Assembly: GCA_003056245.1 (NCBI GenBank)
Contig: MVDH01000006.1
Span: forward strand, 310,001-374,000
Length of the DNA stretch: 64,000 nucleotides
Source of the DNA: Cellvibrio sp. 79
Lineage (GTDB): Bacteria; Pseudomonadota; Gammaproteobacteria; Pseudomonadales; Cellvibrionaceae
Direction of reading: 5' to 3'
Shown here piece by piece: positions 1 to 64,000 of the stretch. Made by a program: the position numbers and the translations under genes. Every line of letters starts with the position of its first letter. Position 1 is the stretch's first letter. The notes under the pieces were generated by a model that did not search any database, was not told the origin of the DNA, and saw nothing but the letters and a program-made list of their open reading frames with translations.

Positions 1-532
1 CAAAAGTTCACCCCATCGGGAATATTTTGCACTAAGTGCGACCGAGGCAGACTTTAAAGTCACGGAACAAACACCGGTAAACCATATTATCGGTATCGGG
101 CCAGTGACCATTCCGGAATATCTACATCAAAATAAAATCAGTTTCTGGAAAACACCGCAACAATTAGTATTGCTGGATAACAACTACTGGGCCGAGCCTT
201 TGGAGCGTGGAGTTATCCGCGTATTGGCATTGGAATTACAAGCCGCACATCGTGATTGGCGCGTATTGCAATTCCCCTGGGCCAACAACCAACGTCCGCA
301 ATACTCGCTTAAAATCGACATTCAACGGTTCGATGCCTTTGCCGATCACGCTATAATTGAAGCCACCATCGACTGGATAAACCTGCAAACCAAAACCGTA
401 GCCAGTAGCCAGCGAATAAAATTGCGCCAGGATTCCAAAGCAAATCCAGCTGCCATCGCCCAAGTATTTAGCGCATTGCTGCAACAATCCGCTCGTACAA
501 TTACCCCGCCACCACTGCCCTTTAGCAAGTGA
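1..532 (+). CDS. pqiC: PqiC/ABC-type transport auxiliary lipoprotein, 5' end outside window
   Basis: The frame is open from base 2 to the TGA at 530-532, so the gene begins left of the window and its signal peptide and lipobox are not visible. The visible 176 residues resemble the PF03886 family (PqiC/YmbA, DUF330): an early YFALSA strand, a GIGPVTIPEYL segment, and WAEPLERGVIRVLALEL, which matches the family's conserved W-(A)EPL-(x)n-R region. Family members are outer-membrane-anchored lipoproteins that work with MCE-domain transporters in moving lipids between the membranes. The usual partners (MCE protein, permease, ATPase) would lie to the left and are not visible. A GTG at 104 could be mistaken for a start, but the family match begins upstream of it. 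The family call is fairly sure; the exact paralogue is not. Confidence 0.75.
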   Translation, partial: KSSPHREYFALSATEADFKVTEQTPVNHIIGIGPVTIPEYLHQNKISFWKTPQQLVLLDNNYWAEPLERGVIRVLALELQAAHRDWRVLQFPWANNQRPQYSLKIDIQRFDAFADHAIIEATIDWINLQTKTVASSQRIKLRQDSKANPAAIAQVFSALLQQSARTITPPPLPFSK

Positions 533-656
533 TAGTTTTATCCTCGCACCCATTTTTTAATTAACGTCTAGACTCTGTAGGCATAGCAATTACAGAGTCT
601 GTTGGTTAACCAGCCAAACAATTTATTCAACGCCACTTTGGCGAAGGATGGATGTT

Positions 657-3179
657 ATGCCGCAATTTGATCGCTCACTACCGGAAAACTTGCAAGAACT
701 TCACGCCCTGGCCCTGGATTTATATTGGAGCTGGAATCACGCCAGCGATGAGCTTTGGTGCCAGATTAATGCCGACATCTGGAATTACTCCCACAATCCG
801 ATTCTGGTATTGCAACTTACCAGCAATGAGCATTTTGCCCAACTCGCGAATGATAAAAATTTTCTGTCACTGTTAAATAAATTGATCGATGCGCGGCAAA
901 AATATTTGCAAGAACCTGCCTGGTACCAACGTCAACATCCGAATTCTCCCGTGCGTTGTGTAGCCTATTTCAGTATGGAATTTGGCATTTGCGATGCACT
1001 GCCGCTTTATGCCGGTGGCCTGGGCATGCTGGCGGGCGATTATCTAAAAACAGCAAGCGATTTGGGCTTGCCGCTTGTCGGTGTTGGTTTGTTATATCAG
1101 GAAGGTTATTTTCGCCAAAGTATTAGCCGGCAAGGCTGGCAACAGGAAACCTATTTGTATAACGACCCCGGCAGTTTACCCCTGCAACCACTGCGCGCCG
1201 CCGACGGCAGCTGGTTAATTATCAAAGCGCATTTTCTTTGCCGCGAAGTGTGTTTCCGCGTGTGGCTCGCGCAAGTCGGGCGAGTGAAATTATATTTGCT
1301 GGATAGTAATGATCCGCGCAATTTACCCAGTGATCGCGGCATCACCAGCAAACTTTATGGCGGTGGTAGCGAATTGCGCATGGTGCAGGAAATTGTGCTG
1401 GGCATTTGCGGTTGGCGCTTATTGGAAAAATTAAATCTTGATGTCGATATTTGCCACTTGAACGAAGGCCATGCCGCCTTCGCCACACTCGAGCGGATCC
1501 GCCATTATTGCAAACGCCACAACTGCGATTTCTGGCAAGGGCTGTGGGCAACGCGTATGGGCAATTTATTTACCACGCACACACCGGTGGAAGCCGGGTT
1601 TGATCGCTACCCCGCCGAATTATTGCGCCGCTACGCGGATAACAGCGGAGCAGAAATGGGAATTACGGTAGAAGATGTGATCGCGTTGGGCCGTGCAAAT
1701 CCAAAAGATGAAAACGAGCCGTTTAATATGGCGTGGCTCGCGATGCGCACGTGCGCCCATAGCAATGGTGTTAGTGCATTACACGGTGCCGTTAGTCGCC
1801 GTATATTCCAGCCGCTGTATCCGCGCTGGCCGGAGTGGGAAGTTCCCGTGGGCCATGTCACCAATGGCGTTCATATTCCTACGTGGGATTCCGCCCTCGC
1901 CGATCAACTCTGGACACAAGTTTATGGCAAAGACCGCTGGCGCAAAGACCCGGCGCAACTTAATCCAAAGCGCCTGGATGAAGTCAGTGACCAGCAGCTC
2001 TGGCAGGTTGCCAATGAAGGGCGCAGCAGCCTGGTCGATTACGCGCGCTTGCGTTTGCTCCATCAATGGCGCAAGGAATCCACACTGTCAGAGCATTGCG
2101 ATTTAGCGCAGGAAATGCCACTCGACCCGAGTATTTTAACGCTCGGTTTTGCGCGGCGTTTTGCGGAATACAAACGTCCGGATTTGTTGTTATTTGATCC
2201 GGATCGATTGGAGCGCATCCTGTGCAATCCACGCCATCCCGTGCAATTGCTCGTCGCCGGTAAAGCACACCCCGCTGATAACATCGGCAAAGAAAAATTG
2301 CAGCGCTGGCAAGAATTTTTGCAGCGCGATACGGTGCGTAAGCATTTGGTTTTTTTGGAAGATTACGACATCGATTTAGCGCAACATTTAATTCAAGGCG
2401 TGGATGTCTGGATTAATACGCCGCGTCGCCCATGGGAAGCGAGCGGCACCAGTGGAATGAAAATATTGGTAAATGGTGGATTGAATTTGTCGAGTCTGGA
2501 TGGCTGGTGGGTTGAGGCTTATCAACCGGAATTGGGCTGGGCGATAGGCGACGGGCAGGAGCATCCACCGGAAGCTGACGGGCGTGAAGCCGGAGAACTT
2601 TATCAGCGTCTGGAAGAAGACATTATCCCGCGCTTTTATCAACGCGATAACGAAGACTTGCCACGCCAATGGTTGGCGATGATGCGGACCAGTATGGCGC
2701 AACTGACACCGCGTTTTAGCAGTAATCGCATGCTGCGCGAATATCTGGAAAATTATTATTTACTGGCCGCGCGCGGCTATGATCAACGCAAAACCGGAAC
2801 ACCACAACTTGTGAGTGAATTACGCCGCTGGCAATTGCATTTACAACAGCATTGGCACGAAGTGCATTTGGGAGAATTGCAGGTAGAAGAGTCGCAATTA
2901 TCCCTGCGAGTAAGCCTGGGCGGTTTGCAGCCCGATGAAATTGAAGTTCAACTGGTTGCCAATCCCGTTACTGATGCGACCGGGAAAAAAATTCCGGCCA
3001 CCATTTTGAAAATGGATATGCAATACAGCCTGGGAAGTGATGCTCACGCATGGCGCTACACCGCGGCGATCCCGCAGGACCGCGCCCTGGGCGATTTTAC
3101 CGCACGGGTAATACCGGCCCATACGGCTGTTCTGGTTCCAGCGGAAATGCAACTGATTACCTGGCAAAACAAGGGATAA
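657..3179 (+). CDS. glgP: alpha-glucan (glycogen) phosphorylase, DUF3417-type, GT35
   Basis: This enzyme splits glucose-1-phosphate from alpha-1,4-glucan with pyridoxal phosphate as cofactor, in the cytoplasm. The N-terminal ~110 residues (SLPENLQELHALALDLYWSWN) are the DUF3417 domain found in the short bacterial/archaeal phosphorylases. The catalytic body follows, with VAYFSMEFGI, YAGGLGMLAGDYLK, HLNEGHAAFA and the PLP-lysine motif EASGTSGMK, whose lysine codon is at 2460. The length (~840) fits this subfamily. Two in-frame ATGs are possible, at 648 and 657. The purine-rich AAGGA at 644-648 overlaps the first and lies 8 nt before the second, so 657 is preferred. It stands alone, without other glycogen genes nearby. 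The family call is secure. Confidence 0.93.
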   Translation: MPQFDRSLPENLQELHALALDLYWSWNHASDELWCQINADIWNYSHNPILVLQLTSNEHFAQLANDKNFLSLLNKLIDARQKYLQEPAWYQRQHPNSPVRCVAYFSMEFGICDALPLYAGGLGMLAGDYLKTASDLGLPLVGVGLLYQEGYFRQSISRQGWQQETYLYNDPGSLPLQPLRAADGSWLIIKAHFLCREVCFRVWLAQVGRVKLYLLDSNDPRNLPSDRGITSKLYGGGSELRMVQEIVLGICGWRLLEKLNLDVDICHLNEGHAAFATLERIRHYCKRHNCDFWQGLWATRMGNLFTTHTPVEAGFDRYPAELLRRYADNSGAEMGITVEDVIALGRANPKDENEPFNMAWLAMRTCAHSNGVSALHGAVSRRIFQPLYPRWPEWEVPVGHVTNGVHIPTWDSALADQLWTQVYGKDRWRKDPAQLNPKRLDEVSDQQLWQVANEGRSSLVDYARLRLLHQWRKESTLSEHCDLAQEMPLDPSILTLGFARRFAEYKRPDLLLFDPDRLERILCNPRHPVQLLVAGKAHPADNIGKEKLQRWQEFLQRDTVRKHLVFLEDYDIDLAQHLIQGVDVWINTPRRPWEASGTSGMKILVNGGLNLSSLDGWWVEAYQPELGWAIGDGQEHPPEADGREAGELYQRLEEDIIPRFYQRDNEDLPRQWLAMMRTSMAQLTPRFSSNRMLREYLENYYLLAARGYDQRKTGTPQLVSELRRWQLHLQQHWHEVHLGELQVEESQLSLRVSLGGLQPDEIEVQLVANPVTDATGKKIPATILKMDMQYSLGSDAHAWRYTAAIPQDRALGDFTARVIPAHTAVLVPAEMQLITWQNKG

Positions 3180-3294
3180 AAAAGAAACGCGGGGAAATAA
3201 CCAAATGCTTGCACAAAGTGAAAATATTGGCCATCTTAGCCAACAAATTTTCAGCCGCCGGTAGTACCACACTGCTTATTAAGGATCCGATAAA

Positions 3295-4131
3295 TTGCCT
3301 TCCCCCTCTTGTACCAACCTGCGCCTTGCCAGCGCACTGCTATTGCTTTTATGTTCCAACCTGGCGTTTACAGCGGCTAATCCCGCTGTAAAAACACCTG
3401 ACATACAACGCACCATCACCATAGCCACCGGCGAATATCCACCATGGACCGGTGCCGAATTACCGTATCAGGGGCAAGTCAACCAGATCATCCAGGAAGC
3501 ATTTGCGAGCGAGAATGTCGCCGTGAAATTTGTTTACCTGCCATGGAAACGCGCCTTTGAAGAAACCCGCCAGGGCCGGTTTGATGCCAGCTCCTATTGG
3601 TACGACAGCACTGAACGGCGCACTCATATGCTGTTTAGTGATCCATTAGTCATTAATCGCACCGTATTTTTCCAACGCAGTGAAGATCCGCTGATCCAAT
3701 GGCAAACTTTTGCAGACCTCAGCAATTACAAATTAAGTGCAACCGTGGGTTTCACTTACACAGATGCGTTTTATCAAGCTGTCGATAGCAAAGTCATAGA
3801 TCCACTGATGGTTCCTTCGGATACCCAAAACATTAAATTGCTAATCGCCAAAAGAACGGATTTGTTTGCCACTGAAGAAATGAGTGGTTTCTATATGGCG
3901 GCACAACTGCATATAGATCCGCGCAAACTGCGGGTCATTGAACCTGCGCTAAGCACACCAAAAGGGTATTTATTAATAAGCAAAGTTCACCCCGAGGGTG
4001 AGCAAATCATGGCGGTATTTAATCGCGGCCTGAGAACCATTAAGGCCAATGGCACTTACCAGAAAATTCTCGCGCGGGTGGATGAAACCAGTTTTTATGA
4101 TCCAACCAAAATCGATAAGGCGGCCAGATAA
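3295..4131 (+). CDS. periplasmic family-3 solute-binding protein (SBP_bac_3-like)
   Basis: A signal peptide is visible (SALLLLLCSNLAFTAA, likely cleaved near residue 27). The mature protein has the opening of family-3 binding proteins: ITIATGEYPPWTG, then GQVNQIIQEAF and a VKFVYLPWKRAFEETRQGRFDASSYW segment. These are the strands of lobe 1 and the hinge in amino-acid-binding or orphan sensor proteins. The start is TTG, chosen because AAGGA at 3281-3285 precedes it by 9 nt and the signal peptide begins there. No permease or ATPase gene is nearby, so it may act as an orphan binding protein or sensor. Ligand unknown. It is related in type, though not closely in sequence, to the lipoprotein at 33773-34561. 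Confidence 0.8.
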   Translation: MPSPSCTNLRLASALLLLLCSNLAFTAANPAVKTPDIQRTITIATGEYPPWTGAELPYQGQVNQIIQEAFASENVAVKFVYLPWKRAFEETRQGRFDASSYWYDSTERRTHMLFSDPLVINRTVFFQRSEDPLIQWQTFADLSNYKLSATVGFTYTDAFYQAVDSKVIDPLMVPSDTQNIKLLIAKRTDLFATEEMSGFYMAAQLHIDPRKLRVIEPALSTPKGYLLISKVHPEGEQIMAVFNRGLRTIKANGTYQKILARVDETSFYDPTKIDKAAR

Positions 4132-4141
4132 CCGCCTTATC
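4114..4141 (+). terminator. GC-rich hairpin over the stop codon of the binding protein
   Basis: GATAAGGCGG (4114-4123) pairs perfectly with CCGCCTTATC (4132-4141) around an 8-nt loop that contains the TAA stop codon. No T-run follows, so it is not a classical intrinsic terminator. It may stabilise the mRNA 3' end or weaken read-through toward the MFS gene. Confidence 0.4.
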
Positions 4142-4326
4142 CCGGCTGGCTTTACACAGCAAACAGTCGCTTTACAAAACATCACCTTAACCAACAGTGC
4201 AAACTGTTATAGTGAAAACCGCTTTAAGCCTATCTGCAGTATTTGTTGTCCATGATTTGTTACCCATGACTTGCTGTTTATGGGATGACACCTTCGATAA
4301 AAGCGTTACGCTGGTTGAAAATATCT

Positions 4327-5508
4327 ATGTCTGTACCCGATTTGTCCATTTCTGACCGCAAGTCCCACGCTACCCCCGGTTTTGCCGAACAACTTTCCAC
4401 CCGATTGGCATTTTTAATTACCGGGCTAGCCATGTCCGCCTGGGCTCCATTGGTCCCGTTTGCACAAGCGCGATTGGGCGTGAATGAAGCCACGCTGGGC
4501 GCATTATTGCTATGCCTCGGCGGCGGCTCATTGATTGCCATGCCGTTGACCGGCCCATTGGTGAACCATTATGGCTGTCGTAAATTTATTACGCTTAGTT
4601 TGCTGTTGATGTGCATCAGCCTGGTATTTCTCGGTGTTGCATCCACCGTCCCTACCCTCGCGCTGACGTTGCTGATTTTTGGTATGTCACTCGGCGCAAC
4701 AGATGTCGCCATGAATATGCAGGCGGTCATTGTGGAAAAAGCCAGCGGGCGCAGCATGATGTCCGGCTTCCACGGTTTTTACAGTTTGGGAGGGATCTTT
4801 GGTGCGGTGATTATCAGCGGATTATTGTGGGTGTCACTCTCACCGTTTCAATCGTTATTAGCACTGGCAGTCGTTTTACTCGCGATGCTGATTTACACCG
4901 TCCCCAAATTATTACCCTACGGCAATAGTACCGATGGCAAACGCGAACCATTTTTTGTTTTGCCACGCGGAAAAGTACTGTTATTAGGTGCGCTGTGTTT
5001 TATTGTTTTTCTCGCAGAAGGATCGGTATTGGATTGGAGTGCGGTTTTCCTCACCCAGGTGCGCGCTGTAGATCCGGTACAAGCAGGCCTTGGTTTTGCG
5101 TGTTTCTCTGTTGCGATGACCATTGCGCGCTTGACGGGTGATCGTATCGTGCAACATTTGGGAGGCAAACGTATTTTGTTGTGGGGTGGCAGTTGCGCAG
5201 CGCTCGGTTTCGCGATTGTGGTTTTTGTACCGAATACGATTGCTGCTTACATTGGTTTTACGCTGATTGGTTTAGGCGCATCCAATATTGTGCCAGTACT
5301 GTTTACTGCCGCTGGCAATCAAAAATCCATGCCGATGGGCTTGGCTATTTCTGCGGTGGTAAGTATGGGTTACGCAGGATTATTAGCAGGACCGGCCTTG
5401 ATTGGTTTTATTGCGGAACTCAGCAGCCTTTCTATTTCATTTTTGCTTGTCGCTGCGGGCATGCTTTTATTAGCGGCTTATGCGACCAAAGTCACCAAAA
5501 CGGAATAA
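4327..5508 (+). CDS. MFS transporter, YbjJ-like
   Basis: This is an inner-membrane major facilitator with about 12 hydrophobic segments. The first segment, LAFLITGLAMSAWAPLVPFAQARLGV, and the later GFHGFYSLGGIFGA motif are typical of the YbjJ-like branch, whose substrates are poorly defined. An in-frame ATG lies 42 nt upstream at 4285. Neither start has a strong ribosome binding site, and 4327 is chosen because it already gives an N-terminal tail of about 25 residues before the first helix. The gene ends at a strong terminator and faces the carbamoyltransferase gene tail to tail. It could export the cluster product, but nothing in the sequence ties it to the cluster; it may simply be the last host gene on the left. 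Confidence 0.82.
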   Translation: MSVPDLSISDRKSHATPGFAEQLSTRLAFLITGLAMSAWAPLVPFAQARLGVNEATLGALLLCLGGGSLIAMPLTGPLVNHYGCRKFITLSLLLMCISLVFLGVASTVPTLALTLLIFGMSLGATDVAMNMQAVIVEKASGRSMMSGFHGFYSLGGIFGAVIISGLLWVSLSPFQSLLALAVVLLAMLIYTVPKLLPYGNSTDGKREPFFVLPRGKVLLLGALCFIVFLAEGSVLDWSAVFLTQVRAVDPVQAGLGFACFSVAMTIARLTGDRIVQHLGGKRILLWGGSCAALGFAIVVFVPNTIAAYIGFTLIGLGASNIVPVLFTAAGNQKSMPMGLAISAVVSMGYAGLLAGPALIGFIAELSSLSISFLLVAAGMLLLAAYATKVTKTE

Positions 5509-5522
5509 CATTAACAGGCAAT

Positions 5523-5562
5523 AAAAAAGCCCATGGGACAAACCTGTCCCATGGGCTTTTTT
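5523..5562. terminator. strong bidirectional intrinsic terminator
   Basis: A perfect 18-nt inverted repeat (5523-5540 and 5545-5562) with a 4-nt loop. The stem core is GCCCATGGGACA, with A6 on one side and T6 on the other, so it works on both strands. It separates the rightward MFS gene from the leftward carbamoyltransferase gene and marks the left limit of the biosynthetic cluster. Confidence 0.95.
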
Positions 5563-5580
5563 ATTAACGTGTAAAAATCG

Positions 5581-7329
5581 TTACACCAGTTCCGTTGCAG
5601 TTTTCGCAGAGGCGCTTTGCGGTAAATCTTTTTTGCGGATAATAAAATTATCAATCACCAGAAAATCGATTTTGGTACGCAAGAAAGTTTTCAACGCATC
5701 TTCCGGGCTGCACACAATTGGTTCGCGATCATTGAATGACGTATTCAATAACATTGGGACGCCGGTTAACGCCTTGAACGCTGAAATCAATTCATGGTAC
5801 TTCGAATTGGATTCAGCACTCACCAATTGAATGCGACTGGTTCCATCCACATGAACCACGGCCGGAATTAAAGCGCGCTGCTCCGGTTTTACCGGATAGG
5901 CCATCAACATATAGTGCGCGGCATCAGCATCTTTCCTGATATCAAACCATTGCTTCGCATCTTCTTTCAGCACGCTCGGGCAAAATGGGCGATGATCTTC
6001 ACGATGCTTAACCAGTAAATTCATACGCTTGACCATATCCGGATCACGCGGATCGGCCAGCAAACTGCGGTTACCCAACGCGCGCGGGCCAAATTCCATC
6101 CGCCCCTGAAACCATCCCACCACTTTGCCTGCTGCAATTAATGCAGCCACTTCGGTGGCAACATTTTCAGAGCGCTCATAAAGCAGATCAAACATACTCA
6201 AACTAGCAAGCACGTCCTCTTCTGAATAACCCGGTCCCAGATAAGTATCTTTTGATTCAAATGCCGGATTTTTATGGCCGTAGAAAATATTGTGATAGGC
6301 GTAAAGCGCCGCGCCCAACGCAGTACCCGCATCATTCGCTGCCGGTTGAATATAAATATTCTCAAACGGTCCCTGCTCAAAAATCGCGGTGTTGGCAACA
6401 CAGTTCAACGCCACACCACCCGCAAGACACACATTTTTGGACGGATACAATTGCGCGGCATGTTTAACAATGTTGAGTAAAATTTCACTGGTTAATTCCT
6501 GTAACGCAGCAGCAAGGTCCATGTAATCGCGTATAATCGCCGCTCGATCAGTCAACGCAGGCAAACCAAATACCTGTTCAAATGAGGCAAAATTATTTGA
6601 ACGGAATTGACATATATTGATATCCATCTCAAAGCCATCTTCATTCACTTTAACGAATTGATGGAATTGACTGATGAAACGTGCAGGATCACCAAAGGAA
6701 GCAAGGCTCATCACCTTACAGGCATCGTATTCACTCATCCCCATAAACATGGAAACCTTTTCCCACAATAATCCCAATGAGTTGGGATAATTGATTTCCT
6801 TCAGGGAAAATAATTTTCCATCGCGTGCGCCGCCAATAGTGACTGATTCGGATTCACCAATACCATCTATCGATATCACCGCCGCCTCTTTAAATGGCGA
6901 GGGATAATAAGCCGATGCCGAATGCGCAACGCAGTGGTCCACCCACATAAATTGGCCATTAAAACCGAGCGCACGGATTTGATCGGGAATACCAATTAAT
7001 TTTTTATAGAATTTCTTTTCACCTTCCGTTGTGCCCCACTCGCCATCTATACATTGTTCATTCAAATTAAGGTTGTTGTGCAAGCGCTTCAATGGGTTAA
7101 ACGAGAACGCAATAATATCGATATCTGACAGCAATAAATTTCCCATTTCCAGGCAAGTATTAATTGCCTGCCAGGGAATATCGTTGGGATTTTCGGTTAA
7201 TGCCGGTTTGGCATGTTTGACACGATTCAAACGCTCTTCTTCAATCGCTGCAATTAATTGGTTATCGCGGATTAATGCCACAGCGGATTCATGGTAGGCA
7301 CAATTCAGGCCGAGAATATTAATAGTCAT
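5581..7329 (-). CDS. NodU/CmcH-type carbamoyltransferase, copy 1
   Basis: Enzymes of this family move a carbamoyl group from carbamoyl phosphate, through a carbamoyl-adenylate, onto a hydroxyl (or amine) of a small molecule. The N-terminal Kae1-like domain begins ILGLNCAYHESAVALI, and VDHCVAHSASAYY holds the metal-binding histidines. The sugar-kinase-type fold continues through ISIDGIGE and CLAGGVALNCVAN. The C-terminal domain carries the family signature FGPRALGNRSLLADPR, with HREDHRPFCPSVL after it. The length of 582 residues is normal. It lies 56 nt downstream of the methyltransferase gene and is surely cotranscribed with it. A second copy of the same pair lies at 58818-61416. Plausible acceptors are the serine side chain or the beta-hydroxyl made by the megasynthase, but this is inference only. 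Confidence 0.92.
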   Translation of the reverse strand: MTINILGLNCAYHESAVALIRDNQLIAAIEEERLNRVKHAKPALTENPNDIPWQAINTCLEMGNLLLSDIDIIAFSFNPLKRLHNNLNLNEQCIDGEWGTTEGEKKFYKKLIGIPDQIRALGFNGQFMWVDHCVAHSASAYYPSPFKEAAVISIDGIGESESVTIGGARDGKLFSLKEINYPNSLGLLWEKVSMFMGMSEYDACKVMSLASFGDPARFISQFHQFVKVNEDGFEMDINICQFRSNNFASFEQVFGLPALTDRAAIIRDYMDLAAALQELTSEILLNIVKHAAQLYPSKNVCLAGGVALNCVANTAIFEQGPFENIYIQPAANDAGTALGAALYAYHNIFYGHKNPAFESKDTYLGPGYSEEDVLASLSMFDLLYERSENVATEVAALIAAGKVVGWFQGRMEFGPRALGNRSLLADPRDPDMVKRMNLLVKHREDHRPFCPSVLKEDAKQWFDIRKDADAAHYMLMAYPVKPEQRALIPAVVHVDGTSRIQLVSAESNSKYHELISAFKALTGVPMLLNTSFNDREPIVCSPEDALKTFLRTKIDFLVIDNFIIRKKDLPQSASAKTATELV

Positions 7330-7385
7330 GACTCCCTCTCAAAAAAAGTGTGATACCCGGATGGGCGACCTAACTGACAAACGCT

Positions 7386-8315
7386 TTATTTAATTCCCAG
7401 CGGGGTTTCCCAGGGTTCGTAAATTTTGGGAGTAAAGGAAATTTGCAGGTCAGGTGCAGTATTTTTTCGGTAGCGCAGGATGCACATATGCAAATGCGTA
7501 ATGCCATTCGTAGCGGCTTCTGCTTTCATCGCATCAATGACTGATCGATCCTGGCCAAAAATACCGACGAAGCGATCCACAAAAGCGGCGTAGGTGATGG
7601 GAGCCAAATCGCAAATAATTTCAGTCGCACCATGAGGCAAATATTTTTTGACAGCATCAACCAACATGCCCGGCACTTCCCTATCACCGGGAGCCATAGT
7701 CACAATTTGCAAAACACCCTGGTCGGACAACCGTGCATTGGCATCTTTCAGCAAATTTTCAACGAAGGTAAAACCGTAAATCCCCGCAGCGGAATTCAGG
7801 TAATAGTCCATACCGGGCGGAGTAGGTTCAAAAGGAGGGTTGGAAATAATCAGGTCAAATTGTTGATCCTGCACCGGCGCAAAAATAGATTGCACATTGC
7901 CATCGCGAATATGCAAACGATCGCTAACGCCATTTATCAATGCATTGAATCCGGCATACACTTTGGCCCTTGGGTTAATCTCCAGGCCAGTCACCATTGC
8001 AGCACCTTGCTGCAACGCAAATATGCTCAAGACGCCCGACCCCAAACCGACTTCAAGCACTTTCGCATCGTGCAAATCGGCAGGCAAAAGATAATCCATC
8101 ATGAAATATTGCTCAGGTTGCATGGGAATAACCTGGTCAACACCCTGATAATCAAATGGATCGGTAACAACACTCAGTTGTGAACCGGACTGCTTTGCAT
8201 CAAGCACTTGCTGCAACCAATCAATGCCGACAAACTGCGCATTTTGTTCAGAAAATGAATAATTGTTGATTTCGCCTTTCAGGCTATAAATCTGTACATC
8301 TACAACATGGCTCAT
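7386..8315 (-). CDS. class I SAM-dependent methyltransferase (HemK/PrmB-like), copy 1
   Basis: The Rossmann SAM-binding motif is VLEVGLGSGVLSI, followed by the acidic GLEINPRA strand, and motif IV is ISNPPFEPTP. An NPPF/NPPY motif is found in enzymes that methylate nitrogen in a planar group (HemK, PrmB, N6-adenine enzymes), so an N-methyltransferase is likely, though not certain. The N-terminal ~55 residues are a small extra domain, and the core starts near VTDPFDYQG. It is the first gene of a leftward two-gene operon with the carbamoyltransferase, divergent from the chorismatase-NRPS operon. Its paralogue at 60595 shares the motifs IQPEQ/MQPEQ, NPPFEPTP, YYLNSAAGIYG and IVTMAPG. The substrate is unknown; a peptide intermediate or its building block is plausible. 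Confidence 0.85.
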   Translation of the reverse strand: MSHVVDVQIYSLKGEINNYSFSEQNAQFVGIDWLQQVLDAKQSGSQLSVVTDPFDYQGVDQVIPMQPEQYFMMDYLLPADLHDAKVLEVGLGSGVLSIFALQQGAAMVTGLEINPRAKVYAGFNALINGVSDRLHIRDGNVQSIFAPVQDQQFDLIISNPPFEPTPPGMDYYLNSAAGIYGFTFVENLLKDANARLSDQGVLQIVTMAPGDREVPGMLVDAVKKYLPHGATEIICDLAPITYAAFVDRFVGIFGQDRSVIDAMKAEAATNGITHLHMCILRYRKNTAPDLQISFTPKIYEPWETPLGIK

Positions 8316-9103
8316 CGCAGTTCCTCAATCAGTCTTCGCCTTTTTCAAGACGATATGAGACTTATTGTTAAGGCTTACTCCGAGCTGCTTGTGGTGGGTT
8401 TAAAATAATATTTATAGTTTGCTTTGCAACATTAATGCTGCTTTTTTAAAAGATGCTATTGAGTTCAAAGCATTTTTAGTCATTCAAATCTCTTGAATAA
8501 AAACACGTCCCTATCAAAAGCAGATTGATCATAAACAAAGCTATTTTCAAAATTGTATTTTTTTGTATACCTGCGCTTGCAGTTAACTCAACAAACAATC
8601 TGAAATTCATTGTTCTCGCATTATTGCAAAATAAGTTTTTGCACGATATAGAAATTTTATTTAAAAAATATTACCAGTAACGATCATGGCGCACAAAACA
8701 ACATCAATTCAAAATTTGATCAGCGAGGCGAATACCTTAACAATTAATTAAGAATTTTCTCACGGAAAAAATGAATGATGATTCACAGTTTTATAAAAAC
8801 TGTGAACGGTAGCTTATAGTTAGATAAAAACGCATAACCGTTTTCTTTGTGGAAGATGCAAAAATTATTTTACGAGTTATTACAAATTATTTATTGGCAT
8901 AAGATTTCTATCTTCAAATGAGCGGTATATGATTGCCGCGAATTTTATTAAAACTATCAAAAAAGTTATTCCACTACCCTGCTTACAGATCAAAAGAGAA
9001 CCACTTTATTTACATAAGGTGATGCTTTGATTTTATCAATTGATTTGTAAAACCGCGTATTGCGCACAAATCAGCCAATTAGCGTAAGCACAGAGTCTGG
9101 AAT
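8316..9103. promoter_or_regulatory. 788-nt AT-rich divergent intergenic region of the NRPS cluster
   Basis: No gene is visible on either strand. The stretch separates the start codons of the leftward methyltransferase-carbamoyltransferase operon and the rightward chorismatase-NRPS operon, so it should hold both promoters. It is clearly richer in A and T than the flanking genes. It contains one perfect 11-bp palindrome (8782-8806), described separately. I did not see a convincing Fur box or a pair of consensus promoter hexamers. Confidence 0.7.
8782..8806. promoter_or_regulatory. perfect 11-bp inverted repeat in the divergent promoter region
   Basis: TTCACAGTTTT (8782-8792) and AAAACTGTGAA (8796-8806) form an exact inverted repeat with a 3-nt centre. 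It lies about 300 nt before the chorismatase start and 470 nt from the methyltransferase start. No T-run follows, so a dimeric regulator's operator is more likely than a terminator. No regulator gene is visible inside the cluster. Confidence 0.5.
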
Positions 9104-10138
9104 ATGAACAGTTTTAATGTCTTGGCCCCCAGCGCCAGTTTTCATGAAGGTGAAATACCTGTCAGGTACACTCAGGACAATAATGTTCTCGGCGTAGTGT
9201 CCTACATTCCCGATGACCAATATTCACCATCAGGCGACCTTCCTCATTTACAAGTCCAGATTCCATCGGAACACAGGATCACCCTATCCGAAATTTGGCG
9301 AAGCGCCGCTAATGTCACGCGCGGGCATTGGGAATCCATTGATTTCAGCCACGACGGGGAATTGTTGTTTGGTGCAATCAGTTACGCGGTTGATGATGGT
9401 TTGATTCACGCAAATCAAACTGAAAAAAACTTTCGCAATATTTTTCGTTTGATTAACGAACAGGGATACCCGCATTTGTTTCGTATGTGGAGCTACATTC
9501 CGGGGCTTAATCAGGACAACAGTGACAACCTGGAAATCTATAAAGATTTTTGCTTTGGGCGATCTGAAGCATTCTCCGCTGAATTTTCACGCTCGTTAGC
9601 CCAGGTTCTACCCGCTGCTACCGGCATAGGCTCCTGCGCAAGAAAAGTCGCGGTATATTTTCTTGCCAAGAAAACGCCTGATTTAATTCATATCGAAAAC
9701 CCCATCCAGATTCCAGCCTATAAATATCCACCGCAATATGGCGTTAAAGCCCCTTCTTTCGCACGCGCGACCTATGTGCCCTTCGGCAATGGCGAATACC
9801 GCATGTATTTATCGGGCACGGCAAGCGTTGTTGGCCACAGCTCCCACCATCCGGATTCAATTGAAAAACAATGCGAAACAACGTTGCTGAATATCCAACG
9901 ATTGATTGATGCAGACAACCTGAAAAATTACGGCATCGAGCATCCGGTTAACCTGGTTGATCTCGACATGATCAAAGTCTATATCCGCCACCGCCATGAT
10001 TTTGCGGCAGTACAACGCATTTGTTCTGCGTTCTTCAGACCGGGCACATCGGTTATTTATTTGCATGCGGATATCTGCCGCAAAGATTTGCTCATTGAAT
10101 TGGAAGGTATTTTTAGCGGCAGCCGATCAGCCAGCTAA
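9104..10138 (+). CDS. chorismatase (FkbO/Hyg5/XanB2-like)
   Basis: Chorismatases hydrolyse chorismate to pyruvate plus a dihydroxycyclohexadiene carboxylate, 3-hydroxybenzoate, or a mix of 3- and 4-hydroxybenzoate, depending on subtype. Family motifs seen in order are FRMWSYIPGLN (near 125-136), IYKDFCFGRSEAF, ATGIGS, IENPIQIPAYKYPPQYG, APSFARA, LSGTASVVGHSSHHPD (near 245) and, at the end, LHADICRKDLLIELEG. The length of 344 is normal for the family. I cannot settle the product subtype by eye. It is the first gene of the rightward operon, 136 nt before the FAAL-ACP gene, so the likely role is to supply a chorismate-derived starter acid to the assembly line. The older automatic name for such genes is pteridine-dependent deoxygenase-like. 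Confidence 0.85.
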   Translation: MNSFNVLAPSASFHEGEIPVRYTQDNNVLGVVSYIPDDQYSPSGDLPHLQVQIPSEHRITLSEIWRSAANVTRGHWESIDFSHDGELLFGAISYAVDDGLIHANQTEKNFRNIFRLINEQGYPHLFRMWSYIPGLNQDNSDNLEIYKDFCFGRSEAFSAEFSRSLAQVLPAATGIGSCARKVAVYFLAKKTPDLIHIENPIQIPAYKYPPQYGVKAPSFARATYVPFGNGEYRMYLSGTASVVGHSSHHPDSIEKQCETTLLNIQRLIDADNLKNYGIEHPVNLVDLDMIKVYIRHRHDFAAVQRICSAFFRPGTSVIYLHADICRKDLLIELEGIFSGSRSAS

Positions 10139-10274
10139 TCAAGCTATTGATTGCCCGGATGACTCAGAAAACACACAGTCAATAAACATACCGGCAATTA
10201 ATCTGCTTGTTATTAATCACAGCACTTTTTATCAAAACATTTTTTTCTCAAAGCACTTTTATAAGAGCATTGTC

Positions 10275-12206
10275 ATGTTAATCACTGAAAAATTGTTGGC
10301 GAATCGCGAATTACTTAATAACAAACCATTATTTATTACCCTGGATAGCAATGGGCAACAGAGCAAAACCCTGGGCTATTCCGACTTTATGGATCAAACC
10401 CTGGCTTTAGCTTCATGGCTAAACACCCGGGGTTACAAAAAAGCGGTATTAGCCTATGGCCCGGGCATTGATTTTATAATCAGTTTTTACGCCTGTTTGT
10501 TTGCAGGGGTTATTGCCGTACCACTGCCTGAAATTACTGAAGGAACACTTACTGCAGATCTGCAAAAATTAAATATTGTTAGTGGTGATATTGGTGAATG
10601 CGTAGTGTTAACTGATTATGAAGCACATCAGTTATTAACCTCGCAAGCGGGGCTCCATGCAAATATCAGCACTATTGTTGATACCACCACTATATCCGAC
10701 CTCACATTACAACAAGCATTACCTGCGCTTAAACAAGATGATATCGCCTGTTTACTCTATACCTCAGGCTCAACCGGCGCCCCCAAAGGCGTAATCATTC
10801 GTCACAAGGATTTTTATTACAACGCAGCATCACTTGCAGAAGCCAGTGCATTTACATCAGCAAGTATTGGTGTTAGCTGGATGCCGCAGTACCACTCATT
10901 TGCATTGGTGTTTAATGCACTTTTACCTGCTTATGCAGCAGGTACAATGGTTCTGCTTGCACCCTATACATTTATTGCGCAACCCTATCGCTGGATACAG
11001 GCGATCTCTGAATATCGCGCAACCCACAGCGCAGCACCTACATTTGGTTATTTACAAGCCGCAAGAAATTGTACGGATGAACAATTGGAAAGCATTGATT
11101 TATCCTGCTGGCAAGTGGGATTAATTGCCGCCGAACCGATCAAATCATTTGTTTTCGATACATTCTTTAAACGTTTTGCATCGAATGGCCTGGAAACAGA
11201 ATTCCTCAAACCACTGTATGGTCTCTCAGAAACCGGCCCGATCAGTTGTGTTAGCCACCAACAGGCACCTTTTTTCAAATCAGAAAATACCCGCGCGCAA
11301 TCATTAAGCAATGCCTGCCTGGGTAGCGCATTTCCCGCTACAAAAATTGTTTGCGTAAATCCGGACACCAAACAAATTTGCGACGATCTGGAAGTGGGGG
11401 AAATTTGGGTTAGTGGCCCCTCAGTAAGCTCCGGTTATTGGCGTAATGATGAAATTAATGAGCAAGTATTTAATCAAACGCTCGCCACCATTCCCGGCGA
11501 TTTTTTTCGCACCGGCGATCTCGGCTATCTCTGGAACAATGAGCTTTACATTACCGGGCGACTTAAGGAAATATTGATTATCAATGGCAAAAATCACGCC
11601 CCCCAGGAAATAGAATGGGCTGTTCAACAAGTCTCCCCCTTGTTGGCCAATAACGCCACCGCCGCGTTTTCAGTGGCAACACGCGAAGGTGAGAAAATCA
11701 TATTGGCCCAGGAAATTACCGAAGAAATTGCGGCCACACCTTCCAATATTGACGCTATTTATAAAGCGGTATTACAGGCGGCATACCGCGTGCATCACAT
11801 TCAATTGGCAAGTGTGATCTTTGTGCCCGTTGGTTCAATTCCACGCACAGCGGGTGGAAAAATTCGCAGAAGTTATTGCAAGGAATTATTCGAACAACAG
11901 CAGCTACCCTTGCTGGCAATTCGTACCAAAGATGATGCGCTTACGGTAAGTATTCCGGCACAGAGAATACAACCTTCATCCGGTAATCCGTTGGAAGACC
12001 AGCTCTATGCCCTCTTCCTGAAAAAGTTATCGCTGGATCTATTACCGCACGATCTTGAACTGGATGCATTTAATCTCGATTCTTTGCAAGTGGCTGAATT
12101 GGCCGCGTCGATTGAATCCACATTCAAAATTTCGTTTCCGCCAACCCTTCTGTTCAAATACAAAAACTTTCAGTCTATTTATAGCTACATCGAAGCGCGC
12201 ATGTAA
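10275..12206 (+). CDS. fatty-acyl-AMP-ligase-like (FAAL) protein with C-terminal carrier domain
   Basis: 643 residues. The AMP-ligase part (about 1-560) has YTSGSTGAPKG (tyrosine near residue 162), SWMPQYHSFALVF, YGLSETG, FFRTGDLGY and GRLKEILIINGKNHAPQEIE. The last matches the FAAL form rather than an amino-acid A domain. The C-terminal ~75 residues are an acyl-carrier domain with phosphopantetheine serine 603 in NLDSLQ. It should activate a carboxylic acid as the adenylate and load it on its own carrier for the first C domain of the megasynthase. The substrate is either a fatty acid or the hydroxybenzoate made by the gene before it. The frame is open back to 9996, but the upstream part overlaps the chorismatase and has no homology; ATG 10275 starts the ligase fold. 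Confidence 0.88.
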   Translation: MLITEKLLANRELLNNKPLFITLDSNGQQSKTLGYSDFMDQTLALASWLNTRGYKKAVLAYGPGIDFIISFYACLFAGVIAVPLPEITEGTLTADLQKLNIVSGDIGECVVLTDYEAHQLLTSQAGLHANISTIVDTTTISDLTLQQALPALKQDDIACLLYTSGSTGAPKGVIIRHKDFYYNAASLAEASAFTSASIGVSWMPQYHSFALVFNALLPAYAAGTMVLLAPYTFIAQPYRWIQAISEYRATHSAAPTFGYLQAARNCTDEQLESIDLSCWQVGLIAAEPIKSFVFDTFFKRFASNGLETEFLKPLYGLSETGPISCVSHQQAPFFKSENTRAQSLSNACLGSAFPATKIVCVNPDTKQICDDLEVGEIWVSGPSVSSGYWRNDEINEQVFNQTLATIPGDFFRTGDLGYLWNNELYITGRLKEILIINGKNHAPQEIEWAVQQVSPLLANNATAAFSVATREGEKIILAQEITEEIAATPSNIDAIYKAVLQAAYRVHHIQLASVIFVPVGSIPRTAGGKIRRSYCKELFEQQQLPLLAIRTKDDALTVSIPAQRIQPSSGNPLEDQLYALFLKKLSLDLLPHDLELDAFNLDSLQVAELAASIESTFKISFPPTLLFKYKNFQSIYSYIEARM

Positions 12207-12307
12207 TTGCGCGCCGCTCTTTTTATAGCGCTTGATTCTGATAGCCATCTCCATAACCTGTTTTCACGGGACAGGTAATTGACTAGCAATGCAAAAGGCA
12301 AATTACC

Positions 12308-15300
12308 ATGCTGAACGAGTATCCATCGGGCAATACCCAATCCTTTCCGCTCTCACATCCACAACAACGCATTTGGTTTGCAGAAATTATCAACCCGAAC
12401 AGCGGTGTGGGAAACCTTGTTGGTCATTCGGAATTTCAACAGCCAATTGATAGTCAATTACTTGAGCAGGCTATCAATACCCTGATCATGTCGGCTGATA
12501 CGTTACGTTTACGTATTCAAACCACCCAAGATGGCGTGGGACAATATGTTGCGAGTTATGAAACCATTGCGCTGAAAGCACTGGATTTTTCTACTGATGA
12601 GCAATTCCGGCAACACATTGATACGTTGATCCGCTATCCCTTCGCTGTTGATAACACACCCTTATACTATTTTGAATTGATTCGTGTAGCAGGCCAGCCT
12701 GCGCGCCTGGTGTATTGCTTCCATCATGTAATTATGGATGCAGCCAGTATGAAAATTACCATTGATGCCATCTATGATAATTATCGCCAGCTTGCGGGCG
12801 GGCGGGCATGTTTGCCACTGGAAGGCCAGGATTATCGCAACTACCTGAAGTATGAAGCCAATTATCTTTCGTCAGAAAAATGCGCGCGGGACCAAAAATT
12901 CTGGGCGAAAAAATTAGACAATTATGAAGAAACAGCGCGAATTAAATCGCTGGGTAAAGCTGTTTCAGTAAACGCCGACCGGGTGGAATATAATCTTGAT
13001 CAAGCGCTTAATCAGAAAATCCAGGATTTTTGCAAACATGAAAAGACCTCGGCTTATCGTTTATTAATTGCAGCCTACTATGTTTATCTGAGCCGTTTGT
13101 CTGGTCGTAGGGATACTATTATTGGAACGGTTTTCCACAACCGTTTTAATCTGGAATTTTGCGACAAGATAGGCATGTTTGTCAGCACCACACCGGTACG
13201 GCTAACGATTGAAGAAACAACTTCGATCAGTTTTCGCGAACTACTCACGCTCGTTGATACCGAAGTCGAACTGGCGCAGCACCACCAGGATTACCCCTTT
13301 GACTTGCTGATCCAGGATCGCAAAAAAAATGGCATGGATGCACCATTATTTGAAGCCGCCATCAGTTATCAAAATTCTTCTTTTATATTACCAACGGAAT
13401 TTCACTTCCAGAAAGCACAGGAATTCCCGCTGGTCATTCATCTTTCCCATCGTGGCGCTAATAATCAGTTAAAGCTCGAACTGGATTATCAAACCGATTA
13501 TTTTTCAAACACAGAAGTTTCTGCACTCTGTAAACATTTGCTCACTGTTATCGAAGGCGCTATTGCCAACCCGCAGACAGATATAGAAAAGCTCGCAATA
13601 CTAACGCGCGATGAACACGATAAACTATTAAATACCGAACACCTCAATCAATTTAAACCGCAGCACACCATCACTGAATTATTTGAACAACAAGTTGTCA
13701 GCAACCCGCATTCAGTGGCAGTGGTGAATGGCGAAAAATCCATTACTTATAAAGAGCTTAATGAACATGCAACCCGACTCGCTGCAAGGTTGCAAGCACT
13801 GAACGTCACGCGCGAAACCCTGGTCGCTATTTTATTACCCCGCTCCACCGACATGATTATTGCCATGCTCGGCGTTATCAAAGCCGGCGCGGCTTACTTG
13901 CCAGTAGATCCTGATTATCCACAAGATCGCATTGAATTTATGTTGCAAGACAGCGACGTTTCGCTGTTGATCACAACTACAGAACTAGCAAGTAAAAGCC
14001 AAACTATATGCAACACACTGCTAATCGATAACTTGCCGGATGAAACGTTTGCATACCAATTTATTAAGGGTAAACCAGACGATTTGTTTTATGTAATTTA
14101 TACCTCGGGTTCAACCGGGCGTCCAAAAGGGGTTGCCGTTGAACACGCCAGTTTTGAAAATCTCATTTATACGCACCGCCGTATTTATTCCGGGAATTCC
14201 AATGACCGTATGAGCCAGGTTGCCAGTGTCAGTTTTGATGCGATGGCATTTGAAGTCTGGCCCTGCCTCACCAGTGGCGCCACACTTTATATTGTGGACG
14301 ATGAAACCCGCCTGGACCCAACTGCATTAAAACAGTGGCTGGTGCACAACAAAATTACCGTGAGTTTTCAATCTACATTGATGGCTGAGCGTTTACTGGA
14401 AGAAGAATGGCCAACTGAAACCGCGTTGCGTTTCTTGCGCACCGCTGGCGATAAACTTAATCGTTTTCCATCACAACAATTGCCTTTTGCTGTGCACAAT
14501 CTTTATGGGCCAACAGAAGATACTGTGTGGACCACCTTGGCTGATGCATCCCGGGCAACAAATAACCATGATGTTCCTGATATTGGTTATGCGCTGGATA
14601 ACAAACATATTTTCATCCTCTCCAAACGCAATCAGCTTTTACCGCAGGGCTGTATTGGTGAATTATGTATTGCCGGTGCCGGCCTCGCACGTGGCTATAT
14701 CAATCAACCGGAACTAACTGCACAACGGTTTATTTCATTGCAGCTTCCAGCTGACAATAAAACGCTGCGCGTTTACAAAACCGGCGATCTGGCCCGCATT
14801 AAAGAAAACGGTGCGCTCGAATTTATTGGCCGAAATGATAACCAGGTAAAAATTCGCGGATTCCGTATCGAACCCGGTGAAATTGAACAACAGTTGATTA
14901 ACCTGCCGCAGGTTCAGGAAGCCGTCGTAATACCGCTCGCGGATAAAAGCGGCAGCAATTACTTGTGCGCTTACTTCACCGCAACTGAAACATTATCTGC
15001 TATTCATCTTAAAAAGATACTCGGCCAGTATTTACCGGATTACATGGTACCAGCAGTATTTTTGCAAATTGCTGCAATGCCATTAACTCGCAATGGAAAA
15101 ATCGATCGCCGGGCCTTACCAGCACCGCAGCATGAACTAACGCCGATAACGTCGCACACACCGATGACTGCATTGGAGTTACAGCTGTGTGAAATATGGC
15201 GATCGCTATTACCGGTTGCCAATATTACAAAAGAGGACAATTTCTTTAACCTTGGTGGACATTCGTTTAAAGCGGTGGCGATGGTTTCATTAATTCGCCA

Positions 15301-18300
15301 ACAGCTGGAAAGGGAAATTTCGGTAAAAACAATTTTTGCCCACCCTACCCTCGCGGCATTGGCCAGTGTGCTTGAAAGCACTGGCAGTAAAACCTTATCA
15401 ACAATTCCCGTGGCGGCGGCCAGGCAATATTATCCGGCATCATCGGCACAAAAGCGTTTATTTGCATTAAGCCAGATTAATTCCGAAAAAATTACTTACA
15501 ACATTCCTGCGGTGTATAACATTTTGGGGCCATTGGATTATCTGAAGCTGAAAGAGGCGCTACACCAGTTAATCCAGCGTCACGAATCCTTACGTACATC
15601 CCTGGCATTTATTAATGGCGAGGTGATGCAAACTATTCATCATCAAGCTGATGTCAGCACCACTATTGAATTTTTTTCCGGTGCTGCCGGGGACATTGAC
15701 AATTGCATTCATAATTTCACGCGCCCCTTCGATTTAAACCAGGCTCCGCTGCTGCGTCTGGGCGTTTTTTCTGTCGATGATTACCAGCATGTATTAATGA
15801 TTAATGTTCACCATGCTGTTGCCGATGGAATATCACTGAGCATTTATTTGCAAGAATTAGCAGCGCTCTACCAGGGAATAGTTTTACCGCCACCGCGCTT
15901 GCACCATAAAGATTACAGCGAATGGGAACTTGGCGAAGACTACGCTGCGATTACCCGTCAACAACGCGAATTCTGGTTGTCACTATTGCCGGATAATTTA
16001 CCGCTATTGGATCTGCCAACAGATTATTCCCGTCCCGCCAAATCATCTTACCGGGGGAAAAGTTTACATCTCGAACTTGCTCCCGCGCTCGCGGAAAAAT
16101 TGCACAATGCCTGCCAGCAACAAGGCTATACGCTTTATATGGTTACCCTGGCGGCGTTCGGGATTTTGTTGCACAAATATTCGCGCCAACAGGATTTAAT
16201 CATTGGCACTCCTGCTATGGGGCGCCAGCATCCCGATCTGCAAACAGTGACCGGCATGTTGGTAAATACACTGGCTCTGCATTTGACACCGACTGCAGAC
16301 AGCACGCTAAAAAATTATCTTGGACAGATCAAACAAATGGTTATCGGTGCCATTGATAACCAGGGCTTTTTATTTGAAGAACTACTCAATCATATCAATC
16401 CGGTAACAGATAATTCACGCAATCCCGTCTTTGATGTGTTTTTCTCATTGGTTACTGAAGAACTGGGGCAATTTTCATTGCCGGGCACGCAAACAACACC
16501 GCGTGAATTTGAATTTCCTATTGCCAAATTTGACCTGTCACTTACCGTTTATGAGCGCGCAACGGGAATCGACCTCACCCTTGAATACGCAACCGATTTA
16601 TTCAAAGCAGAAACAGCACAAACGTTATTGCAGCATTATCAGATGGTTATCACGCAACTCGGTGATTACCTGGCAGGTTCCGATACACAAGATATTGCCA
16701 AACAGATTGGTGAATTAACGCTTGTTGATGATTTTGAAAAACACATCTTGCTCGGTGAATTCAATAACACGGCGAAAGAATACCCAATCGAACAAACGCT
16801 AAGCCACGTATTTGAAACACAGGCAAACAAAACCCCCGACAATATCGCCGTAGCATTTGCCGATAGCCAATTAACCTACGAGCAACTGAATGCCCGCGCA
16901 AACCAGCTCGCGCGGCACTTACGCGACCTGGGTGTAAGTCGCGATAAAATTATTGCCGTAGTATTGGAACGCAGCCTGGAATTACCCGTTGCACTTTTCG
17001 CTATTTTAAAAGCGGGAGGCGCATACCTACCTATTGGTCCAAACCTGCCGCAAGACAGGATTGATTACATGCTTGACGATAGCCAGGCACAGTTAGTAAT
17101 CAGCCACAGTCAATTTTCAACACAACTGGAGAATTTTTCCGGCCAACAGTTATTGATTGATCAATGGTTGTTGCAAGGCGATTTATCGAGCATCGATAAC
17201 AATAATCTTAATGCAAACAGCGGCCCTGATGACCTGGCTTATATTATTTACACATCGGGCTCTACTGGTCGCCCGAAAGGTGCAATGATCGAACACCGCG
17301 CGGTATTAAATCGAATTTTCTGGATGCAGGATCAATATCCGCTAACCGAACACGATGTGATATTGCAAAAAACGCCCTACACTTTTGACGTATCTGTTTG
17401 GGAATTATTCTGGTGGTCATTTGCCGGAGCCTCAGTTTATTTCCTTGCGCCGGATGCCGAAAAAGATCCGCAAGCTATTTTCAGTTGTATCGACGAACAA
17501 AAAATTTCTGTTTTGCATTTTGTGCCGTCCATGCTGAATGCATCATTGGAATATTTATCCGCTAGCACGCTGGGCTCGCCAACAATGTCTGCTGCTCATA
17601 AACTGCAGAGCCTGCGTAATGTATTTGCCAGCGGCGAAGCGCTGAGCCCGGCCCAGGTAGAAAATTTCAATCGGCTTATCCATACAAGTTCTGGTGCACA
17701 GCTGATCAATTTATACGGCCCCACTGAAGCGGCAATTGATGTCAGTTGGTTTGATTGCCCGACTTCCGGAACGATTACACGCATACCAATCGGAAAACCC
17801 ATCAGCAATATCCGGTTATATATTCTGGATGAACAACAGCGTTTGGTTCCGCGCGGTATCGCCGGAGAATTGTATATTTCAGGCACTGGTGTTGGCCGTG
17901 GTTATATTAATAAACCTGAATTGAGTAACGAAAAATTTATTGCCGATCCATTTTTCAAAAATGTGCGTATGTATCGCACTGGCGATTTATGTCGCTGGCT
18001 GGACGACGGTAATATTGAATATCTGGGGCGCCTTGATCATCAGGTAAAAATTCGCGGTTACCGCATTGAACTGGGAGAAATCGAAAGTCGCCTGCTCGGT
18101 CACTCACGTATTCGCGATGCGGTTGTAATAGCACGGCAAGATGCGCAAAACGAAAGCTACTTGTGTGCGTATGTAGTGGATCGCACAACGACAGCAGATC
18201 CACATGCATTAACAGCGGAGCTGCGTAATTACCTGGCGCAATGGCTACCGGATTATATGGTGCCAGCCAATATCCAGGTACTCGATACTATGCCGTTAAA

Positions 18301-21300
18301 TGCCAGCGGCAAAATTGATCGACATGCCCTGCCTGAACCGGATCAACAACTCGACGATATCAGTGCAAATTATTGTGCGCCGGAAACTGCGCTTGAAAAA
18401 CAACTGGTGCAACTCTGGGAAACTGCATTGGGGCGCTCACCGATCGGGCTTAACGACGATTTCTTTGCGCTGGGTGGAAGTTCTTTATCGCTAATACGCC
18501 TGTTGTCGTTAATCACTAATACATTTGGTGTGTCATTACCCCTATCGACTTTTTTTGAAACGCCGATATTGCGTGATATCGCTGCCGTTATTGCTGCGAG
18601 TGGCGATCATTCCGCACACATTTCCATTCCTGTTGCGCCCGAAAAAATCTGGTACAAAACCTCGGCCAGCCAACAGCGTATGTATATCCTCGATCAATTT
18701 GAAGAGGCATCGCGCAGTTACCTGATTACTGCCCTGTTCAGGATTCAGGGCAAACTGGATAGCGCAAAACTGGAATCCAGTTTCCGTCAATTAATTAATT
18801 TGCACGAAGTCTTGCGCACGCGCTTTAGTGTGCAAGGCAACAGCATCATGCAAACTATTGATGCTGATGTTACTTTTGCACTGGAACACCTAAAGCTACC
18901 AGAACAATCAGATCGAAAAAAACCATTAGAAAACATTATCAACGACTGCTTGCAACCATTGGATCTGGCATGCGCGCCCTTGATGCGTGCATCACTTATT
19001 GAGGAGCATCCTGACAATTACTGCCTGGTGATTCATTGGCATCACATTATTGTCGATGGTGTTTCGATAAACCTGTTGTTAAAAGATCTTGCCGATTTGT
19101 ACAACGGCGAAACCCCGGCGAGCACCAGCATAACCTTTAAAGATTATGCCGAATGGGAACAGAGCGATGAATATGCAACACTGATCAACGATGATAAAGC
19201 TTACTGGCTTGCAGAATTCCAACGCGAAATTCCCACGCTGACATTAGCCACAGACTTTAAACGACCTGCACAACGCAGTTTTGCCGGAGATCGCATAAAA
19301 CGGGAAATTCCCGCGTCATTAATGGATGCGGCTCAACAATTTTCCGAGCACCAGGGTTACACCTTGTTTATGACGCTGCTGGCTGCACTCAATATATTGC
19401 TTCATAAACATACACAACAGGATGACATTATTGTTGGTACTCCGGTCGCGGGCAGAAGCCTGGGTAACTGCGATGAAATTTGCGGAATGTTTGTTAACAC
19501 CCTGCCGTTGTCTTCCCCTATTGATAGCCGTAAAACGTTCACTGATTACTGTGAGCAGGTCAAACAAAAAGTATTGTTGGCGTTGGAACATCAGCAATAT
19601 CCATTTGACCACCTGGTAGAACAACTGGATATTCCACGCGATACCAGCCGCAACCCGATGTTTGATGTAATGTTCGCCCTGCAAAATCACGGTGAGCAAC
19701 AACTTTCATTGGATCATCTGGATACTTCGCCACTGATTTGTCCTTTACCCATCGCGAAGTTTGATTTAACGGTAACGCTGTTTCAGCTAACCAATAATAT
19801 CCTGTGCGATTTTGAATTCTGCACGGATCTATTTGATTCGCGTACCATCGAAAATCTGGCAGACCAATACCTCTATACCTTGCAAACATTTATCAGCGCA
19901 CCCCATTTAATAATTGACGAGTTTCATCTTGCAGATGCGCCATTAGCGTTAACACCAATTGCAAACACTAACAACTCACAACCAACCAAACCAATCCACC
20001 TGTTATTTGAAGAGCAGGTTGCGCTAACGCCGGATGCGACTGCGCTGGTGTTTCAGAATACATCAATTACTTATGCCGAACTGGATAAGTACGCTGAACG
20101 GATTTGCGCACAATTGCTTAATGCAGGTGCGGGCCCCGAGAAATTTGTGGGTGTGATGCTGGGCCGCAGCCCCGGATTAATCGCAAGCCTGCTAGGAATT
20201 TTCAAGGCCGGAGCAGTTTATTTGCCCATAGACCCTGAATATCCGCTGGAGCGAAAAGCCTATCAATTGCAGGATAGCCAATGTGACTTATTAATCGGTC
20301 GCGCTGATGTCGATATCCCGAAACACTGGAGCGGTAAACTACTCTCGATAGACGATATTTTTTCCGGAAATGCAGAACAAGAAAAAACCGTTGTTAATCA
20401 GAAACCATCATACGCGTTGACCGATGTTAAACCGGAAAGTGCGGCCTATTGTATTTATACCTCGGGCTCGACCGGAACGCCGAAAGGTGTGGTTGTAGAA
20501 CATCGCAATCTGGCGAATGTTATTCATGCCCAACGCGAATTCTACGGTATCAATACCAAAGAAAAGGTGTTGCTTTTTGCCGCGCCGGTTTTTGATGCGT
20601 CACTGGAGCAAATATTTGTTGCACTGACTTCAGGTGCAACCCTGGTGATTGTCGATGATGAAAACATTCGCGATCATTTACTGATGCAAAACATTATTGC
20701 AGAACAGAAAATAACTCACCTGAATGCGGTGCCTGCATTTTTAAACTTGCTGGAACCACAAACATTCCCCGCGTTAAAACGTGTGGTATGCGGAGCCGAT
20801 ATTTGCTCGCCGGAACTTGCCCGCAAGTGGTCAGCACATTGTCAATTTATTAACGTGTATGGTCCTACGGAGGCCGCAATATCCAGCACCGTACACAGTG
20901 TCGATGCCACCAGCTTTATCCTGCCATCGATTCCGATTGGTCGCGCCATTGCACAAACAACAACGCATGTGGTGGATAACAAATGCAGACCCGTCGCTGA
21001 TGGTATGCCGGGTGAATTATGTATTGGCGGCGCCGGTGTTGCGCGCGGTTATTTAAATAATCCTGAATTAACTCGCGAAAAATTTATTGCATCACCACTG
21101 GACAACACCGATCGCTGGTATCGCACTGGCGATAGGGTGCGCCGCAATCTGCAAGGAGATCTGGAATATTTGGGGCGCATTGACGCGCAGGTAAAAATTC
21201 GCGGCTTCCGTATCGAGCCCGGCGAAATTGAAACAGTTCTAGCCACCTACCCCGGTGTTATTCAAGCAGCAATAGCCGTGAAAGAAGATGCACATCGAGG

Positions 21301-24300
21301 TAAATTCCTGTGCGCTTATTATGTTGCGGAGCGGGAATTTCCGGCACAACTGCTGCAAGATTTCCTTGCCAGCCATTTGCCCCATTACATGGTGCCGGGA
21401 TGGTATTTGCGCCTTGCTGAATTACCACTCACTGCCGGTGGAAAAATTAATCGCCAGCTATTGCCAATGCCTGATCGCGATTCAATAGCCCATGGCAATG
21501 CAATTTCCACTGAGCCCGGCGCAATTGAAAATCACACTGCACTTGAACAGCATTTGCTGGATTTATGGAAAAGCCATTTGGGAGTATCAGCCCTTGGAAT
21601 TGACGATAATTTCTTCCAGGCTGGAGGTCACTCCATCACGGCTACACTGATCTGCGCCCATATCCAGAAAATCCACGCGATTAAAATTCCGCTCAAGGAA
21701 TTTTTCCGCCTTGCAACGGTACGCAAGCTGGCAAGTTATTTATCCAATCTTTTGGAAACTCCAGCCTGTCAGCAAAACAGAGTTCCAATATCACAACAAA
21801 TCGGTCTGGTATCTGTAACAGCACGAGATCATTATCCCCTGTCAAAACAGCAACAAGGGATTTATGTATTGTCACTGTTTAATCCGGAAGAAACACATTA
21901 CAACATTCCATCTGCGTATCAGATCCGCGGCTCGCTGGATATTTCAACATTAGAGCAGGCAATTGACAGCCTTGTACAAAGGCATCATGCATTGCGCAGC
22001 AATTTCAAACTAATCGATGGCGAACCGGTTTGTATTGTAAGGCCACATAAAAATATTTCATTGCATACGGAAATAGTAGTAACCGCAGACCAACAACAAA
22101 TACAAACGCAACTTGATGCGTTTGTAAAACCGTTTGACCTGGCCAATGATTCACTGTTTCGTTGCTTATTGCTGCGTTGCGCTGAAGACCACCATATTCT
22201 CGCACTTGATATACACCATATTATTGCCGATGGTACAAGCTTCCAGTTGCTGCTGGCAGAACTGCACGCCGCTTACACTGGCGCGTCATTGCCAAGGGTA
22301 GAATTCCAATATACCGATTACGCGGTATGGCAACATACTGAAGCAGCAAAGCACATGTTGGACCTACAGGAAAACTATTGGCTCGAAAAATTAATCGATT
22401 TACCGTCGCTGGATTTAAAAGCGGATTACCCGCGCCCGCATATCCAAAGCTTCGATGGCGATTATGTAGAGTTTGAATGGAACCAGGAAGAATCAGCGCA
22501 CATCCATGCCTTCGCCCATCAATTTCAAGTAACTCCCTTCACGCTATTCTGTTCTGCATTTGCATTACTGCTACAAAAATATACTAGCCAGCAACACATA
22601 GTATTAGGGACGGTTACCGCGGGGCGTGAAGAGCACCAACTGCAACATATATGGGGGATGTTCGTAAATACCCTGGTGCTTAAACTTGATGTAAACAATC
22701 ATTTTTCATTTGCAGATTATTTGCAGGCGGTGCAAACGGAGGTACTGGAAAGTTTCGCCCATCAGCAATATCCGTTTGATAAATTGGTACAAAAACTGGA
22801 TATTTCGCGCGACACCAGCAGGAATCCAATTTTTGATGTGATGTTTACGTATCTGGTTATGGGCACACCAGAAAAATTATTAGGCATGGAGGAATTTGCG
22901 CCGCTGAAAACCGGGCATACTTCAGCCAAAAATGATTTGTCGCTCAATGGTTATGAACTCGACGGAAAAATCCTGTTCAATATTGAATATTGCACACGCA
23001 TTTTTTCCCGTGCGCGTATTGAACGCATGGCCGGTCATTTTAAAAATCTTGTTCGCCAGATTATTACCCGGCCAAATCATCTACTACAAAATTTGTCGAT
23101 ACTGGACCGCGCTGAATACGCACAACTAGTCCATGGTTTTAACCAAACCGCCGTTGACTACCCGCGCGAAAAAACTATCGCACAAGCTTTTCGTGAGCAG
23201 GCATTAAAAACACCTTATGATCTTGCCTGTTATTACGAGGGTCATACACAAAACTATAGCGAGCTGGACAATACCAGTGAACAAGTAGCGCAATACTTAC
23301 ATCAACAATTCAATATTGGCCCCGGTGATATAGTGGCCTTATTATTCAAACGCTCGCTACGGATTCCGCAAACTATTTTTGCGGTGCTTAAAACCGGTGC
23401 AGCCTATTTGCCATTGGACCCGGATTATCCCGATGAACGAATTCGCGAAATACTGGAAAGCTCGGCAACGGGTTTGTTACTGACTGATGATCAATCATTG
23501 GCAGGACATAACCTTAGCGCAGTAAGGGTTTTAAATCTGGATCAATTGGATACCAGCACCAACACTATTCATACAACCGCTTCACTCCCAATGCCGACGG
23601 CAACAGATCCCGCCTATATTATTTATACCTCCGGCTCCACCGGGAAACCCAAAGGCGTAGTTATTAACCAACGCGGAGTACTCAATCTTTCCGAGTGGTT
23701 TAACCGTACCCACGATTTACACAATAACCGTCATGTATTGCAAATGACCAATTATTGTTTCGATGTATCAGTTGAAGAAATTATTATTCCACTCTTATAC
23801 GGCGCGGCTATTTTTATACCGGCGGATCAAATCCGTCTGGACAAATCGCAACTTCTGGATTTCATTCGCCGGCATCAGATTAATATTGCACAACTGGTAC
23901 CCGGTCTGCTGCATGATTATTTAATTGAAAGTCCGTTTATGGATTGCCTGAAGCGAGTTATTGCCGGTGCGGAGCGATTGGACCCGGTATTAAAAGATGC
24001 GGTGATAGCCAAAGGTTATTCATTATTTAACAGCTATGGCCCGACTGAAGCTACAGTAACCGCCTGCGGTACACTGTGCATTCCCGGGCGCGACATTATT
24101 GGCAAACCTGTGGCCAACACTCGCATTTATATCCTGGATTCCAATAATCATCCTACGCCGATTGGCGTTCCCGGCGAGCTTTGTATTGCCGGTGATTTAT
24201 TAGCGAGCGGCTATTTAAATGATGCGGCGATGACTGCTGCAAAATTTGTGGACAATCCGTTTGAAGCAGGTGCAAAAATGTATCGCACCGGTGATCTTTG

Positions 24301-27300
24301 CTGCTTCCAGAATGATGGCAATATTGAATTTATTGGCCGTATTGATAACCAGGTGAAACTACGTGGTTTCCGCATCGAGCTGGGCGAAATTGAATCCCGC
24401 TTGATAAGCAGCAACCAGGTCAGCAATGCCACCGTGATAATTCGTAACGATAATAACAATGCACGACTTTGCGCTTATGTCACAACATCAATTGACATTG
24501 CACCGAATTTATTACGCGAACAATTAAAAGCGCAATTACGGGATCAACTACCGGCGTATATGATTCCGGAATATTTCTTTGTGCTGGATAAAATGCCGTT
24601 AAATCGTAACGGCAAAGTAGACAAGCCAACACTATTGGCGATGCCGTTAACGAACGACGCGCGATATTCCGCAACGCAATCACTCAATGCTATTGAACAG
24701 CAATTGGTTGAGCTATGGAAAAAAGTACTGTCAGTTGATTACATTGATGTGAACAGTAACTTTTTCGAACTGGGCGGTAATTCACTGCTCATTATTAAAT
24801 TGCATACGCTGATCAAAGACAAAATTGCACAAGATATTCCTGTTGCCAAACTATTCCAATACACCAGCATTCGCGAATTTATTGGTTATCTTAATGATCA
24901 GCGTTTTGTCGCTTTCAATAACGAGACGGTTACGCCCACCTCACAGGCAATAGCCATTATTGGTATGGCAGGTCGCTTCCCCGCAGCAAAAAACCTGGAG
25001 CAATTCTGGGAGAATTTACAAACAGGACGCGAGTGTGTGAGCTTCTTCTCCGCAGAAGAATTATTGCCACTCGGATTTGAACAGGAATTACTGGATAACC
25101 CTGATTTTGTTGCGGCCAAAGCAATTATTGATGACGCCAACGCGTTTGATCCTGATTTTTTTAATTACCATCGCCGTGACGCATTACTGATGGACCCGCA
25201 ATTGCGCGTGTTCCATGAAGTGGTTTACCAGGGCCTTGAGCACTCCGGTCATAATCCATTTACTACCCAGGAAAAAATTGGTTTATTTGCCGGGGCCTCA
25301 AGTAATCCCGAATGGCAACAGCGCGTGAAAATGCATTGCCAATCCCCGGGTGAACAATTTGCTGCCGATCTGGTGAGCGATAAAGATTTCCTTACCACGC
25401 GCATTGCCTACAGCCTTAACTTGCGCGGACCTGCACTCAATGTGCAAACCGCCTGCTCCACGTCATTGGTTGCAGTGGATCTTGCTTGCCAATCGTTATT
25501 AACGAATAAATGTTCTATCGCGGTTGCCGGTGGTGTCAGCTTGGGTTATCCACACAAAAGTGGCTATCTCTACCAGGAAGGTATGGTGATGTCACCCGAT
25601 GGACATTGCCGCGCATTTGATGCCGATGCACGTGGTACAACAGCAGGTGAAGGCGCAGGCGTTGTAGTATTGAAACGCCTTGAGGACGCGATTGTCGATG
25701 GCGATAACATATATGCCGTCATTAAAGGCAGCGCCACCAATAACGATGGCCAACAAAAAATGGGCTTCACTGCACCCGGTATTGATGGGCAAGCCGATGT
25801 TATTCGCAGTGCGCTCGCGGCTGCAAAAATTCCTGCAGATAGCATTAGCTATGTTGAAGCCCACGGCACTGGCACCGTGCTGGGCGATCCCCTGGAGATA
25901 GCTGCATTAACAGATGCATTTACAGAAAAAAATGCACTCGGTTCAACCGCTGATTGCAGAATCGGTTCTGTGAAAACCAATATCGGTCATTTGGATGCAG
26001 CAGCAGGCATCGCCGGATTATTAAAAACAGTATTGGCGTTACATCACAAACAATTACCACCATCTATTAATTACGTAACACCCAATCCAAAAATTGAATT
26101 TGCACAAACTCCGTTTAAAGTACAAACGCAACTTGAAGATTGGCCAGCGCAAGATTACCCACGTCGCGCCGGTGTAAGCTCATTTGGAATTGGTGGTACC
26201 AACGCACATATTATTCTGGAAGAATTTGTTGCGATTCCCGCAGGCGACACCATCACTCGCGATAATGGCTCTATCAATACGGGCATGGGTACTATTGATA
26301 TAAGCAAGGAAAGCTGGTTAATCCCATTAGCGGCGCATTCAGAAGAAGCATTCCACAAAAATTGCACGAACCTGCAGCAATGGATAATCAAAACCAATCC
26401 GGAACTAGCGGATGTTGCGGCCACACTGGCATTGGTGCGCAGCCATTTCGCCTGGCGTGCAGCATTGGTTGTTAGTTCAATTACTGATTTACTAACAGCG
26501 CTAAATGAAACCATTTCACCAGCAAAAGTAGACAAGAATAGTGTCGGGATTATCGGGGATACAACACCGGATGCAGAACAGTTAAAGGCTCATTGGCTGC
26601 TTGGTGGCGATATTGATTGGGAAAAAATTTACGCCCAAAAATATCAACGTAAATTATCACTGCCTGGTTATGCATTTACGCGCGAACTATTTGACTTGCC
26701 AAACAGCAAGACTAGTAAAGCGATGGCTATTACCGCTCAATCGCCAATTAACCTGGTTGAAAATAGCGTTCTGCTAAAACAACCATTAACGCAGTGGTTT
26801 TATACAACTGGCTGGCAAAGCTGGTATTCCACTAACAAATCAAATCCGGAACAACAGTCAAATCGCCCTATCCTTGCCTTTGTTGATGATTTGCCCTTCA
26901 CACAGACATTGCTCACTGCAATTAACGCTCAAGGTGCAAATATTATCCAGGTAACGGCCGGTGATAGTTACCGCCAGATTGATCAGCACCATTATCAAAT
27001 TGATACGGGTAGTACACAGCCCTATCGCGACCTATTTAACCTGGTATTGACTGAAAAGCCGCAGCAAATTTTGTATTTCTGTAGTGTGCAGAATGATGTT
27101 GATGCTAACAAAACCCCAGGCTTAATAATCAATAATACTGAAACCCATATAGGCAAGGGACTTATCTTTGCGCAGTCCCTTGCTAGCGCAGGAATCAGTT
27201 ATCCATTAGGTGTGAATTTAATTGGCTCAGGATTATTCGAAGTGACCGGTGACGAAACCATTAACCCGGCAACACTGGCAATCAGTGGATTCTTTTCAGT

Positions 27301-29491
27301 GCTCGCGGAAGAGCTTCCATCATTGAACGTTAGAATTCTGGACACCGGTAACTGTGGCAATAATCAACAACAAACTATCGCGAAAATAATTGCCAGGGAT
27401 TTATTCAATTCCGAATTACCGGACGTTTTGGCCTATCGTGGCAAGCAAGCATTTGTACGTGATATCCAACCCCTGGCATTGACAGAAGAGGCCAGTAAAC
27501 CCGCCAACATGCCTGTGAAACAACAAGGCACATACCTGATCACCGGCGGTTTCGGTGGCATAGGTTCAACTCTGGCTAATTACCTCGCTGAACAATGGCA
27601 AGCGAATTTAATATTGGTGAGTCGCACAGCCCTGCCCGAACGAAACCAATGGAATAATTTTATTTCCAACAATTCGGCGGATAATAAAATCGTCCTTGCC
27701 ATCCAGCTTATTAAACAACTTGAGCAAAAAGGTTCGCGTGTACTTTATTTTGCAGCAGATATCGGCGATTACGCAGCAATTCAGGAAATCGTCGAAAAAT
27801 CTGAAAACACCCTGGGTGAAATTCACGGTGTTATCCATGCTGCCGGCACTGCGGATGGCGCATTGGCCGCACAACGAACACAAGCACAAAACGATATGGT
27901 TTTGCAGGCAAAAGTTCGTGGCACCCTGGTATTGGATGCAGTGTTTAACAATAAACCGTTAGACTTTATGGTGTATTGTTCTTCACTCAACAGCCTATTA
28001 CCGCAAACGGGACAACTGGCTTATGTAGCTGCGAATCGTTTTCAAAATGCTTTCGCACGCACTCAGCATTCCAAAAGACTTACTCTCGCTATAAATTGGG
28101 ACACGTGGCTGGAAGTGGGTATGGCAGCGGAATATCATCAGCTTGTCCTTAATCGTGCAGGTAACTCGTCTGAACCGGCATTGCCGGGAATTACACCCGC
28201 TGAAGGTATTCAAGTATTTGTACATGCTCTGACAATCGGCTTGCCAGAATTATTAATATCTACTGTTTCACTAACGGATTATTTGCGTCAACAACAGCAT
28301 CAAAAGAACAGCCAGCAATTACCAACCAGCACGAATAATATTGATGCAACCGTTAATGATAAAGGTGAAGTAATGGTTACGACAGAATCCATTGAGCAAC
28401 AGGTTATTAAAATTTGGAAAGCTCATTTCAACCAGGATGACATTAATGTCGAAACGGATTTTTTCAGCCTGGGTGATTCTATAGATGCCATCCAAATCCT
28501 GGAACACATCAACAAAACACTGAATATTAAACTGGCTAGCGGTGCGCTAATGGATTTTCCCACTATCCAAAAGCTAACCATGCATATCGAATCGCTAACT
28601 GAAAAATTCGCTCCCAAAAAAGAAGCGCCGGGATTAATAACCCAATTGAAAACGGCGAGCGAAAAAGCAAAAAAAATATTCCTGATTCATCCAGTGGGAG
28701 GTACTACTTATTTTTATCGCGCCCTTGCCGACGCATTCACCAGTGATGCAACAGTATATGCAATTCATGCCCAGGGCATTAATGATGACTTGCCACCATT
28801 AACCAGTATCGATGCCATGGTTTCACGTTATTTATCTGAAATTCGTCGTATCCAACCTCACGGACCTTATATCGTTGGCGGTGCGTCATTTGGCGGTGTC
28901 GTTGCATTTGAAATGGCCCAGCAGTTAACTAAAAAAGGCGAAAACGTTGAACTGCTCTTTATGATTGATACCCCTAATCCATTAAGTATTACGGATGTGA
29001 CTGAAGAAGATTATGAAATTATGGCCGGCGGTCTAGTGGACGATTTTGATGATAAGGAAAAGCTCACTGCAATGATCGCGACATTGCGCAATATGAGTGA
29101 AGAGCAACGTTACGAGTACGTTAGCAACCAATTAAAGGAGCGCATGAACACTCAAGATATGTCAATCAAGGCACCTAATGATAGCCAGTACCTGAAAACC
29201 TTGATGACAATCCATCAAATTAATAATGCTGCCATGTTGCGCTATAAGCCCGGTGTATATAACGGCCATACAATGTACTTCCGCCCATCGCAAAAATCCC
29301 TGGATCACCTTGGTTTGCATATGGATCAGGATTGGCAGCCACATGTACAAAATCCGATTATTAGCCACGCCATTTATGGCAATCACTTCACCATGAATGA
29401 AGGCCAGGGAGCGATTATGATTGCCCACCATCTCGAAAAATATTTATTCGCCACCAGTGGAAAAAATATTATCGCGGAGGCACTGGAGTAA
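12308..29491 (+). CDS. hybrid NRPS-PKS megasynthase, C-A-T-C-A-T-C-A-T-C-A-T-KS-KR-ACP-TE
   Basis: 5727 residues; AAAAGG lies 9 nt before the ATG. C domains have their His motif at residues 139 (HHVIMDA), 1168 (HHAVADG), 2245 (HHIIVDG) and 3303 (HHIIADG). A domains have the TSGSTG tyrosine at 598, 1648, 2717 and 3773. Carrier serines are 986, 2059, 3109 and 4159. Ten-residue codes read by eye, with K as position 10: A1 D-A-F-F-R-A-L-V-W (unassigned), A2 D-V-W-H-F-S-L-I-D (serine), A3 D-A-E-N-V-G-V-I-S (ornithine/arginine-like), A4 D-V-E-Q-I-G-S-V-T (unassigned). KS about 4213-4638 (Cys4383 in TACSTS, EAHGTGT, KTNIGH). There is no AT domain, but both AT-flanking linkers remain (4665-4800). KR about 4815-5260 (TGGFGGIG, Tyr5239), ACP Ser5391, TE Ser5527 in GASFGG. 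No epimerase. The inferred product is acyl-X-Ser-basic-X extended by one beta-hydroxyacyl unit. Confidence 0.95.
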   Translation: MLNEYPSGNTQSFPLSHPQQRIWFAEIINPNSGVGNLVGHSEFQQPIDSQLLEQAINTLIMSADTLRLRIQTTQDGVGQYVASYETIALKALDFSTDEQFRQHIDTLIRYPFAVDNTPLYYFELIRVAGQPARLVYCFHHVIMDAASMKITIDAIYDNYRQLAGGRACLPLEGQDYRNYLKYEANYLSSEKCARDQKFWAKKLDNYEETARIKSLGKAVSVNADRVEYNLDQALNQKIQDFCKHEKTSAYRLLIAAYYVYLSRLSGRRDTIIGTVFHNRFNLEFCDKIGMFVSTTPVRLTIEETTSISFRELLTLVDTEVELAQHHQDYPFDLLIQDRKKNGMDAPLFEAAISYQNSSFILPTEFHFQKAQEFPLVIHLSHRGANNQLKLELDYQTDYFSNTEVSALCKHLLTVIEGAIANPQTDIEKLAILTRDEHDKLLNTEHLNQFKPQHTITELFEQQVVSNPHSVAVVNGEKSITYKELNEHATRLAARLQALNVTRETLVAILLPRSTDMIIAMLGVIKAGAAYLPVDPDYPQDRIEFMLQDSDVSLLITTTELASKSQTICNTLLIDNLPDETFAYQFIKGKPDDLFYVIYTSGSTGRPKGVAVEHASFENLIYTHRRIYSGNSNDRMSQVASVSFDAMAFEVWPCLTSGATLYIVDDETRLDPTALKQWLVHNKITVSFQSTLMAERLLEEEWPTETALRFLRTAGDKLNRFPSQQLPFAVHNLYGPTEDTVWTTLADASRATNNHDVPDIGYALDNKHIFILSKRNQLLPQGCIGELCIAGAGLARGYINQPELTAQRFISLQLPADNKTLRVYKTGDLARIKENGALEFIGRNDNQVKIRGFRIEPGEIEQQLINLPQVQEAVVIPLADKSGSNYLCAYFTATETLSAIHLKKILGQYLPDYMVPAVFLQIAAMPLTRNGKIDRRALPAPQHELTPITSHTPMTALELQLCEIWRSLLPVANITKEDNFFNLGGHSFKAVAMVSLIRQQLEREISVKTIFAHPTLAALASVLESTGSKTLSTIPVAAARQYYPASSAQKRLFALSQINSEKITYNIPAVYNILGPLDYLKLKEALHQLIQRHESLRTSLAFINGEVMQTIHHQADVSTTIEFFSGAAGDIDNCIHNFTRPFDLNQAPLLRLGVFSVDDYQHVLMINVHHAVADGISLSIYLQELAALYQGIVLPPPRLHHKDYSEWELGEDYAAITRQQREFWLSLLPDNLPLLDLPTDYSRPAKSSYRGKSLHLELAPALAEKLHNACQQQGYTLYMVTLAAFGILLHKYSRQQDLIIGTPAMGRQHPDLQTVTGMLVNTLALHLTPTADSTLKNYLGQIKQMVIGAIDNQGFLFEELLNHINPVTDNSRNPVFDVFFSLVTEELGQFSLPGTQTTPREFEFPIAKFDLSLTVYERATGIDLTLEYATDLFKAETAQTLLQHYQMVITQLGDYLAGSDTQDIAKQIGELTLVDDFEKHILLGEFNNTAKEYPIEQTLSHVFETQANKTPDNIAVAFADSQLTYEQLNARANQLARHLRDLGVSRDKIIAVVLERSLELPVALFAILKAGGAYLPIGPNLPQDRIDYMLDDSQAQLVISHSQFSTQLENFSGQQLLIDQWLLQGDLSSIDNNNLNANSGPDDLAYIIYTSGSTGRPKGAMIEHRAVLNRIFWMQDQYPLTEHDVILQKTPYTFDVSVWELFWWSFAGASVYFLAPDAEKDPQAIFSCIDEQKISVLHFVPSMLNASLEYLSASTLGSPTMSAAHKLQSLRNVFASGEALSPAQVENFNRLIHTSSGAQLINLYGPTEAAIDVSWFDCPTSGTITRIPIGKPISNIRLYILDEQQRLVPRGIAGELYISGTGVGRGYINKPELSNEKFIADPFFKNVRMYRTGDLCRWLDDGNIEYLGRLDHQVKIRGYRIELGEIESRLLGHSRIRDAVVIARQDAQNESYLCAYVVDRTTTADPHALTAELRNYLAQWLPDYMVPANIQVLDTMPLNASGKIDRHALPEPDQQLDDISANYCAPETALEKQLVQLWETALGRSPIGLNDDFFALGGSSLSLIRLLSLITNTFGVSLPLSTFFETPILRDIAAVIAASGDHSAHISIPVAPEKIWYKTSASQQRMYILDQFEEASRSYLITALFRIQGKLDSAKLESSFRQLINLHEVLRTRFSVQGNSIMQTIDADVTFALEHLKLPEQSDRKKPLENIINDCLQPLDLACAPLMRASLIEEHPDNYCLVIHWHHIIVDGVSINLLLKDLADLYNGETPASTSITFKDYAEWEQSDEYATLINDDKAYWLAEFQREIPTLTLATDFKRPAQRSFAGDRIKREIPASLMDAAQQFSEHQGYTLFMTLLAALNILLHKHTQQDDIIVGTPVAGRSLGNCDEICGMFVNTLPLSSPIDSRKTFTDYCEQVKQKVLLALEHQQYPFDHLVEQLDIPRDTSRNPMFDVMFALQNHGEQQLSLDHLDTSPLICPLPIAKFDLTVTLFQLTNNILCDFEFCTDLFDSRTIENLADQYLYTLQTFISAPHLIIDEFHLADAPLALTPIANTNNSQPTKPIHLLFEEQVALTPDATALVFQNTSITYAELDKYAERICAQLLNAGAGPEKFVGVMLGRSPGLIASLLGIFKAGAVYLPIDPEYPLERKAYQLQDSQCDLLIGRADVDIPKHWSGKLLSIDDIFSGNAEQEKTVVNQKPSYALTDVKPESAAYCIYTSGSTGTPKGVVVEHRNLANVIHAQREFYGINTKEKVLLFAAPVFDASLEQIFVALTSGATLVIVDDENIRDHLLMQNIIAEQKITHLNAVPAFLNLLEPQTFPALKRVVCGADICSPELARKWSAHCQFINVYGPTEAAISSTVHSVDATSFILPSIPIGRAIAQTTTHVVDNKCRPVADGMPGELCIGGAGVARGYLNNPELTREKFIASPLDNTDRWYRTGDRVRRNLQGDLEYLGRIDAQVKIRGFRIEPGEIETVLATYPGVIQAAIAVKEDAHRGKFLCAYYVAEREFPAQLLQDFLASHLPHYMVPGWYLRLAELPLTAGGKINRQLLPMPDRDSIAHGNAISTEPGAIENHTALEQHLLDLWKSHLGVSALGIDDNFFQAGGHSITATLICAHIQKIHAIKIPLKEFFRLATVRKLASYLSNLLETPACQQNRVPISQQIGLVSVTARDHYPLSKQQQGIYVLSLFNPEETHYNIPSAYQIRGSLDISTLEQAIDSLVQRHHALRSNFKLIDGEPVCIVRPHKNISLHTEIVVTADQQQIQTQLDAFVKPFDLANDSLFRCLLLRCAEDHHILALDIHHIIADGTSFQLLLAELHAAYTGASLPRVEFQYTDYAVWQHTEAAKHMLDLQENYWLEKLIDLPSLDLKADYPRPHIQSFDGDYVEFEWNQEESAHIHAFAHQFQVTPFTLFCSAFALLLQKYTSQQHIVLGTVTAGREEHQLQHIWGMFVNTLVLKLDVNNHFSFADYLQAVQTEVLESFAHQQYPFDKLVQKLDISRDTSRNPIFDVMFTYLVMGTPEKLLGMEEFAPLKTGHTSAKNDLSLNGYELDGKILFNIEYCTRIFSRARIERMAGHFKNLVRQIITRPNHLLQNLSILDRAEYAQLVHGFNQTAVDYPREKTIAQAFREQALKTPYDLACYYEGHTQNYSELDNTSEQVAQYLHQQFNIGPGDIVALLFKRSLRIPQTIFAVLKTGAAYLPLDPDYPDERIREILESSATGLLLTDDQSLAGHNLSAVRVLNLDQLDTSTNTIHTTASLPMPTATDPAYIIYTSGSTGKPKGVVINQRGVLNLSEWFNRTHDLHNNRHVLQMTNYCFDVSVEEIIIPLLYGAAIFIPADQIRLDKSQLLDFIRRHQINIAQLVPGLLHDYLIESPFMDCLKRVIAGAERLDPVLKDAVIAKGYSLFNSYGPTEATVTACGTLCIPGRDIIGKPVANTRIYILDSNNHPTPIGVPGELCIAGDLLASGYLNDAAMTAAKFVDNPFEAGAKMYRTGDLCCFQNDGNIEFIGRIDNQVKLRGFRIELGEIESRLISSNQVSNATVIIRNDNNNARLCAYVTTSIDIAPNLLREQLKAQLRDQLPAYMIPEYFFVLDKMPLNRNGKVDKPTLLAMPLTNDARYSATQSLNAIEQQLVELWKKVLSVDYIDVNSNFFELGGNSLLIIKLHTLIKDKIAQDIPVAKLFQYTSIREFIGYLNDQRFVAFNNETVTPTSQAIAIIGMAGRFPAAKNLEQFWENLQTGRECVSFFSAEELLPLGFEQELLDNPDFVAAKAIIDDANAFDPDFFNYHRRDALLMDPQLRVFHEVVYQGLEHSGHNPFTTQEKIGLFAGASSNPEWQQRVKMHCQSPGEQFAADLVSDKDFLTTRIAYSLNLRGPALNVQTACSTSLVAVDLACQSLLTNKCSIAVAGGVSLGYPHKSGYLYQEGMVMSPDGHCRAFDADARGTTAGEGAGVVVLKRLEDAIVDGDNIYAVIKGSATNNDGQQKMGFTAPGIDGQADVIRSALAAAKIPADSISYVEAHGTGTVLGDPLEIAALTDAFTEKNALGSTADCRIGSVKTNIGHLDAAAGIAGLLKTVLALHHKQLPPSINYVTPNPKIEFAQTPFKVQTQLEDWPAQDYPRRAGVSSFGIGGTNAHIILEEFVAIPAGDTITRDNGSINTGMGTIDISKESWLIPLAAHSEEAFHKNCTNLQQWIIKTNPELADVAATLALVRSHFAWRAALVVSSITDLLTALNETISPAKVDKNSVGIIGDTTPDAEQLKAHWLLGGDIDWEKIYAQKYQRKLSLPGYAFTRELFDLPNSKTSKAMAITAQSPINLVENSVLLKQPLTQWFYTTGWQSWYSTNKSNPEQQSNRPILAFVDDLPFTQTLLTAINAQGANIIQVTAGDSYRQIDQHHYQIDTGSTQPYRDLFNLVLTEKPQQILYFCSVQNDVDANKTPGLIINNTETHIGKGLIFAQSLASAGISYPLGVNLIGSGLFEVTGDETINPATLAISGFFSVLAEELPSLNVRILDTGNCGNNQQQTIAKIIARDLFNSELPDVLAYRGKQAFVRDIQPLALTEEASKPANMPVKQQGTYLITGGFGGIGSTLANYLAEQWQANLILVSRTALPERNQWNNFISNNSADNKIVLAIQLIKQLEQKGSRVLYFAADIGDYAAIQEIVEKSENTLGEIHGVIHAAGTADGALAAQRTQAQNDMVLQAKVRGTLVLDAVFNNKPLDFMVYCSSLNSLLPQTGQLAYVAANRFQNAFARTQHSKRLTLAINWDTWLEVGMAAEYHQLVLNRAGNSSEPALPGITPAEGIQVFVHALTIGLPELLISTVSLTDYLRQQQHQKNSQQLPTSTNNIDATVNDKGEVMVTTESIEQQVIKIWKAHFNQDDINVETDFFSLGDSIDAIQILEHINKTLNIKLASGALMDFPTIQKLTMHIESLTEKFAPKKEAPGLITQLKTASEKAKKIFLIHPVGGTTYFYRALADAFTSDATVYAIHAQGINDDLPPLTSIDAMVSRYLSEIRRIQPHGPYIVGGASFGGVVAFEMAQQLTKKGENVELLFMIDTPNPLSITDVTEEDYEIMAGGLVDDFDDKEKLTAMIATLRNMSEEQRYEYVSNQLKERMNTQDMSIKAPNDSQYLKTLMTIHQINNAAMLRYKPGVYNGHTMYFRPSQKSLDHLGLHMDQDWQPHVQNPIISHAIYGNHFTMNEGQGAIMIAHHLEKYLFATSGKNIIAEALE

Positions 29492-29493
29492 TT

Positions 29494-30153
29494 ATGTCCA
29501 CTATGCAAATACCGCCCTTACACCCTGATCCAAATGCTGCCTACCCTTGCGAGTTTGCAGGCAATTCGATTGGTTTTTTGAAAAACCTGGTCACTAATCC
29601 ACTGATTAGTGTTGGCGACTTCACTTATTACCATGGTGATACCGTCGATCAATTCCAGGAAAAAAACGTGTTGTATCACTACCCGCATTGCGGTGATAAA
29701 TTGGTGATCGGGCGCTTTTGCCAGATTGCCAATGGAACCCAATTTATTATGAATGGTGCGATTCATCCACTTCACGGTGTTAGCACTTTTCCATTCGATT
29801 TATTTGGTGGTGAGTGGACGCGCATAGGTATGGAAAATTTCCAACCACCTAACAAAGGGGATACCTGTGTTGGTAACGACGTATGGTTTGGTAAAGGTGC
29901 ATTGATAATGCCGGGAGTCAATATTGGCAATGGCGCGGTGATTGCTTCGCATGCGGTGGTGACAAAAAATGTGCCCGACTACGCAATTGTTGCTGGCAAT
30001 CCTGCACGTATTGTACGCATGCGTTATTCAGATGAAGATATTAAACGCTTGCAGGAAATTGCCTGGTGGGATTGGCCGACTGAAAAAATAACACAACACA
30101 TTCCTGACATTATGCAAGGCAATATCGACCGGTTGGAACAAGCAAAAAAATAG
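29494..30153 (+). CDS. hexapeptide-repeat acetyltransferase (Vat/CatB, XAT family)
   Basis: It is a left-handed beta-helix acyltransferase of 219 residues. It shows FCQIANGTQFIMNGA, an IHPLHGVSTFPF segment that aligns with the catalytic-histidine region of streptogramin and chloramphenicol acetyltransferases, VGNDVWFGKGALIMPGVNIGNGAVI, and the ending AIVAGNPARIVRMR. The enzyme moves an acetyl group from acetyl-CoA to a hydroxyl. Its ATG is 2 nt after the megasynthase stop, with GGAG just inside the upstream gene, so translation is coupled. Being the last gene of the NRPS operon, it is either a tailoring enzyme or self-protection by acetylating the product. Which of these holds cannot be read from the sequence. 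Confidence 0.88.
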   Translation: MSTMQIPPLHPDPNAAYPCEFAGNSIGFLKNLVTNPLISVGDFTYYHGDTVDQFQEKNVLYHYPHCGDKLVIGRFCQIANGTQFIMNGAIHPLHGVSTFPFDLFGGEWTRIGMENFQPPNKGDTCVGNDVWFGKGALIMPGVNIGNGAVIASHAVVTKNVPDYAIVAGNPARIVRMRYSDEDIKRLQEIAWWDWPTEKITQHIPDIMQGNIDRLEQAKK

Positions 30154-30167
30154 AAAAAAGCCGAACA

Positions 30168-30210
30168 AAAAAAGCAACTGCAATTAACGTCTGATTGCAG
30201 TTGCTTTTTT
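30168..30210. terminator. intrinsic terminator after the NRPS operon
   Basis: AAAAAAGCAACTGCAAT (30168-30184) and its exact complement at 30194-30210 form a 17-bp stem with a 9-nt loop, ending in T6. It can also act for the opposite strand, ending the purU transcript. It marks the right limit of the first biosynthetic operon. Confidence 0.93.
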
Positions 30211-30290
30211 ATTTCATCAAATGGATTAGTGCGTTGAATTAACGTGCCTGTTTACCGCGGCTATTTACCTCGCCTATTTACCTCGCCCAT

Positions 30291-31151
30291 TTACCTCGAG
30301 AATACAACCGTTTTGGTTCCATTCAATAATACGCGGTGTTCCGCATGCCAGCGCACGGCGCGATTCAATACTACCGCTTCGGTATCGCGGCCGATTTCCG
30401 CCATTTCATCCGGAGAATTTACATGTGAAACACGCTCAACAGATTGCTCGATAATTGGACCTTCATCCAGATCTGCCGTCACAAAATGCGCTGTTGCCCC
30501 GATCAGTTTTACACCGCGGTCAAACGCCTGGTGATACGGTTTTGCACCTTTGAATCCCGGTAAAAATGAATGATGGATATTAATCGCACGGCCATTTAAT
30601 TTGCTGCACAGATCATCGGACAGGATTTGCATGTAGCGCGCCAGCACTAAAAAGTCCGCCTGCAAATCCTGCATCAGTTGCCATAACTGTGCTTCTTGCT
30701 GCGGTTTGGTATCGGCAGTGATGGGCAAATAATGAAATGGCAATTGGTACCATTCGGTTAAATCGCGCATGACATTGTGATTGGAAACAATCCCGACGAT
30801 ATCAATCGGCAAGGAACCGTTTTTCCAGCTATTCAACAACGCATTCAAACAGTGACCCCATTGGGAAACAGCGATCAAGACGCGCGGTTTGCTGGCACTG
30901 TCAAAAATATTCCAGTCCATTTGATATTGCTCACCCAGAGGTTTAAACAACGAACGGATTTGCCCGATGTTATAACCATTGGGGCACTCGAAAACTGTGC
31001 GCATAAAAAAGCGATTGCTGGTTACATCTTCAAATTGGGAGGACTCTTTAATGTTGAATCCCAAGGTTGCAAATAAAGTGGCAACGGCAGCTACCAAGCC
31101 TTTTGAGTCCTGACAACTAAAGGTTAGAACGATTTCTTTTACAGCGGACAT
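30291..31151 (-). CDS. purU: formyltetrahydrofolate deformylase
   Basis: It hydrolyses 10-formyl-tetrahydrofolate to formate and tetrahydrofolate, balancing one-carbon pools in the cytoplasm. An N-terminal ACT domain (residues ~5-80, with IVLTFSCQDSKGLVAAVA) is followed by the formyl-transferase fold. Active-site motifs are NIHHSFLPGFKGAKPYHQAF (Asn and His) and ATAHFVTADLDEGPIIEQ (Asp). The length of 286 is normal. The frame extends 30 nt further upstream, but ATG 31151 has AGGA about 10 nt before it and starts the ACT domain, so it is preferred. It is a housekeeping gene of opposite direction sitting between the NRPS operon and the TonB receptor. Confidence 0.95.
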   Translation of the reverse strand: MSAVKEIVLTFSCQDSKGLVAAVATLFATLGFNIKESSQFEDVTSNRFFMRTVFECPNGYNIGQIRSLFKPLGEQYQMDWNIFDSASKPRVLIAVSQWGHCLNALLNSWKNGSLPIDIVGIVSNHNVMRDLTEWYQLPFHYLPITADTKPQQEAQLWQLMQDLQADFLVLARYMQILSDDLCSKLNGRAINIHHSFLPGFKGAKPYHQAFDRGVKLIGATAHFVTADLDEGPIIEQSVERVSHVNSPDEMAEIGRDTEAVVLNRAVRWHAEHRVLLNGTKTVVFSR

Positions 31152-31339
31152 TGCACGAATTCCTGTTGGCCAAACCAGCATATTGGTTATCGATAAAAAT
31201 AGCCGCCAAGCCTACGGGATTGCGAAGGGGGAATTCAAGCGCTCCACTACTTCCCGGCTACGCAAACCTCGATTTCCAACCAATCCCCAATCCAGATGAA
31301 TTGTTCTACAGGGTCACATTTGTGCGAACACACCCTATT

Positions 31340-31383
31340 TGATATTTATTATCAATTAGCAATACTTTACAATGGCGTATAAT
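31340..31383 (+). promoter_or_regulatory. Fur box and promoter of the TonB receptor
   Basis: TGATATTTATTATCA (31340-31354) differs at one base from the 7-1-7 Fur consensus TGATAATnATTATCA. It ends directly before a possible -35 hexamer TTAGCA (31356-31361), which is 16 nt from a perfect TATAAT -10 (31378-31383). The receptor ATG follows at 31408. The arrangement predicts repression by iron-loaded Fur and induction in iron starvation. Confidence 0.8.
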
Positions 31384-31407
31384 TCTTCACTATAGGAACT
31401 AGCGCCA

Positions 31408-33699
31408 ATGTATACACATAAATCCAGAGTTTTCCCCAAAACCCCCCTCGCAATCCTTATGTCGTTATGCCTATCACCCACCTTTGCAGCAGAACAGCCC
31501 GGCAGCGCCATCACCGAACAGCAAGCACGCGCAGCGGCTACCCCCCAACAAGGAAAAATACGCACAGTTACCGTGACCGGCCAGGTTGAGGAGGTCGTAT
31601 ACACCGGCAAAAGCGCCAGTGCGTCAACCAAGTTAAACCTGGGTATCAAGGACACACCACAATCTGTGTCAGTAGTTACCCGCAAACAAATTGACGATAT
31701 GGGCGCGACCAACCTCGGCCAGTTACTGCTGCAAACCACCGGCATTATTTTGACCGGTGACAATTCCGAGCGTACCAACTTTTCCATTCGCGGTTTCAAC
31801 ATGGGCGATGGCTGGAACTCTAACCTGCTGCAATACGACGGTATTCCGCTGAATGTCTCCAACGTTGCCGCCTCAAAACCGGATATGGCATTGGTAGAAA
31901 GCATTGAAGTCCTGCGCGGTGCCGCAGGTTTGATGCAAGGTTCCGGCGAACCTTCCGGTGCGGTGAATCTCATTCGCAAAAAACCCACCCTCGATTTCCA
32001 GGCAAACGCTGCGGTCACCTACGGTTCGTGGGATATGTATCGCGCCGAAGCCGATGTATCCAATCGCTTGAATGAAAGCGGTTCGATTCGCGGTCGCGCG
32101 GTTGTTGCCTATCAGGATGCAAACTCCTACATGGATGCTGTTGAGCGAAATACCAGCCTTGTGTACGGCATTATCACCGCCGATCTGACTGAAAATACCG
32201 AATTGAATATCAGCTATAAAAACCAGAGTGAAGATTCAATCGGCGCGCACAATTTGCCGCGCGATCCGAAAACCGGTGAAGATTTAAAATTGAGCCGCGA
32301 TAATTGCAGCTGTAATGAAAATGATTTTTGGGATAAAGAAAACGAAGATGTCTTTATCGGTGTTGAACATAAATTTAACGAAGATTGGTCAATAAAAGGG
32401 ACTTACGTTCGCGCCAATATCAATATGGACATGGTGTTCACCAGCCTGGCGCCTGTACCTGCGGCAATTTTTGATCCGGCAAATCCAAAAGGTTACCTCA
32501 ATAAATACGCTTACCAATATGATCAAACCCTGGATGTGTACGACGTATTCACTAAAGGCAATTTTGATTTGTTTGGCAGAAGCCATGAAGTGGTGCTTGG
32601 ATTCAATTCGCAAGAAAGTGATATTCCCGGGCGTTGGACAAGTTTTGATTATGTAATGAATGATTACACCCTCTGGAACCGTGTTGGTACTGCCCCTAAA
32701 CCAATCCTGACAGTTGATCTAAACACTTACAGTCCTTATGACGTACCCTACATTGCACCACGTTATGAATTGGACGGTGGTCAATCATTTGAAGATCGCA
32801 AACAAACCGGGAGTTATATCGCAACACGTTTCAACCTTGCAGATCCGCTCAATTTAATTATGGGCGTGAGGCAAAGCGATTTTGAATTTGACTCACGTTA
32901 CAAAAGTAACGTAACCAATCAATTTGTTGAGAGTCGTCGTACCACCTATGCCAAGGACAATGTTGCAACACCTTATGTAGGTTTAACTTATGCGTTCACC
33001 CAAACCTACACGGCCTACGCAAGCTTTACTGATACTTTTGTAGTTCAAAATGCGAAGGGCCGAACCCCTACGGATATATTGAAACCCATTCAGGGGAATG
33101 TTTATGAAGTTGGTGTTAAAGGCAGTTTTAATGATGACAAATTAATTGCTTCATTGGCCGCATTCAGAACCAATCAGATTAACCGCTCAATACGCGATGA
33201 CAGCAGCATTGGCCAATGTTTGTTTAATGGTGCTGAGGGCTACTGCAATATTTCAGCGGGTGAAGTTATCAGTGAAGGTGTGGAAGCTGAATTGCGCGGT
33301 GAAATTTTTGAGGGTTTTAACGTGTCGCTCGGTTACACGCATAACACAACCGAATATGAGAAAGATCCAGTGAATGGCGGCCGCGTATTTAACGAAACCA
33401 CACCGGAAGATATAGTGCGCACCTTCGCGACTTATCGCTTCGGCAATCAATTAACCATCGGCGGTGGTGCTAACTACCAGAGCGAATGGCTCGTTGGCCG
33501 CTATGGCAGTTTGTCGGCAACCCAGGAAGCTTATTGGTTGGTTAACCTGATGGCGAGTTACCCAATTAACGATACATTGACTGTGACATTCAACGCTGAC
33601 AACGCGCTGGATGAAAAGTATTATTCCTACCTTTCAACCACATCAAACCGTTATGGCGAACCACGCAACCTGAAACTGAGTTTACGTGCGAAGTTCTAA
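31408..33699 (+). CDS. TonB-dependent siderophore receptor (FpvA/FhuE type)
   Basis: This is an outer-membrane beta-barrel that imports ferric siderophore with energy from TonB-ExbBD. The signal peptide ends near ...SPTFAAEQP (residue ~27), and a TonB-box-like stretch RTVTVTGQ follows at ~47-56. The plug domain has DTPQSVSVVTRKQIDD, FSIRGFNM, VESIEVLRGAAGLMQGSGEPSGAVNLIRKKPT, all typical of the TonB-siderophore subfamily. The 22-strand barrel ends in aromatic KLSLRAKF. No N-terminal secretin/STN domain is present, so it should not signal through an anti-sigma factor. The start has AGGAA about 10 nt upstream. A near-consensus Fur box controls it. It could take up the product of the neighbouring NRPS cluster or a foreign siderophore; purU, facing the other way, lies between them. 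Confidence 0.93.
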   Translation: MYTHKSRVFPKTPLAILMSLCLSPTFAAEQPGSAITEQQARAAATPQQGKIRTVTVTGQVEEVVYTGKSASASTKLNLGIKDTPQSVSVVTRKQIDDMGATNLGQLLLQTTGIILTGDNSERTNFSIRGFNMGDGWNSNLLQYDGIPLNVSNVAASKPDMALVESIEVLRGAAGLMQGSGEPSGAVNLIRKKPTLDFQANAAVTYGSWDMYRAEADVSNRLNESGSIRGRAVVAYQDANSYMDAVERNTSLVYGIITADLTENTELNISYKNQSEDSIGAHNLPRDPKTGEDLKLSRDNCSCNENDFWDKENEDVFIGVEHKFNEDWSIKGTYVRANINMDMVFTSLAPVPAAIFDPANPKGYLNKYAYQYDQTLDVYDVFTKGNFDLFGRSHEVVLGFNSQESDIPGRWTSFDYVMNDYTLWNRVGTAPKPILTVDLNTYSPYDVPYIAPRYELDGGQSFEDRKQTGSYIATRFNLADPLNLIMGVRQSDFEFDSRYKSNVTNQFVESRRTTYAKDNVATPYVGLTYAFTQTYTAYASFTDTFVVQNAKGRTPTDILKPIQGNVYEVGVKGSFNDDKLIASLAAFRTNQINRSIRDDSSIGQCLFNGAEGYCNISAGEVISEGVEAELRGEIFEGFNVSLGYTHNTTEYEKDPVNGGRVFNETTPEDIVRTFATYRFGNQLTIGGGANYQSEWLVGRYGSLSATQEAYWLVNLMASYPINDTLTVTFNADNALDEKYYSYLSTTSNRYGEPRNLKLSLRAKF

Positions 33700-33721
33700 G
33701 GGAGACGAGTAAAAAAACAAA

Positions 33722-33749
33722 TAAAAGCAGGTTTAAAAACCTGCTTTTA
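33722..33749. terminator. bidirectional intrinsic terminator
   Basis: TAAAAGCAGGTTT (33722-33734) and AAACCTGCTTTTA (33737-33749) form a 13-bp stem with a 2-nt centre (the inner pairs will open into the loop). It lies between the convergent TonB receptor and lipoprotein genes and has T-runs on both strands. Confidence 0.88.
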
Positions 33750-33772
33750 CTTTACGAAAAAAATTAACTGAT

Positions 33773-34561
33773 TCAGGGCATTTCCACTTGCATTAAATCC
33801 TCAAGACTCAAATCAAACAGATCCACAAAACGGGATTCACCAAAGTTCGCCAACTGTTCTTTCCATTCGCGATCATCGCGCAAATTAATGATGGTGCGAT
33901 TGAGCTGTGCCAGTGCGTGTTCATAAGTTGCATCAAGTAGCATGAAGCGCGGGAAACTATCTATCGCTGGCTCCAAAAAATCGATTTCTTTATCAAGGAG
34001 CGGAGTATAAGTAGTAAATAAATTACTTTTTTCCATTTGAATAAAATCAACTGTGCTTGTTTTAAGTAACTCCACACACTCTTCTACCCGTTCACGTTCA
34101 ATTATTTTCACGCTGCCATCGGCAATATATTTTTCCAATTTTAAATAACGGTGCCCGCGTAAAGCACAAAATTTTTTATTGAAGATGGCCTCTGGAAAAG
34201 TGCCTGTTAATGGTCGCGTCAGATTAAATACCAGAACATCTGCGTCCCACAATAGTGGTTCACTGGCAAGCAGATCTGCAGTATCGCCAAACCATTGCGG
34301 ATGGCTCCATAAAATTGCCCCACGCTGGCCTTGTTCACGCAAATTATTAAGTTGTGCGCGGGTTAAATGAATAAGTTGCCAATGATAATCAGTAGTTTCA
34401 TTAAGACGCTGGACAAAAGCATTACTCAGATCAGGTTTGGTATCGATGATAAAAGGAGGGAATTGATAATAGACATAAACCGATATGGTCTGCTTATTAA
34501 TCGTAGAACAACCCGATATCAACAAACCGATTGCCACTAATAAGTAAAACGTCTTTCGCAT
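33773..34561 (-). CDS. periplasmic binding-protein-like lipoprotein
   Basis: The signal peptide MRKTFYLLVAIGLLISGCS ends in a clear lipobox (ISGC, cysteine at residue 18). The mature part begins ISVYVYYQFPPFIID, like the first strand of family-3 solute-binding proteins. It continues with a lobe-2 region with LRGHRYLKLEKYIADG and VDFIQMEKSNLF, as in binding proteins that detect a small ligand. The length of 262 residues fits. It is a single gene convergent with the TonB receptor, with no transport partners. Like the protein at 3295-4131 it looks like an orphan binding protein; the ligand is unknown. Confidence 0.68.
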   Translation of the reverse strand: MRKTFYLLVAIGLLISGCSTINKQTISVYVYYQFPPFIIDTKPDLSNAFVQRLNETTDYHWQLIHLTRAQLNNLREQGQRGAILWSHPQWFGDTADLLASEPLLWDADVLVFNLTRPLTGTFPEAIFNKKFCALRGHRYLKLEKYIADGSVKIIERERVEECVELLKTSTVDFIQMEKSNLFTTYTPLLDKEIDFLEPAIDSFPRFMLLDATYEHALAQLNRTIINLRDDREWKEQLANFGESRFVDLFDLSLEDLMQVEMP

Positions 34562-34704
34562 AGCTTTTTATACTCGATAACAGCATCGGGGAATTTTTAA
34601 GATGTGCATCAAGGATAGCCTATAAAACAATGATAGTTACCGGTAATACCAAGCGGCTTCAACATTGCACCTCGAATAGCGCACGGAAAAAACCGCTTCT
34701 GTTT

Positions 34705-35595
34705 CTAGATTTCCTGATTAACTAATTGCTTAAACGCTGCTGACAAGTGCTGATAAACCGGGCCTGGGCATGCAGGTAGCGCACGTCCATCCGCATGGCC
34801 AACCGGAATTAATTCCGCACCGGTGCCCGTGAGAAAACATTCGTCAGCAGTAAATAAATCGTAGGGCGCGAGTGGAGTTTCACGGAATTTAATGCCCGAT
34901 TTTTCCGCCAGCTCCAACACGACTTGCCGGGTAATTCCATCCAGTGCACCTTCAATAACAGGTGGGGTTAACAGCTCGCCTTTTTTCACTATAAAAATAT
35001 TATCTGCACTACCCTCTGCAATTCGGCCCGCGCTGTTTAATAAAATTGCTTCATCGGCACCGGCATGCGTAGCTTCCATTCGCGCGAGAATATGGTTGAG
35101 ATAATTTAAACTTTTAATGCGCGGATCAAGTCCATCTGCACCCAATCGACGGGTTGCCGCGATAATAACTTTTGCACCGTCATTGCGTACACGCTCACTC
35201 ACTAATTGCAATCGATCTGCGATCACAAATACCTGCGGCGAATGGCAGCGCGATGGATCTATACCGAGAGGACCGGGCCCACGTGTAACAACCAAACGCA
35301 AATAACCATTTTGTTCCGGCGCAGCTGCAACAGTGTCCAATACCGCTTGAGTAAGGGCTTCGATGTTGTAAGGAATCGCCAGCGCAATGGCGCGCGCAGA
35401 AAGCATCAATCGTTCAAGATGCGCCTGTAATCGAAACGCTTTACCGTTGTAAAAACGAATGCCTTCAAACACACCATCGCCATATAAAAGGCCGTGATCA
35501 AACACAGAAACTGTTGCTTGCTCCGGTGCAACAATTTTTCCATTCAGCCAACAAACCGGTGCTGATTGTGTTGGTGTTATCGTCGGATTAGCCAT
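34705..35595 (-). CDS. ilvE: branched-chain amino-acid aminotransferase, class IV PLP fold
   Basis: It belongs to the class IV aminotransferases and transfers the amino group between glutamate and a branched-chain 2-oxo acid (or a related substrate). It starts with CWLNGKIVAPEQATVSVFDHGLLYGDGVFEGIR, typical of the family. The PLP lysine is in DPRIKSLNYLNHILARMEA. AEGSADNIFIV and ALDGITRQVVLELA form the cofactor phosphate site. The frame is open further upstream, but ATG 35595 is chosen. It overlaps the phzF-like stop by 8 nt and has GGGGA just before it, so the two are translationally coupled. With 296 residues it is normal in size. Coupling to a PhzF-like isomerase and a MocR regulator suggests a specialised role, possibly a D-amino-acid or secondary pathway, rather than core isoleucine/valine synthesis. 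Confidence 0.82.
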   Translation of the reverse strand: MANPTITPTQSAPVCWLNGKIVAPEQATVSVFDHGLLYGDGVFEGIRFYNGKAFRLQAHLERLMLSARAIALAIPYNIEALTQAVLDTVAAAPEQNGYLRLVVTRGPGPLGIDPSRCHSPQVFVIADRLQLVSERVRNDGAKVIIAATRRLGADGLDPRIKSLNYLNHILARMEATHAGADEAILLNSAGRIAEGSADNIFIVKKGELLTPPVIEGALDGITRQVVLELAEKSGIKFRETPLAPYDLFTADECFLTGTGAELIPVGHADGRALPACPGPVYQHLSAAFKQLVNQEI

Positions 35596-36382
35596 GGAAT
35601 TCCCCTGTGAGCATAGTGTGGGCTTTACCGGTGAGATATACACGCTCACCTGCCCATTCGATAGTTAGTAAGCCGGTGCGCGCCGATGCCTGAAAGGCTT
35701 GCAAGCGCGCCTTACCCAATTGCTGCGCCCAATAAACGGCGAGCAGGCAGTGCGCCGAACCGGTGACGGAATCTTCGGAAATACCTACACGCGGAGCAAA
35801 GAAACGCGAAACGATATCCAACCCCGGTTCATCTGCCGGTGCGGTGATAATCAGGCCGCGCTCGGTAAATGAGCCGATTAATTCATCATCGGCGCGAACA
35901 CGGCGAACCTGGTCAGCCGTTTCCAACACCACCAGGTGATCGTCGCGGCCGCGACCAAACCAGGCAGGCTGCCCACCGATAAGTTGCATCAGGCCCTCGG
36001 GGACTTTTCGAACGGTTGTGGGTGAATCGGCGGGGAAATCCAACCGGATATTACTGCCATCACGCACAGCTTCCAGCAAACCGCTACGGGTACGGAACTT
36101 CAGCACGGGAGCTTTCTCACCAGCCTCATGCCATAGCGCATGGGCCGCTGCCAGTGTCGCATGACCGCAGAGGCTGACTTCAGTTTTGGGCGTAAACCAG
36201 CGCAAGCCCCAGGTATCGGGCGCTTGTTTGAGCAAAAAAGCGGTTTCAGCCTGATTCATCTCGGCAGCGACTTTTTGCATCCAGTTGGATGATCGTTCTT
36301 CTTTCAATAGGCAGACACTGGCCGGATTACCACTGAACAGGCCGCCGACAAATGCATCTACCAGGTAAAGCGATTGCCCCAT
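35588..36382 (-). CDS. PhzF family isomerase/epimerase
   Basis: It has the diaminopimelate-epimerase-like double fold. It begins LYLVDAFVGGLFSGNPASVCLL, then AEMNQAETAFLL with the conserved glutamate, LRWFTPKTEVSLCGHATLAAAHAL, and near the end GISEDSVTGSAHCLLAVYW. These are the standard PhzF family blocks. The length is 264. ATG 36382 is chosen because GAGGAA lies 7-8 nt before it; the longer frame starts with a poor TTG. Most family members have no known substrate, and this one is not in a phenazine cluster. It is coupled by an 8-nt overlap to the downstream aminotransferase and divergent from a MocR regulator, so the two probably act on the same small molecule. Confidence 0.88.
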   Translation of the reverse strand: MGQSLYLVDAFVGGLFSGNPASVCLLKEERSSNWMQKVAAEMNQAETAFLLKQAPDTWGLRWFTPKTEVSLCGHATLAAAHALWHEAGEKAPVLKFRTRSGLLEAVRDGSNIRLDFPADSPTTVRKVPEGLMQLIGGQPAWFGRGRDDHLVVLETADQVRRVRADDELIGSFTERGLIITAPADEPGLDIVSRFFAPRVGISEDSVTGSAHCLLAVYWAQQLGKARLQAFQASARTGLLTIEWAGERVYLTGKAHTMLTGEFHG

Positions 36383-36471
36383 GATTTCGTTCCTCAACAA
36401 ACCAGTTAACGAGTGCTGGCCAGTGTATTTTTTCGCCGCAATACATTACAGTTTCAAAAATTATTAATTGA

Positions 36472-36532
36472 TACGGTACAGATTTGAAAATAAAAATCTG
36501 TACCTATCAAAATCGAATAAATCTGTATCTAT
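36472..36532. promoter_or_regulatory. probable MocR operator with three repeated half-sites
   Basis: GGTACAGATTT (36475-36485) is exactly inverted as AAATCTGTACC (36494-36504). The arms extend imperfectly to GATAC and CTATC. A third half-site in direct orientation, AATCTGTATCTATG, follows at 36519-36532. Repeated half-sites with mixed direct and inverted order are usual for MocR/GabR/PdxR regulators. The site is placed between the divergent phzF-like gene and the MocR gene, so control of both is likely. Confidence 0.72.
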
Positions 36533-36544
36533 GGTGGTGAAAAG

Positions 36545-37963
36545 GTGGATCTGCTATATCGAAAGCTCGCGGATGAATTGGCCAGTCTGATTAATAATGG
36601 CGGTTTTCAACGTGGTGATCGTTTGCCCGGCGTGCGTCATCAGGCGCAATTACGTGGTTTGAGTATCGCCACGGTGATCACGGCGTATCGCCAGTTGGAG
36701 GACTGGGGCTTGCTGGAGGTGCGGAACCGCTCCGGCTTTTATGTCAAAGCCAAACCGGCAATCGCAGTACAACCACCGCGTATTGTGGTGACCACCATGC
36801 GCCCTGCCCCGGTAACTGGACAAGACATGGTATTGCAGCTGATTAAAGCGGCGAACAACCCGGCAATTGTGCAACTGGGTGCAGCAGTTCCTGCACCCGA
36901 ATTTTTGCCGACCCGTGCAGTTGAACAAGCGATAACCAGGGTTCTACGCCAACAACGTGTACGCGCCAATAACTACGAATTTTCCACCGGTGCAGTGGAG
37001 TTGCGTCGTCAGATCAGTCGCCGTTTAGCGGATTCTGGTTGTGCAGTGCATCCGGACAACCTGGTTATTACTAATGGCTGCCAGGAAGCCTTAAGCCTTG
37101 CATTGCGTGCCCTCACCCAGCCGGGCGATGTGGTCGCCATCGAATCACCCACGTTTTATGGACTGCTGCAGGTGATTGAGTCACTTGGGTTGGAAGCGTT
37201 GGAAATACCGACGAACCCGCGCTCCGGAATGTCGCTGGAGGCGCTGGAATTGGCGTTAAGCCGCTGGCAAGTAAAAGCTTGTGTCGTCACTCCCAACTTC
37301 AGTAATCCGCTTGGATGCTGCATGCCGGAAGACAATAAAAAGAAGCTGGTCAGTATGCTCAAAGAGCGCCAGATTCCGTTGATTGAAGATGACATCTACG
37401 GCGACCTGAGTTTTAGTCACGCCCGTCCATCCCTACTTAAAGGGCTGGATGACAATGTCATTTTGTGCAGCTCGGTATCCAAAACCCTGTCGCCGGGGTT
37501 GCGTGTGGGCTGGATTGCAGCGGGTGCTTACCAGGACAACATTGAATACATGAAATATGTCCTGAACCTGGCCACCTCAACCATTCCGCAACTGGCGGTG
37601 GCGGATTTGCTGGAAAACGGCCAATACGACCGGCACCTGCGCCGGGTACGCGGGGATTATGCGCAGGCAGTGGCGCGCATGACCGAAGCGATAATCCACT
37701 ATTTCCCCGAAGGTACAAAAATTACCCGCCCTGAAGGTGGTTTTGTTATCTGGCTGGAGTTACCGGGGGAAATCGATACCTTTGTGTTGGCGCACAAGGC
37801 GTTGGAACTGGGGATTAGCATTGCACCTGGCCCTATTTTTTCAGCCAGTCAAAAGTACCGGCAATTTATCCGGCTTTCATGTGCTTGTGTGTGGGGGAAT
37901 CGGGTTGAGCGGGCGTTGGTGGCGCTGGCGGGATTGATCCAACAAGGAACCAACCCCGCCTGA
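36545..37963 (+). CDS. MocR-family regulator (GntR wHTH + class I aminotransferase domain)
   Basis: Residues ~1-70 form a GntR winged helix (LYRKLADELASLINNGGFQRGDRLPGVR, then GLSIATVITAYRQLEDWGLLEVRNRSGFYV). Residues ~100-470 are a fold-I aminotransferase-like domain with ITNGCQEALSLALRAL, ESPTFYGLLQ, the aspartate in LIEDDIYGDLSF and the PLP lysine in SSVSKTLSPGLRVGWI. Proteins of this family bind PLP or a PLP-amino-acid adduct and control a neighbouring gene. The start is GTG, since the only nearby ATG (36531) is out of frame. It is divergent from the phzF-ilvE pair with repeated half-sites between, so those genes are its probable target. The effector is unknown. Confidence 0.9.
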   Translation: MDLLYRKLADELASLINNGGFQRGDRLPGVRHQAQLRGLSIATVITAYRQLEDWGLLEVRNRSGFYVKAKPAIAVQPPRIVVTTMRPAPVTGQDMVLQLIKAANNPAIVQLGAAVPAPEFLPTRAVEQAITRVLRQQRVRANNYEFSTGAVELRRQISRRLADSGCAVHPDNLVITNGCQEALSLALRALTQPGDVVAIESPTFYGLLQVIESLGLEALEIPTNPRSGMSLEALELALSRWQVKACVVTPNFSNPLGCCMPEDNKKKLVSMLKERQIPLIEDDIYGDLSFSHARPSLLKGLDDNVILCSSVSKTLSPGLRVGWIAAGAYQDNIEYMKYVLNLATSTIPQLAVADLLENGQYDRHLRRVRGDYAQAVARMTEAIIHYFPEGTKITRPEGGFVIWLELPGEIDTFVLAHKALELGISIAPGPIFSASQKYRQFIRLSCACVWGNRVERALVALAGLIQQGTNPA

Positions 37964-37992
37964 TTTTTGCGGCTATTTGTTATGGCTATCGA

Positions 37993-38652
37993 TTAAAAGC
38001 GAAAGGTTCCGGTCAACGAGACCAGATCAGCTTCCTGGGTATCGAAGTAAATACGGCGCACCCCCAAACCAAGACCAAACTTCTCTTGAATCGGCAGCTC
38101 AAAGCGAACGCCGACGATAGGGTCTTCACCGCGATCACGCTTGATGGCTATAACCTCGTTTTCCACATCAACCTCACCGCGCCAGATAAAAACACCTATC
38201 TCGCCAATAACGCGGAACCCGTCGGCCGGATTCAGGGTTAACCCTTGCACCAGCGTAAAGCCCTCTGCACTGAACGGATATTCCTGGCCGATATGCCAGG
38301 GAATAGTCCCCAGGTTAGTTTCTCCGGCCACCGTGAGGTCCACGTCTACTTCTCCAAGATCAAGGTAACCAATTTCGGTGGATGCGTGCTGGTCCCACTG
38401 GTAGCCAAACGCCAATTGGTAACCGGTGCGATTGGTATCGTAACGATCAATGATCAGATCATAATTCGCGGCCGCCAGCGCCGCCGTGAAATCCTCTTCA
38501 CGCTGGCTGCTGGAGACATTCGAAGCATCAATCCGCAAGTAAGGACCGGATGCCGCCTGGGTGGCAATGCTCGCCAGAATCGTTACAACGCCAAGTGCTG
38601 CGGCAATGATTTTTCCTTTAACTTTGCTCTGCGAAGAGACACGTTTAACCAT
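37993..38652 (-). CDS. outer-membrane beta-barrel protein, internal start inside the giant frame
   Basis: This is the last 219 codons of the 2699-codon frame, listed separately because the sequence supports its own translation start. ATG 38652 is preceded by GGGAGG with 7 nt spacing. The first ~33 residues are a full signal peptide (basic start, then KIIAAALGVVTILASIATQA, cleavage before SGPYLRID). The rest is an eight-strand-like barrel with FGYQWDQHASTEIGYLDLG and a terminal phenylalanine (TGTFRF) for BAM insertion, as in OmpA-like/OprG-like small barrels. No stop codon separates it from the GlyGly-CTERM-like tail just before. Either it is made both as a fusion and alone, or a stop codon was lost. 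Function of the barrel unknown. Confidence 0.65.
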   Translation of the reverse strand: MVKRVSSQSKVKGKIIAAALGVVTILASIATQAASGPYLRIDASNVSSSQREEDFTAALAAANYDLIIDRYDTNRTGYQLAFGYQWDQHASTEIGYLDLGEVDVDLTVAGETNLGTIPWHIGQEYPFSAEGFTLVQGLTLNPADGFRVIGEIGVFIWRGEVDVENEVIAIKRDRGEDPIVGVRFELPIQEKFGLGLGVRRIYFDTQEADLVSLTGTFRF

Positions 38653-41600
38653 AAGTAATCCTCCCAATAACAGTACCCACAATGCCTGGATCGAACCGCC
38701 ACCACCGGTGGTTTTAATTTCTACCGGCGGTTTTGGTGGTTCCGGAGGTTCAGGTATTTCCAGTTGAACGCTCACGGCACCCGGATCAACCACCGCAGAG
38801 TTCACCAAACCATCGTCATCATTAGGACCGCCGTCTTTGATAGTCAACTGCACACACAAATGGCCAGCAGTCAGACCGGGGGTCCAGTCATCAGTCCCCG
38901 GTGGCGGGCAATAACCCGGATTGCCAGGTGCCGAATGGATAGCGTTGTCCGCATCAATCACAAAACTGACCCAACGGCCGCGCTGGAACTTACGGTAAGT
39001 TGCATTTGCCGGAATCGCCGCACGTTGTGGTACTACGACGCGCACAGCCTGACCGGGTGTTGGCAAGTCGCGGATAGCGAAGTCAAAAACACCACCGACA
39101 GGTTCGAATACCTTGTCTACTTCAATGTCCGGGATAGTGCCCAACTCATCATTCAGGATTTGCACACCACCGGAGGTGCTGGTACGTGCAAACAATCCCA
39201 ATCCGCAACGAACGCCGGGGTCACACTCAATCAGGTAGGCATTGGTGGTATCCCCCTGCTGCGGCAGGATGTTAGTGGATGGCATGTTATCCAGATAATC
39301 CGGAATACCATTGTCATCAGTATCGCCAGTGCCTTCCAGATCATCGTCGATACCATCCAGATCGGTATCCGTATTTGGACTCAACACCGGCAACGCACCC
39401 ACTACGCGGAAGTAAGCCGACGCCTGAACACTCGCACCGCCAGAATCAGTAACTGTCACCTTCACCTGGTTGCTGCCGTTCAATCCAGCCGGGCTAAACA
39501 CTCTAACCGCATTGGTCGGGTTGCCATCGGTATCAGCCAGACCGGTTGTTGCCGACCAATCGAAGCTATGGGTATCACCCTGGTTCAGGTCAGTCACAGT
39601 AGCGGTTACGGTAACCGGACCACCAGCGGGGGTGACAAGACTGGTATTAAACCCACCTTGGGTGATGCTCAAAGTAACAATGGGCGCCACATTGCCTTGA
39701 CGGATATCAATTGTATGGCGTTTGCTGGCGCCGGCATTAATGCCATCGCCGAGGACCACAACCAGTTGGCTATCGCTGAAGCCGGTAACTGCGTTCAGGC
39801 TTACCGGCACAACGACTTCTACCTGGCCAGGCTGGGTAAAGGTTGCAGTACCGGAAACCAGGTTGTGTTCCTGCGTGGTAGCGGTGCTGGAAGCATCAAC
39901 CACGTAAGGAATACTCAATGGATAAACCGGTGACGGACCGTTCAGCAAGACGCGGAATTCCACATTGCTGCCACGAATCGCAACTTGTGATTTGCTCAGG
40001 GAAACCAATGGTTTCACATTTACAACCTGGCTGGCCTCACCAGTCACGCCAGAAGCATTAGTCGCCTTCCATTTCAGCAGGTGATGACCTGGACGTACCA
40101 GCAGTACATTGCCAGGCTGCAAACCTTCCGCCATTACCGTGCAGCAGTTACTACCGCTAACACCATCAGCAGCCAGAGACTTCAATGCCTGATCGACCTG
40201 CGCCTGGGTTGCATTTGCATTCAGGCTCAACAACTGGCGCAAACTGATCGGTGTAAACAATGCCGTAGCGTTGACTTCGATTGCCGCTGGTGCCGTCACT
40301 ATTGGTTGCAATGGATCAACCGTTGAAACCACTTCAAGGTTAAACGCCGGCAATGAAGCACTGACTGTGCCGTCACTCACGCTGATCACAATGCCAGTGG
40401 TCACACCCGAATCTGCACCTGCAGGAGTACCTGTTAATGCGCCGGTTGCGGTATTGAAGCTTGCCCATGTAGGTTTGTTGGTGATGCTGAAGGTCAATAC
40501 ATCGCCTACATCTTCATCGGCAGCAGTCGGGATAAAGCTATAAGCGGTATCCTGGTTCAAACTCGTAATCGGCGTGCCGCTGATGACCGGTGCATCGTTC
40601 ACGTTAGTTACCACCAGATTGAACGCTGCAAGGCTGGCGCTCAAGGTACCGTCACTCACGCTAATCACGATACCGGTTGTGGTACCAACATCAACATTGG
40701 CCGGCGTACCGGTCAGCGCACCGGTGGCTGTATTAAAGCTCGCCCAGGTTGGTTTGTTAGCAATGCTAAAGGTCAACACATCGCCCACATCCTCGTCGGA
40801 TGCAGTCGGGGTAAAGCTGTAAGTCAAGCTTTGGGCAATAGTTGTGGCTGGCGTTCCGCTAATTACCGGAGCATCGTTGACATTGGTAACCGCCAGGTTA
40901 AATGCAGCAAGGCTTACCGTTACAGTACCGTCGTTTACGCTAATCACGATACCGGTGGTTGTGCCCACATCCGCATTGGTCGGCGTTCCGGTCAACATAC
41001 CGGTGTCTGTATCGAAACTCGCCCAAACGGGTTTGTTGGTGATGCTGTAAGTCATTACATTGCCAACATCTTCATCGGTAACGGTGGGGATAAAGCTATA
41101 AGCAACATCCTGGGCCAAGCTGGTTGCCGGAGTGCCGCTGATTACCGGCGCCTCATTTACATTGGTTACTTCCAGGTTGAACGCCGCAAGGCTTGCACTC
41201 ACAGTGCCATCACTAACGCTAATCAAGATACCGGTTGTGCTACCGACATCCGCATTGGTTGGGGTGCCGGTAAGTGCACCGGTTGTAGTATTGAAACTCG
41301 CCCAGGTTGGTTTGTTGGTGATGCTGAAGGTCAATACATCGCCAGCATCCACATCACTCGCCGTTGGGATAAAGCTGTAAGCCGCATCCTGTGCCACAGT
41401 GATCGCCGGCGTTCCACTGATCAGCGGGGCATCATTCACGTTAGTAACGGCAAGGTTGAACGCAGCAAGGCTTGTGCTTGCAGTACCGTCGCTTACGCTG
41501 ATCACGATACCGGTCGTTGTGCCGACATCCGTATTGGCAGGAGTACCAGTCAATGCACCCGTGGCGGTATTAAAACTCGCCCAGGTTGGTTTGTTGGTGA

Positions 41601-44600
41601 TGCTGTAGGTCAATACATCGCCCACATCATCATCCGATGCGGTTGGGGTAAAGCTGTAAGCCGCATCCTGTGCCACAGTGATCGCCGGCGTTCCGCTGAT
41701 TAGCGGTGCATCATTCACGTTGGTTACCACCAGGTTAAATGCTGCCAGACTCGCGCTTAAGGAACCATCGCTCACACTGATCACAATGCCGGTAGTTGTA
41801 CCCACATCGGCATTGGTCGGGGTACCGGTCAGTGCACCGGTTGCGGTATTGAAACTCGCCCAACTTGGCTTGTTAGTAATACTGAAGGTTAATATATCAC
41901 CCACCGAATCACTCGCGGTAGGTGTGAAGCTGTAAGCTGCATCCTCCGCCACAGTAATTGCAGGGATGCCACTGATTAACGGTGCACCATTGGGCGTTAC
42001 TGAATTGGAAGCGGCTGACGCTGAACCGGTACCCACCGAGTTGGTGGCGGTCACGGTAAAGCTGTAGCTGGTGCCATTGCTCAGGCCAGTGATGGTAACT
42101 GGTGAACCGGAACCGGATGCCGTAGCACCACCAGGGTTGGCAGTCACGGTATAACTGGTAATGACAGCGCCGCCAGTGAATGTCGGGGCAGTGAAACTAA
42201 CCGATGCCTGCGCGACGCCTGCGGTTGCCGAACCAATAGTCGGTGCACCGGGTAATACTGCGTTCACCGTAAAGCTACGGGTTACCTGGGTAGCCGGGAG
42301 ATAACTACCATTGCCAGCCTGGTCAGCATTGATGGTACAAGTTCCGGTTGTCACAAAGGTCACAAGACCACCTGTAGTAATCGTACAAACCCCGGTAGTT
42401 GATGACGTAAAGGTTGGATTTAAACCAGAGTCCGAGGTGGCAGTAAATGTTGGTGTAGTACCAAAGTTCTGCGAACCGGGATTATTAAAGGTAATCGTTT
42501 GGGTAGCAGCCGGTGTCACCGAGTTGGATGAACTGGAAGCCGGACCAGTACCTGCAGAGTTATCGGCAGTCACGGTAAAGGTATAAGGCTGACCATTGGT
42601 CAAACCGGTAATCACAATCGGAGAGCCGGCACCATTTACCGGAGCCACATCAGCTGGACTAACCGTGACGGTATAACCAGTGATGCTGGTACCACCGGTA
42701 TTGGTTGGGGCCGCGAATGCAACAATTGCTTGGGTATCACCGGGTGTAGCTACCACGCTGGTTGGCGCACCGGCAACAACAGCATTTACGGTAAAGCTAC
42801 GAGTTATCTGGGTTGCAGCCAGGTAACTGCTGTCGCCTGCCTGATCCGCATTGATGGTACAGGTTCCAACAGTGAGGAAGGTCAATACACCTTCACTAGT
42901 AACCGTACACACACCAGTTGTGGAAGAAGTAAAGGTGACATTCAGTCCTGACGTTGCTGAAGCCCCGCCATTTACAACACGTAAATCAGGCGTGGTGCCA
43001 AAGTTTTGTGAGCCCGGATTGGCAAACGTAATAGTCTGCGGCGCTGCCGGAACTACTGAATTGGAGGCAAGAGAGGCGGCACCAGTACCGGCAGAGTTAG
43101 TCGCCGTCACCGTGAAAGTGTAGGAAATACCATTCGTCAGGCCGGTTACGGTGATGGGTGAGGATGAACCCACTTCGGTATTGCCGCCGGGGTTAGCAGT
43201 AACGGTATAACCGTTGGGGCTGATGGCTGCTCCTCCCGTACTGGATGGTGCAGTAAAAGTCACTGTCGCTTGCTGGTCACCCGCCGTTGCAGTACCAATA
43301 GTCGGTGCCCCCGGAACTACCGCATTCACCGTAAAGCTACGGGTTACTGTACTCGCTGCATTGGTCGATGAATTACCGGCCTGATCCGCATCAATCGTAC
43401 AAGTACCTGCACTCACAAAGGTCAATGCGCCACCGGAAGTGATGGTACAAACACCGGTTGTGGATGACGTGAAATCAATGGCAAACCCGGTAGCTGCACC
43501 TCCAATCGCATACGCCGAAGAAGCAGTCAGGGTTGGCGTAGCGCCGAAGTTATAGCTGGATGGCTGGGCGAAGGTAATAATCTGGTTAGCCATTGGCGTT
43601 GCCGAGTTGGAAGCACCGGAGGCAGAACCGGTTCCGACACCGTTAGTCGCGGTAACGCTAAAGGTATAAGCAGTACCGTTAGTTAAAGATCCAACAGTAA
43701 TCACACAAGCCGTTGGCCCGGCACAAGTTCCTGTTGCACCGCCGGGGTTAGCAGTAGCGGTATAGGTTGTAATTGGACTCCCACCGTTGCCTGGTGCAGT
43801 GAAGGTCACCGTCGCCTGTCCGTCCCCCGCTGTTGCAGTACCGATGGTTGGAGCACCCGGTACAGTTGGACTCGCTACTGTATGGGTAGAGCCACTGCTA
43901 TAAGAGGGAATACTGTTACCTGCATCATCCGCAACATTGGTTGAACCATTCAGGTTGATTTTGATGGTGCCATTGCCAGTGATAGTGGCGATATTGACAT
44001 TGATACTGGAGCCGGACGATGCAGACACACTCGCTATAGTGCCCGTCGCGGTGCCTGTTGTTACGAGAATAAAGTCATCGGTCGACACATTATTTACCGA
44101 CTCACTAAACATCACGGTGAATGCCATGCTGGTATCGGTGGATGCTGGAAAGCCGCTTACAGTGATGCTTGTTACCGATGGGGCAACACCATCGATAACG
44201 ATATTTTTATTGGCTCCCAACGAGTTTGCCGCTCCCGGAGTGGCCAATGTGAGGATGGCGTTATTGCTAGCGGCATCACGAATAGTTCCACTATTCAATG
44301 CCAGGGAGTTGGTAGCTACATAATCCAGATCAAGCGTCGTGTTACCCGAGACCACGGTGTAGCTGAACGTCAGCGTGGTGGTACCACTGCCGCTGGCATA
44401 ATTGATCGTTCTGTCAGTAGTGCCTGTTTCCAGTGTCAATTGCGGAATTCCAGTTACCGTTACTGTCTCACTGAAATTCACTTGAACACTAATGACATCA
44501 CCTATCTTGTAGGTTCCATTTGCTGTACTTGCAGTCACTGATGACACTGTAGGAGGCTCTGCGTCACCACCGGTGAAACTCATCACCGTTCGGTCAGCTA

Positions 44601-46092
44601 GCGCATCCAGAGAATTGCCGGCACGTCTATTGGCAGGGTCAGGCAACCCTGAATGGAAGCGATTACTGATTTTGGTAGTAAAACCCTTTCCATCGGCATC
44701 CACGAAAGCGACGGGGTCAATTACCACATAGTAATTAGCACCAATAACGAAACTACCATTAGGGTTGATGGTGACGGTTGACGCTGTGGCGTTGCCACTC
44801 AACGAGGCCCGGGCATCAGTCGCCGCGAATGTTTCGAACACAGTATCGTTGTTGTAATTGCTATCACCATTATCGACCCGGATGGTGATCATGCCCGAAC
44901 CCTTGGAGAGCGTAGAACTATGGTTGAAGGTCAAAACCAGATTGTCGTTAGGGTTGGCAATCCCGTTAGTTGAGGGTGTAAATGAGGTTAAGGTTGGCGG
45001 TGCATTATCATTGCGGAAAAAAAGGTCGTTAGTCGCACCATTGACCCATTGGTAATAATCGAGGTCGCCATCGTTATCCAAATCGGCAAACTTGGCACCA
45101 ACGGCGCTAATGTTAAGTCCGGTCACACCGGTGGTGATGGCAGTAGAACTGGTAAAGCTGCCACTACCGTCATTAGTCCACAGTGTCACAGCAGTGGCCG
45201 CACCACCCACTTGGCTCAGGATGTCGATGTCACCATCATTATCAACATCGGCGACCTGCATGAAATTGATATTTGCCGTGTTGAAATCGGTCAAGGGTGC
45301 TGTGCTGACCGAGAAGCTACCTGATCCGTTATTCGCGTAGAAAATATCGTTAGCGGCGCCAGAAACCCACTGATAGTAATCAAGATCACCATCGTTATCG
45401 AAATCCGCCAACTTGGCACCTGCGGCGCTGATGTTAAGTCCGACCACGCCGGTTGTGATAGCACTCGAACTGGTAAAGCTGCCACTACCATCATTGGTCC
45501 ATAGTGTCACCGCAGTGGCCGAACCGCCCTCCTGGGTCAGGATGTCAATATCGCCATCGTTATCAACATCGGCGACTTGCATAAAATTGATATTTGAAGT
45601 GTTAAAGTCAGTTAGCGGTAGAGTGCCAGACGAAAAGTTGCCCGACCCGTTATTGGTGTAGTAAATATCGTTAGTAGCGCCGGAAACCCACTGATAGAAA
45701 TCCAGGTCACCATCGTTATCGAAATCGGCAAACTTGGCGCCCGCAGCACTGATATTAAGCCCGGTCACGCCGGTTGTAATGACGGTAGAACTGCTGAAGC
45801 TGCCACTACCGTTATTGGTCCACAGAGTTACAGCGGTGGCCGCGCCACCTTCCTGAGTGAGGATGTCAATGTCGCCATCGCCATCGACATCAGCGACCTG
45901 TACAAAGTTGATGTTTGATGTATTGAAGTCGGTCAGCGGTACGGTTCCTGACGAAAAACTTTGCGCCGCTAAAATCGGGAAAGGTATCAATGCCGCCAAA
46001 GCGATACCGAACAGCAGTGCCTTTCGTTCAACGCTTTTTAGTGCACCACCTGATGTAGCTTTCTTAATCCTTCCGGATATACCCAACCGCAT
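37993..46092 (-). CDS. giant repeat-rich secreted protein fused in frame to an outer-membrane barrel
   Basis: One frame of 2699 residues. The start has GGGAG 7 nt upstream. The signal peptide (KALLFGIALAALIPFPILAA) ends near residue 43. Then follow three FG-GAP/VCBS units of ~107 residues with DVDNDGDIDIL calcium loops (~45-370) and Ig-like SbsA/Big-type domains (~370-740). Next come fibronectin-like modules alternating with TITF...GTCTI units (~745-1365), and six 93-residue He_PIG/cadherin-like repeats (~1370-1928). An acidic thrombospondin-3-like segment DTDLDGIDDDLEG follows. Near 2460-2485 there is a glycine-rich stretch, a hydrophobic helix and basic residues, like a GlyGly-CTERM sorting tail. 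The rest is a second signal peptide and an OMP barrel ending TGTFRF. The likely role is cell-surface adhesion or polymer binding. The barrel may be a separate protein, listed apart. Confidence 0.85.
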   Translation of the reverse strand: MRLGISGRIKKATSGGALKSVERKALLFGIALAALIPFPILAAQSFSSGTVPLTDFNTSNINFVQVADVDGDGDIDILTQEGGAATAVTLWTNNGSGSFSSSTVITTGVTGLNISAAGAKFADFDNDGDLDFYQWVSGATNDIYYTNNGSGNFSSGTLPLTDFNTSNINFMQVADVDNDGDIDILTQEGGSATAVTLWTNDGSGSFTSSSAITTGVVGLNISAAGAKLADFDNDGDLDYYQWVSGAANDIFYANNGSGSFSVSTAPLTDFNTANINFMQVADVDNDGDIDILSQVGGAATAVTLWTNDGSGSFTSSTAITTGVTGLNISAVGAKFADLDNDGDLDYYQWVNGATNDLFFRNDNAPPTLTSFTPSTNGIANPNDNLVLTFNHSSTLSKGSGMITIRVDNGDSNYNNDTVFETFAATDARASLSGNATASTVTINPNGSFVIGANYYVVIDPVAFVDADGKGFTTKISNRFHSGLPDPANRRAGNSLDALADRTVMSFTGGDAEPPTVSSVTASTANGTYKIGDVISVQVNFSETVTVTGIPQLTLETGTTDRTINYASGSGTTTLTFSYTVVSGNTTLDLDYVATNSLALNSGTIRDAASNNAILTLATPGAANSLGANKNIVIDGVAPSVTSITVSGFPASTDTSMAFTVMFSESVNNVSTDDFILVTTGTATGTIASVSASSGSSINVNIATITGNGTIKINLNGSTNVADDAGNSIPSYSSGSTHTVASPTVPGAPTIGTATAGDGQATVTFTAPGNGGSPITTYTATANPGGATGTCAGPTACVITVGSLTNGTAYTFSVTATNGVGTGSASGASNSATPMANQIITFAQPSSYNFGATPTLTASSAYAIGGAATGFAIDFTSSTTGVCTITSGGALTFVSAGTCTIDADQAGNSSTNAASTVTRSFTVNAVVPGAPTIGTATAGDQQATVTFTAPSSTGGAAISPNGYTVTANPGGNTEVGSSSPITVTGLTNGISYTFTVTATNSAGTGAASLASNSVVPAAPQTITFANPGSQNFGTTPDLRVVNGGASATSGLNVTFTSSTTGVCTVTSEGVLTFLTVGTCTINADQAGDSSYLAATQITRSFTVNAVVAGAPTSVVATPGDTQAIVAFAAPTNTGGTSITGYTVTVSPADVAPVNGAGSPIVITGLTNGQPYTFTVTADNSAGTGPASSSSNSVTPAATQTITFNNPGSQNFGTTPTFTATSDSGLNPTFTSSTTGVCTITTGGLVTFVTTGTCTINADQAGNGSYLPATQVTRSFTVNAVLPGAPTIGSATAGVAQASVSFTAPTFTGGAVITSYTVTANPGGATASGSGSPVTITGLSNGTSYSFTVTATNSVGTGSASAASNSVTPNGAPLISGIPAITVAEDAAYSFTPTASDSVGDILTFSITNKPSWASFNTATGALTGTPTNADVGTTTGIVISVSDGSLSASLAAFNLVVTNVNDAPLISGTPAITVAQDAAYSFTPTASDDDVGDVLTYSITNKPTWASFNTATGALTGTPANTDVGTTTGIVISVSDGTASTSLAAFNLAVTNVNDAPLISGTPAITVAQDAAYSFIPTASDVDAGDVLTFSITNKPTWASFNTTTGALTGTPTNADVGSTTGILISVSDGTVSASLAAFNLEVTNVNEAPVISGTPATSLAQDVAYSFIPTVTDEDVGNVMTYSITNKPVWASFDTDTGMLTGTPTNADVGTTTGIVISVNDGTVTVSLAAFNLAVTNVNDAPVISGTPATTIAQSLTYSFTPTASDEDVGDVLTFSIANKPTWASFNTATGALTGTPANVDVGTTTGIVISVSDGTLSASLAAFNLVVTNVNDAPVISGTPITSLNQDTAYSFIPTAADEDVGDVLTFSITNKPTWASFNTATGALTGTPAGADSGVTTGIVISVSDGTVSASLPAFNLEVVSTVDPLQPIVTAPAAIEVNATALFTPISLRQLLSLNANATQAQVDQALKSLAADGVSGSNCCTVMAEGLQPGNVLLVRPGHHLLKWKATNASGVTGEASQVVNVKPLVSLSKSQVAIRGSNVEFRVLLNGPSPVYPLSIPYVVDASSTATTQEHNLVSGTATFTQPGQVEVVVPVSLNAVTGFSDSQLVVVLGDGINAGASKRHTIDIRQGNVAPIVTLSITQGGFNTSLVTPAGGPVTVTATVTDLNQGDTHSFDWSATTGLADTDGNPTNAVRVFSPAGLNGSNQVKVTVTDSGGASVQASAYFRVVGALPVLSPNTDTDLDGIDDDLEGTGDTDDNGIPDYLDNMPSTNILPQQGDTTNAYLIECDPGVRCGLGLFARTSTSGGVQILNDELGTIPDIEVDKVFEPVGGVFDFAIRDLPTPGQAVRVVVPQRAAIPANATYRKFQRGRWVSFVIDADNAIHSAPGNPGYCPPPGTDDWTPGLTAGHLCVQLTIKDGGPNDDDGLVNSAVVDPGAVSVQLEIPEPPEPPKPPVEIKTTGGGGSIQALWVLLLGGLLMVKRVSSQSKVKGKIIAAALGVVTILASIATQAASGPYLRIDASNVSSSQREEDFTAALAAANYDLIIDRYDTNRTGYQLAFGYQWDQHASTEIGYLDLGEVDVDLTVAGETNLGTIPWHIGQEYPFSAEGFTLVQGLTLNPADGFRVIGEIGVFIWRGEVDVENEVIAIKRDRGEDPIVGVRFELPIQEKFGLGLGVRRIYFDTQEADLVSLTGTFRF
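40310..41990 (-). repeat. six tandem ~279-bp repeats coding He_PIG/cadherin-like domains
   Basis: Unit starts lie close to 41985, 41709, 41430, 41151, 40872 and 40587, so the period is about 279 bp (93 codons). Each unit codes for a PLISGxPAITxAxDxAYSF opening and an ITNKPTWASFNTATGALTGTP core. Some blocks are almost identical in DNA between units. Such arrays change copy number by recombination or replication slippage. Confidence 0.88.
42000..43870 (-). repeat. degenerate repeats: fibronectin-like and TITF/GTCTI modules
   Basis: About four copies of a GAPTIGTATAGD(x)QATVTFTAP type fibronectin-III-like domain. They alternate with a QTITFxxPGSQNFGTTP...TSSTTGVCTITxGG...AGTCTINADQAG module. 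The period of the pair is around 450-540 bp, and the copies are less alike than the He_PIG array. Confidence 0.75.
45000..45960 (-). repeat. three tandem ~320-bp repeats coding FG-GAP/VCBS units
   Basis: Three near-identical units with a period of about 320 bp. Each codes for DFNTSNINFxQVADVDxDGDIDIL, an AVTLWTNDGSGSF block and an AGAKFADFDNDGDLDYYQWV block. The DxDxDGDxD loops bind calcium in beta-propeller proteins of this class. Confidence 0.85.
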
Positions 46093-46266
46093 GCTGCCAC
46101 TCCCAATATCATTGCAATATGTTCAGAAAAATCGTAGGGAAACGCCTGATTTAAAACGCTAAAGATCTGCTCCATCCCACGTATTTTTGTTATCGGACAC
46201 GAAGCCCACCTGTACAAAACCTTTATGGGCATATGTACAGGCGCGCTTTAAAACTCACGCGTTTGC

Positions 46267-46917
46267 TTAATTGCGTGAAGGGAATATGCCCTCGGTCGCG
46301 ATAATGAAATTAATACCCAGGTAAGGCTGGGCTATTGAAAAAGGAAGATTATTACCTGCCATTCCTACGGTAACGGTGCCCGTTGGCGTTACGCTTCCAC
46401 CACCACTAACACCTCCCAGGCTACCTTTAGCGCCCGTTGCCGGTGCAGTGCTGGTATATAACCCCTGGAAGTCAACGGAATCGCCGCCACTGGTCGCTGC
46501 AGTTACAGCAGTCAGATAGGTAGTAGAACCATTGGTCGGATTGGCTATTGCGCCTGAGGATGATGTACCAACCTCAATTGTCGGGGCGCCAACCTGACTT
46601 TGCGTTCCCTGGAAAACTGCCTGGTGGTTGTGAGTTGGCAGTTGGTTGGTAGTGAGGGTAACAGTCGGAGTACCAGCTGCTTCACCGAGAACAACAGGAG
46701 GAAAGCCTGGCCCTTGTCCTTGCCCTGTCGGCACACGTCCGCGCAAATCCGGTAATCCAAATGTCGTTTGTCCATTACCACCGTAAGTGGTACCCAGGAT
46801 TGAAAACAACGCCGTGTTTTGTGCGATTGACAACAATTGTCCCTGGCAAAGCGCCCATCCGCGTGGGGCAAAATTGCCAGCAAACATAATGATTTCACCA
46901 ATAAACGGTTCAGACAT
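46267..46917 (-). CDS. phage tail-collar / microcystin-dependent (MdpB) family protein
   Basis: The N-terminus EPFIGEIIMFAGNFAPRGWALCQGQLLSIAQNTALFSILGTTYGGNGQTTFGLPDLRGRVP is the complete tail-collar domain (PF07484) of the MdpB-like family (quoted in parts: FAGNFAPRGWALC and FGLPDLRGRVP are diagnostic). A glycine/threonine-rich tail with NQLPTHNHQ follows, and the total is 216 residues. The start has TAAGGAG 5-8 nt upstream. There are no capsid, baseplate or lysis genes around, so it is not part of a prophage; family members of this size are usually found next to acetyltransferase, sulfotransferase and hydroxylase-like genes, as here. Their function is unknown. It lies 293 nt downstream of the GNAT gene, so it may also have its own promoter. 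Confidence 0.85.
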   Translation of the reverse strand: MSEPFIGEIIMFAGNFAPRGWALCQGQLLSIAQNTALFSILGTTYGGNGQTTFGLPDLRGRVPTGQGQGPGFPPVVLGEAAGTPTVTLTTNQLPTHNHQAVFQGTQSQVGAPTIEVGTSSSGAIANPTNGSTTYLTAVTAATSGGDSVDFQGLYTSTAPATGAKGSLGGVSGGGSVTPTGTVTVGMAGNNLPFSIAQPYLGINFIIATEGIFPSRN

Positions 46918-47210
46918 AATTTTCTCCTTAATAATTTTAAGATTTATTTCAAGTGCAAAAATGGTCCTTCCGTTTTAACAAGCCTGATTAATAATCATCT
47001 CAAGCCAATCAAAAACTATACAACTCCCGGCTAAACACCTTGCTCTCCCAAAGAAAACATCAATCAACTCTAGGTGATATTTTTCAAAACACCAGCTGAT
47101 TGTTTTTCATACTAAACAAGTGGGAAAAATGACTCTTTCGCCAGTTTATAAATACTGGATGGAGAATTAAATTACGCACCATAACAGGCGACAGCAGAAA
47201 CTGGCTTTGT

Positions 47211-47696
47211 TTAATTCCACAGCAGGGTGTCGTGGGTTGGCGATGATTTGATGAGGGTAAATCCCAGCGCAAGATATAATTTTTTTGCTCGAGTATTTTG
47301 CTGGTCAACTGCGAGTCGCAACGGCAGCGATTGCTGCGCAGCGACTTTTTTTAATGCACGCAAGATCGCCGAGCCAAAACCTTTGCCGCGCATAGCATTC
47401 AGTAATGCGATATCAATAACATGAAGGCTTTCGCTGGTATTGTTCAGGATAATCTTGCCCACCGGTTGGGAATGAAGCTCGATAATAAAGGTCTCAGCTG
47501 CGGGAAATGAAGCCAGGTAAGACGCTTGCTGCATCATGAATTGTTGCTTGATTAAAAAATCAACTTGCGATTTTGGTACGGGCATTTGATAGAGATAATC
47601 ACGTGTTGAAAAAAAAAGCGTTTCCATAAACGCTTGATCTTGTAATTGAACTGCGCGCAGCCCCAACCCAAACGGTAATGAAAGATTACTGAACAT
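47211..47696 (-). CDS. GNAT-family N-acetyltransferase
   Basis: 161 residues. The acetyl-CoA motif A is visible as IDIALLNAMRGKGFGSAILRALKKVA (RGKGFG is the pyrophosphate loop), followed by motif B LRLAVDQQNTRAKKLYLALGFTLI. Both are standard for the fold. Its ATG overlaps the end of the sulfotransferase gene by 11 nt, so translation is coupled. The substrate is unknown. Because it sits in one transcript with the sulfotransferase and the hydroxylase, upstream of a tail-collar protein, it may modify the same target as those enzymes. Confidence 0.85.
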   Translation of the reverse strand: MFSNLSLPFGLGLRAVQLQDQAFMETLFFSTRDYLYQMPVPKSQVDFLIKQQFMMQQASYLASFPAAETFIIELHSQPVGKIILNNTSESLHVIDIALLNAMRGKGFGSAILRALKKVAAQQSLPLRLAVDQQNTRAKKLYLALGFTLIKSSPTHDTLLWN

Positions 47697-48846
47697 CTAT
47701 AATCACCTCGCAAGGTTTAAGCGCCAAATGAATTACTTGATTATAAGCAGGCATTAATTGTGTCTCGATTTGCTGTCGCTCTTCAGCAGTAAAACATTGC
47801 TGTTTATTTACGCTATCGGCAATAAATACCTGTCCCGGAGTTTTCGAATGGAACTGCATTCGCTTTTGTATTTTTAAAAAACCTTGTTCAGCAACGACAC
47901 ACCCAAACCACGCAAAAACAGCCACAACCTCTTGTGCGCGCAATCGTTGATAATCAACCAAGCGAATATTTTGATCCAACAGTTTTTCACCCATCGCCTG
48001 CAGCAAACACCGAAGTATCTGGACACGTTTGTCCAATATACTTTGATCAATAGACTGTGCTGTAAAAACAGGATTGAATCCGGCAAGGGTTGGGTCACCA
48101 CTCATATGTCGCCCCACCGAACGCTGGTGCGATGCCAGGATCTCCAATGGATTGCGTACCAAAAAAATCGCCGGCACCTGCGGATATAACTCCCGGATCA
48201 ATTCCCAGCGAAAAATGTCCCAGGCATTCCATTTAATAATCATCTGCGGGCGAGCTGCAAATGCAGCTGCCTGTAAATTAATAAATGCACGCAAGCAAGT
48301 TTGATGCTCATGCGCTGATAATTTGTTATCCAATAACAACTCTGTCAGCAACGGCGATTCAGAAAAAACACAGGTAGTTTCCAATTCCGACAAGCAACCC
48401 GAAATCAATGTAGATCCACAGCGTGATAGGTGAAAAATGAATCCGGCCGGTTGGACTTCAACTGATGCTGCACCTTGTTGTATTGCAATCTCCAATGAAC
48501 TTCGCGGTTGGAAAATTTGATTAAACAATTGTTGGCAACAGCGGGAAATATACTCATCCTGAAATGGTTCAGTGGCATGCCCCACAGGAATTAACCAATT
48601 TACTACGCGGCGCTTTGGTTGGTAGCGATAAGGCAACCAATTACCAGCCAATATTGCATTACCGCCAATAGGTATTTGATTGCAACGATTGATTTCACTT
48701 AACAATTCGTTATCGTCAAATTGATTGCAATCCCATAACTTTTTTATGCGCGCAAGGAGCTCGCCCAGTGATTGTGCTTGCTGGCAATATTCCAATTGCT
48801 CAGTAGAACTGATTAATGTGCAATAGCGGATAAAATAATTACTCAC
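47686..48846 (-). CDS. sulfotransferase-family protein (PAPS-dependent type)
   Basis: 386 residues. The N-terminal ~125 residues are of unknown type. Then comes the phosphosulfate-binding loop FIFHLSRCGSTLISGCL (near 135-150), ETTCVFSESPLLTELLL, MIIKWNAWDIFRWELI and the 3'-phosphate motif PAIFLVRNPLEILASHQRS. These match the cytosolic/Stf-type sulfotransferase fold, with the usual lysine/arginine replaced by SRCGS as in a distinct bacterial subgroup. It overlaps the hydroxylase gene by 8 nt and the GNAT gene by 11 nt. A divergent APS kinase gene starts about 700 nt away and could make its donor PAPS. The acceptor is unknown. Confidence 0.8.
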   Translation of the reverse strand: MSNYFIRYCTLISSTEQLEYCQQAQSLGELLARIKKLWDCNQFDDNELLSEINRCNQIPIGGNAILAGNWLPYRYQPKRRVVNWLIPVGHATEPFQDEYISRCCQQLFNQIFQPRSSLEIAIQQGAASVEVQPAGFIFHLSRCGSTLISGCLSELETTCVFSESPLLTELLLDNKLSAHEHQTCLRAFINLQAAAFAARPQMIIKWNAWDIFRWELIRELYPQVPAIFLVRNPLEILASHQRSVGRHMSGDPTLAGFNPVFTAQSIDQSILDKRVQILRCLLQAMGEKLLDQNIRLVDYQRLRAQEVVAVFAWFGCVVAEQGFLKIQKRMQFHSKTPGQVFIADSVNKQQCFTAEERQQIETQLMPAYNQVIHLALKPCEVIIDVQ

Positions 48847-49474
48847 TTACGGCTCCACGTTGAATCTTTTCGCGCAGCCAATCATTCACCACACAATCAA
48901 TCACCAGATTAATTCGATCTTCATCGCCGCGGTTATAAACCTCGTGCGTCTGATCCGCATTGAAATACCACAATTCACCGGCATTCATCGGAATTCGTTG
49001 GTTATCGACAAGGAAACTCACCGCAGCGCTGGTATGAATGGGCACATGCAAACGCGCCTCACCAAATTCCATACCCAAACCCTGATCGCGATGGGGTTTG
49101 ATTTCAGCACCCGCCGCCAAACGCATCAAACGCGCGGCTTTTACCGGGCAATGTAATTGCGCAAATATGGATTTAATGTGCGGACAATGTTCCAGCACCG
49201 GCAGGTTTTCCCATTTATCACCTGCCGCAATGGAAAAACCTTGCAGGATTGGATGGGCATCGACAAATTGCTGCTGGCAACGCAACGGTAATACATCCCA
49301 TTTGCCCACATAATCGTGCCGGTTGACGTGGTCGACCCAGGGCTGCTGCAAATTTAGCAACAAGAGCTGTTCGACTTCATGGCGCAACTGATCGATAGCA
49401 ACATTGCACGCAATGCGCGCAAAGGGAATTACGTTTTCTTCGTTATTATTCACGGAGTCTGGAAACTGTTTCAA
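48839..49474 (-). CDS. aspartyl/asparaginyl beta-hydroxylase-like dioxygenase
   Basis: 211 residues, PF05118-like. The double-stranded beta-helix shows LMRLAAGAEIKPHRDQGLG with the metal-binding histidine, EARLHVPIHTS, and later GELWYFNADQTHEVYNRGDEDRINLVIDC with the second metal histidine and the arginine that binds 2-oxoglutarate. The family hydroxylates Asp or Asn (or free amino acids) using iron, oxygen and 2-oxoglutarate. It is the first gene of the leftward set hydroxylase-sulfotransferase-GNAT-tail protein. It is divergent from the APS kinase gene, with 79 nt between starts. A chain of hydroxylation then sulfation of the same target is a reasonable inference. Confidence 0.88.
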   Translation of the reverse strand: MKQFPDSVNNNEENVIPFARIACNVAIDQLRHEVEQLLLLNLQQPWVDHVNRHDYVGKWDVLPLRCQQQFVDAHPILQGFSIAAGDKWENLPVLEHCPHIKSIFAQLHCPVKAARLMRLAAGAEIKPHRDQGLGMEFGEARLHVPIHTSAAVSFLVDNQRIPMNAGELWYFNADQTHEVYNRGDEDRINLVIDCVVNDWLREKIQRGAVSE

Positions 49475-49553
49475 AGACTAGCCTCGGTTAGCCATTACGA
49501 TTAATATCCCTTAAAACCTCTCCATCAAATTTCCTAATACCATCAGGCCGTCA

Positions 49554-50117
49554 ATGCAAACACCCGACAAACGCTTTAATTGCCCGCCCTGCGTATTCTG
49601 GTTTACCGGCTTAAGCGGCTCGGGAAAATCAACCACCGCATTAGCATTGCAAGCAACGTTACAAGCCAATCATTGCAAAACCTATTTACTGGATGGCGAT
49701 GTACTGCGCACGGGTTTATGCAAGGATCTCGGTTTCACCATGGCGGACCGCCACGAAAATATCCGGCGCGTCGGTGAAGTGGCAAAACTGATGATCGATG
49801 CCAGCATTGTGGTAATCACTGCAACCATCTCGCCACTACAAAAAATGCGCGACGATATTCGCGCGCGTTTTTCTCCATCGGAATTCATTGAAATTTTTAT
49901 CGATACGCCGCTGGAAGTCTGTGAACAGCGCGATCCAAAAGGTTTATACCGTAAAGCCCGCGCTGGAAAAATTACCGAATTCACTGGTATAGACTCCGCG
50001 TATGAAGTGCCGCAGGCACCCGAGCTTCATTTACATACCCTCAGCAAAACCCCGGAAGAAAACGCACAGGAAATTTTGCGATATTTACAACAAGCCGGTT
50101 ACTTTTCACCCAGGTGA
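49554..50117 (+). CDS. cysC: adenylylsulfate (APS) kinase
   Basis: It phosphorylates APS to PAPS, the universal sulfuryl donor. The Walker A loop is GLSGSGKST at residues 19-27. [33 protein letters not shown] and [28 protein letters not shown] are the family's substrate and lid motifs, and the length of 187 is normal. No ATP sulfurylase (cysD/cysN) is adjacent, as would be expected for assimilation genes. It is divergent from a set containing a sulfotransferase, so its local job is probably PAPS supply for sulfation rather than cysteine synthesis. Confidence 0.94.
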
Positions 50118-50118
50118 T

Positions 50119-51009
50119 TTACAAAATAACCATTAGCAAAAATGGCAAACCGATAAATGCAATCAGTGTAGACACTAATACCATCGCCGCCACTTCTTCC
50201 GGCTTATGACCGTAACGCAGCGCCAACAGATAGTTAAATACTGCTATAGGCATGGCAGATTGCAATAACACCACATTACGCGATACCCCGGTCAAGCCCA
50301 TTAATTCGCACACAATAAAGCCAAAAAACAAACCGCCGCCAACGCGTATCAGGCTAAAAAATAAACTGCGTTTCCAGAAATTAATTTTCAACGTGGCGAG
50401 TGACACACCGAGCGCAATGGTCATTAACGGAATGGCGATGCCGCCTAATAAATCCAGTGTGTTGCTGATCCAGCGCGGCAAATCGGTGTCGGTAATCAAT
50501 AAGATCACCGCGATCAGCATCGAATAAATAACCGGCTGTTTAAGAATGGATTCCATGCGCTTTAGTATTCCACCATCACTCGTAGTAACAATTAATAAAC
50601 CTACAGTAAATGTGGCGACCATCATCACCATAAATGAACCCAGCGCGAGCGCGAGACCGGTTTGGCCATAAGCGAATAAGCACAACGGCAAACCCATATT
50701 GCCGTTATTGGGGAATACCAGCGGCGGCAAATAAGTGGCAATTTCCAGTTTCATCCAGCGCAGCAACGCCCAGCCGAATAAGCCCATCGCGGTCATGGTA
50801 ATTGCTGTCGCCAATGCAACCTGCCCCATTATTTCAGGCTGTACTTCTACTTTGGCCATCACCCCGATGATCAAACAGGGTGTGCCGATATTCATCACAA
50901 TGCGCGAAATAAAATCCGAGGGAAAATCGGTGCCGGTTTTACCCCAGATAAAACCCGCACCGACCGAAATCATTATCGGAGCCAAAATCGCGAGCAATTC
51001 GCTCAACAT
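50119..51009 (-). CDS. AEC (auxin efflux carrier) family transporter
   Basis: About ten hydrophobic segments over 296 residues, starting MLSELLAILAPIMISVGAGFIWGKTG. It shows the LVFPNNGNMGLPLCLFAYG motif of the AEC/PF03547 family near the middle, and RNVVLLQSAMPIAVFNYLLALRYG in the second half. Family members export small organic acids or other metabolites through the inner membrane. The frame begins further upstream, but ATG 51009 directly starts the first helix and is preferred. Its stop is 1 nt from the end of the convergent cysC. Substrate unknown. Confidence 0.88.
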   Translation of the reverse strand: MLSELLAILAPIMISVGAGFIWGKTGTDFPSDFISRIVMNIGTPCLIIGVMAKVEVQPEIMGQVALATAITMTAMGLFGWALLRWMKLEIATYLPPLVFPNNGNMGLPLCLFAYGQTGLALALGSFMVMMVATFTVGLLIVTTSDGGILKRMESILKQPVIYSMLIAVILLITDTDLPRWISNTLDLLGGIAIPLMTIALGVSLATLKINFWKRSLFFSLIRVGGGLFFGFIVCELMGLTGVSRNVVLLQSAMPIAVFNYLLALRYGHKPEEVAAMVLVSTLIAFIGLPFLLMVIL

Positions 51010-51143
51010 AGGAAATCCAGTTATCAAATTTGGAGAGGCGCATATTACCGGCAACTTGTCTACCGGTGATAGCTGACACGGGAAAACAGCTTCTATATGC
51101 TGGTCGATATTTCCTGCGTATCACCTCGTGGATCTTTTAATTT

Positions 51144-52181
51144 ATGCAAAACCCGCTGTTTGGTGACTCCGAACCATCGCCAATCGAACCCGATAAAAAA
51201 GCGGGTAGAAAATCCAGCCGCCAGGTGGAGCCTGTAATACCTGCGCCCGAGTGGATCGAGCTGGCAAGTTCATTACCCGCACATTTGCGGCTTGGTACTT
51301 CGTCCTGGAATTATCCCGGTTGGGATGGTTTGGTGTGGGATGGCGACTATGCCGAAACCAATCTCTCCCGATATGGATTGAGCGCATATGGCAAACATCC
51401 ATTATTTCGCACTGTCAGTATCGATCGCAGTTTTTATCGGCCCTTGAATGTGGCGCAGTTTGCTGAATACGCCTCGCAAGTGGGGCCGGATTTTCGCTTT
51501 GTAGTTAAAGCGCCGAGTTTGATCACGGATGCTTTGGTGCGCGATGAATCCGGTCGCGGCATGCGCCCCAACGCGCATTTTTTAAATGCTGAAGAAGCTG
51601 TGCAAATGTTTGTCGAGCCAGCACTGGAAGGCCTTGGTCCAAAGCTTGGGGCGCTAGTGTTTCAAATAAGCCCCCTGCCCGGTGCCTGGCTCGCACAGAT
51701 GCCCAAATTGATTGATCGTTTGCACAGGTTATTAAATTCAATTCCCGATTTAAAAAGTACCGCACCCGATGCCGTTATTGCGGTGGAAGTGCGCGACCCG
51801 CAATGGCTCACACCGCAATTTGTGAACGCATTGCGCGCTACCGGCGCAACCTACTGCATGGGCCTGCACGCCAAAATGCCGCACATCACTGAACAACTTC
51901 CCATCCTGCGCGCACTCTGGCCCGGCCCATTGGTTTGCCGCTGGAATTTAAATCCGGTACACGGTGCATTCGGTTATGAAGATGCACGCGATGCCTATGA
52001 ACCCTACGATAAAATTATCGACCCCGATCCGGAAACACGCGCCGCATTAGTCCGAGTCATCGCGGGCACAGCAAACGCGGGGCAAAATGTTTTTGTTACG
52101 TTGAGCAATAAAGCGGAAGGTTCAGCACCACTGTCGGTGATTGAATTGGCGCGCGCGATTCGACTTAACACCGCGAACTAG
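51144..52181 (+). CDS. DUF72 family protein
   Basis: TIM-barrel-like DUF72 (YecE) protein of 345 residues. The family opening is LRLGTSSWNYPGWDGLVW, then HPLFRTVSIDRSFYRPLNVAQFAEYASQVG, DFRFVVKAPSLITD, and later AVEVRDPQWL and NKAEGSAPLSVIELA. The N-terminal ~45 residues before this are an extra, charged and probably flexible extension. No function is established for the family. Single gene; the neighbours give no clue. Confidence 0.88.
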   Translation: MQNPLFGDSEPSPIEPDKKAGRKSSRQVEPVIPAPEWIELASSLPAHLRLGTSSWNYPGWDGLVWDGDYAETNLSRYGLSAYGKHPLFRTVSIDRSFYRPLNVAQFAEYASQVGPDFRFVVKAPSLITDALVRDESGRGMRPNAHFLNAEEAVQMFVEPALEGLGPKLGALVFQISPLPGAWLAQMPKLIDRLHRLLNSIPDLKSTAPDAVIAVEVRDPQWLTPQFVNALRATGATYCMGLHAKMPHITEQLPILRALWPGPLVCRWNLNPVHGAFGYEDARDAYEPYDKIIDPDPETRAALVRVIAGTANAGQNVFVTLSNKAEGSAPLSVIELARAIRLNTAN

Positions 52182-52198
52182 CAGCAATAAAAGAGCTA

Positions 52199-52438
52199 GT
52201 GCACTTAATATCCCGCCCCAAAATAATTGCACTATTTATAACGTCAGCATTTAATTATTTTTCAAAAACCTGGGCGCATACTGCACATTTTTCAACTTCA
52301 CGAACGTTGCCACCTGATCAAGAGACAGTAACCACACAGCTTGTTACAACCCTCACCGATGCTAGCGCCCTTGCAACAGCAGCAACACAAATTACCCAGC
52401 AAAATGTATCGAAAGTTGTATTACGTTGGTGGTATTGA
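52199..52438 (+). CDS. doubtful small open frame, hypothetical
   Basis: 79 codons from a GTG just after the DUF72 stop. There is no clear ribosome binding site. The predicted product has a weak hydrophobic start and a Thr/Ala/Gln-rich body (TTLTDASALATAATQITQQNV). I recognise no family. It may be a chance frame in the 356-nt gap between the DUF72 and methyltransferase genes; that gap otherwise shows nothing but the ribosome binding region of the next gene. Confidence 0.2.
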   Translation: MHLISRPKIIALFITSAFNYFSKTWAHTAHFSTSRTLPPDQETVTTQLVTTLTDASALATAATQITQQNVSKVVLRWWY

Positions 52439-52537
52439 ATTACTTACCATGATTAGTTCATAGCTTGGGCAAGTCCACTAAATTGGCGTCATAAAAACGG
52501 CTCATGTAACGATCACAGTAATCAGGAATAATTCATT

Positions 52538-53479
52538 ATGTCGATGCTTCCGCCGCCTTCCCATGTTGCTAGCTCTCTGCCTGAAGGCGCAAATGAAACA
52601 CTAAGAGCTGATAATCCGCGTATTGTCGATCTCAAGCAAAGGTATGCATCACTCGAAAACGCATCAGCGCACAGCACCGGATGGACTGATGAGCATATTT
52701 CCACTCAGATTGAGTGGCCTTATTTTCGAGGCGACAACGCTTACATCTGGCAATTGCGCGATGCAAATGAGCATGATAATTATCAAATCACTGCTGACTA
52801 TATAAAGAGCCGGGATCGCCTCGGATTATTGGATAAGTTAACGGAAGACGGAGCTTTTGGTGTTTATCAATACCACACAGACGAGCCAAAAGCAGTCAGT
52901 CGGGATTTGCTGGACTCCATTATGGAGATTTATTTTCTTGAGGATCAATTAGGCCTGAGTAAGTGGCCAAATATAAACATTCTCGATATCGGTGCAGGCT
53001 ATGGAAGGCTCGCACATCGCCTGGCAACAGCGATGCCCGATATTGGTCAATATTTCTGTGTTGATGCTATCGCAGAGTCGACATTTCTGTCGGATTATTA
53101 TCTTAACTATCGACAAATTACGCACAAAGCACAGGTTGTGGCCCTTGATGAAGTAGAGAGATTTTTCCAAAAAAATAAAATTGATTTAGCTATTAATATC
53201 CACAGTTTCTCTGAGTGCGCACTGGCTTCCATTGAGTGGTGGATAAAGCTGATCAGGCAAAATCAGGTTAAGTATTTTATGATTGTGCCTAATTGCGGAA
53301 AAAATCAAGGTCAGGAATTAACATCAATTGAAAGCGATAGAACCGAGCGCCACTATGACCATCTCCTGACAGAAAATAATTATGAACTGGTTTGTCGACA
53401 GCCAAAGTTCCTGGATCCAAAAGTTCAAACTTGTGGTGTTTCACCCACTTATTATTATCTGTATAAGTTAGTCATTTGA
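52538..53479 (+). CDS. putative sugar O-methyltransferase
   Basis: 313 residues. The middle has the SAM-binding motif NILDIGAGYGRLAHRLATAMPDI (near 146-168) and a following acidic VDAIAES strand. The N-terminal part WPYFRGDNAYIWQLRD and the C-terminal part MIVPNCG...HYDHLLTENNYELV agree with the family called putative sugar O-methyltransferase, usually in polysaccharide or glycosylated-product clusters. Here no sugar genes are nearby, and the gene runs opposite to the second NRPS locus. It may be a tailoring gene or a leftover of a glycan locus. Confidence 0.72.
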   Translation: MSMLPPPSHVASSLPEGANETLRADNPRIVDLKQRYASLENASAHSTGWTDEHISTQIEWPYFRGDNAYIWQLRDANEHDNYQITADYIKSRDRLGLLDKLTEDGAFGVYQYHTDEPKAVSRDLLDSIMEIYFLEDQLGLSKWPNINILDIGAGYGRLAHRLATAMPDIGQYFCVDAIAESTFLSDYYLNYRQITHKAQVVALDEVERFFQKNKIDLAINIHSFSECALASIEWWIKLIRQNQVKYFMIVPNCGKNQGQELTSIESDRTERHYDHLLTENNYELVCRQPKFLDPKVQTCGVSPTYYYLYKLVI

Positions 53480-53595
53480 TTGTTCTGCAAAAAGTCAGAG
53501 TTATTCACAATACAAACCACTGATATCAACTCTGGCTAAAGGAACATCTCGTTAAGTACCAGCAAAAATGCCACGCAGCACAGCTACTCACTGTG

Positions 53596-54135
53596 CTAGC
53601 GATTGGCCAACCAGTCGCTTTGCAATAAACCTAACCGGATATCATCGACAAAGCGTCCAGCAAGCCAAAAGTTTTGTCGCAATAGCCCCTCCTGCACAAA
53701 ACCCTGCCGTGTTAACAACCGCAAACTGGCAGTGTTACCATCAGTCACTGTCGCAGTGATTTTATGATAACCATATTCGCTAAAAGCCCGCGCCAGTATT
53801 AACTGTAACGCAGCTGCTGCAATGCCCTTGCCCTGTGCAGCAGGCAATAACATAAACCCGACCTCCGCTTGCCGATTGGCCCAATCACTTTGCAAACCAA
53901 TCAACCCGACAGCTTGCTGCCCTGCACTCAGAATCACCTCGGCCATAAAATGACCGGCATATACAGTCCAGGGTAATAAGCTGTTATCAAATCGATTACG
54001 AATCTGCGCTTCATCCTGTATATCAAAAATAAAGCGTTGAACCGCAGGGTCCTGGTGCAACGCAAGAAATAAAGGCCAGTCAGTTACCTGTAAAGTACGC
54101 AACGAAATATTGGGTAAAGCCGATTGCATTCTCAC
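53596..54135 (-). CDS. GNAT-family acetyltransferase, RimJ/RimL-like
   Basis: 179 residues with the RimJ/RimL layout: a start LRTLQVTDWPLFLALHQDPAVQRF, the CoA-binding motif VGFMLLPAAQGKGIAAAALQLIL, and the end ITATVTDGNTASLRLLTRQGFVQEGLLRQ. Such enzymes acetylate protein N-termini or small amines. It follows the AAC(3)-like gene by 132 nt on the same strand and may share its transcript. The target is unknown. Confidence 0.85.
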   Translation of the reverse strand: MRMQSALPNISLRTLQVTDWPLFLALHQDPAVQRFIFDIQDEAQIRNRFDNSLLPWTVYAGHFMAEVILSAGQQAVGLIGLQSDWANRQAEVGFMLLPAAQGKGIAAAALQLILARAFSEYGYHKITATVTDGNTASLRLLTRQGFVQEGLLRQNFWLAGRFVDDIRLGLLQSDWLANR

Positions 54136-54267
54136 CTCGATAATTCAATTCAGTCGACTGCGAAGCACGGTCAACCGCCGCAAACAGTAAATAGTACTGC
54201 TGTCACCAACATTGTCACGATAGTCATTAAAACCACTACCGGGAATAAATAATGTTTTCCAACTAAC

Positions 54268-55278
54268 TCAAATATCTGATCGAAAATAAAAGGGGGAACA
54301 CGCTGTTGGGATTCCGTCCAAATCAATTATTTTTCCTGGTATTAATACCCGATTGCCATATCTTTCATTTAAATGAAAAAATGATCTTTGAAGCTTTTCA
54401 GCCACGGACCATAAAGTATCCGCCCTTTCAAATACATAAAACTCTTTTTCATTTGCTGGACGAAAATCAGTTAATGCTTCTTGGCATAAGATACAAGAAG
54501 AGTCATCACAAGCAGGAAAATTAGATACTTCTCGTTGAAGAACGGGCAATAAAGCCTGCTCTACTTCTCGTGCATTAATTATTTTTACAGTCGCTTGCCC
54601 TAAAGTGGTCTCAGAAGCAAGTTTATGCAAGTATGGTTTTAATTTTTTAAAGCCCGCAGAACATCCCCCTCCTGCCACCCAGGAAAGTTCATTATCACCA
54701 CTTTTAACCCACCTCATTAACATGTGGCTTCCTGCCTTTTCTTTAATAGAATGGATTAAAGTCATTTTTTCAATATCAACTCCTATTAATAAAACTTTTC
54801 CATTAAGTTCTACCAGCTTTTTAAGTGGTTGATAAAAATGATTTTCCCCCCAAACTATTTCCTCTGCTTTTGGACCAATGGCACAAAAAGACCCCAATGG
54901 ATTATTGCTTCTTTTTCGAGCTGGATGACGAGCTAAATAAGAAGAAAAAAAACCTAATTCTTTATCGGCCTGAGTATAAGAAACATGAAAAAGATCTTCA
55001 GAAGAATATTTTTTTATAGCCTGAAAATCCCACTCTCTTTCAGAAAAAGACTTTAGTTTATTATTAAATAAAATTCTGTTTTCTTCCGCATTCAATAAGA
55101 AATTCCAACTATGAGTAGGCCCCATAATTGTACAATTATGATCCAGGAATGTATCAATTAATAAATCCAAACCGCCGTCTATTTCTCCCAACGAACGAAT
55201 TGCCATATGAACTGAAAGCACTTGACCTTCCAATTGGTTTTCTATGATAAAGTTTACAATATCTTGTTTTCCAAGCAT
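54268..55278 (-). CDS. AAC(3)-family acetyltransferase (aminoglycoside N3 type fold)
   Basis: 336 residues. The N-terminus VLSVHMAIRSLGEIDGGLDLLIDTF and GPTHSWNF, and the family block YLARHPARKRSNNPLGSFCAIGPKA, identify PF02522 (antibiotic N-acetyltransferase). Residues LLIGVDIEKMTLIHSIKEKA cover the catalytic histidine region. The C-terminal ~90 residues include ACDDSSCILCQEAL, a small cysteine-rich insertion not usual in AAC(3). ATG 55278 is chosen because GGGAG lies 8 nt upstream; the longer start is TTG. In biosynthetic clusters this family also acetylates or acylates amines in pathway intermediates, so tailoring or self-protection in the second NRPS locus is likely. Base composition is more AT-rich than in the neighbouring housekeeping genes. 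Confidence 0.85.
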   Translation of the reverse strand: MLGKQDIVNFIIENQLEGQVLSVHMAIRSLGEIDGGLDLLIDTFLDHNCTIMGPTHSWNFLLNAEENRILFNNKLKSFSEREWDFQAIKKYSSEDLFHVSYTQADKELGFFSSYLARHPARKRSNNPLGSFCAIGPKAEEIVWGENHFYQPLKKLVELNGKVLLIGVDIEKMTLIHSIKEKAGSHMLMRWVKSGDNELSWVAGGGCSAGFKKLKPYLHKLASETTLGQATVKIINAREVEQALLPVLQREVSNFPACDDSSCILCQEALTDFRPANEKEFYVFERADTLWSVAEKLQRSFFHLNERYGNRVLIPGKIIDLDGIPTACSPFYFRSDI

Positions 55279-55390
55279 TGGTAACGCTCCCAAGCATAAA
55301 CTCGTAACGTTTTATTTTTTTGATACTTCCGAAGTGGGTGTCCGCCTTTAAAAATCTTTATTCAGTGGAGTAAGATCAAATGAAAAAAAT

Positions 55391-58300
55391 TTAGTCTGCC
55401 ATCGCCAGCTCTTCAACAGGAAAATTGCAGATCGCCATGATCTGGTCACGACACACATGAAAACAAGCAATCATAGCGTTAATCGTTTCCGTATCGACTA
55501 ATTTAGTTGGATAGTTGACCCGCAACTCCAAGCCTGACGTGCTTCTTTCAACAAATTGAAAATCAAGCAAATAGTACATTAACGATTCAGGGTCAAAATC
55601 AAATTTACATTCAGCCTTGATTTCCTGGATCGTTAAATCTTTAGAGCGAATATGAAAAACTTCATTGCCGTTATAGATGTTATGGTTTTCATAGGCGAAT
55701 CTGATCCGCTGCGGAGGTCCGAAAAATGAATGTCGTGAATAGTTCACTAACCAGCCAAAACTGCATCCACCTTTTGGCATATCATTGTATTGCTTTTTGA
55801 TAGCAGCAACTTGCTCGATAAAATCCATTTGGTCCGGGGCGTGTAAATATAGCGGCGCACTAGCAGAAAACCATCCAACCGCTGAGTTAACATCTGCGCA
55901 TCCCTTTAGCGGGGTCCTACCATTAATATCCATACCCACGCAAAATTCTGATTCGCCCAACCAACTTTCAACTACGTTAGCAACGCAGGTCATTGATAGA
56001 TCAAAAACCGTTAAACCACGCAAAGAAAGTGTTTCCTTTACTATGCGTAGCTGTTCAACACTGAAAAAATCAAACGTTATTAATTTTTGGTATCTCACCT
56101 GATTCAAACCAATAGTATCTTCAATTTTAATCAGTTTTTTATTGTGTACACTTGTTGCCTTAGACCAATATGGGATATCTTCTTTGAATTCATCGTTCAG
56201 CGTTTTTTCTAAAATTTGCTGTTGCCAAATAAATAATTGCTGATCAATAGTCCGGTCAAATTTTTGTGGATTAGCCAACAATTGGTTAATTGTGTTCGTT
56301 ATGACCAATAATGAAACGTCATCAACCAGAAGATGATTTACAAAAACACCAATTTCTTTATGTTCGCCGTTTTCGTACAGAACAACCGACCATGGCTTTG
56401 TTGCCACATTCATTTCTCTGCGAAGATTAGCGGCCTGATTATGCTTCCAGGTTTCATAAGGAACATCTGAAGGTGCAGCAAGCGTTTTGAAGTAAATATC
56501 ATCACGAAGATGGATTTTTTCACCAAAATGCAATTTAAGTGCTGGATGCTTCCTAATAATAATGCGCACAACTCTTTCCACTTCCCTGGCTGAGATGTTT
56601 CCCATAACCATCAAATTAAGCTCTAGTATCCATTGATTGATCCCGCCAAATCCCAACATGCTACGTTTGTTGGGCATCAACGTATTAATGGCTTCGTCAG
56701 TGATTTTGATTCGCACTTTCCTACCAGAACGGATGGACAAATTTTCAATTTTAGTCGGGCCTAGCAGCTCCGCCACATCAAGGAACAACTGATGTGATTT
56801 TAAATGCAAGACAACTGCAATTGCCAAAATAGAGTCACCACCTGATTGGGTAAAACTTAATTGGTCATTCAATGTCTGCGTACCTATCACCTGCTGCAGG
56901 ACGCTGATTAAAAGGGCTTTCGGTGTTGCGCTTTTATCAACCGCAATCACTTTATTTTTAACCTGCATTTTCAATGAATTGCGATCTATTTTGCCAATCG
57001 GTGTCTTGGGTAGCACATCGAGTTTTTTAATAAAATGAGGTATACAAAAATGGGGTAACCGCTCTTTTAAGCTACGCTTGATTTCTTCCGCGCTGAATTC
57101 GTCAGCGCTGGACACAACAAAAGCATGAATTGTTTGCCCATCCACAACCACCGCTGCATCAGAGATATGAACGATAGCTAATAAATTAGCCTCAATTTCT
57201 TCAAGCTCGATTCTCTTACCGTAGATTTGGATTTGATTATCGCTACGACCTAAAAATGTATACTCACCCGATTCATTAACGTTACAAATATCACCCGTTC
57301 GATAATAAATTGACTCTTTATTATCAATTGCCAGTTTTTTAAATCTATCATTGGTTTTTTCTACATCATTATAATAACCATTGCTTACACCATTGCCACA
57401 CAACCACAGCTCGCCACTTAAGCCTGCACCAACCAATTCATAGTGCTCATTCAAGATAATTGCCCTGGTATCTTGTGTCGGTTTCCCAATCGGCACTCTG
57501 GGCTTACCCAGGTCTCTTTCACTTAGGATATGCACAAGAGAAGTAATTGTTACTTCTGAAGGGCCGTATTCATTAATCAATTGGCATTTGCTAAATAAAT
57601 CAAATTCGGCCCACTTTATCAGAATGTTTTTGTTCAGTTCTTCTCCACCTAACACCAAATAACGTAAGCTTGTTTTATGCCAGCGAGCTTTAGCTTGGTC
57701 AATTTCCAGTAAAGTCAGACAAAAACTAGGTGGCAAATCCGTGAATGTGATGCTGTTGTTCTGACAAAACGTTAAGAACCGTTCCGGATCAAGGATAGCG
57801 TCATCGGCAAAATAAATTGTGGCGCCTGATATCAGGCTAATAAGCACTTGCTGAAGGTAGGTATCTGTTGCCGCACTAAGCATGCATAAGGTGTGGTCAC
57901 TTTTATTCAAGTTATAAAAGTTTTTGGAAGTTGCGATTTTAGCAGCTATATTAGCCCTGTTAACTTCAATCCCTTTTGGATTTCCGGTAGTTCCCGATGT
58001 GTAGACAATATAAGCCGCATCAGGATTAAACCGTTTCGGACCATCCACCATAATGGTTACCAGCGCATCCGCTTCCACCAATAAGTTTGCATCACTGTGG
58101 TTTAACATAAATTGCTTGCGAGCATCAGGTAGTTTTACATCAATTACCAAAAAACTGATTCGCTCAAGCAGCGAAGCGATTATCGTACTAATAACTACCA
58201 AAGGATCACTGGCCAATATTGCCAAACGATATCCCTGGCTTTTTCCTTTGGCTATCGCCACCAATTGCCGTCTAAGTGATTCCACTTGATTTATTAATTC

Positions 58301-58774
58301 AAGATAACTTATTTCGCGATCTACAGTGCGCAAAGCGAGATGTTGGTAGTCATAAATGGCCGATAGTAGCTGTGCAATATCTGCGTTATTATTTTTTACT
58401 TCACCAGAGATACTTAATAGCCATTCCCGCTCTTCAACAGAAATCATATCTATCGCGGCAATCGTAATGTCACAAAATAATGATGCCTCTATTTTGGATA
58501 AACGCTCCTTTTGCCATGGCAAGCTGACGTTGTTGGCATCAACACAATAGAAGTTTTTTGTATCCAGATAATATTGGGTGCAATCGAATTCTATCGTTAG
58601 CGTGTCATCTGCAGGTGAAAATTGATTAGCAAAATCAATTAAAGGCTGGATGCCAGCTTCGAGTTTTATTTTAAGGCTCTTTTCACGGCTTGATGCAAAA
58701 ACAAATCTGGAATCATCATTCATTTTGGCCAGCATAATGAATAAAGCAGCTAATTTATTATTAAAACTCGACAT
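55391..58774 (-). CDS. NRPS: (C-tail)-A-T-E-like, 1127 residues
   Basis: Residues ~1-125 look like the C-terminal tail of a condensation domain without its catalytic part. The A domain (~150-605) has YIVYTSGTTGNPKG, NEYGPSEVT, YYRTGD, FLGRSDNQIQIYGKRIELEEIE and the lysine in KTPIGKIDRNSL. The code, read by eye, is D-T-Q-D-V-G-E-I-T-K, which I cannot assign; the acidic 278 position hints at a basic residue. The carrier has FTQSGGDSILAI. The last ~430 residues have epimerase-type motifs (VGWFSASAPLYL, IKKQYNDMPKGGCSFGWLVNY), but the His motif is NHLLVDD with His814 in place of HHxxxDG. GGGG lies 7 nt before the ATG. There is no TE. It must hand its product to another protein, probably the partner NRPS to the right. 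Confidence 0.9.
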   Translation of the reverse strand: MSSFNNKLAALFIMLAKMNDDSRFVFASSREKSLKIKLEAGIQPLIDFANQFSPADDTLTIEFDCTQYYLDTKNFYCVDANNVSLPWQKERLSKIEASLFCDITIAAIDMISVEEREWLLSISGEVKNNNADIAQLLSAIYDYQHLALRTVDREISYLELINQVESLRRQLVAIAKGKSQGYRLAILASDPLVVISTIIASLLERISFLVIDVKLPDARKQFMLNHSDANLLVEADALVTIMVDGPKRFNPDAAYIVYTSGTTGNPKGIEVNRANIAAKIATSKNFYNLNKSDHTLCMLSAATDTYLQQVLISLISGATIYFADDAILDPERFLTFCQNNSITFTDLPPSFCLTLLEIDQAKARWHKTSLRYLVLGGEELNKNILIKWAEFDLFSKCQLINEYGPSEVTITSLVHILSERDLGKPRVPIGKPTQDTRAIILNEHYELVGAGLSGELWLCGNGVSNGYYNDVEKTNDRFKKLAIDNKESIYYRTGDICNVNESGEYTFLGRSDNQIQIYGKRIELEEIEANLLAIVHISDAAVVVDGQTIHAFVVSSADEFSAEEIKRSLKERLPHFCIPHFIKKLDVLPKTPIGKIDRNSLKMQVKNKVIAVDKSATPKALLISVLQQVIGTQTLNDQLSFTQSGGDSILAIAVVLHLKSHQLFLDVAELLGPTKIENLSIRSGRKVRIKITDEAINTLMPNKRSMLGFGGINQWILELNLMVMGNISAREVERVVRIIIRKHPALKLHFGEKIHLRDDIYFKTLAAPSDVPYETWKHNQAANLRREMNVATKPWSVVLYENGEHKEIGVFVNHLLVDDVSLLVITNTINQLLANPQKFDRTIDQQLFIWQQQILEKTLNDEFKEDIPYWSKATSVHNKKLIKIEDTIGLNQVRYQKLITFDFFSVEQLRIVKETLSLRGLTVFDLSMTCVANVVESWLGESEFCVGMDINGRTPLKGCADVNSAVGWFSASAPLYLHAPDQMDFIEQVAAIKKQYNDMPKGGCSFGWLVNYSRHSFFGPPQRIRFAYENHNIYNGNEVFHIRSKDLTIQEIKAECKFDFDPESLMYYLLDFQFVERSTSGLELRVNYPTKLVDTETINAMIACFHVCRDQIMAICNFPVEELAMAD

Positions 58775-58817
58775 CTAGTATCCCCACAAAAGGCCGCAGT
58801 TTACTGCCACCGATTTC

Positions 58818-60581
58818 TTATATATGAACAGCAGTTTCTACCGAAAAAGCATCCAAAGACGCTTTATCCTTAGCAACAAGGTAATCGCCGATAGCCAGGT
58901 AATCTATATTCGTTCTTAGCACGGTTTTTATTGCATCTTTAGGAGTACAAACGACAGGCTCGCGGTCATTAAATGAAGTATTCAATACCAGGGGAATACC
59001 TGTGAGCTTGTAAAGTTCTGATATCAATCGATGATATTTAGGATTTGTTCGGGAATCGACTCGCTGAATACGCGAAGTACCATCAACATGGACAACAGCA
59101 GGAATCCGATCAATTTTATCTTTCTTAACTGGATAAGCCATCAACATATAACGGGAGGCTTCAGCTTCTTTTTTAATATCAAACCATTCATCAGCATATT
59201 CAGTTAATACCGAAGGACAAAACGGACGGTGATCCTCGCGGTGCTTCACTAACGCATTCAGGTATCTAACCATATCTGCATTACGCGGATCAGCGAGCAA
59301 GGACCGATTGCCTAATGCCCTTGGTCCAAATTCCATTGCGCCCTGGAACCAGCCAATTACTTTTCCTTGCGTAATTAACCTGGCAACTTCAACTTCTATA
59401 TCATTCAATTTAATATAGAAAGCATTCGCGCTTTTTATTTCACTTAATATTTGATCGTTATCAAATGAAGAACCTAAATAGGTATGCTCCTGCTTTTGAT
59501 TCTCAATGGACTCCGGTTGCATAATTAAATTGTATGCATAGAATGCGCATCCCAGAGCTGTACCGGCATCATTTGCGGCTGGCTGTATAAAGATATTTTC
59601 GAACGGCCCTTGTTCAAACAGAATAGTATTGGCAACGCAATTTAAAGCCACCCCACCCGCCATACATAAATTTTTACTTTTGGTTTGTGCATAAACAGTC
59701 TCACAAAGGTGAAGCAAAATTTTTGTGGTTTTCTGCTGTAACGCAGCAGCAATATTATAATGGGCCTTTAATAGTGGCTCATCTGTATTTCTTTTTTTGA
59801 TATTGAATAATGATTCGAGGGCGGAGTAATTTTCGAACCTGAAATTTAATGTTTTTGCGTCAAGCACAAATCCATTTCCACTGATACGCGCCAGATCTTC
59901 AAACTGCTGAGCATATATTTCTGGATCACCAAACGAACCAACACTCATCACCTTGCAGGCATCGTATTCCGAAAACCCTAAAAACTTGGAAAATTTTTCC
60001 CATAGAAACCCGATAGAATTTGGATAGTCGACAACAGAATTAAAGCGAATAGTTCTATTGTTGCCCTCACCCAATGAGGCAGATTCGAACTCCCCAATAC
60101 CATCAATTGAAATAATGGCCGCGTTATCAAAACCGCTAGGATAGAAAGCCGACGCGGCATGGGCCATTTCATGATCAACCCACATAAACTGCCCAACAAA
60201 ACCTTGCTCTGTTAGCTGCCGCGGAATAGTCATAACACGATCAAAAAATTTCTGTTCGCCTATTTCCGTACCCCAACCTTCGGGCTCGCACGCTTCATTC
60301 AAATTCCGATGTCTAACCAATCGCTTGATTGGATTGAACGACACAGCAATAACATCCACTTGCTCTAACGTAATGCCTGCCTTTGCCAGGCACTCATTAA
60401 TTGCCAGATGAGGCAACAGATGAGGGTTATCCAGGTTAGCGGGTTTAGCATGCTTAACTCTATTCAAACGCTCTTCTTCAATTGCAAACAGCAATTTACC
60501 ATCAACAACAATAGCGGCTGACGATTCATGGTAAACCGCATTCACACCTAACACTATAAGTCCTGCATTGGTATTGTTCAT
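58818..60581 (-). CDS. NodU/CmcH-type carbamoyltransferase, copy 2
   Basis: 587 residues, the same family as the gene at 5581-7329. The start is VLGVNAVYHESSAAIVV; VDHEMAHAASAFY holds the metal histidines; ISIDGIGE and CMAGGVALNCVAN follow; FGPRALGNRSLLADPR marks the C-terminal domain. Whole blocks are nearly identical to copy 1 (EEERLNRVKHAKPA, the PFENI(F/Y)IQPAANDAGTALG stretch and HREDHRPFCPSVL). It lies 13 nt after the methyltransferase gene and 43 nt before the NRPS gene, all leftward, so all three form one operon. It carbamoylates an unknown hydroxyl or amine, probably of a related structural unit to that of copy 1. Confidence 0.92.
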   Translation of the reverse strand: MNNTNAGLIVLGVNAVYHESSAAIVVDGKLLFAIEEERLNRVKHAKPANLDNPHLLPHLAINECLAKAGITLEQVDVIAVSFNPIKRLVRHRNLNEACEPEGWGTEIGEQKFFDRVMTIPRQLTEQGFVGQFMWVDHEMAHAASAFYPSGFDNAAIISIDGIGEFESASLGEGNNRTIRFNSVVDYPNSIGFLWEKFSKFLGFSEYDACKVMSVGSFGDPEIYAQQFEDLARISGNGFVLDAKTLNFRFENYSALESLFNIKKRNTDEPLLKAHYNIAAALQQKTTKILLHLCETVYAQTKSKNLCMAGGVALNCVANTILFEQGPFENIFIQPAANDAGTALGCAFYAYNLIMQPESIENQKQEHTYLGSSFDNDQILSEIKSANAFYIKLNDIEVEVARLITQGKVIGWFQGAMEFGPRALGNRSLLADPRNADMVRYLNALVKHREDHRPFCPSVLTEYADEWFDIKKEAEASRYMLMAYPVKKDKIDRIPAVVHVDGTSRIQRVDSRTNPKYHRLISELYKLTGIPLVLNTSFNDREPVVCTPKDAIKTVLRTNIDYLAIGDYLVAKDKASLDAFSVETAVHI

Positions 60582-60594
60582 ATCCTAGCCTTGA

Positions 60595-61416
60595 TTATTC
60601 AATTAGAGATTGTTCTTTTCCCAGTGGAGTGGTCCAGTTCTCATAAAGTTTTTTACTGTGCCTGTATTTAATTGAGCCGTTTTTCCCTTTTTCAAAACAG
60701 ATCATCACCATGAAAATATCCGTCACCTGGTCCTTGCTCGCCTGCTCTTTCATCTTCTGCACCCGAGCCCGGTCCATATCAAAAATTTCAACAAAGCGAT
60801 CCACAAATTGGTCATAGCCAATCGGTTGATGATCCAAATCGACAATAATTTCTTGACCAGGAAAGTATTGCTCCAGCATTCTGGTAAGTAGAAATGGTTC
60901 TGTTTTATTACCAGGTGCCATGGTAACAATTTGAACAAAACCATTTTCATTGAGATGATTATTTAAATCTTTAAAGAGTGCGTGTAAAAAATCCAGTCCA
61001 TAAATTCCTGCTGCACTATTGAGATAATAGTTTTCATTTTCCGGCGTCGGTTCAAATGGCGGATTGGAAATAATATAATCAAACTTTTCATCTTTAACTG
61101 GCCGGTAGATGTCATCTGCACAGCCACTGCGTATATCCACTATATCCTGGACATTATTGATGACTACATTAAAGCCACCAATCGCTCTTGCGCGCGGATT
61201 AATATCTAAAGCAACAACTGATTTTGCACCTAGCTTTGCCGCCTTGATAGATAAAACACCGGACCCTAAACCTATCTCAAGAACACGCTTGTTTTGTAAG
61301 CGTTCCTTTTCAAAGTAATCGTAAAAGAAAATCTGTTCAGGCTGAATCGGGATAACCTGATCCCAACCTTTATATTCAAATTTATCCGTTAAAACGGTTA
61401 CATGCTCTGACTTCAT
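60595..61416 (-). CDS. class I SAM-dependent methyltransferase (HemK/PrmB-like), copy 2
   Basis: 273 residues. VLEIGLGSGVLSI, ALDINPRARAIGG and ISNPPFEPTP are the SAM and NPPF motifs. YYLNSAAGIYGLDF and QFVDRFVEIF are shared with copy 1 at 7386-8315. Compared with copy 1, the frame lacks about 45 N-terminal residues: it starts close to VTVLTDKFEYKGWDQVIP. Its ATG has only a weak AAAG upstream. The missing part lies upstream in the same frame, cut off by a TAA at 61423-61425 (separate entry). The core is complete, so the enzyme may still be active if translation restarts at 61416. First gene of the operon with carbamoyltransferase copy 2. Confidence 0.85.
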   Translation of the reverse strand: MKSEHVTVLTDKFEYKGWDQVIPIQPEQIFFYDYFEKERLQNKRVLEIGLGSGVLSIKAAKLGAKSVVALDINPRARAIGGFNVVINNVQDIVDIRSGCADDIYRPVKDEKFDYIISNPPFEPTPENENYYLNSAAGIYGLDFLHALFKDLNNHLNENGFVQIVTMAPGNKTEPFLLTRMLEQYFPGQEIIVDLDHQPIGYDQFVDRFVEIFDMDRARVQKMKEQASKDQVTDIFMVMICFEKGKNGSIKYRHSKKLYENWTTPLGKEQSLIE

Positions 61417-61422
61417 TTGACT

Positions 61423-61524
61423 TTAAAGTGTGGCCAGAAATGTTTTTTCATTTACATCAATGCGAGCACCGCTATGCTCGAATCCATTACTGCTGAACAA
61501 CTCAAAAATCGAAAAATTTGCCAT
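61423..61524 (-). pseudogene. N-terminal segment of methyltransferase copy 2, split off by an in-frame stop
   Basis: ATG 61524 has GAAGG about 7 nt upstream and opens a 33-codon frame (MANFSIFELFSSNGFEHSG and so on, ending NEKTFLATL). It stops at TAA 61425-61423, two codons before ATG 61416, in the same frame as the methyltransferase. If the stop is read through, the total length matches copy 1 to within about six residues, and IFEL / IYSL plus a hydrophobic ending match the N-terminal part of copy 1 in spacing. It may be a nonsense mutation, a sequencing error, or a leader peptide coupled to the methyltransferase. Confidence 0.6.
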
Positions 61525-61681
61525 ATTACGCCCTTCATAACCGTTTGAATGAGGCAATGCTTTTTAGAAAAGCAACCACATTAACCATGTAATTAAAACT
61601 CTTGTCAAAGCGCCACGCTTACAACTGGAATCCGCCGCATAACGGGATACCATCTACTTGCTATTGAGTCATTTTCATAAT

Positions 61682-64000
61682 TTATTGCAAACAATTAATG
61701 AGTGTACGGATAGCTTTCATATTCATTGCTAGAAAATTTTTCATTGTATTTTCTGAATACATAGACGAAGCATAAGACCAATTAATTGATAAAATTCCCT
61801 CTGCGTAATAACCAATTGTTGAATAAGGCGGAAATGAATAAGTATTTCCATTTGTCGCAGGAGGGACATCAGAACCAGGATATTCCCTGGCAATGGTGAA
61901 ACCATTTTGCTCAGGCGGAGGAGTTAAGCCAAATACGTTAAGATTTAACAATGGCTCTGGCAATTGCTGCATTTTCTCCCGGGCTTCCCTGGAAGGATGC
62001 TGGTTTCGTAAAATGAGAAAATTCGCCTCTTTTCCCCTCAGTTCATCATATTGCTGTTTGATTGAATAAACCGTTTCTTTCAAGCTGGCATTTTCAGGCA
62101 GCTCAAAAAACACTCCTGGCTGCATCGGCAGCAACCCTACCGTGCGAGAGAGATCAACCGGCTCATGTGCAAGCGATGAGCGCCCATGATTAGTAACCGA
62201 CATAAATAGCACTTTTGAGCCGGACCATTCTGAATAGGCAAGCAATAAAGCAGTTAAACAAATATCCAACAGGGAAACATTTTCTGTGCGCGGGATTATC
62301 TCGAGTAATGCAGTTTCTTCTTCTGTTAATGAATCAGTAATCGTACATGGGTCAGCATCTACAGTTAATGCGTCTATATTTGTTTCTTTAGGTAGAGCCT
62401 GATATTTGTGCCAGGGTTTATTTAGCCAATAAGTGAGATCCTTATCCAAATCAGGATGATGAGCATAACGCTCATAGGCTTCAGCCAACGTTTTCAGTGG
62501 AGTTGTTTTTGGTGGTAAATTCATTGGCCTTCCAGCGTGCAATAGATCACACGATCGCTCAAAGTCGCCAAAGAATATATTTGCCGAATAATTATCAATT
62601 AGATAATGATGAAACAAGAAAAATATACGTGAGTTTCTGCCAGCACCAAAATCAAAAAATATTACTTTGAATAATATGCTGGATAGATCCAGTGAGAATT
62701 GCGCCTCTGAGCATAACCGCTCAACCTCTTTACTCGCCGCGTCCTCCGGGAGACCCGACAAATCAACAACTTGCCACCAAGGCAACATCTCATCCGGAGA
62801 TTGAAAGTATTGATACCACTCACCATTTTCTTTGCGCCACAGACTACGCAAGCCATCATGATGGTTTACTACACCAGCGGCAGCTTTATACAAAGTATCA
62901 GCACTGTAAGGTATTAATAATTCGCGTATGTGAGATACATTCCAATGCGATGTTACCCAGGTAGAAAACATATTACGTATGTTGGGGAGCAGCGGTGCTT
63001 TACCTGTCACCAAAGCATAATCGCCCGCCGCTTCATCACATCGTTTTTCACTAGCGTGTGAGTAAGTGGCAAATCCAAGCAGCTCACGAATAGTAGGCGC
63101 TTCGTATATTTTTTCAGGCGCAAGCTTTACTCCGGCAAGCGCTAAATCTGCCACGGCATAAATAACCAATATTGAATTTCCGCCCAACTGGAAGAAATTA
63201 TCTGTAACACCTACACGCGGAATACCTAAAATATCTTGCCAAACCCTGCAAAAAATTCGTTCAATATCTGTTTGGGGATCAATATATTCTTGTCGTTTTA
63301 TTATTGATGCATCCGGATCAGGCAATGCTTTGCGATCAACTTTTCCATTCGGAGTTAACGGAATACCAGGCAAAAAAGTAATCGAAGCGGGAACCATGTA
63401 ATCCGGTAAATTTTCATGTAAATGCCCTACAATATTCGCTATTTGTTCCGATACATTTTTTGACGCAAATTCCTTAGTGTGGCTATCCATTTTTTTAACA
63501 ATATAGGCAGCCAGGGTTTTATGTTGAATATCGGTTCCGTGCGCAATAACGACTGCTTCAACGACGGCGGGATGTTGCAACAAACAGCTTTCAATTTCGC
63601 CGAGCTCTACACGAAATCCCCGGATTTTAATTTGATGATCTATTCGCCCCAGAAATTCAATATTGCCATCCTCAAGCCAACGAACAAGATCACCTGTTTT
63701 GTAAACCCGGGTTGTACCAATATCCGGTAAATCCTTGTAGGTAAATTTTGCTGCACTTAACTCTGGTTGGTTTAAATAACCAACTGCAAGACCAGCACCA
63801 CCAATTAATAGCTCGCCAGCAATGTCGATTGGCTGCAATTGATCGTAATCATTTACTACATAAAGCTGTGTATTACTCATCGGCTTACCGATATGCAATA
63901 CCGATTGTCCAGGGGCATACAACCCCATGCTCGCACAAACCGTTGTTTCGGTAGGACCGTAGGCATTTATGAAGCGTCGCCCGAGCGACCATTTATCCGC
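61682..64000 (-). CDS. NRPS, A(partial)-T-E-like, 5' end outside window
   Basis: The frame is open to the right edge; the in-frame ATG at 63928 lies inside the A domain and is not the start. Visible parts: the A-domain end with FINAYGPTETTVCAS, GRIDHQIKIRGFRVELGEIE and PNGKVDRKALP; a carrier with FFQLGGNSILVI (serine near 63176); and a terminal domain of ~430 residues with DLSRTVGLLPMQPGVFFEL, an epimerase signature, and the altered His motif HHYLIDN. The last code positions visible are A-V-C-K, which occur in phenylalanine/tyrosine codes such as DAWTIAAVCK. There is no TE at the C-terminus. The layout is like the NRPS at 55391-58774, so two A-T-E-like proteins sit on either side of the methyltransferase-carbamoyltransferase pair. 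More of the gene lies to the right. Confidence 0.9.
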   Translation of the reverse strand, partial: ADKWSLGRRFINAYGPTETTVCASMGLYAPGQSVLHIGKPMSNTQLYVVNDYDQLQPIDIAGELLIGGAGLAVGYLNQPELSAAKFTYKDLPDIGTTRVYKTGDLVRWLEDGNIEFLGRIDHQIKIRGFRVELGEIESCLLQHPAVVEAVVIAHGTDIQHKTLAAYIVKKMDSHTKEFASKNVSEQIANIVGHLHENLPDYMVPASITFLPGIPLTPNGKVDRKALPDPDASIIKRQEYIDPQTDIERIFCRVWQDILGIPRVGVTDNFFQLGGNSILVIYAVADLALAGVKLAPEKIYEAPTIRELLGFATYSHASEKRCDEAAGDYALVTGKAPLLPNIRNMFSTWVTSHWNVSHIRELLIPYSADTLYKAAAGVVNHHDGLRSLWRKENGEWYQYFQSPDEMLPWWQVVDLSGLPEDAASKEVERLCSEAQFSLDLSSILFKVIFFDFGAGRNSRIFFLFHHYLIDNYSANIFFGDFERSCDLLHAGRPMNLPPKTTPLKTLAEAYERYAHHPDLDKDLTYWLNKPWHKYQALPKETNIDALTVDADPCTITDSLTEEETALLEIIPRTENVSLLDICLTALLLAYSEWSGSKVLFMSVTNHGRSSLAHEPVDLSRTVGLLPMQPGVFFELPENASLKETVYSIKQQYDELRGKEANFLILRNQHPSREAREKMQQLPEPLLNLNVFGLTPPPEQNGFTIAREYPGSDVPPATNGNTYSFPPYSTIGYYAEGILSINWSYASSMYSENTMKNFLAMNMKAIRTLINCLQ

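Follow-up and report, generated by a model that had tools for sequence, protein, structure and literature searches.

Why does one bacterial genome carry a methyltransferase gene and a NodU-type carbamoyltransferase gene side by side twice, each time beside a different nonribosomal peptide synthetase (NRPS) system? The question is raised by a stretch of 64,000 nucleotides from Cellvibrio sp. 79, referred to here as the window, in which a sequence-only reading had placed the order methyltransferase-then-carbamoyltransferase at 5581–8315 and 58818–61416 and had suspected one chemical unit needed by both pathways. Open reading frames (ORFs) lie at exactly these coordinates, all on the minus strand (Table 1), and the four peptide blocks named as shared, including NPPFEPTP and YYLNSAAGIYG, are all found in both copies. 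The two pairs are termed cassette 1 (MT1 and CT1) and cassette 2 (MT2 and CT2), and the NRPS systems beside them clusters 1 and 2.

Two Divergent Copies of One Gene Pair

The two genes are separated by 56 nt in cassette 1 and by 13 nt in cassette 2, and the next NRPS gene follows CT2 after 43 nt. Protein and DNA alignments of the two pairs, proposed earlier as a check, gave 311 identical residues of 578 with 1 gap position for CT1 and CT2 (54%) and 130 of 267 for MT1 and MT2 (49%, E 5e-92); the DNA of the cassettes is alignable only as five pieces of 64–76% identity, indicating that their divergence is old. A recent duplication was ruled out, since the copies are 49–54% identical at the protein level and orthologues across Cellvibrio genomes are far closer: those of cassette 1 reach 94–96% in genomes G016 and G029 and 76–81% in G027, cassette 1 is present at 95% in Cellvibrio mixtus J3-8, and the orthologue of cassette 2 in G029 reaches 92–94%. 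A search of the assembly containing the window returned two methyltransferase genes and no third full one, the third match covering only 65 residues (2.7e-4).

Table 1. Coordinates of the features of the window discussed in the text.
Feature	Position	Strand	Remarks
Transporter-like ORF	4285..5508	plus	MFS by eye
CT1, NodU/CmcH-type carbamoyltransferase, 582 aa	5581..7329	minus	
MT1, methyltransferase, 309 aa	7386..8315	minus	Class I SAM type, with the NPPF motif as NPPFEPTP; AerE is the solved structure nearest to its model
FkbO/Hyg5-type chorismatase, cluster 1	9104..10138	plus	TIGR04444, 337.4 bits, cut-off 325
Acyl-AMP ligase + carrier protein, cluster 1 loading protein	9996..12206	plus	
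Cluster 1 NRPS-PKS: four C-A-T modules, KS, KR, T, TE	12308..29491	plus	
Cluster 1 adenylation domain 2 (A2), code DVWHFSLIDK	16811..18313	plus	68% to the same-code G027 domain
Cluster 2 NRPS downstream of CT2: adenylation + condensation-family domains	55391..58774	minus	
CT2, second carbamoyltransferase copy, 587 aa	58818..60581	minus	54% to CT1
MT2, second methyltransferase copy, 273 aa	60595..61416	minus	49% to MT1
NRPS upstream of MT2, C-terminal part: A end, T, condensation-family	61682..64000	minus	

The Neighboring Assembly Lines

Cassette 1 is divergent from the chorismatase, the acyl-AMP ligase-T protein, and the C-A-T line of cluster 1; the listed ORF of the loading protein overlaps the chorismatase, and its start is therefore probably further in than 9996. 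Three further Cellvibrio genomes also have the transporter-like ORF, a predicted exporter, close to the cassette, at identities of 91%, 93%, and (in G027) 82%. Cassette 2 is flanked by NRPS ORFs on both sides, and the upstream one continues outside the window (L017:1-2610) with an N-terminal part that includes a formyltransferase-like domain. Cluster 2 also holds a PhyH dioxygenase, which could supply a hydroxyl. The two contexts described earlier, a chorismatase-started NRPS-PKS beside cassette 1 and an NRPS locus around cassette 2, were both recovered, but the A-T-E architecture ascribed to cluster 2 was not: the 55391–58774 protein contains an adenylation domain and a Condensation-family domain, in which a scan for HH...D gave no match.

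The pair occupies an equivalent chromosomal position in G027, between an alpha-glucan phosphorylase gene (82%) and purU (97%) just as it does here, and it is 81% (CT) and 76% (MT) identical to cassette 1. The G027 transporter-like ORF lies on the opposite side of the NRPS from its place in the window, and the 60 kb of that genome analyzed contain no match to the chorismatase or the loading protein. The G027 NRPS is ordered C-A-T-C-A-T-E-C-A-T-C-A-T plus a tail, and over long stretches it is at best about 36% identical to the cluster 1 NRPS. The cassette is present at one Cellvibrio chromosomal site while the adjoining assembly line differs, a property that makes it a handle for genome mining. 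The A2 domains of the two lines are 68% identical, every other pair of their adenylation domains reaching at most 47%. Compared in 50-residue segments, residues 1628–1934 are 66–88% identical, with 10 of the 11 segments at 74% or more, the remaining A2 domain is 44–66% identical, and the adjoining C and T stretches are 22–46% identical. This conserved core may reflect either retention or recombination of an A subdomain.

Enzyme Families

Both carbamoyltransferases score over the Pfam cut-offs for Carbam_trans_N and Carbam_trans_C (178.7 and 238 bits for CT1, 185.5 and 228 bits for CT2). Both proteins, like the three intact ones from Mycetohabitans that were scanned, have the metal motif HxxxH together with GGVxxN, FGPRALGNRS, and NTSFN, and a search made for CT1 alone matched the solved NovN, GdmN, and TobZ with E values between 2.9e-91 and 2.6e-76. 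On this basis, both are firmly assigned to the NodU/CmcH type of carbamoyltransferase and are predicted to transfer carbamoyl. They were rejected as NodU proper, scoring 160.5 and 157.6 bits against a cut-off of 1000 in the equivalog model NF041651, which gives 1019 bits on a rhizobial NodU.

Class I methyltransferase models of Pfam match both MT1 and MT2, with MTS the best, and the best curated models for both are PRK14968 and HemK2/MTQ2, below cut-off. The HemK/PrmC/HemK2 cut-offs are all missed by the two proteins (TIGR00536, TIGR00537, TIGR03534, and PRK14968.1-3), the TIGR00537 scores being 48.7 and 66.4 bits against a cut-off of 87. NPPF, an instance of the [DN]PP[FYW] motif, and the longer NPPFEPTP are present in 10 of 10 pair methyltransferases scanned. 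Homology to NodS was considered and rejected: identity to NodS is 27% over 94 aa, NodS has no [DN]PP[FYW], and the NodS model NF041650 is absent from the 20 families returned for MT1 and from the best 25 of 27 returned for MT2.

Among solved structures, the best fold match of the predicted models of both MT1 and MT2 is AerE, at 16–19% identity, and the second-best is an amine methyltransferase; pLDDT averages about 65 in these models, and both draw on one set of five input sequences. When only the sequence is searched, TrmM and CARM1 rank first among solved relatives, a gentamicin methyltransferase and HemK also outrank AerE in the case of MT1, and AerE was not among the best matches in the searches with sub-fragments. 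With an offset of 73, taken from alignment ranges only, AerE D141 would correspond to the invariant E68, N231 to N159 or a neighbor, and Y137 to P64; these three are the AerE residues mutated in the structure entries. Sequence and modeled fold suggest that the methyltransferase N-methylates an amide-type nitrogen, which would most likely be that of the new carbamoyl.

Distribution and Phylogeny

Eleven close methyltransferase homologues were found, six in Cellvibrio (two each in G000 and G029, one each in G016 and G027) and five, from four records, in Mycetohabitans rhizoxinica. A carbamoyltransferase gene is next to the methyltransferase gene in all 11, one of them reduced to a C-terminal remnant of 343 aa within a broken Mycetohabitans locus rich in IS elements, and NRPS or adenylation-domain DNA likewise adjoins all 11. 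The methyltransferase gene comes first in Cellvibrio (MT-CT), the carbamoyltransferase gene in Mycetohabitans (CT-MT). Among the 13 Cellvibrio carbamoyltransferase matches, seven are other carbamoyltransferases with no adjacent methyltransferase, two of which belong to cluster 2, roughly 8 kb away from its cassette.

Few of the sampled genomes contain the pair, and the sampling is thin. At E 1e-20, the methyltransferase profile matched 4 of 144 genomes of the family, and at E 1e-25 it matched only the own genome in overlapping draws from the class (369 genomes), the order (293), and the phylum (398), so that the expected occurrence near NRPS genes in many genomes was not borne out. No match was obtained in 399 genomes of the family of G250, which was tentatively placed in Burkholderiaceae on the strength of eight DUF4148 matches; with that placement a guess and no positive control in the draw, the zero says little. 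Two N-terminal peptide patterns, both of which would miss Mycetohabitans, yielded 49 candidate stretches in genome contigs, three of them relatives (two Cellvibrio-like records). Viral contigs gave 130 pattern matches, none of them a relative. Thirty plasmid records match MT1; judged from the best 20 of these, a coverage of 80% or more is reached in four, each from Mycetohabitans, and the 26 weaker, partial matches, four of which were considered as outgroups, were kept out of the 11 homologues.

In the later carbamoyltransferase tree, the pair carbamoyltransferases and one from Streptomyces clavuligerus (pSCL4) form one group (100/99), within which S. clavuligerus joins Mycetohabitans (100/98) and the two cassettes of the window join each other (100/99). 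The neighborhood of the S. clavuligerus gene contains a TauD-type dioxygenase and a glycosyltransferase, and neither a methyltransferase nor an NRPS was seen up to a distance of about 15 kb (31.7 kb read). In the poorly resolved methyltransferase tree, the pair methyltransferases stand together against two distant outgroups (100/100), and cassette 2 is joined with Mycetohabitans (80/99); the matching topologies foreseen for the two families were thus not obtained. The trees were rooted at midpoints and differ in their rows. The first run left out S. clavuligerus, L036, and L037 and contained an over-long Gemmatirosa ORF; S. clavuligerus was added to the later carbamoyltransferase tree, and NodU_Brady, Leising2, Cv2_third, BradyCT2, Cell_L033, the Mycetohabitans fragment, and Gemma were omitted, as were NodS, PrmB, and the Rhodococcus row from the later methyltransferase tree. 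A first-run branch (98/99) with the pair carbamoyltransferases all to one side of it was lost once the rows changed, and in the first-run methyltransferase tree, which included NodS, PrmB, and Rhodococcus, the pair methyltransferases were not on one side of a branch. Judged from the later groupings, neither family derives from unrelated branches, the outcome that had been named as adverse, and the carbamoyltransferase group is wider than the pair. The grouping of each family and the recurrence of the pair beside NRPS genes in Mycetohabitans support the suggestion that it acts as a unit.

Adenylation Codes and the Candidate Acceptor

The code DVWHFSLIDK, which we take to be serine by published codes, is that of A2 in cluster 1 and of A2 in G027; Mycetohabitans A4 has DVWHISLIDK, and the NRPS pieces beside the broken second Mycetohabitans copy include DVWHLTLIGK. 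Serine or serine-like codes are found at four of five distinct pair loci, a count in which cluster 1 and G027, being one locus in one genus, are not independent. The serine code is absent from cluster 2 (DASTAAAVCK, presumably Tyr/Phe-like, and DTQDVGEITK), and the PDB neighbors of the cluster 2 adenylation domains indicate no clear substrate. Serine modules are common in NRPSs. The link between serine codes and the cassette is no more than suggestive, and a seryl oxygen would be the most likely acceptor of the carbamoyltransferase.

Against a seryl acceptor, an acidic residue at code position 239 or 278 is found at five of five pair loci, one more than for the serine-like codes: in A3 and A4 of cluster 1, in Cv2b, in Mycetohabitans A2 and A3, in G027 A4, and in DTGDLGAIAK of the broken Mycetohabitans copy. 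An acid at 239 or 278 can mark cationic substrates, and Gln/Glu-type codes, too, include acids at 278; DTQDVGEITK of cluster 2 and DTEDLGVVTK of Mycetohabitans A2 have positions in common with glutamine-type codes. The acidic codes at all five loci slightly weaken the case for serial action on a seryl residue and slightly strengthen that for an amine acceptor.

Proposed Mechanism and Alternatives

We tentatively propose, with less than even confidence, that the cassette is a two-gene tailoring unit in which the carbamoyltransferase carbamoylates a side chain, likely seryl, and the methyltransferase then N-methylates an amide-type nitrogen, likely that of the new carbamoyl. Briefly, the carbamoyltransferase would make carbamoyl-AMP from carbamoyl phosphate and ATP, which is the chemistry of its family, and would move the carbamoyl to a side-chain hydroxyl, most likely seryl, of the peptide during its growth or after its release. 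The methyltransferase, as its fold and motif suggest, would subsequently N-methylate a planar primary amide nitrogen. Since glutamine (-CH2-CH2-CO-NH2) and O-carbamoylserine (-CH2-O-CO-NH2) are isosteres, the simplest joint view is that the methyltransferase acts on the carbamoyl added by its partner to yield O-(N-methylcarbamoyl)seryl, which would mimic the N5-methylglutamine of HemK-type enzymes. We infer the acceptor, the order of the steps, and the action of both enzymes on one group. The narrower statement that the carbamoyltransferase and an AerE/HemK2-like methyltransferase act serially on one NRPS seryl to give O-(N-methylcarbamoyl)serine, the cassette being kept and the assembly lines exchanged, is unlikely to hold in full. 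We know of no product of the pair clusters; serial action predicts that a single residue gains +43.006 from the carbamoyl and +14.016 from the methyl, for a total of +57.021 Da (C2H3NO, the mass of a glycine residue), and if true would provide an enzymatic route to peptide N-methylcarbamates and a natural glutamine mimic. As for the chemical unit suspected at the outset, N-methylation plus carbamoylation fits the enzyme families, but the pair more likely tailors a residue than supplies a free building block.

It is somewhat unlikely that the two enzymes tailor the peptide at separate sites, the methyltransferase N-methylating an Asn/Gln amide or an amine and the product family needing both modifications. 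The modeled fold would suit a direct Asn/Gln amide methyltransferase, its second-best match is an amine enzyme, the codes DTQDVGEITK and DTEDLGVVTK have the glutamine-type positions mentioned above, and nodS and nodU adjoin too (L044). Crocagin biosynthesis is an example of this kind: the N terminus, once freed, receives its methyl from CgnL, and the carbamoyltransferase is CgnI (PMC10070186). Against separate sites, however, the pair loci have no common code that can confidently be read as Asn or Gln. Carbamoylation of an amine (an Orn, Dab, or Dap side chain or the N terminus) to a ureido group, with methylation of that or another nitrogen, is quite unlikely: the acidic codes at five of five loci favor it, but the CT1 relatives NovN, GdmN, and TobZ are O-carbamoyltransferases, and the code reading is uncertain given the Gln/Glu-type codes with an acid at 278. 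Synthesis by the pair of a small free metabolite, for example an amino acid bearing both groups that an adenylation domain then loads, is improbable; in its favor, the pair stays in G027 where the assembly line differs, but the sole near-identical code between loci is an ordinary serine code, and AerE works on its peptide in extended form (PMC11285071, in the part used here). A chance neighborhood of unrelated tailoring genes is very improbable, for although the pair is rare and carbamoyltransferases without an adjacent methyltransferase occur in S. clavuligerus and among the genus matches (7 of 13), a carbamoyltransferase is beside all 11 close methyltransferase homologues in two bacterial orders and both gene orders, and methyltransferase identities of 48–52% between the lineages exclude recent copying.

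Comparison With Known Systems

The earlier reading knew of no established pathway with just this pair, but nodS-nodU and crocagin CgnL/CgnI are known pairs of a methyltransferase and a carbamoyltransferase. In rhizobia, nodS and nodU are likewise adjacent (nodB-nodC-nodS-nodU-nodI in L044), and the best models for that pair are NodS, at 294 against its own cut-off of 300, and NodU. Their products, an N-methyltransferase and an O-carbamoyltransferase, decorate one secreted molecule, the Nod factor, which is a lipo-chitooligosaccharide. The carbamoyltransferase superfamily is common to both systems (CT1 is 31% identical to NodU over 268 aa), whereas NodS is a different methyltransferase from that of the cassette, and the partner of the cassette is an NRPS whereas the nodS-nodU product is the Nod factor. 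TobZ, NovN, and GdmN share the two-domain family with CT1; these enzymes and CmcH are O-carbamoyltransferases with sugar, ansamycin, or cephem acceptors, not NRPS residues.

On the methyltransferase side, the glutamine N5-methyltransferases HemK2/MTQ2 and PrmC, which act on release factors, are among the closest curated models and have an NPPF/NPPY-type motif, but their cut-offs are missed. We know of no carbamoyltransferase partner of AerE or PoyE. AerE is the best fold match for both cassette methyltransferases, at the 16–19% identity given above, but the pathway is a ribosomal one. AerE and PoyE (aeronamide and polytheonamide) act on side-chain amides of Asn in the peptide, as described in the part of PMC11285071 used here. 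Crocagin biosynthesis, in the corresponding part of PMC10070186, involves a separate methyltransferase and carbamoyltransferase on one peptide, as proposed for the cassette, the order of the two steps being unknown; crocagin is, however, a ribosomal peptide whereas the cassette accompanies NRPSs, and CgnL/CgnI are likened to it by description, not by sequence. The heinamides, of the laxaphycin B type in an NRPS-PKS family, contain O-carbamoyl-homoserine, the carbamoyltransferase for which is not assigned to the cluster in the part of PMC8471579 used here; unlike the proposed cassette product, no N-methyl is named on that carbamoyl in the same text. No paper on this methyltransferase family with a carbamoyltransferase as a fixed NRPS cassette was found in the open-access literature searched, and both this combination and the predicted N-methylcarbamoyl residue seem to be new.

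Composition and surroundings of the two clusters

Cluster 2 (54268-64000) is AT-rich, with a GC content of 0.40, and the stretch 36545-52181 has a GC content of 0.50; this low value is consistent with a separate acquisition of cluster 2. The synthetase upstream of the methyltransferase gene of the cluster 2 pair (MT2) may have an N-formylated start, as suggested by the formyltransferase-like domain at its beginning, and the aminoglycoside 3-N-acetyltransferase-family product has a 78% counterpart in another Cellvibrio genome. The PKS module of the cluster 1 synthetase is perhaps a trans-AT module because acyltransferase is absent from the 14 Pfam families listed for this synthetase. The adjacent acetyltransferase matches the Vat streptogramin A model with 255 bits, below the cut-off of 300, and the best model for the siderophore receptor is FauA, under its own cut-off. 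Separately, a phage tail collar-domain protein adjoins the 2699-aa protein.

Features of the window, of the DNA directly beyond its end (L017) and of two other bacteria
Feature	Position	Remarks
Cluster 1 synthetase	12308-29491	PKS module: KS, RhiE-like KS linker, KR
Acetyltransferase, Vat streptogramin A type	29494-30153	Immediately 3' of cluster 1 synthetase
TonB-dependent siderophore receptor	31408-33699	TIGR01783 above cut-off; adjoins cluster 1
2699-aa protein	37993-46917	FG-GAP, fn3 and He_PIG repeats, OmpA-like part
Aminoglycoside 3-N-acetyltransferase-family gene	54268-55293	Adjoins cluster 2 synthetase
NRPS upstream of MT2	61682-64000 and L017:1-2610	Formyltransferase-like domain at start
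Cluster 2 continuation	L017:3875-12219	Pfam
Second, broken pair copy and NRPS pieces	L007:18795-31415	Mycetohabitans rhizoxinica HKI 454
Carbamoyltransferase	L009:15001-19286	S. clavuligerus pSCL4; groups with pair carbamoyltransferases in tree

Relatives in other bacteria and similarity to nodulation genes

IS elements lie near the broken pair copy of M. rhizoxinica. On S. clavuligerus pSCL4, the carbamoyltransferase gene is followed by genes for a TauD-type dioxygenase and a glycosyltransferase, and neither the methyltransferase nor an NRPS was found around it within the stretch read. Beyond the window end, Pfam matches in the continuation of cluster 2 reveal a third carbamoyltransferase (CT3). 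This stretch also encodes polysaccharide deacetylase and PhyH dioxygenase enzymes, a C39-type ABC transporter together with HlyD, and a GT2 glycosyltransferase that matches chitin synthase. CT3 clusters with NodU and one Leisingera carbamoyltransferase in the first carbamoyltransferase tree, which was built without the S. clavuligerus sequence. At the Pfam level, this continuation of cluster 2 recalls nodB/nodC/nodU.
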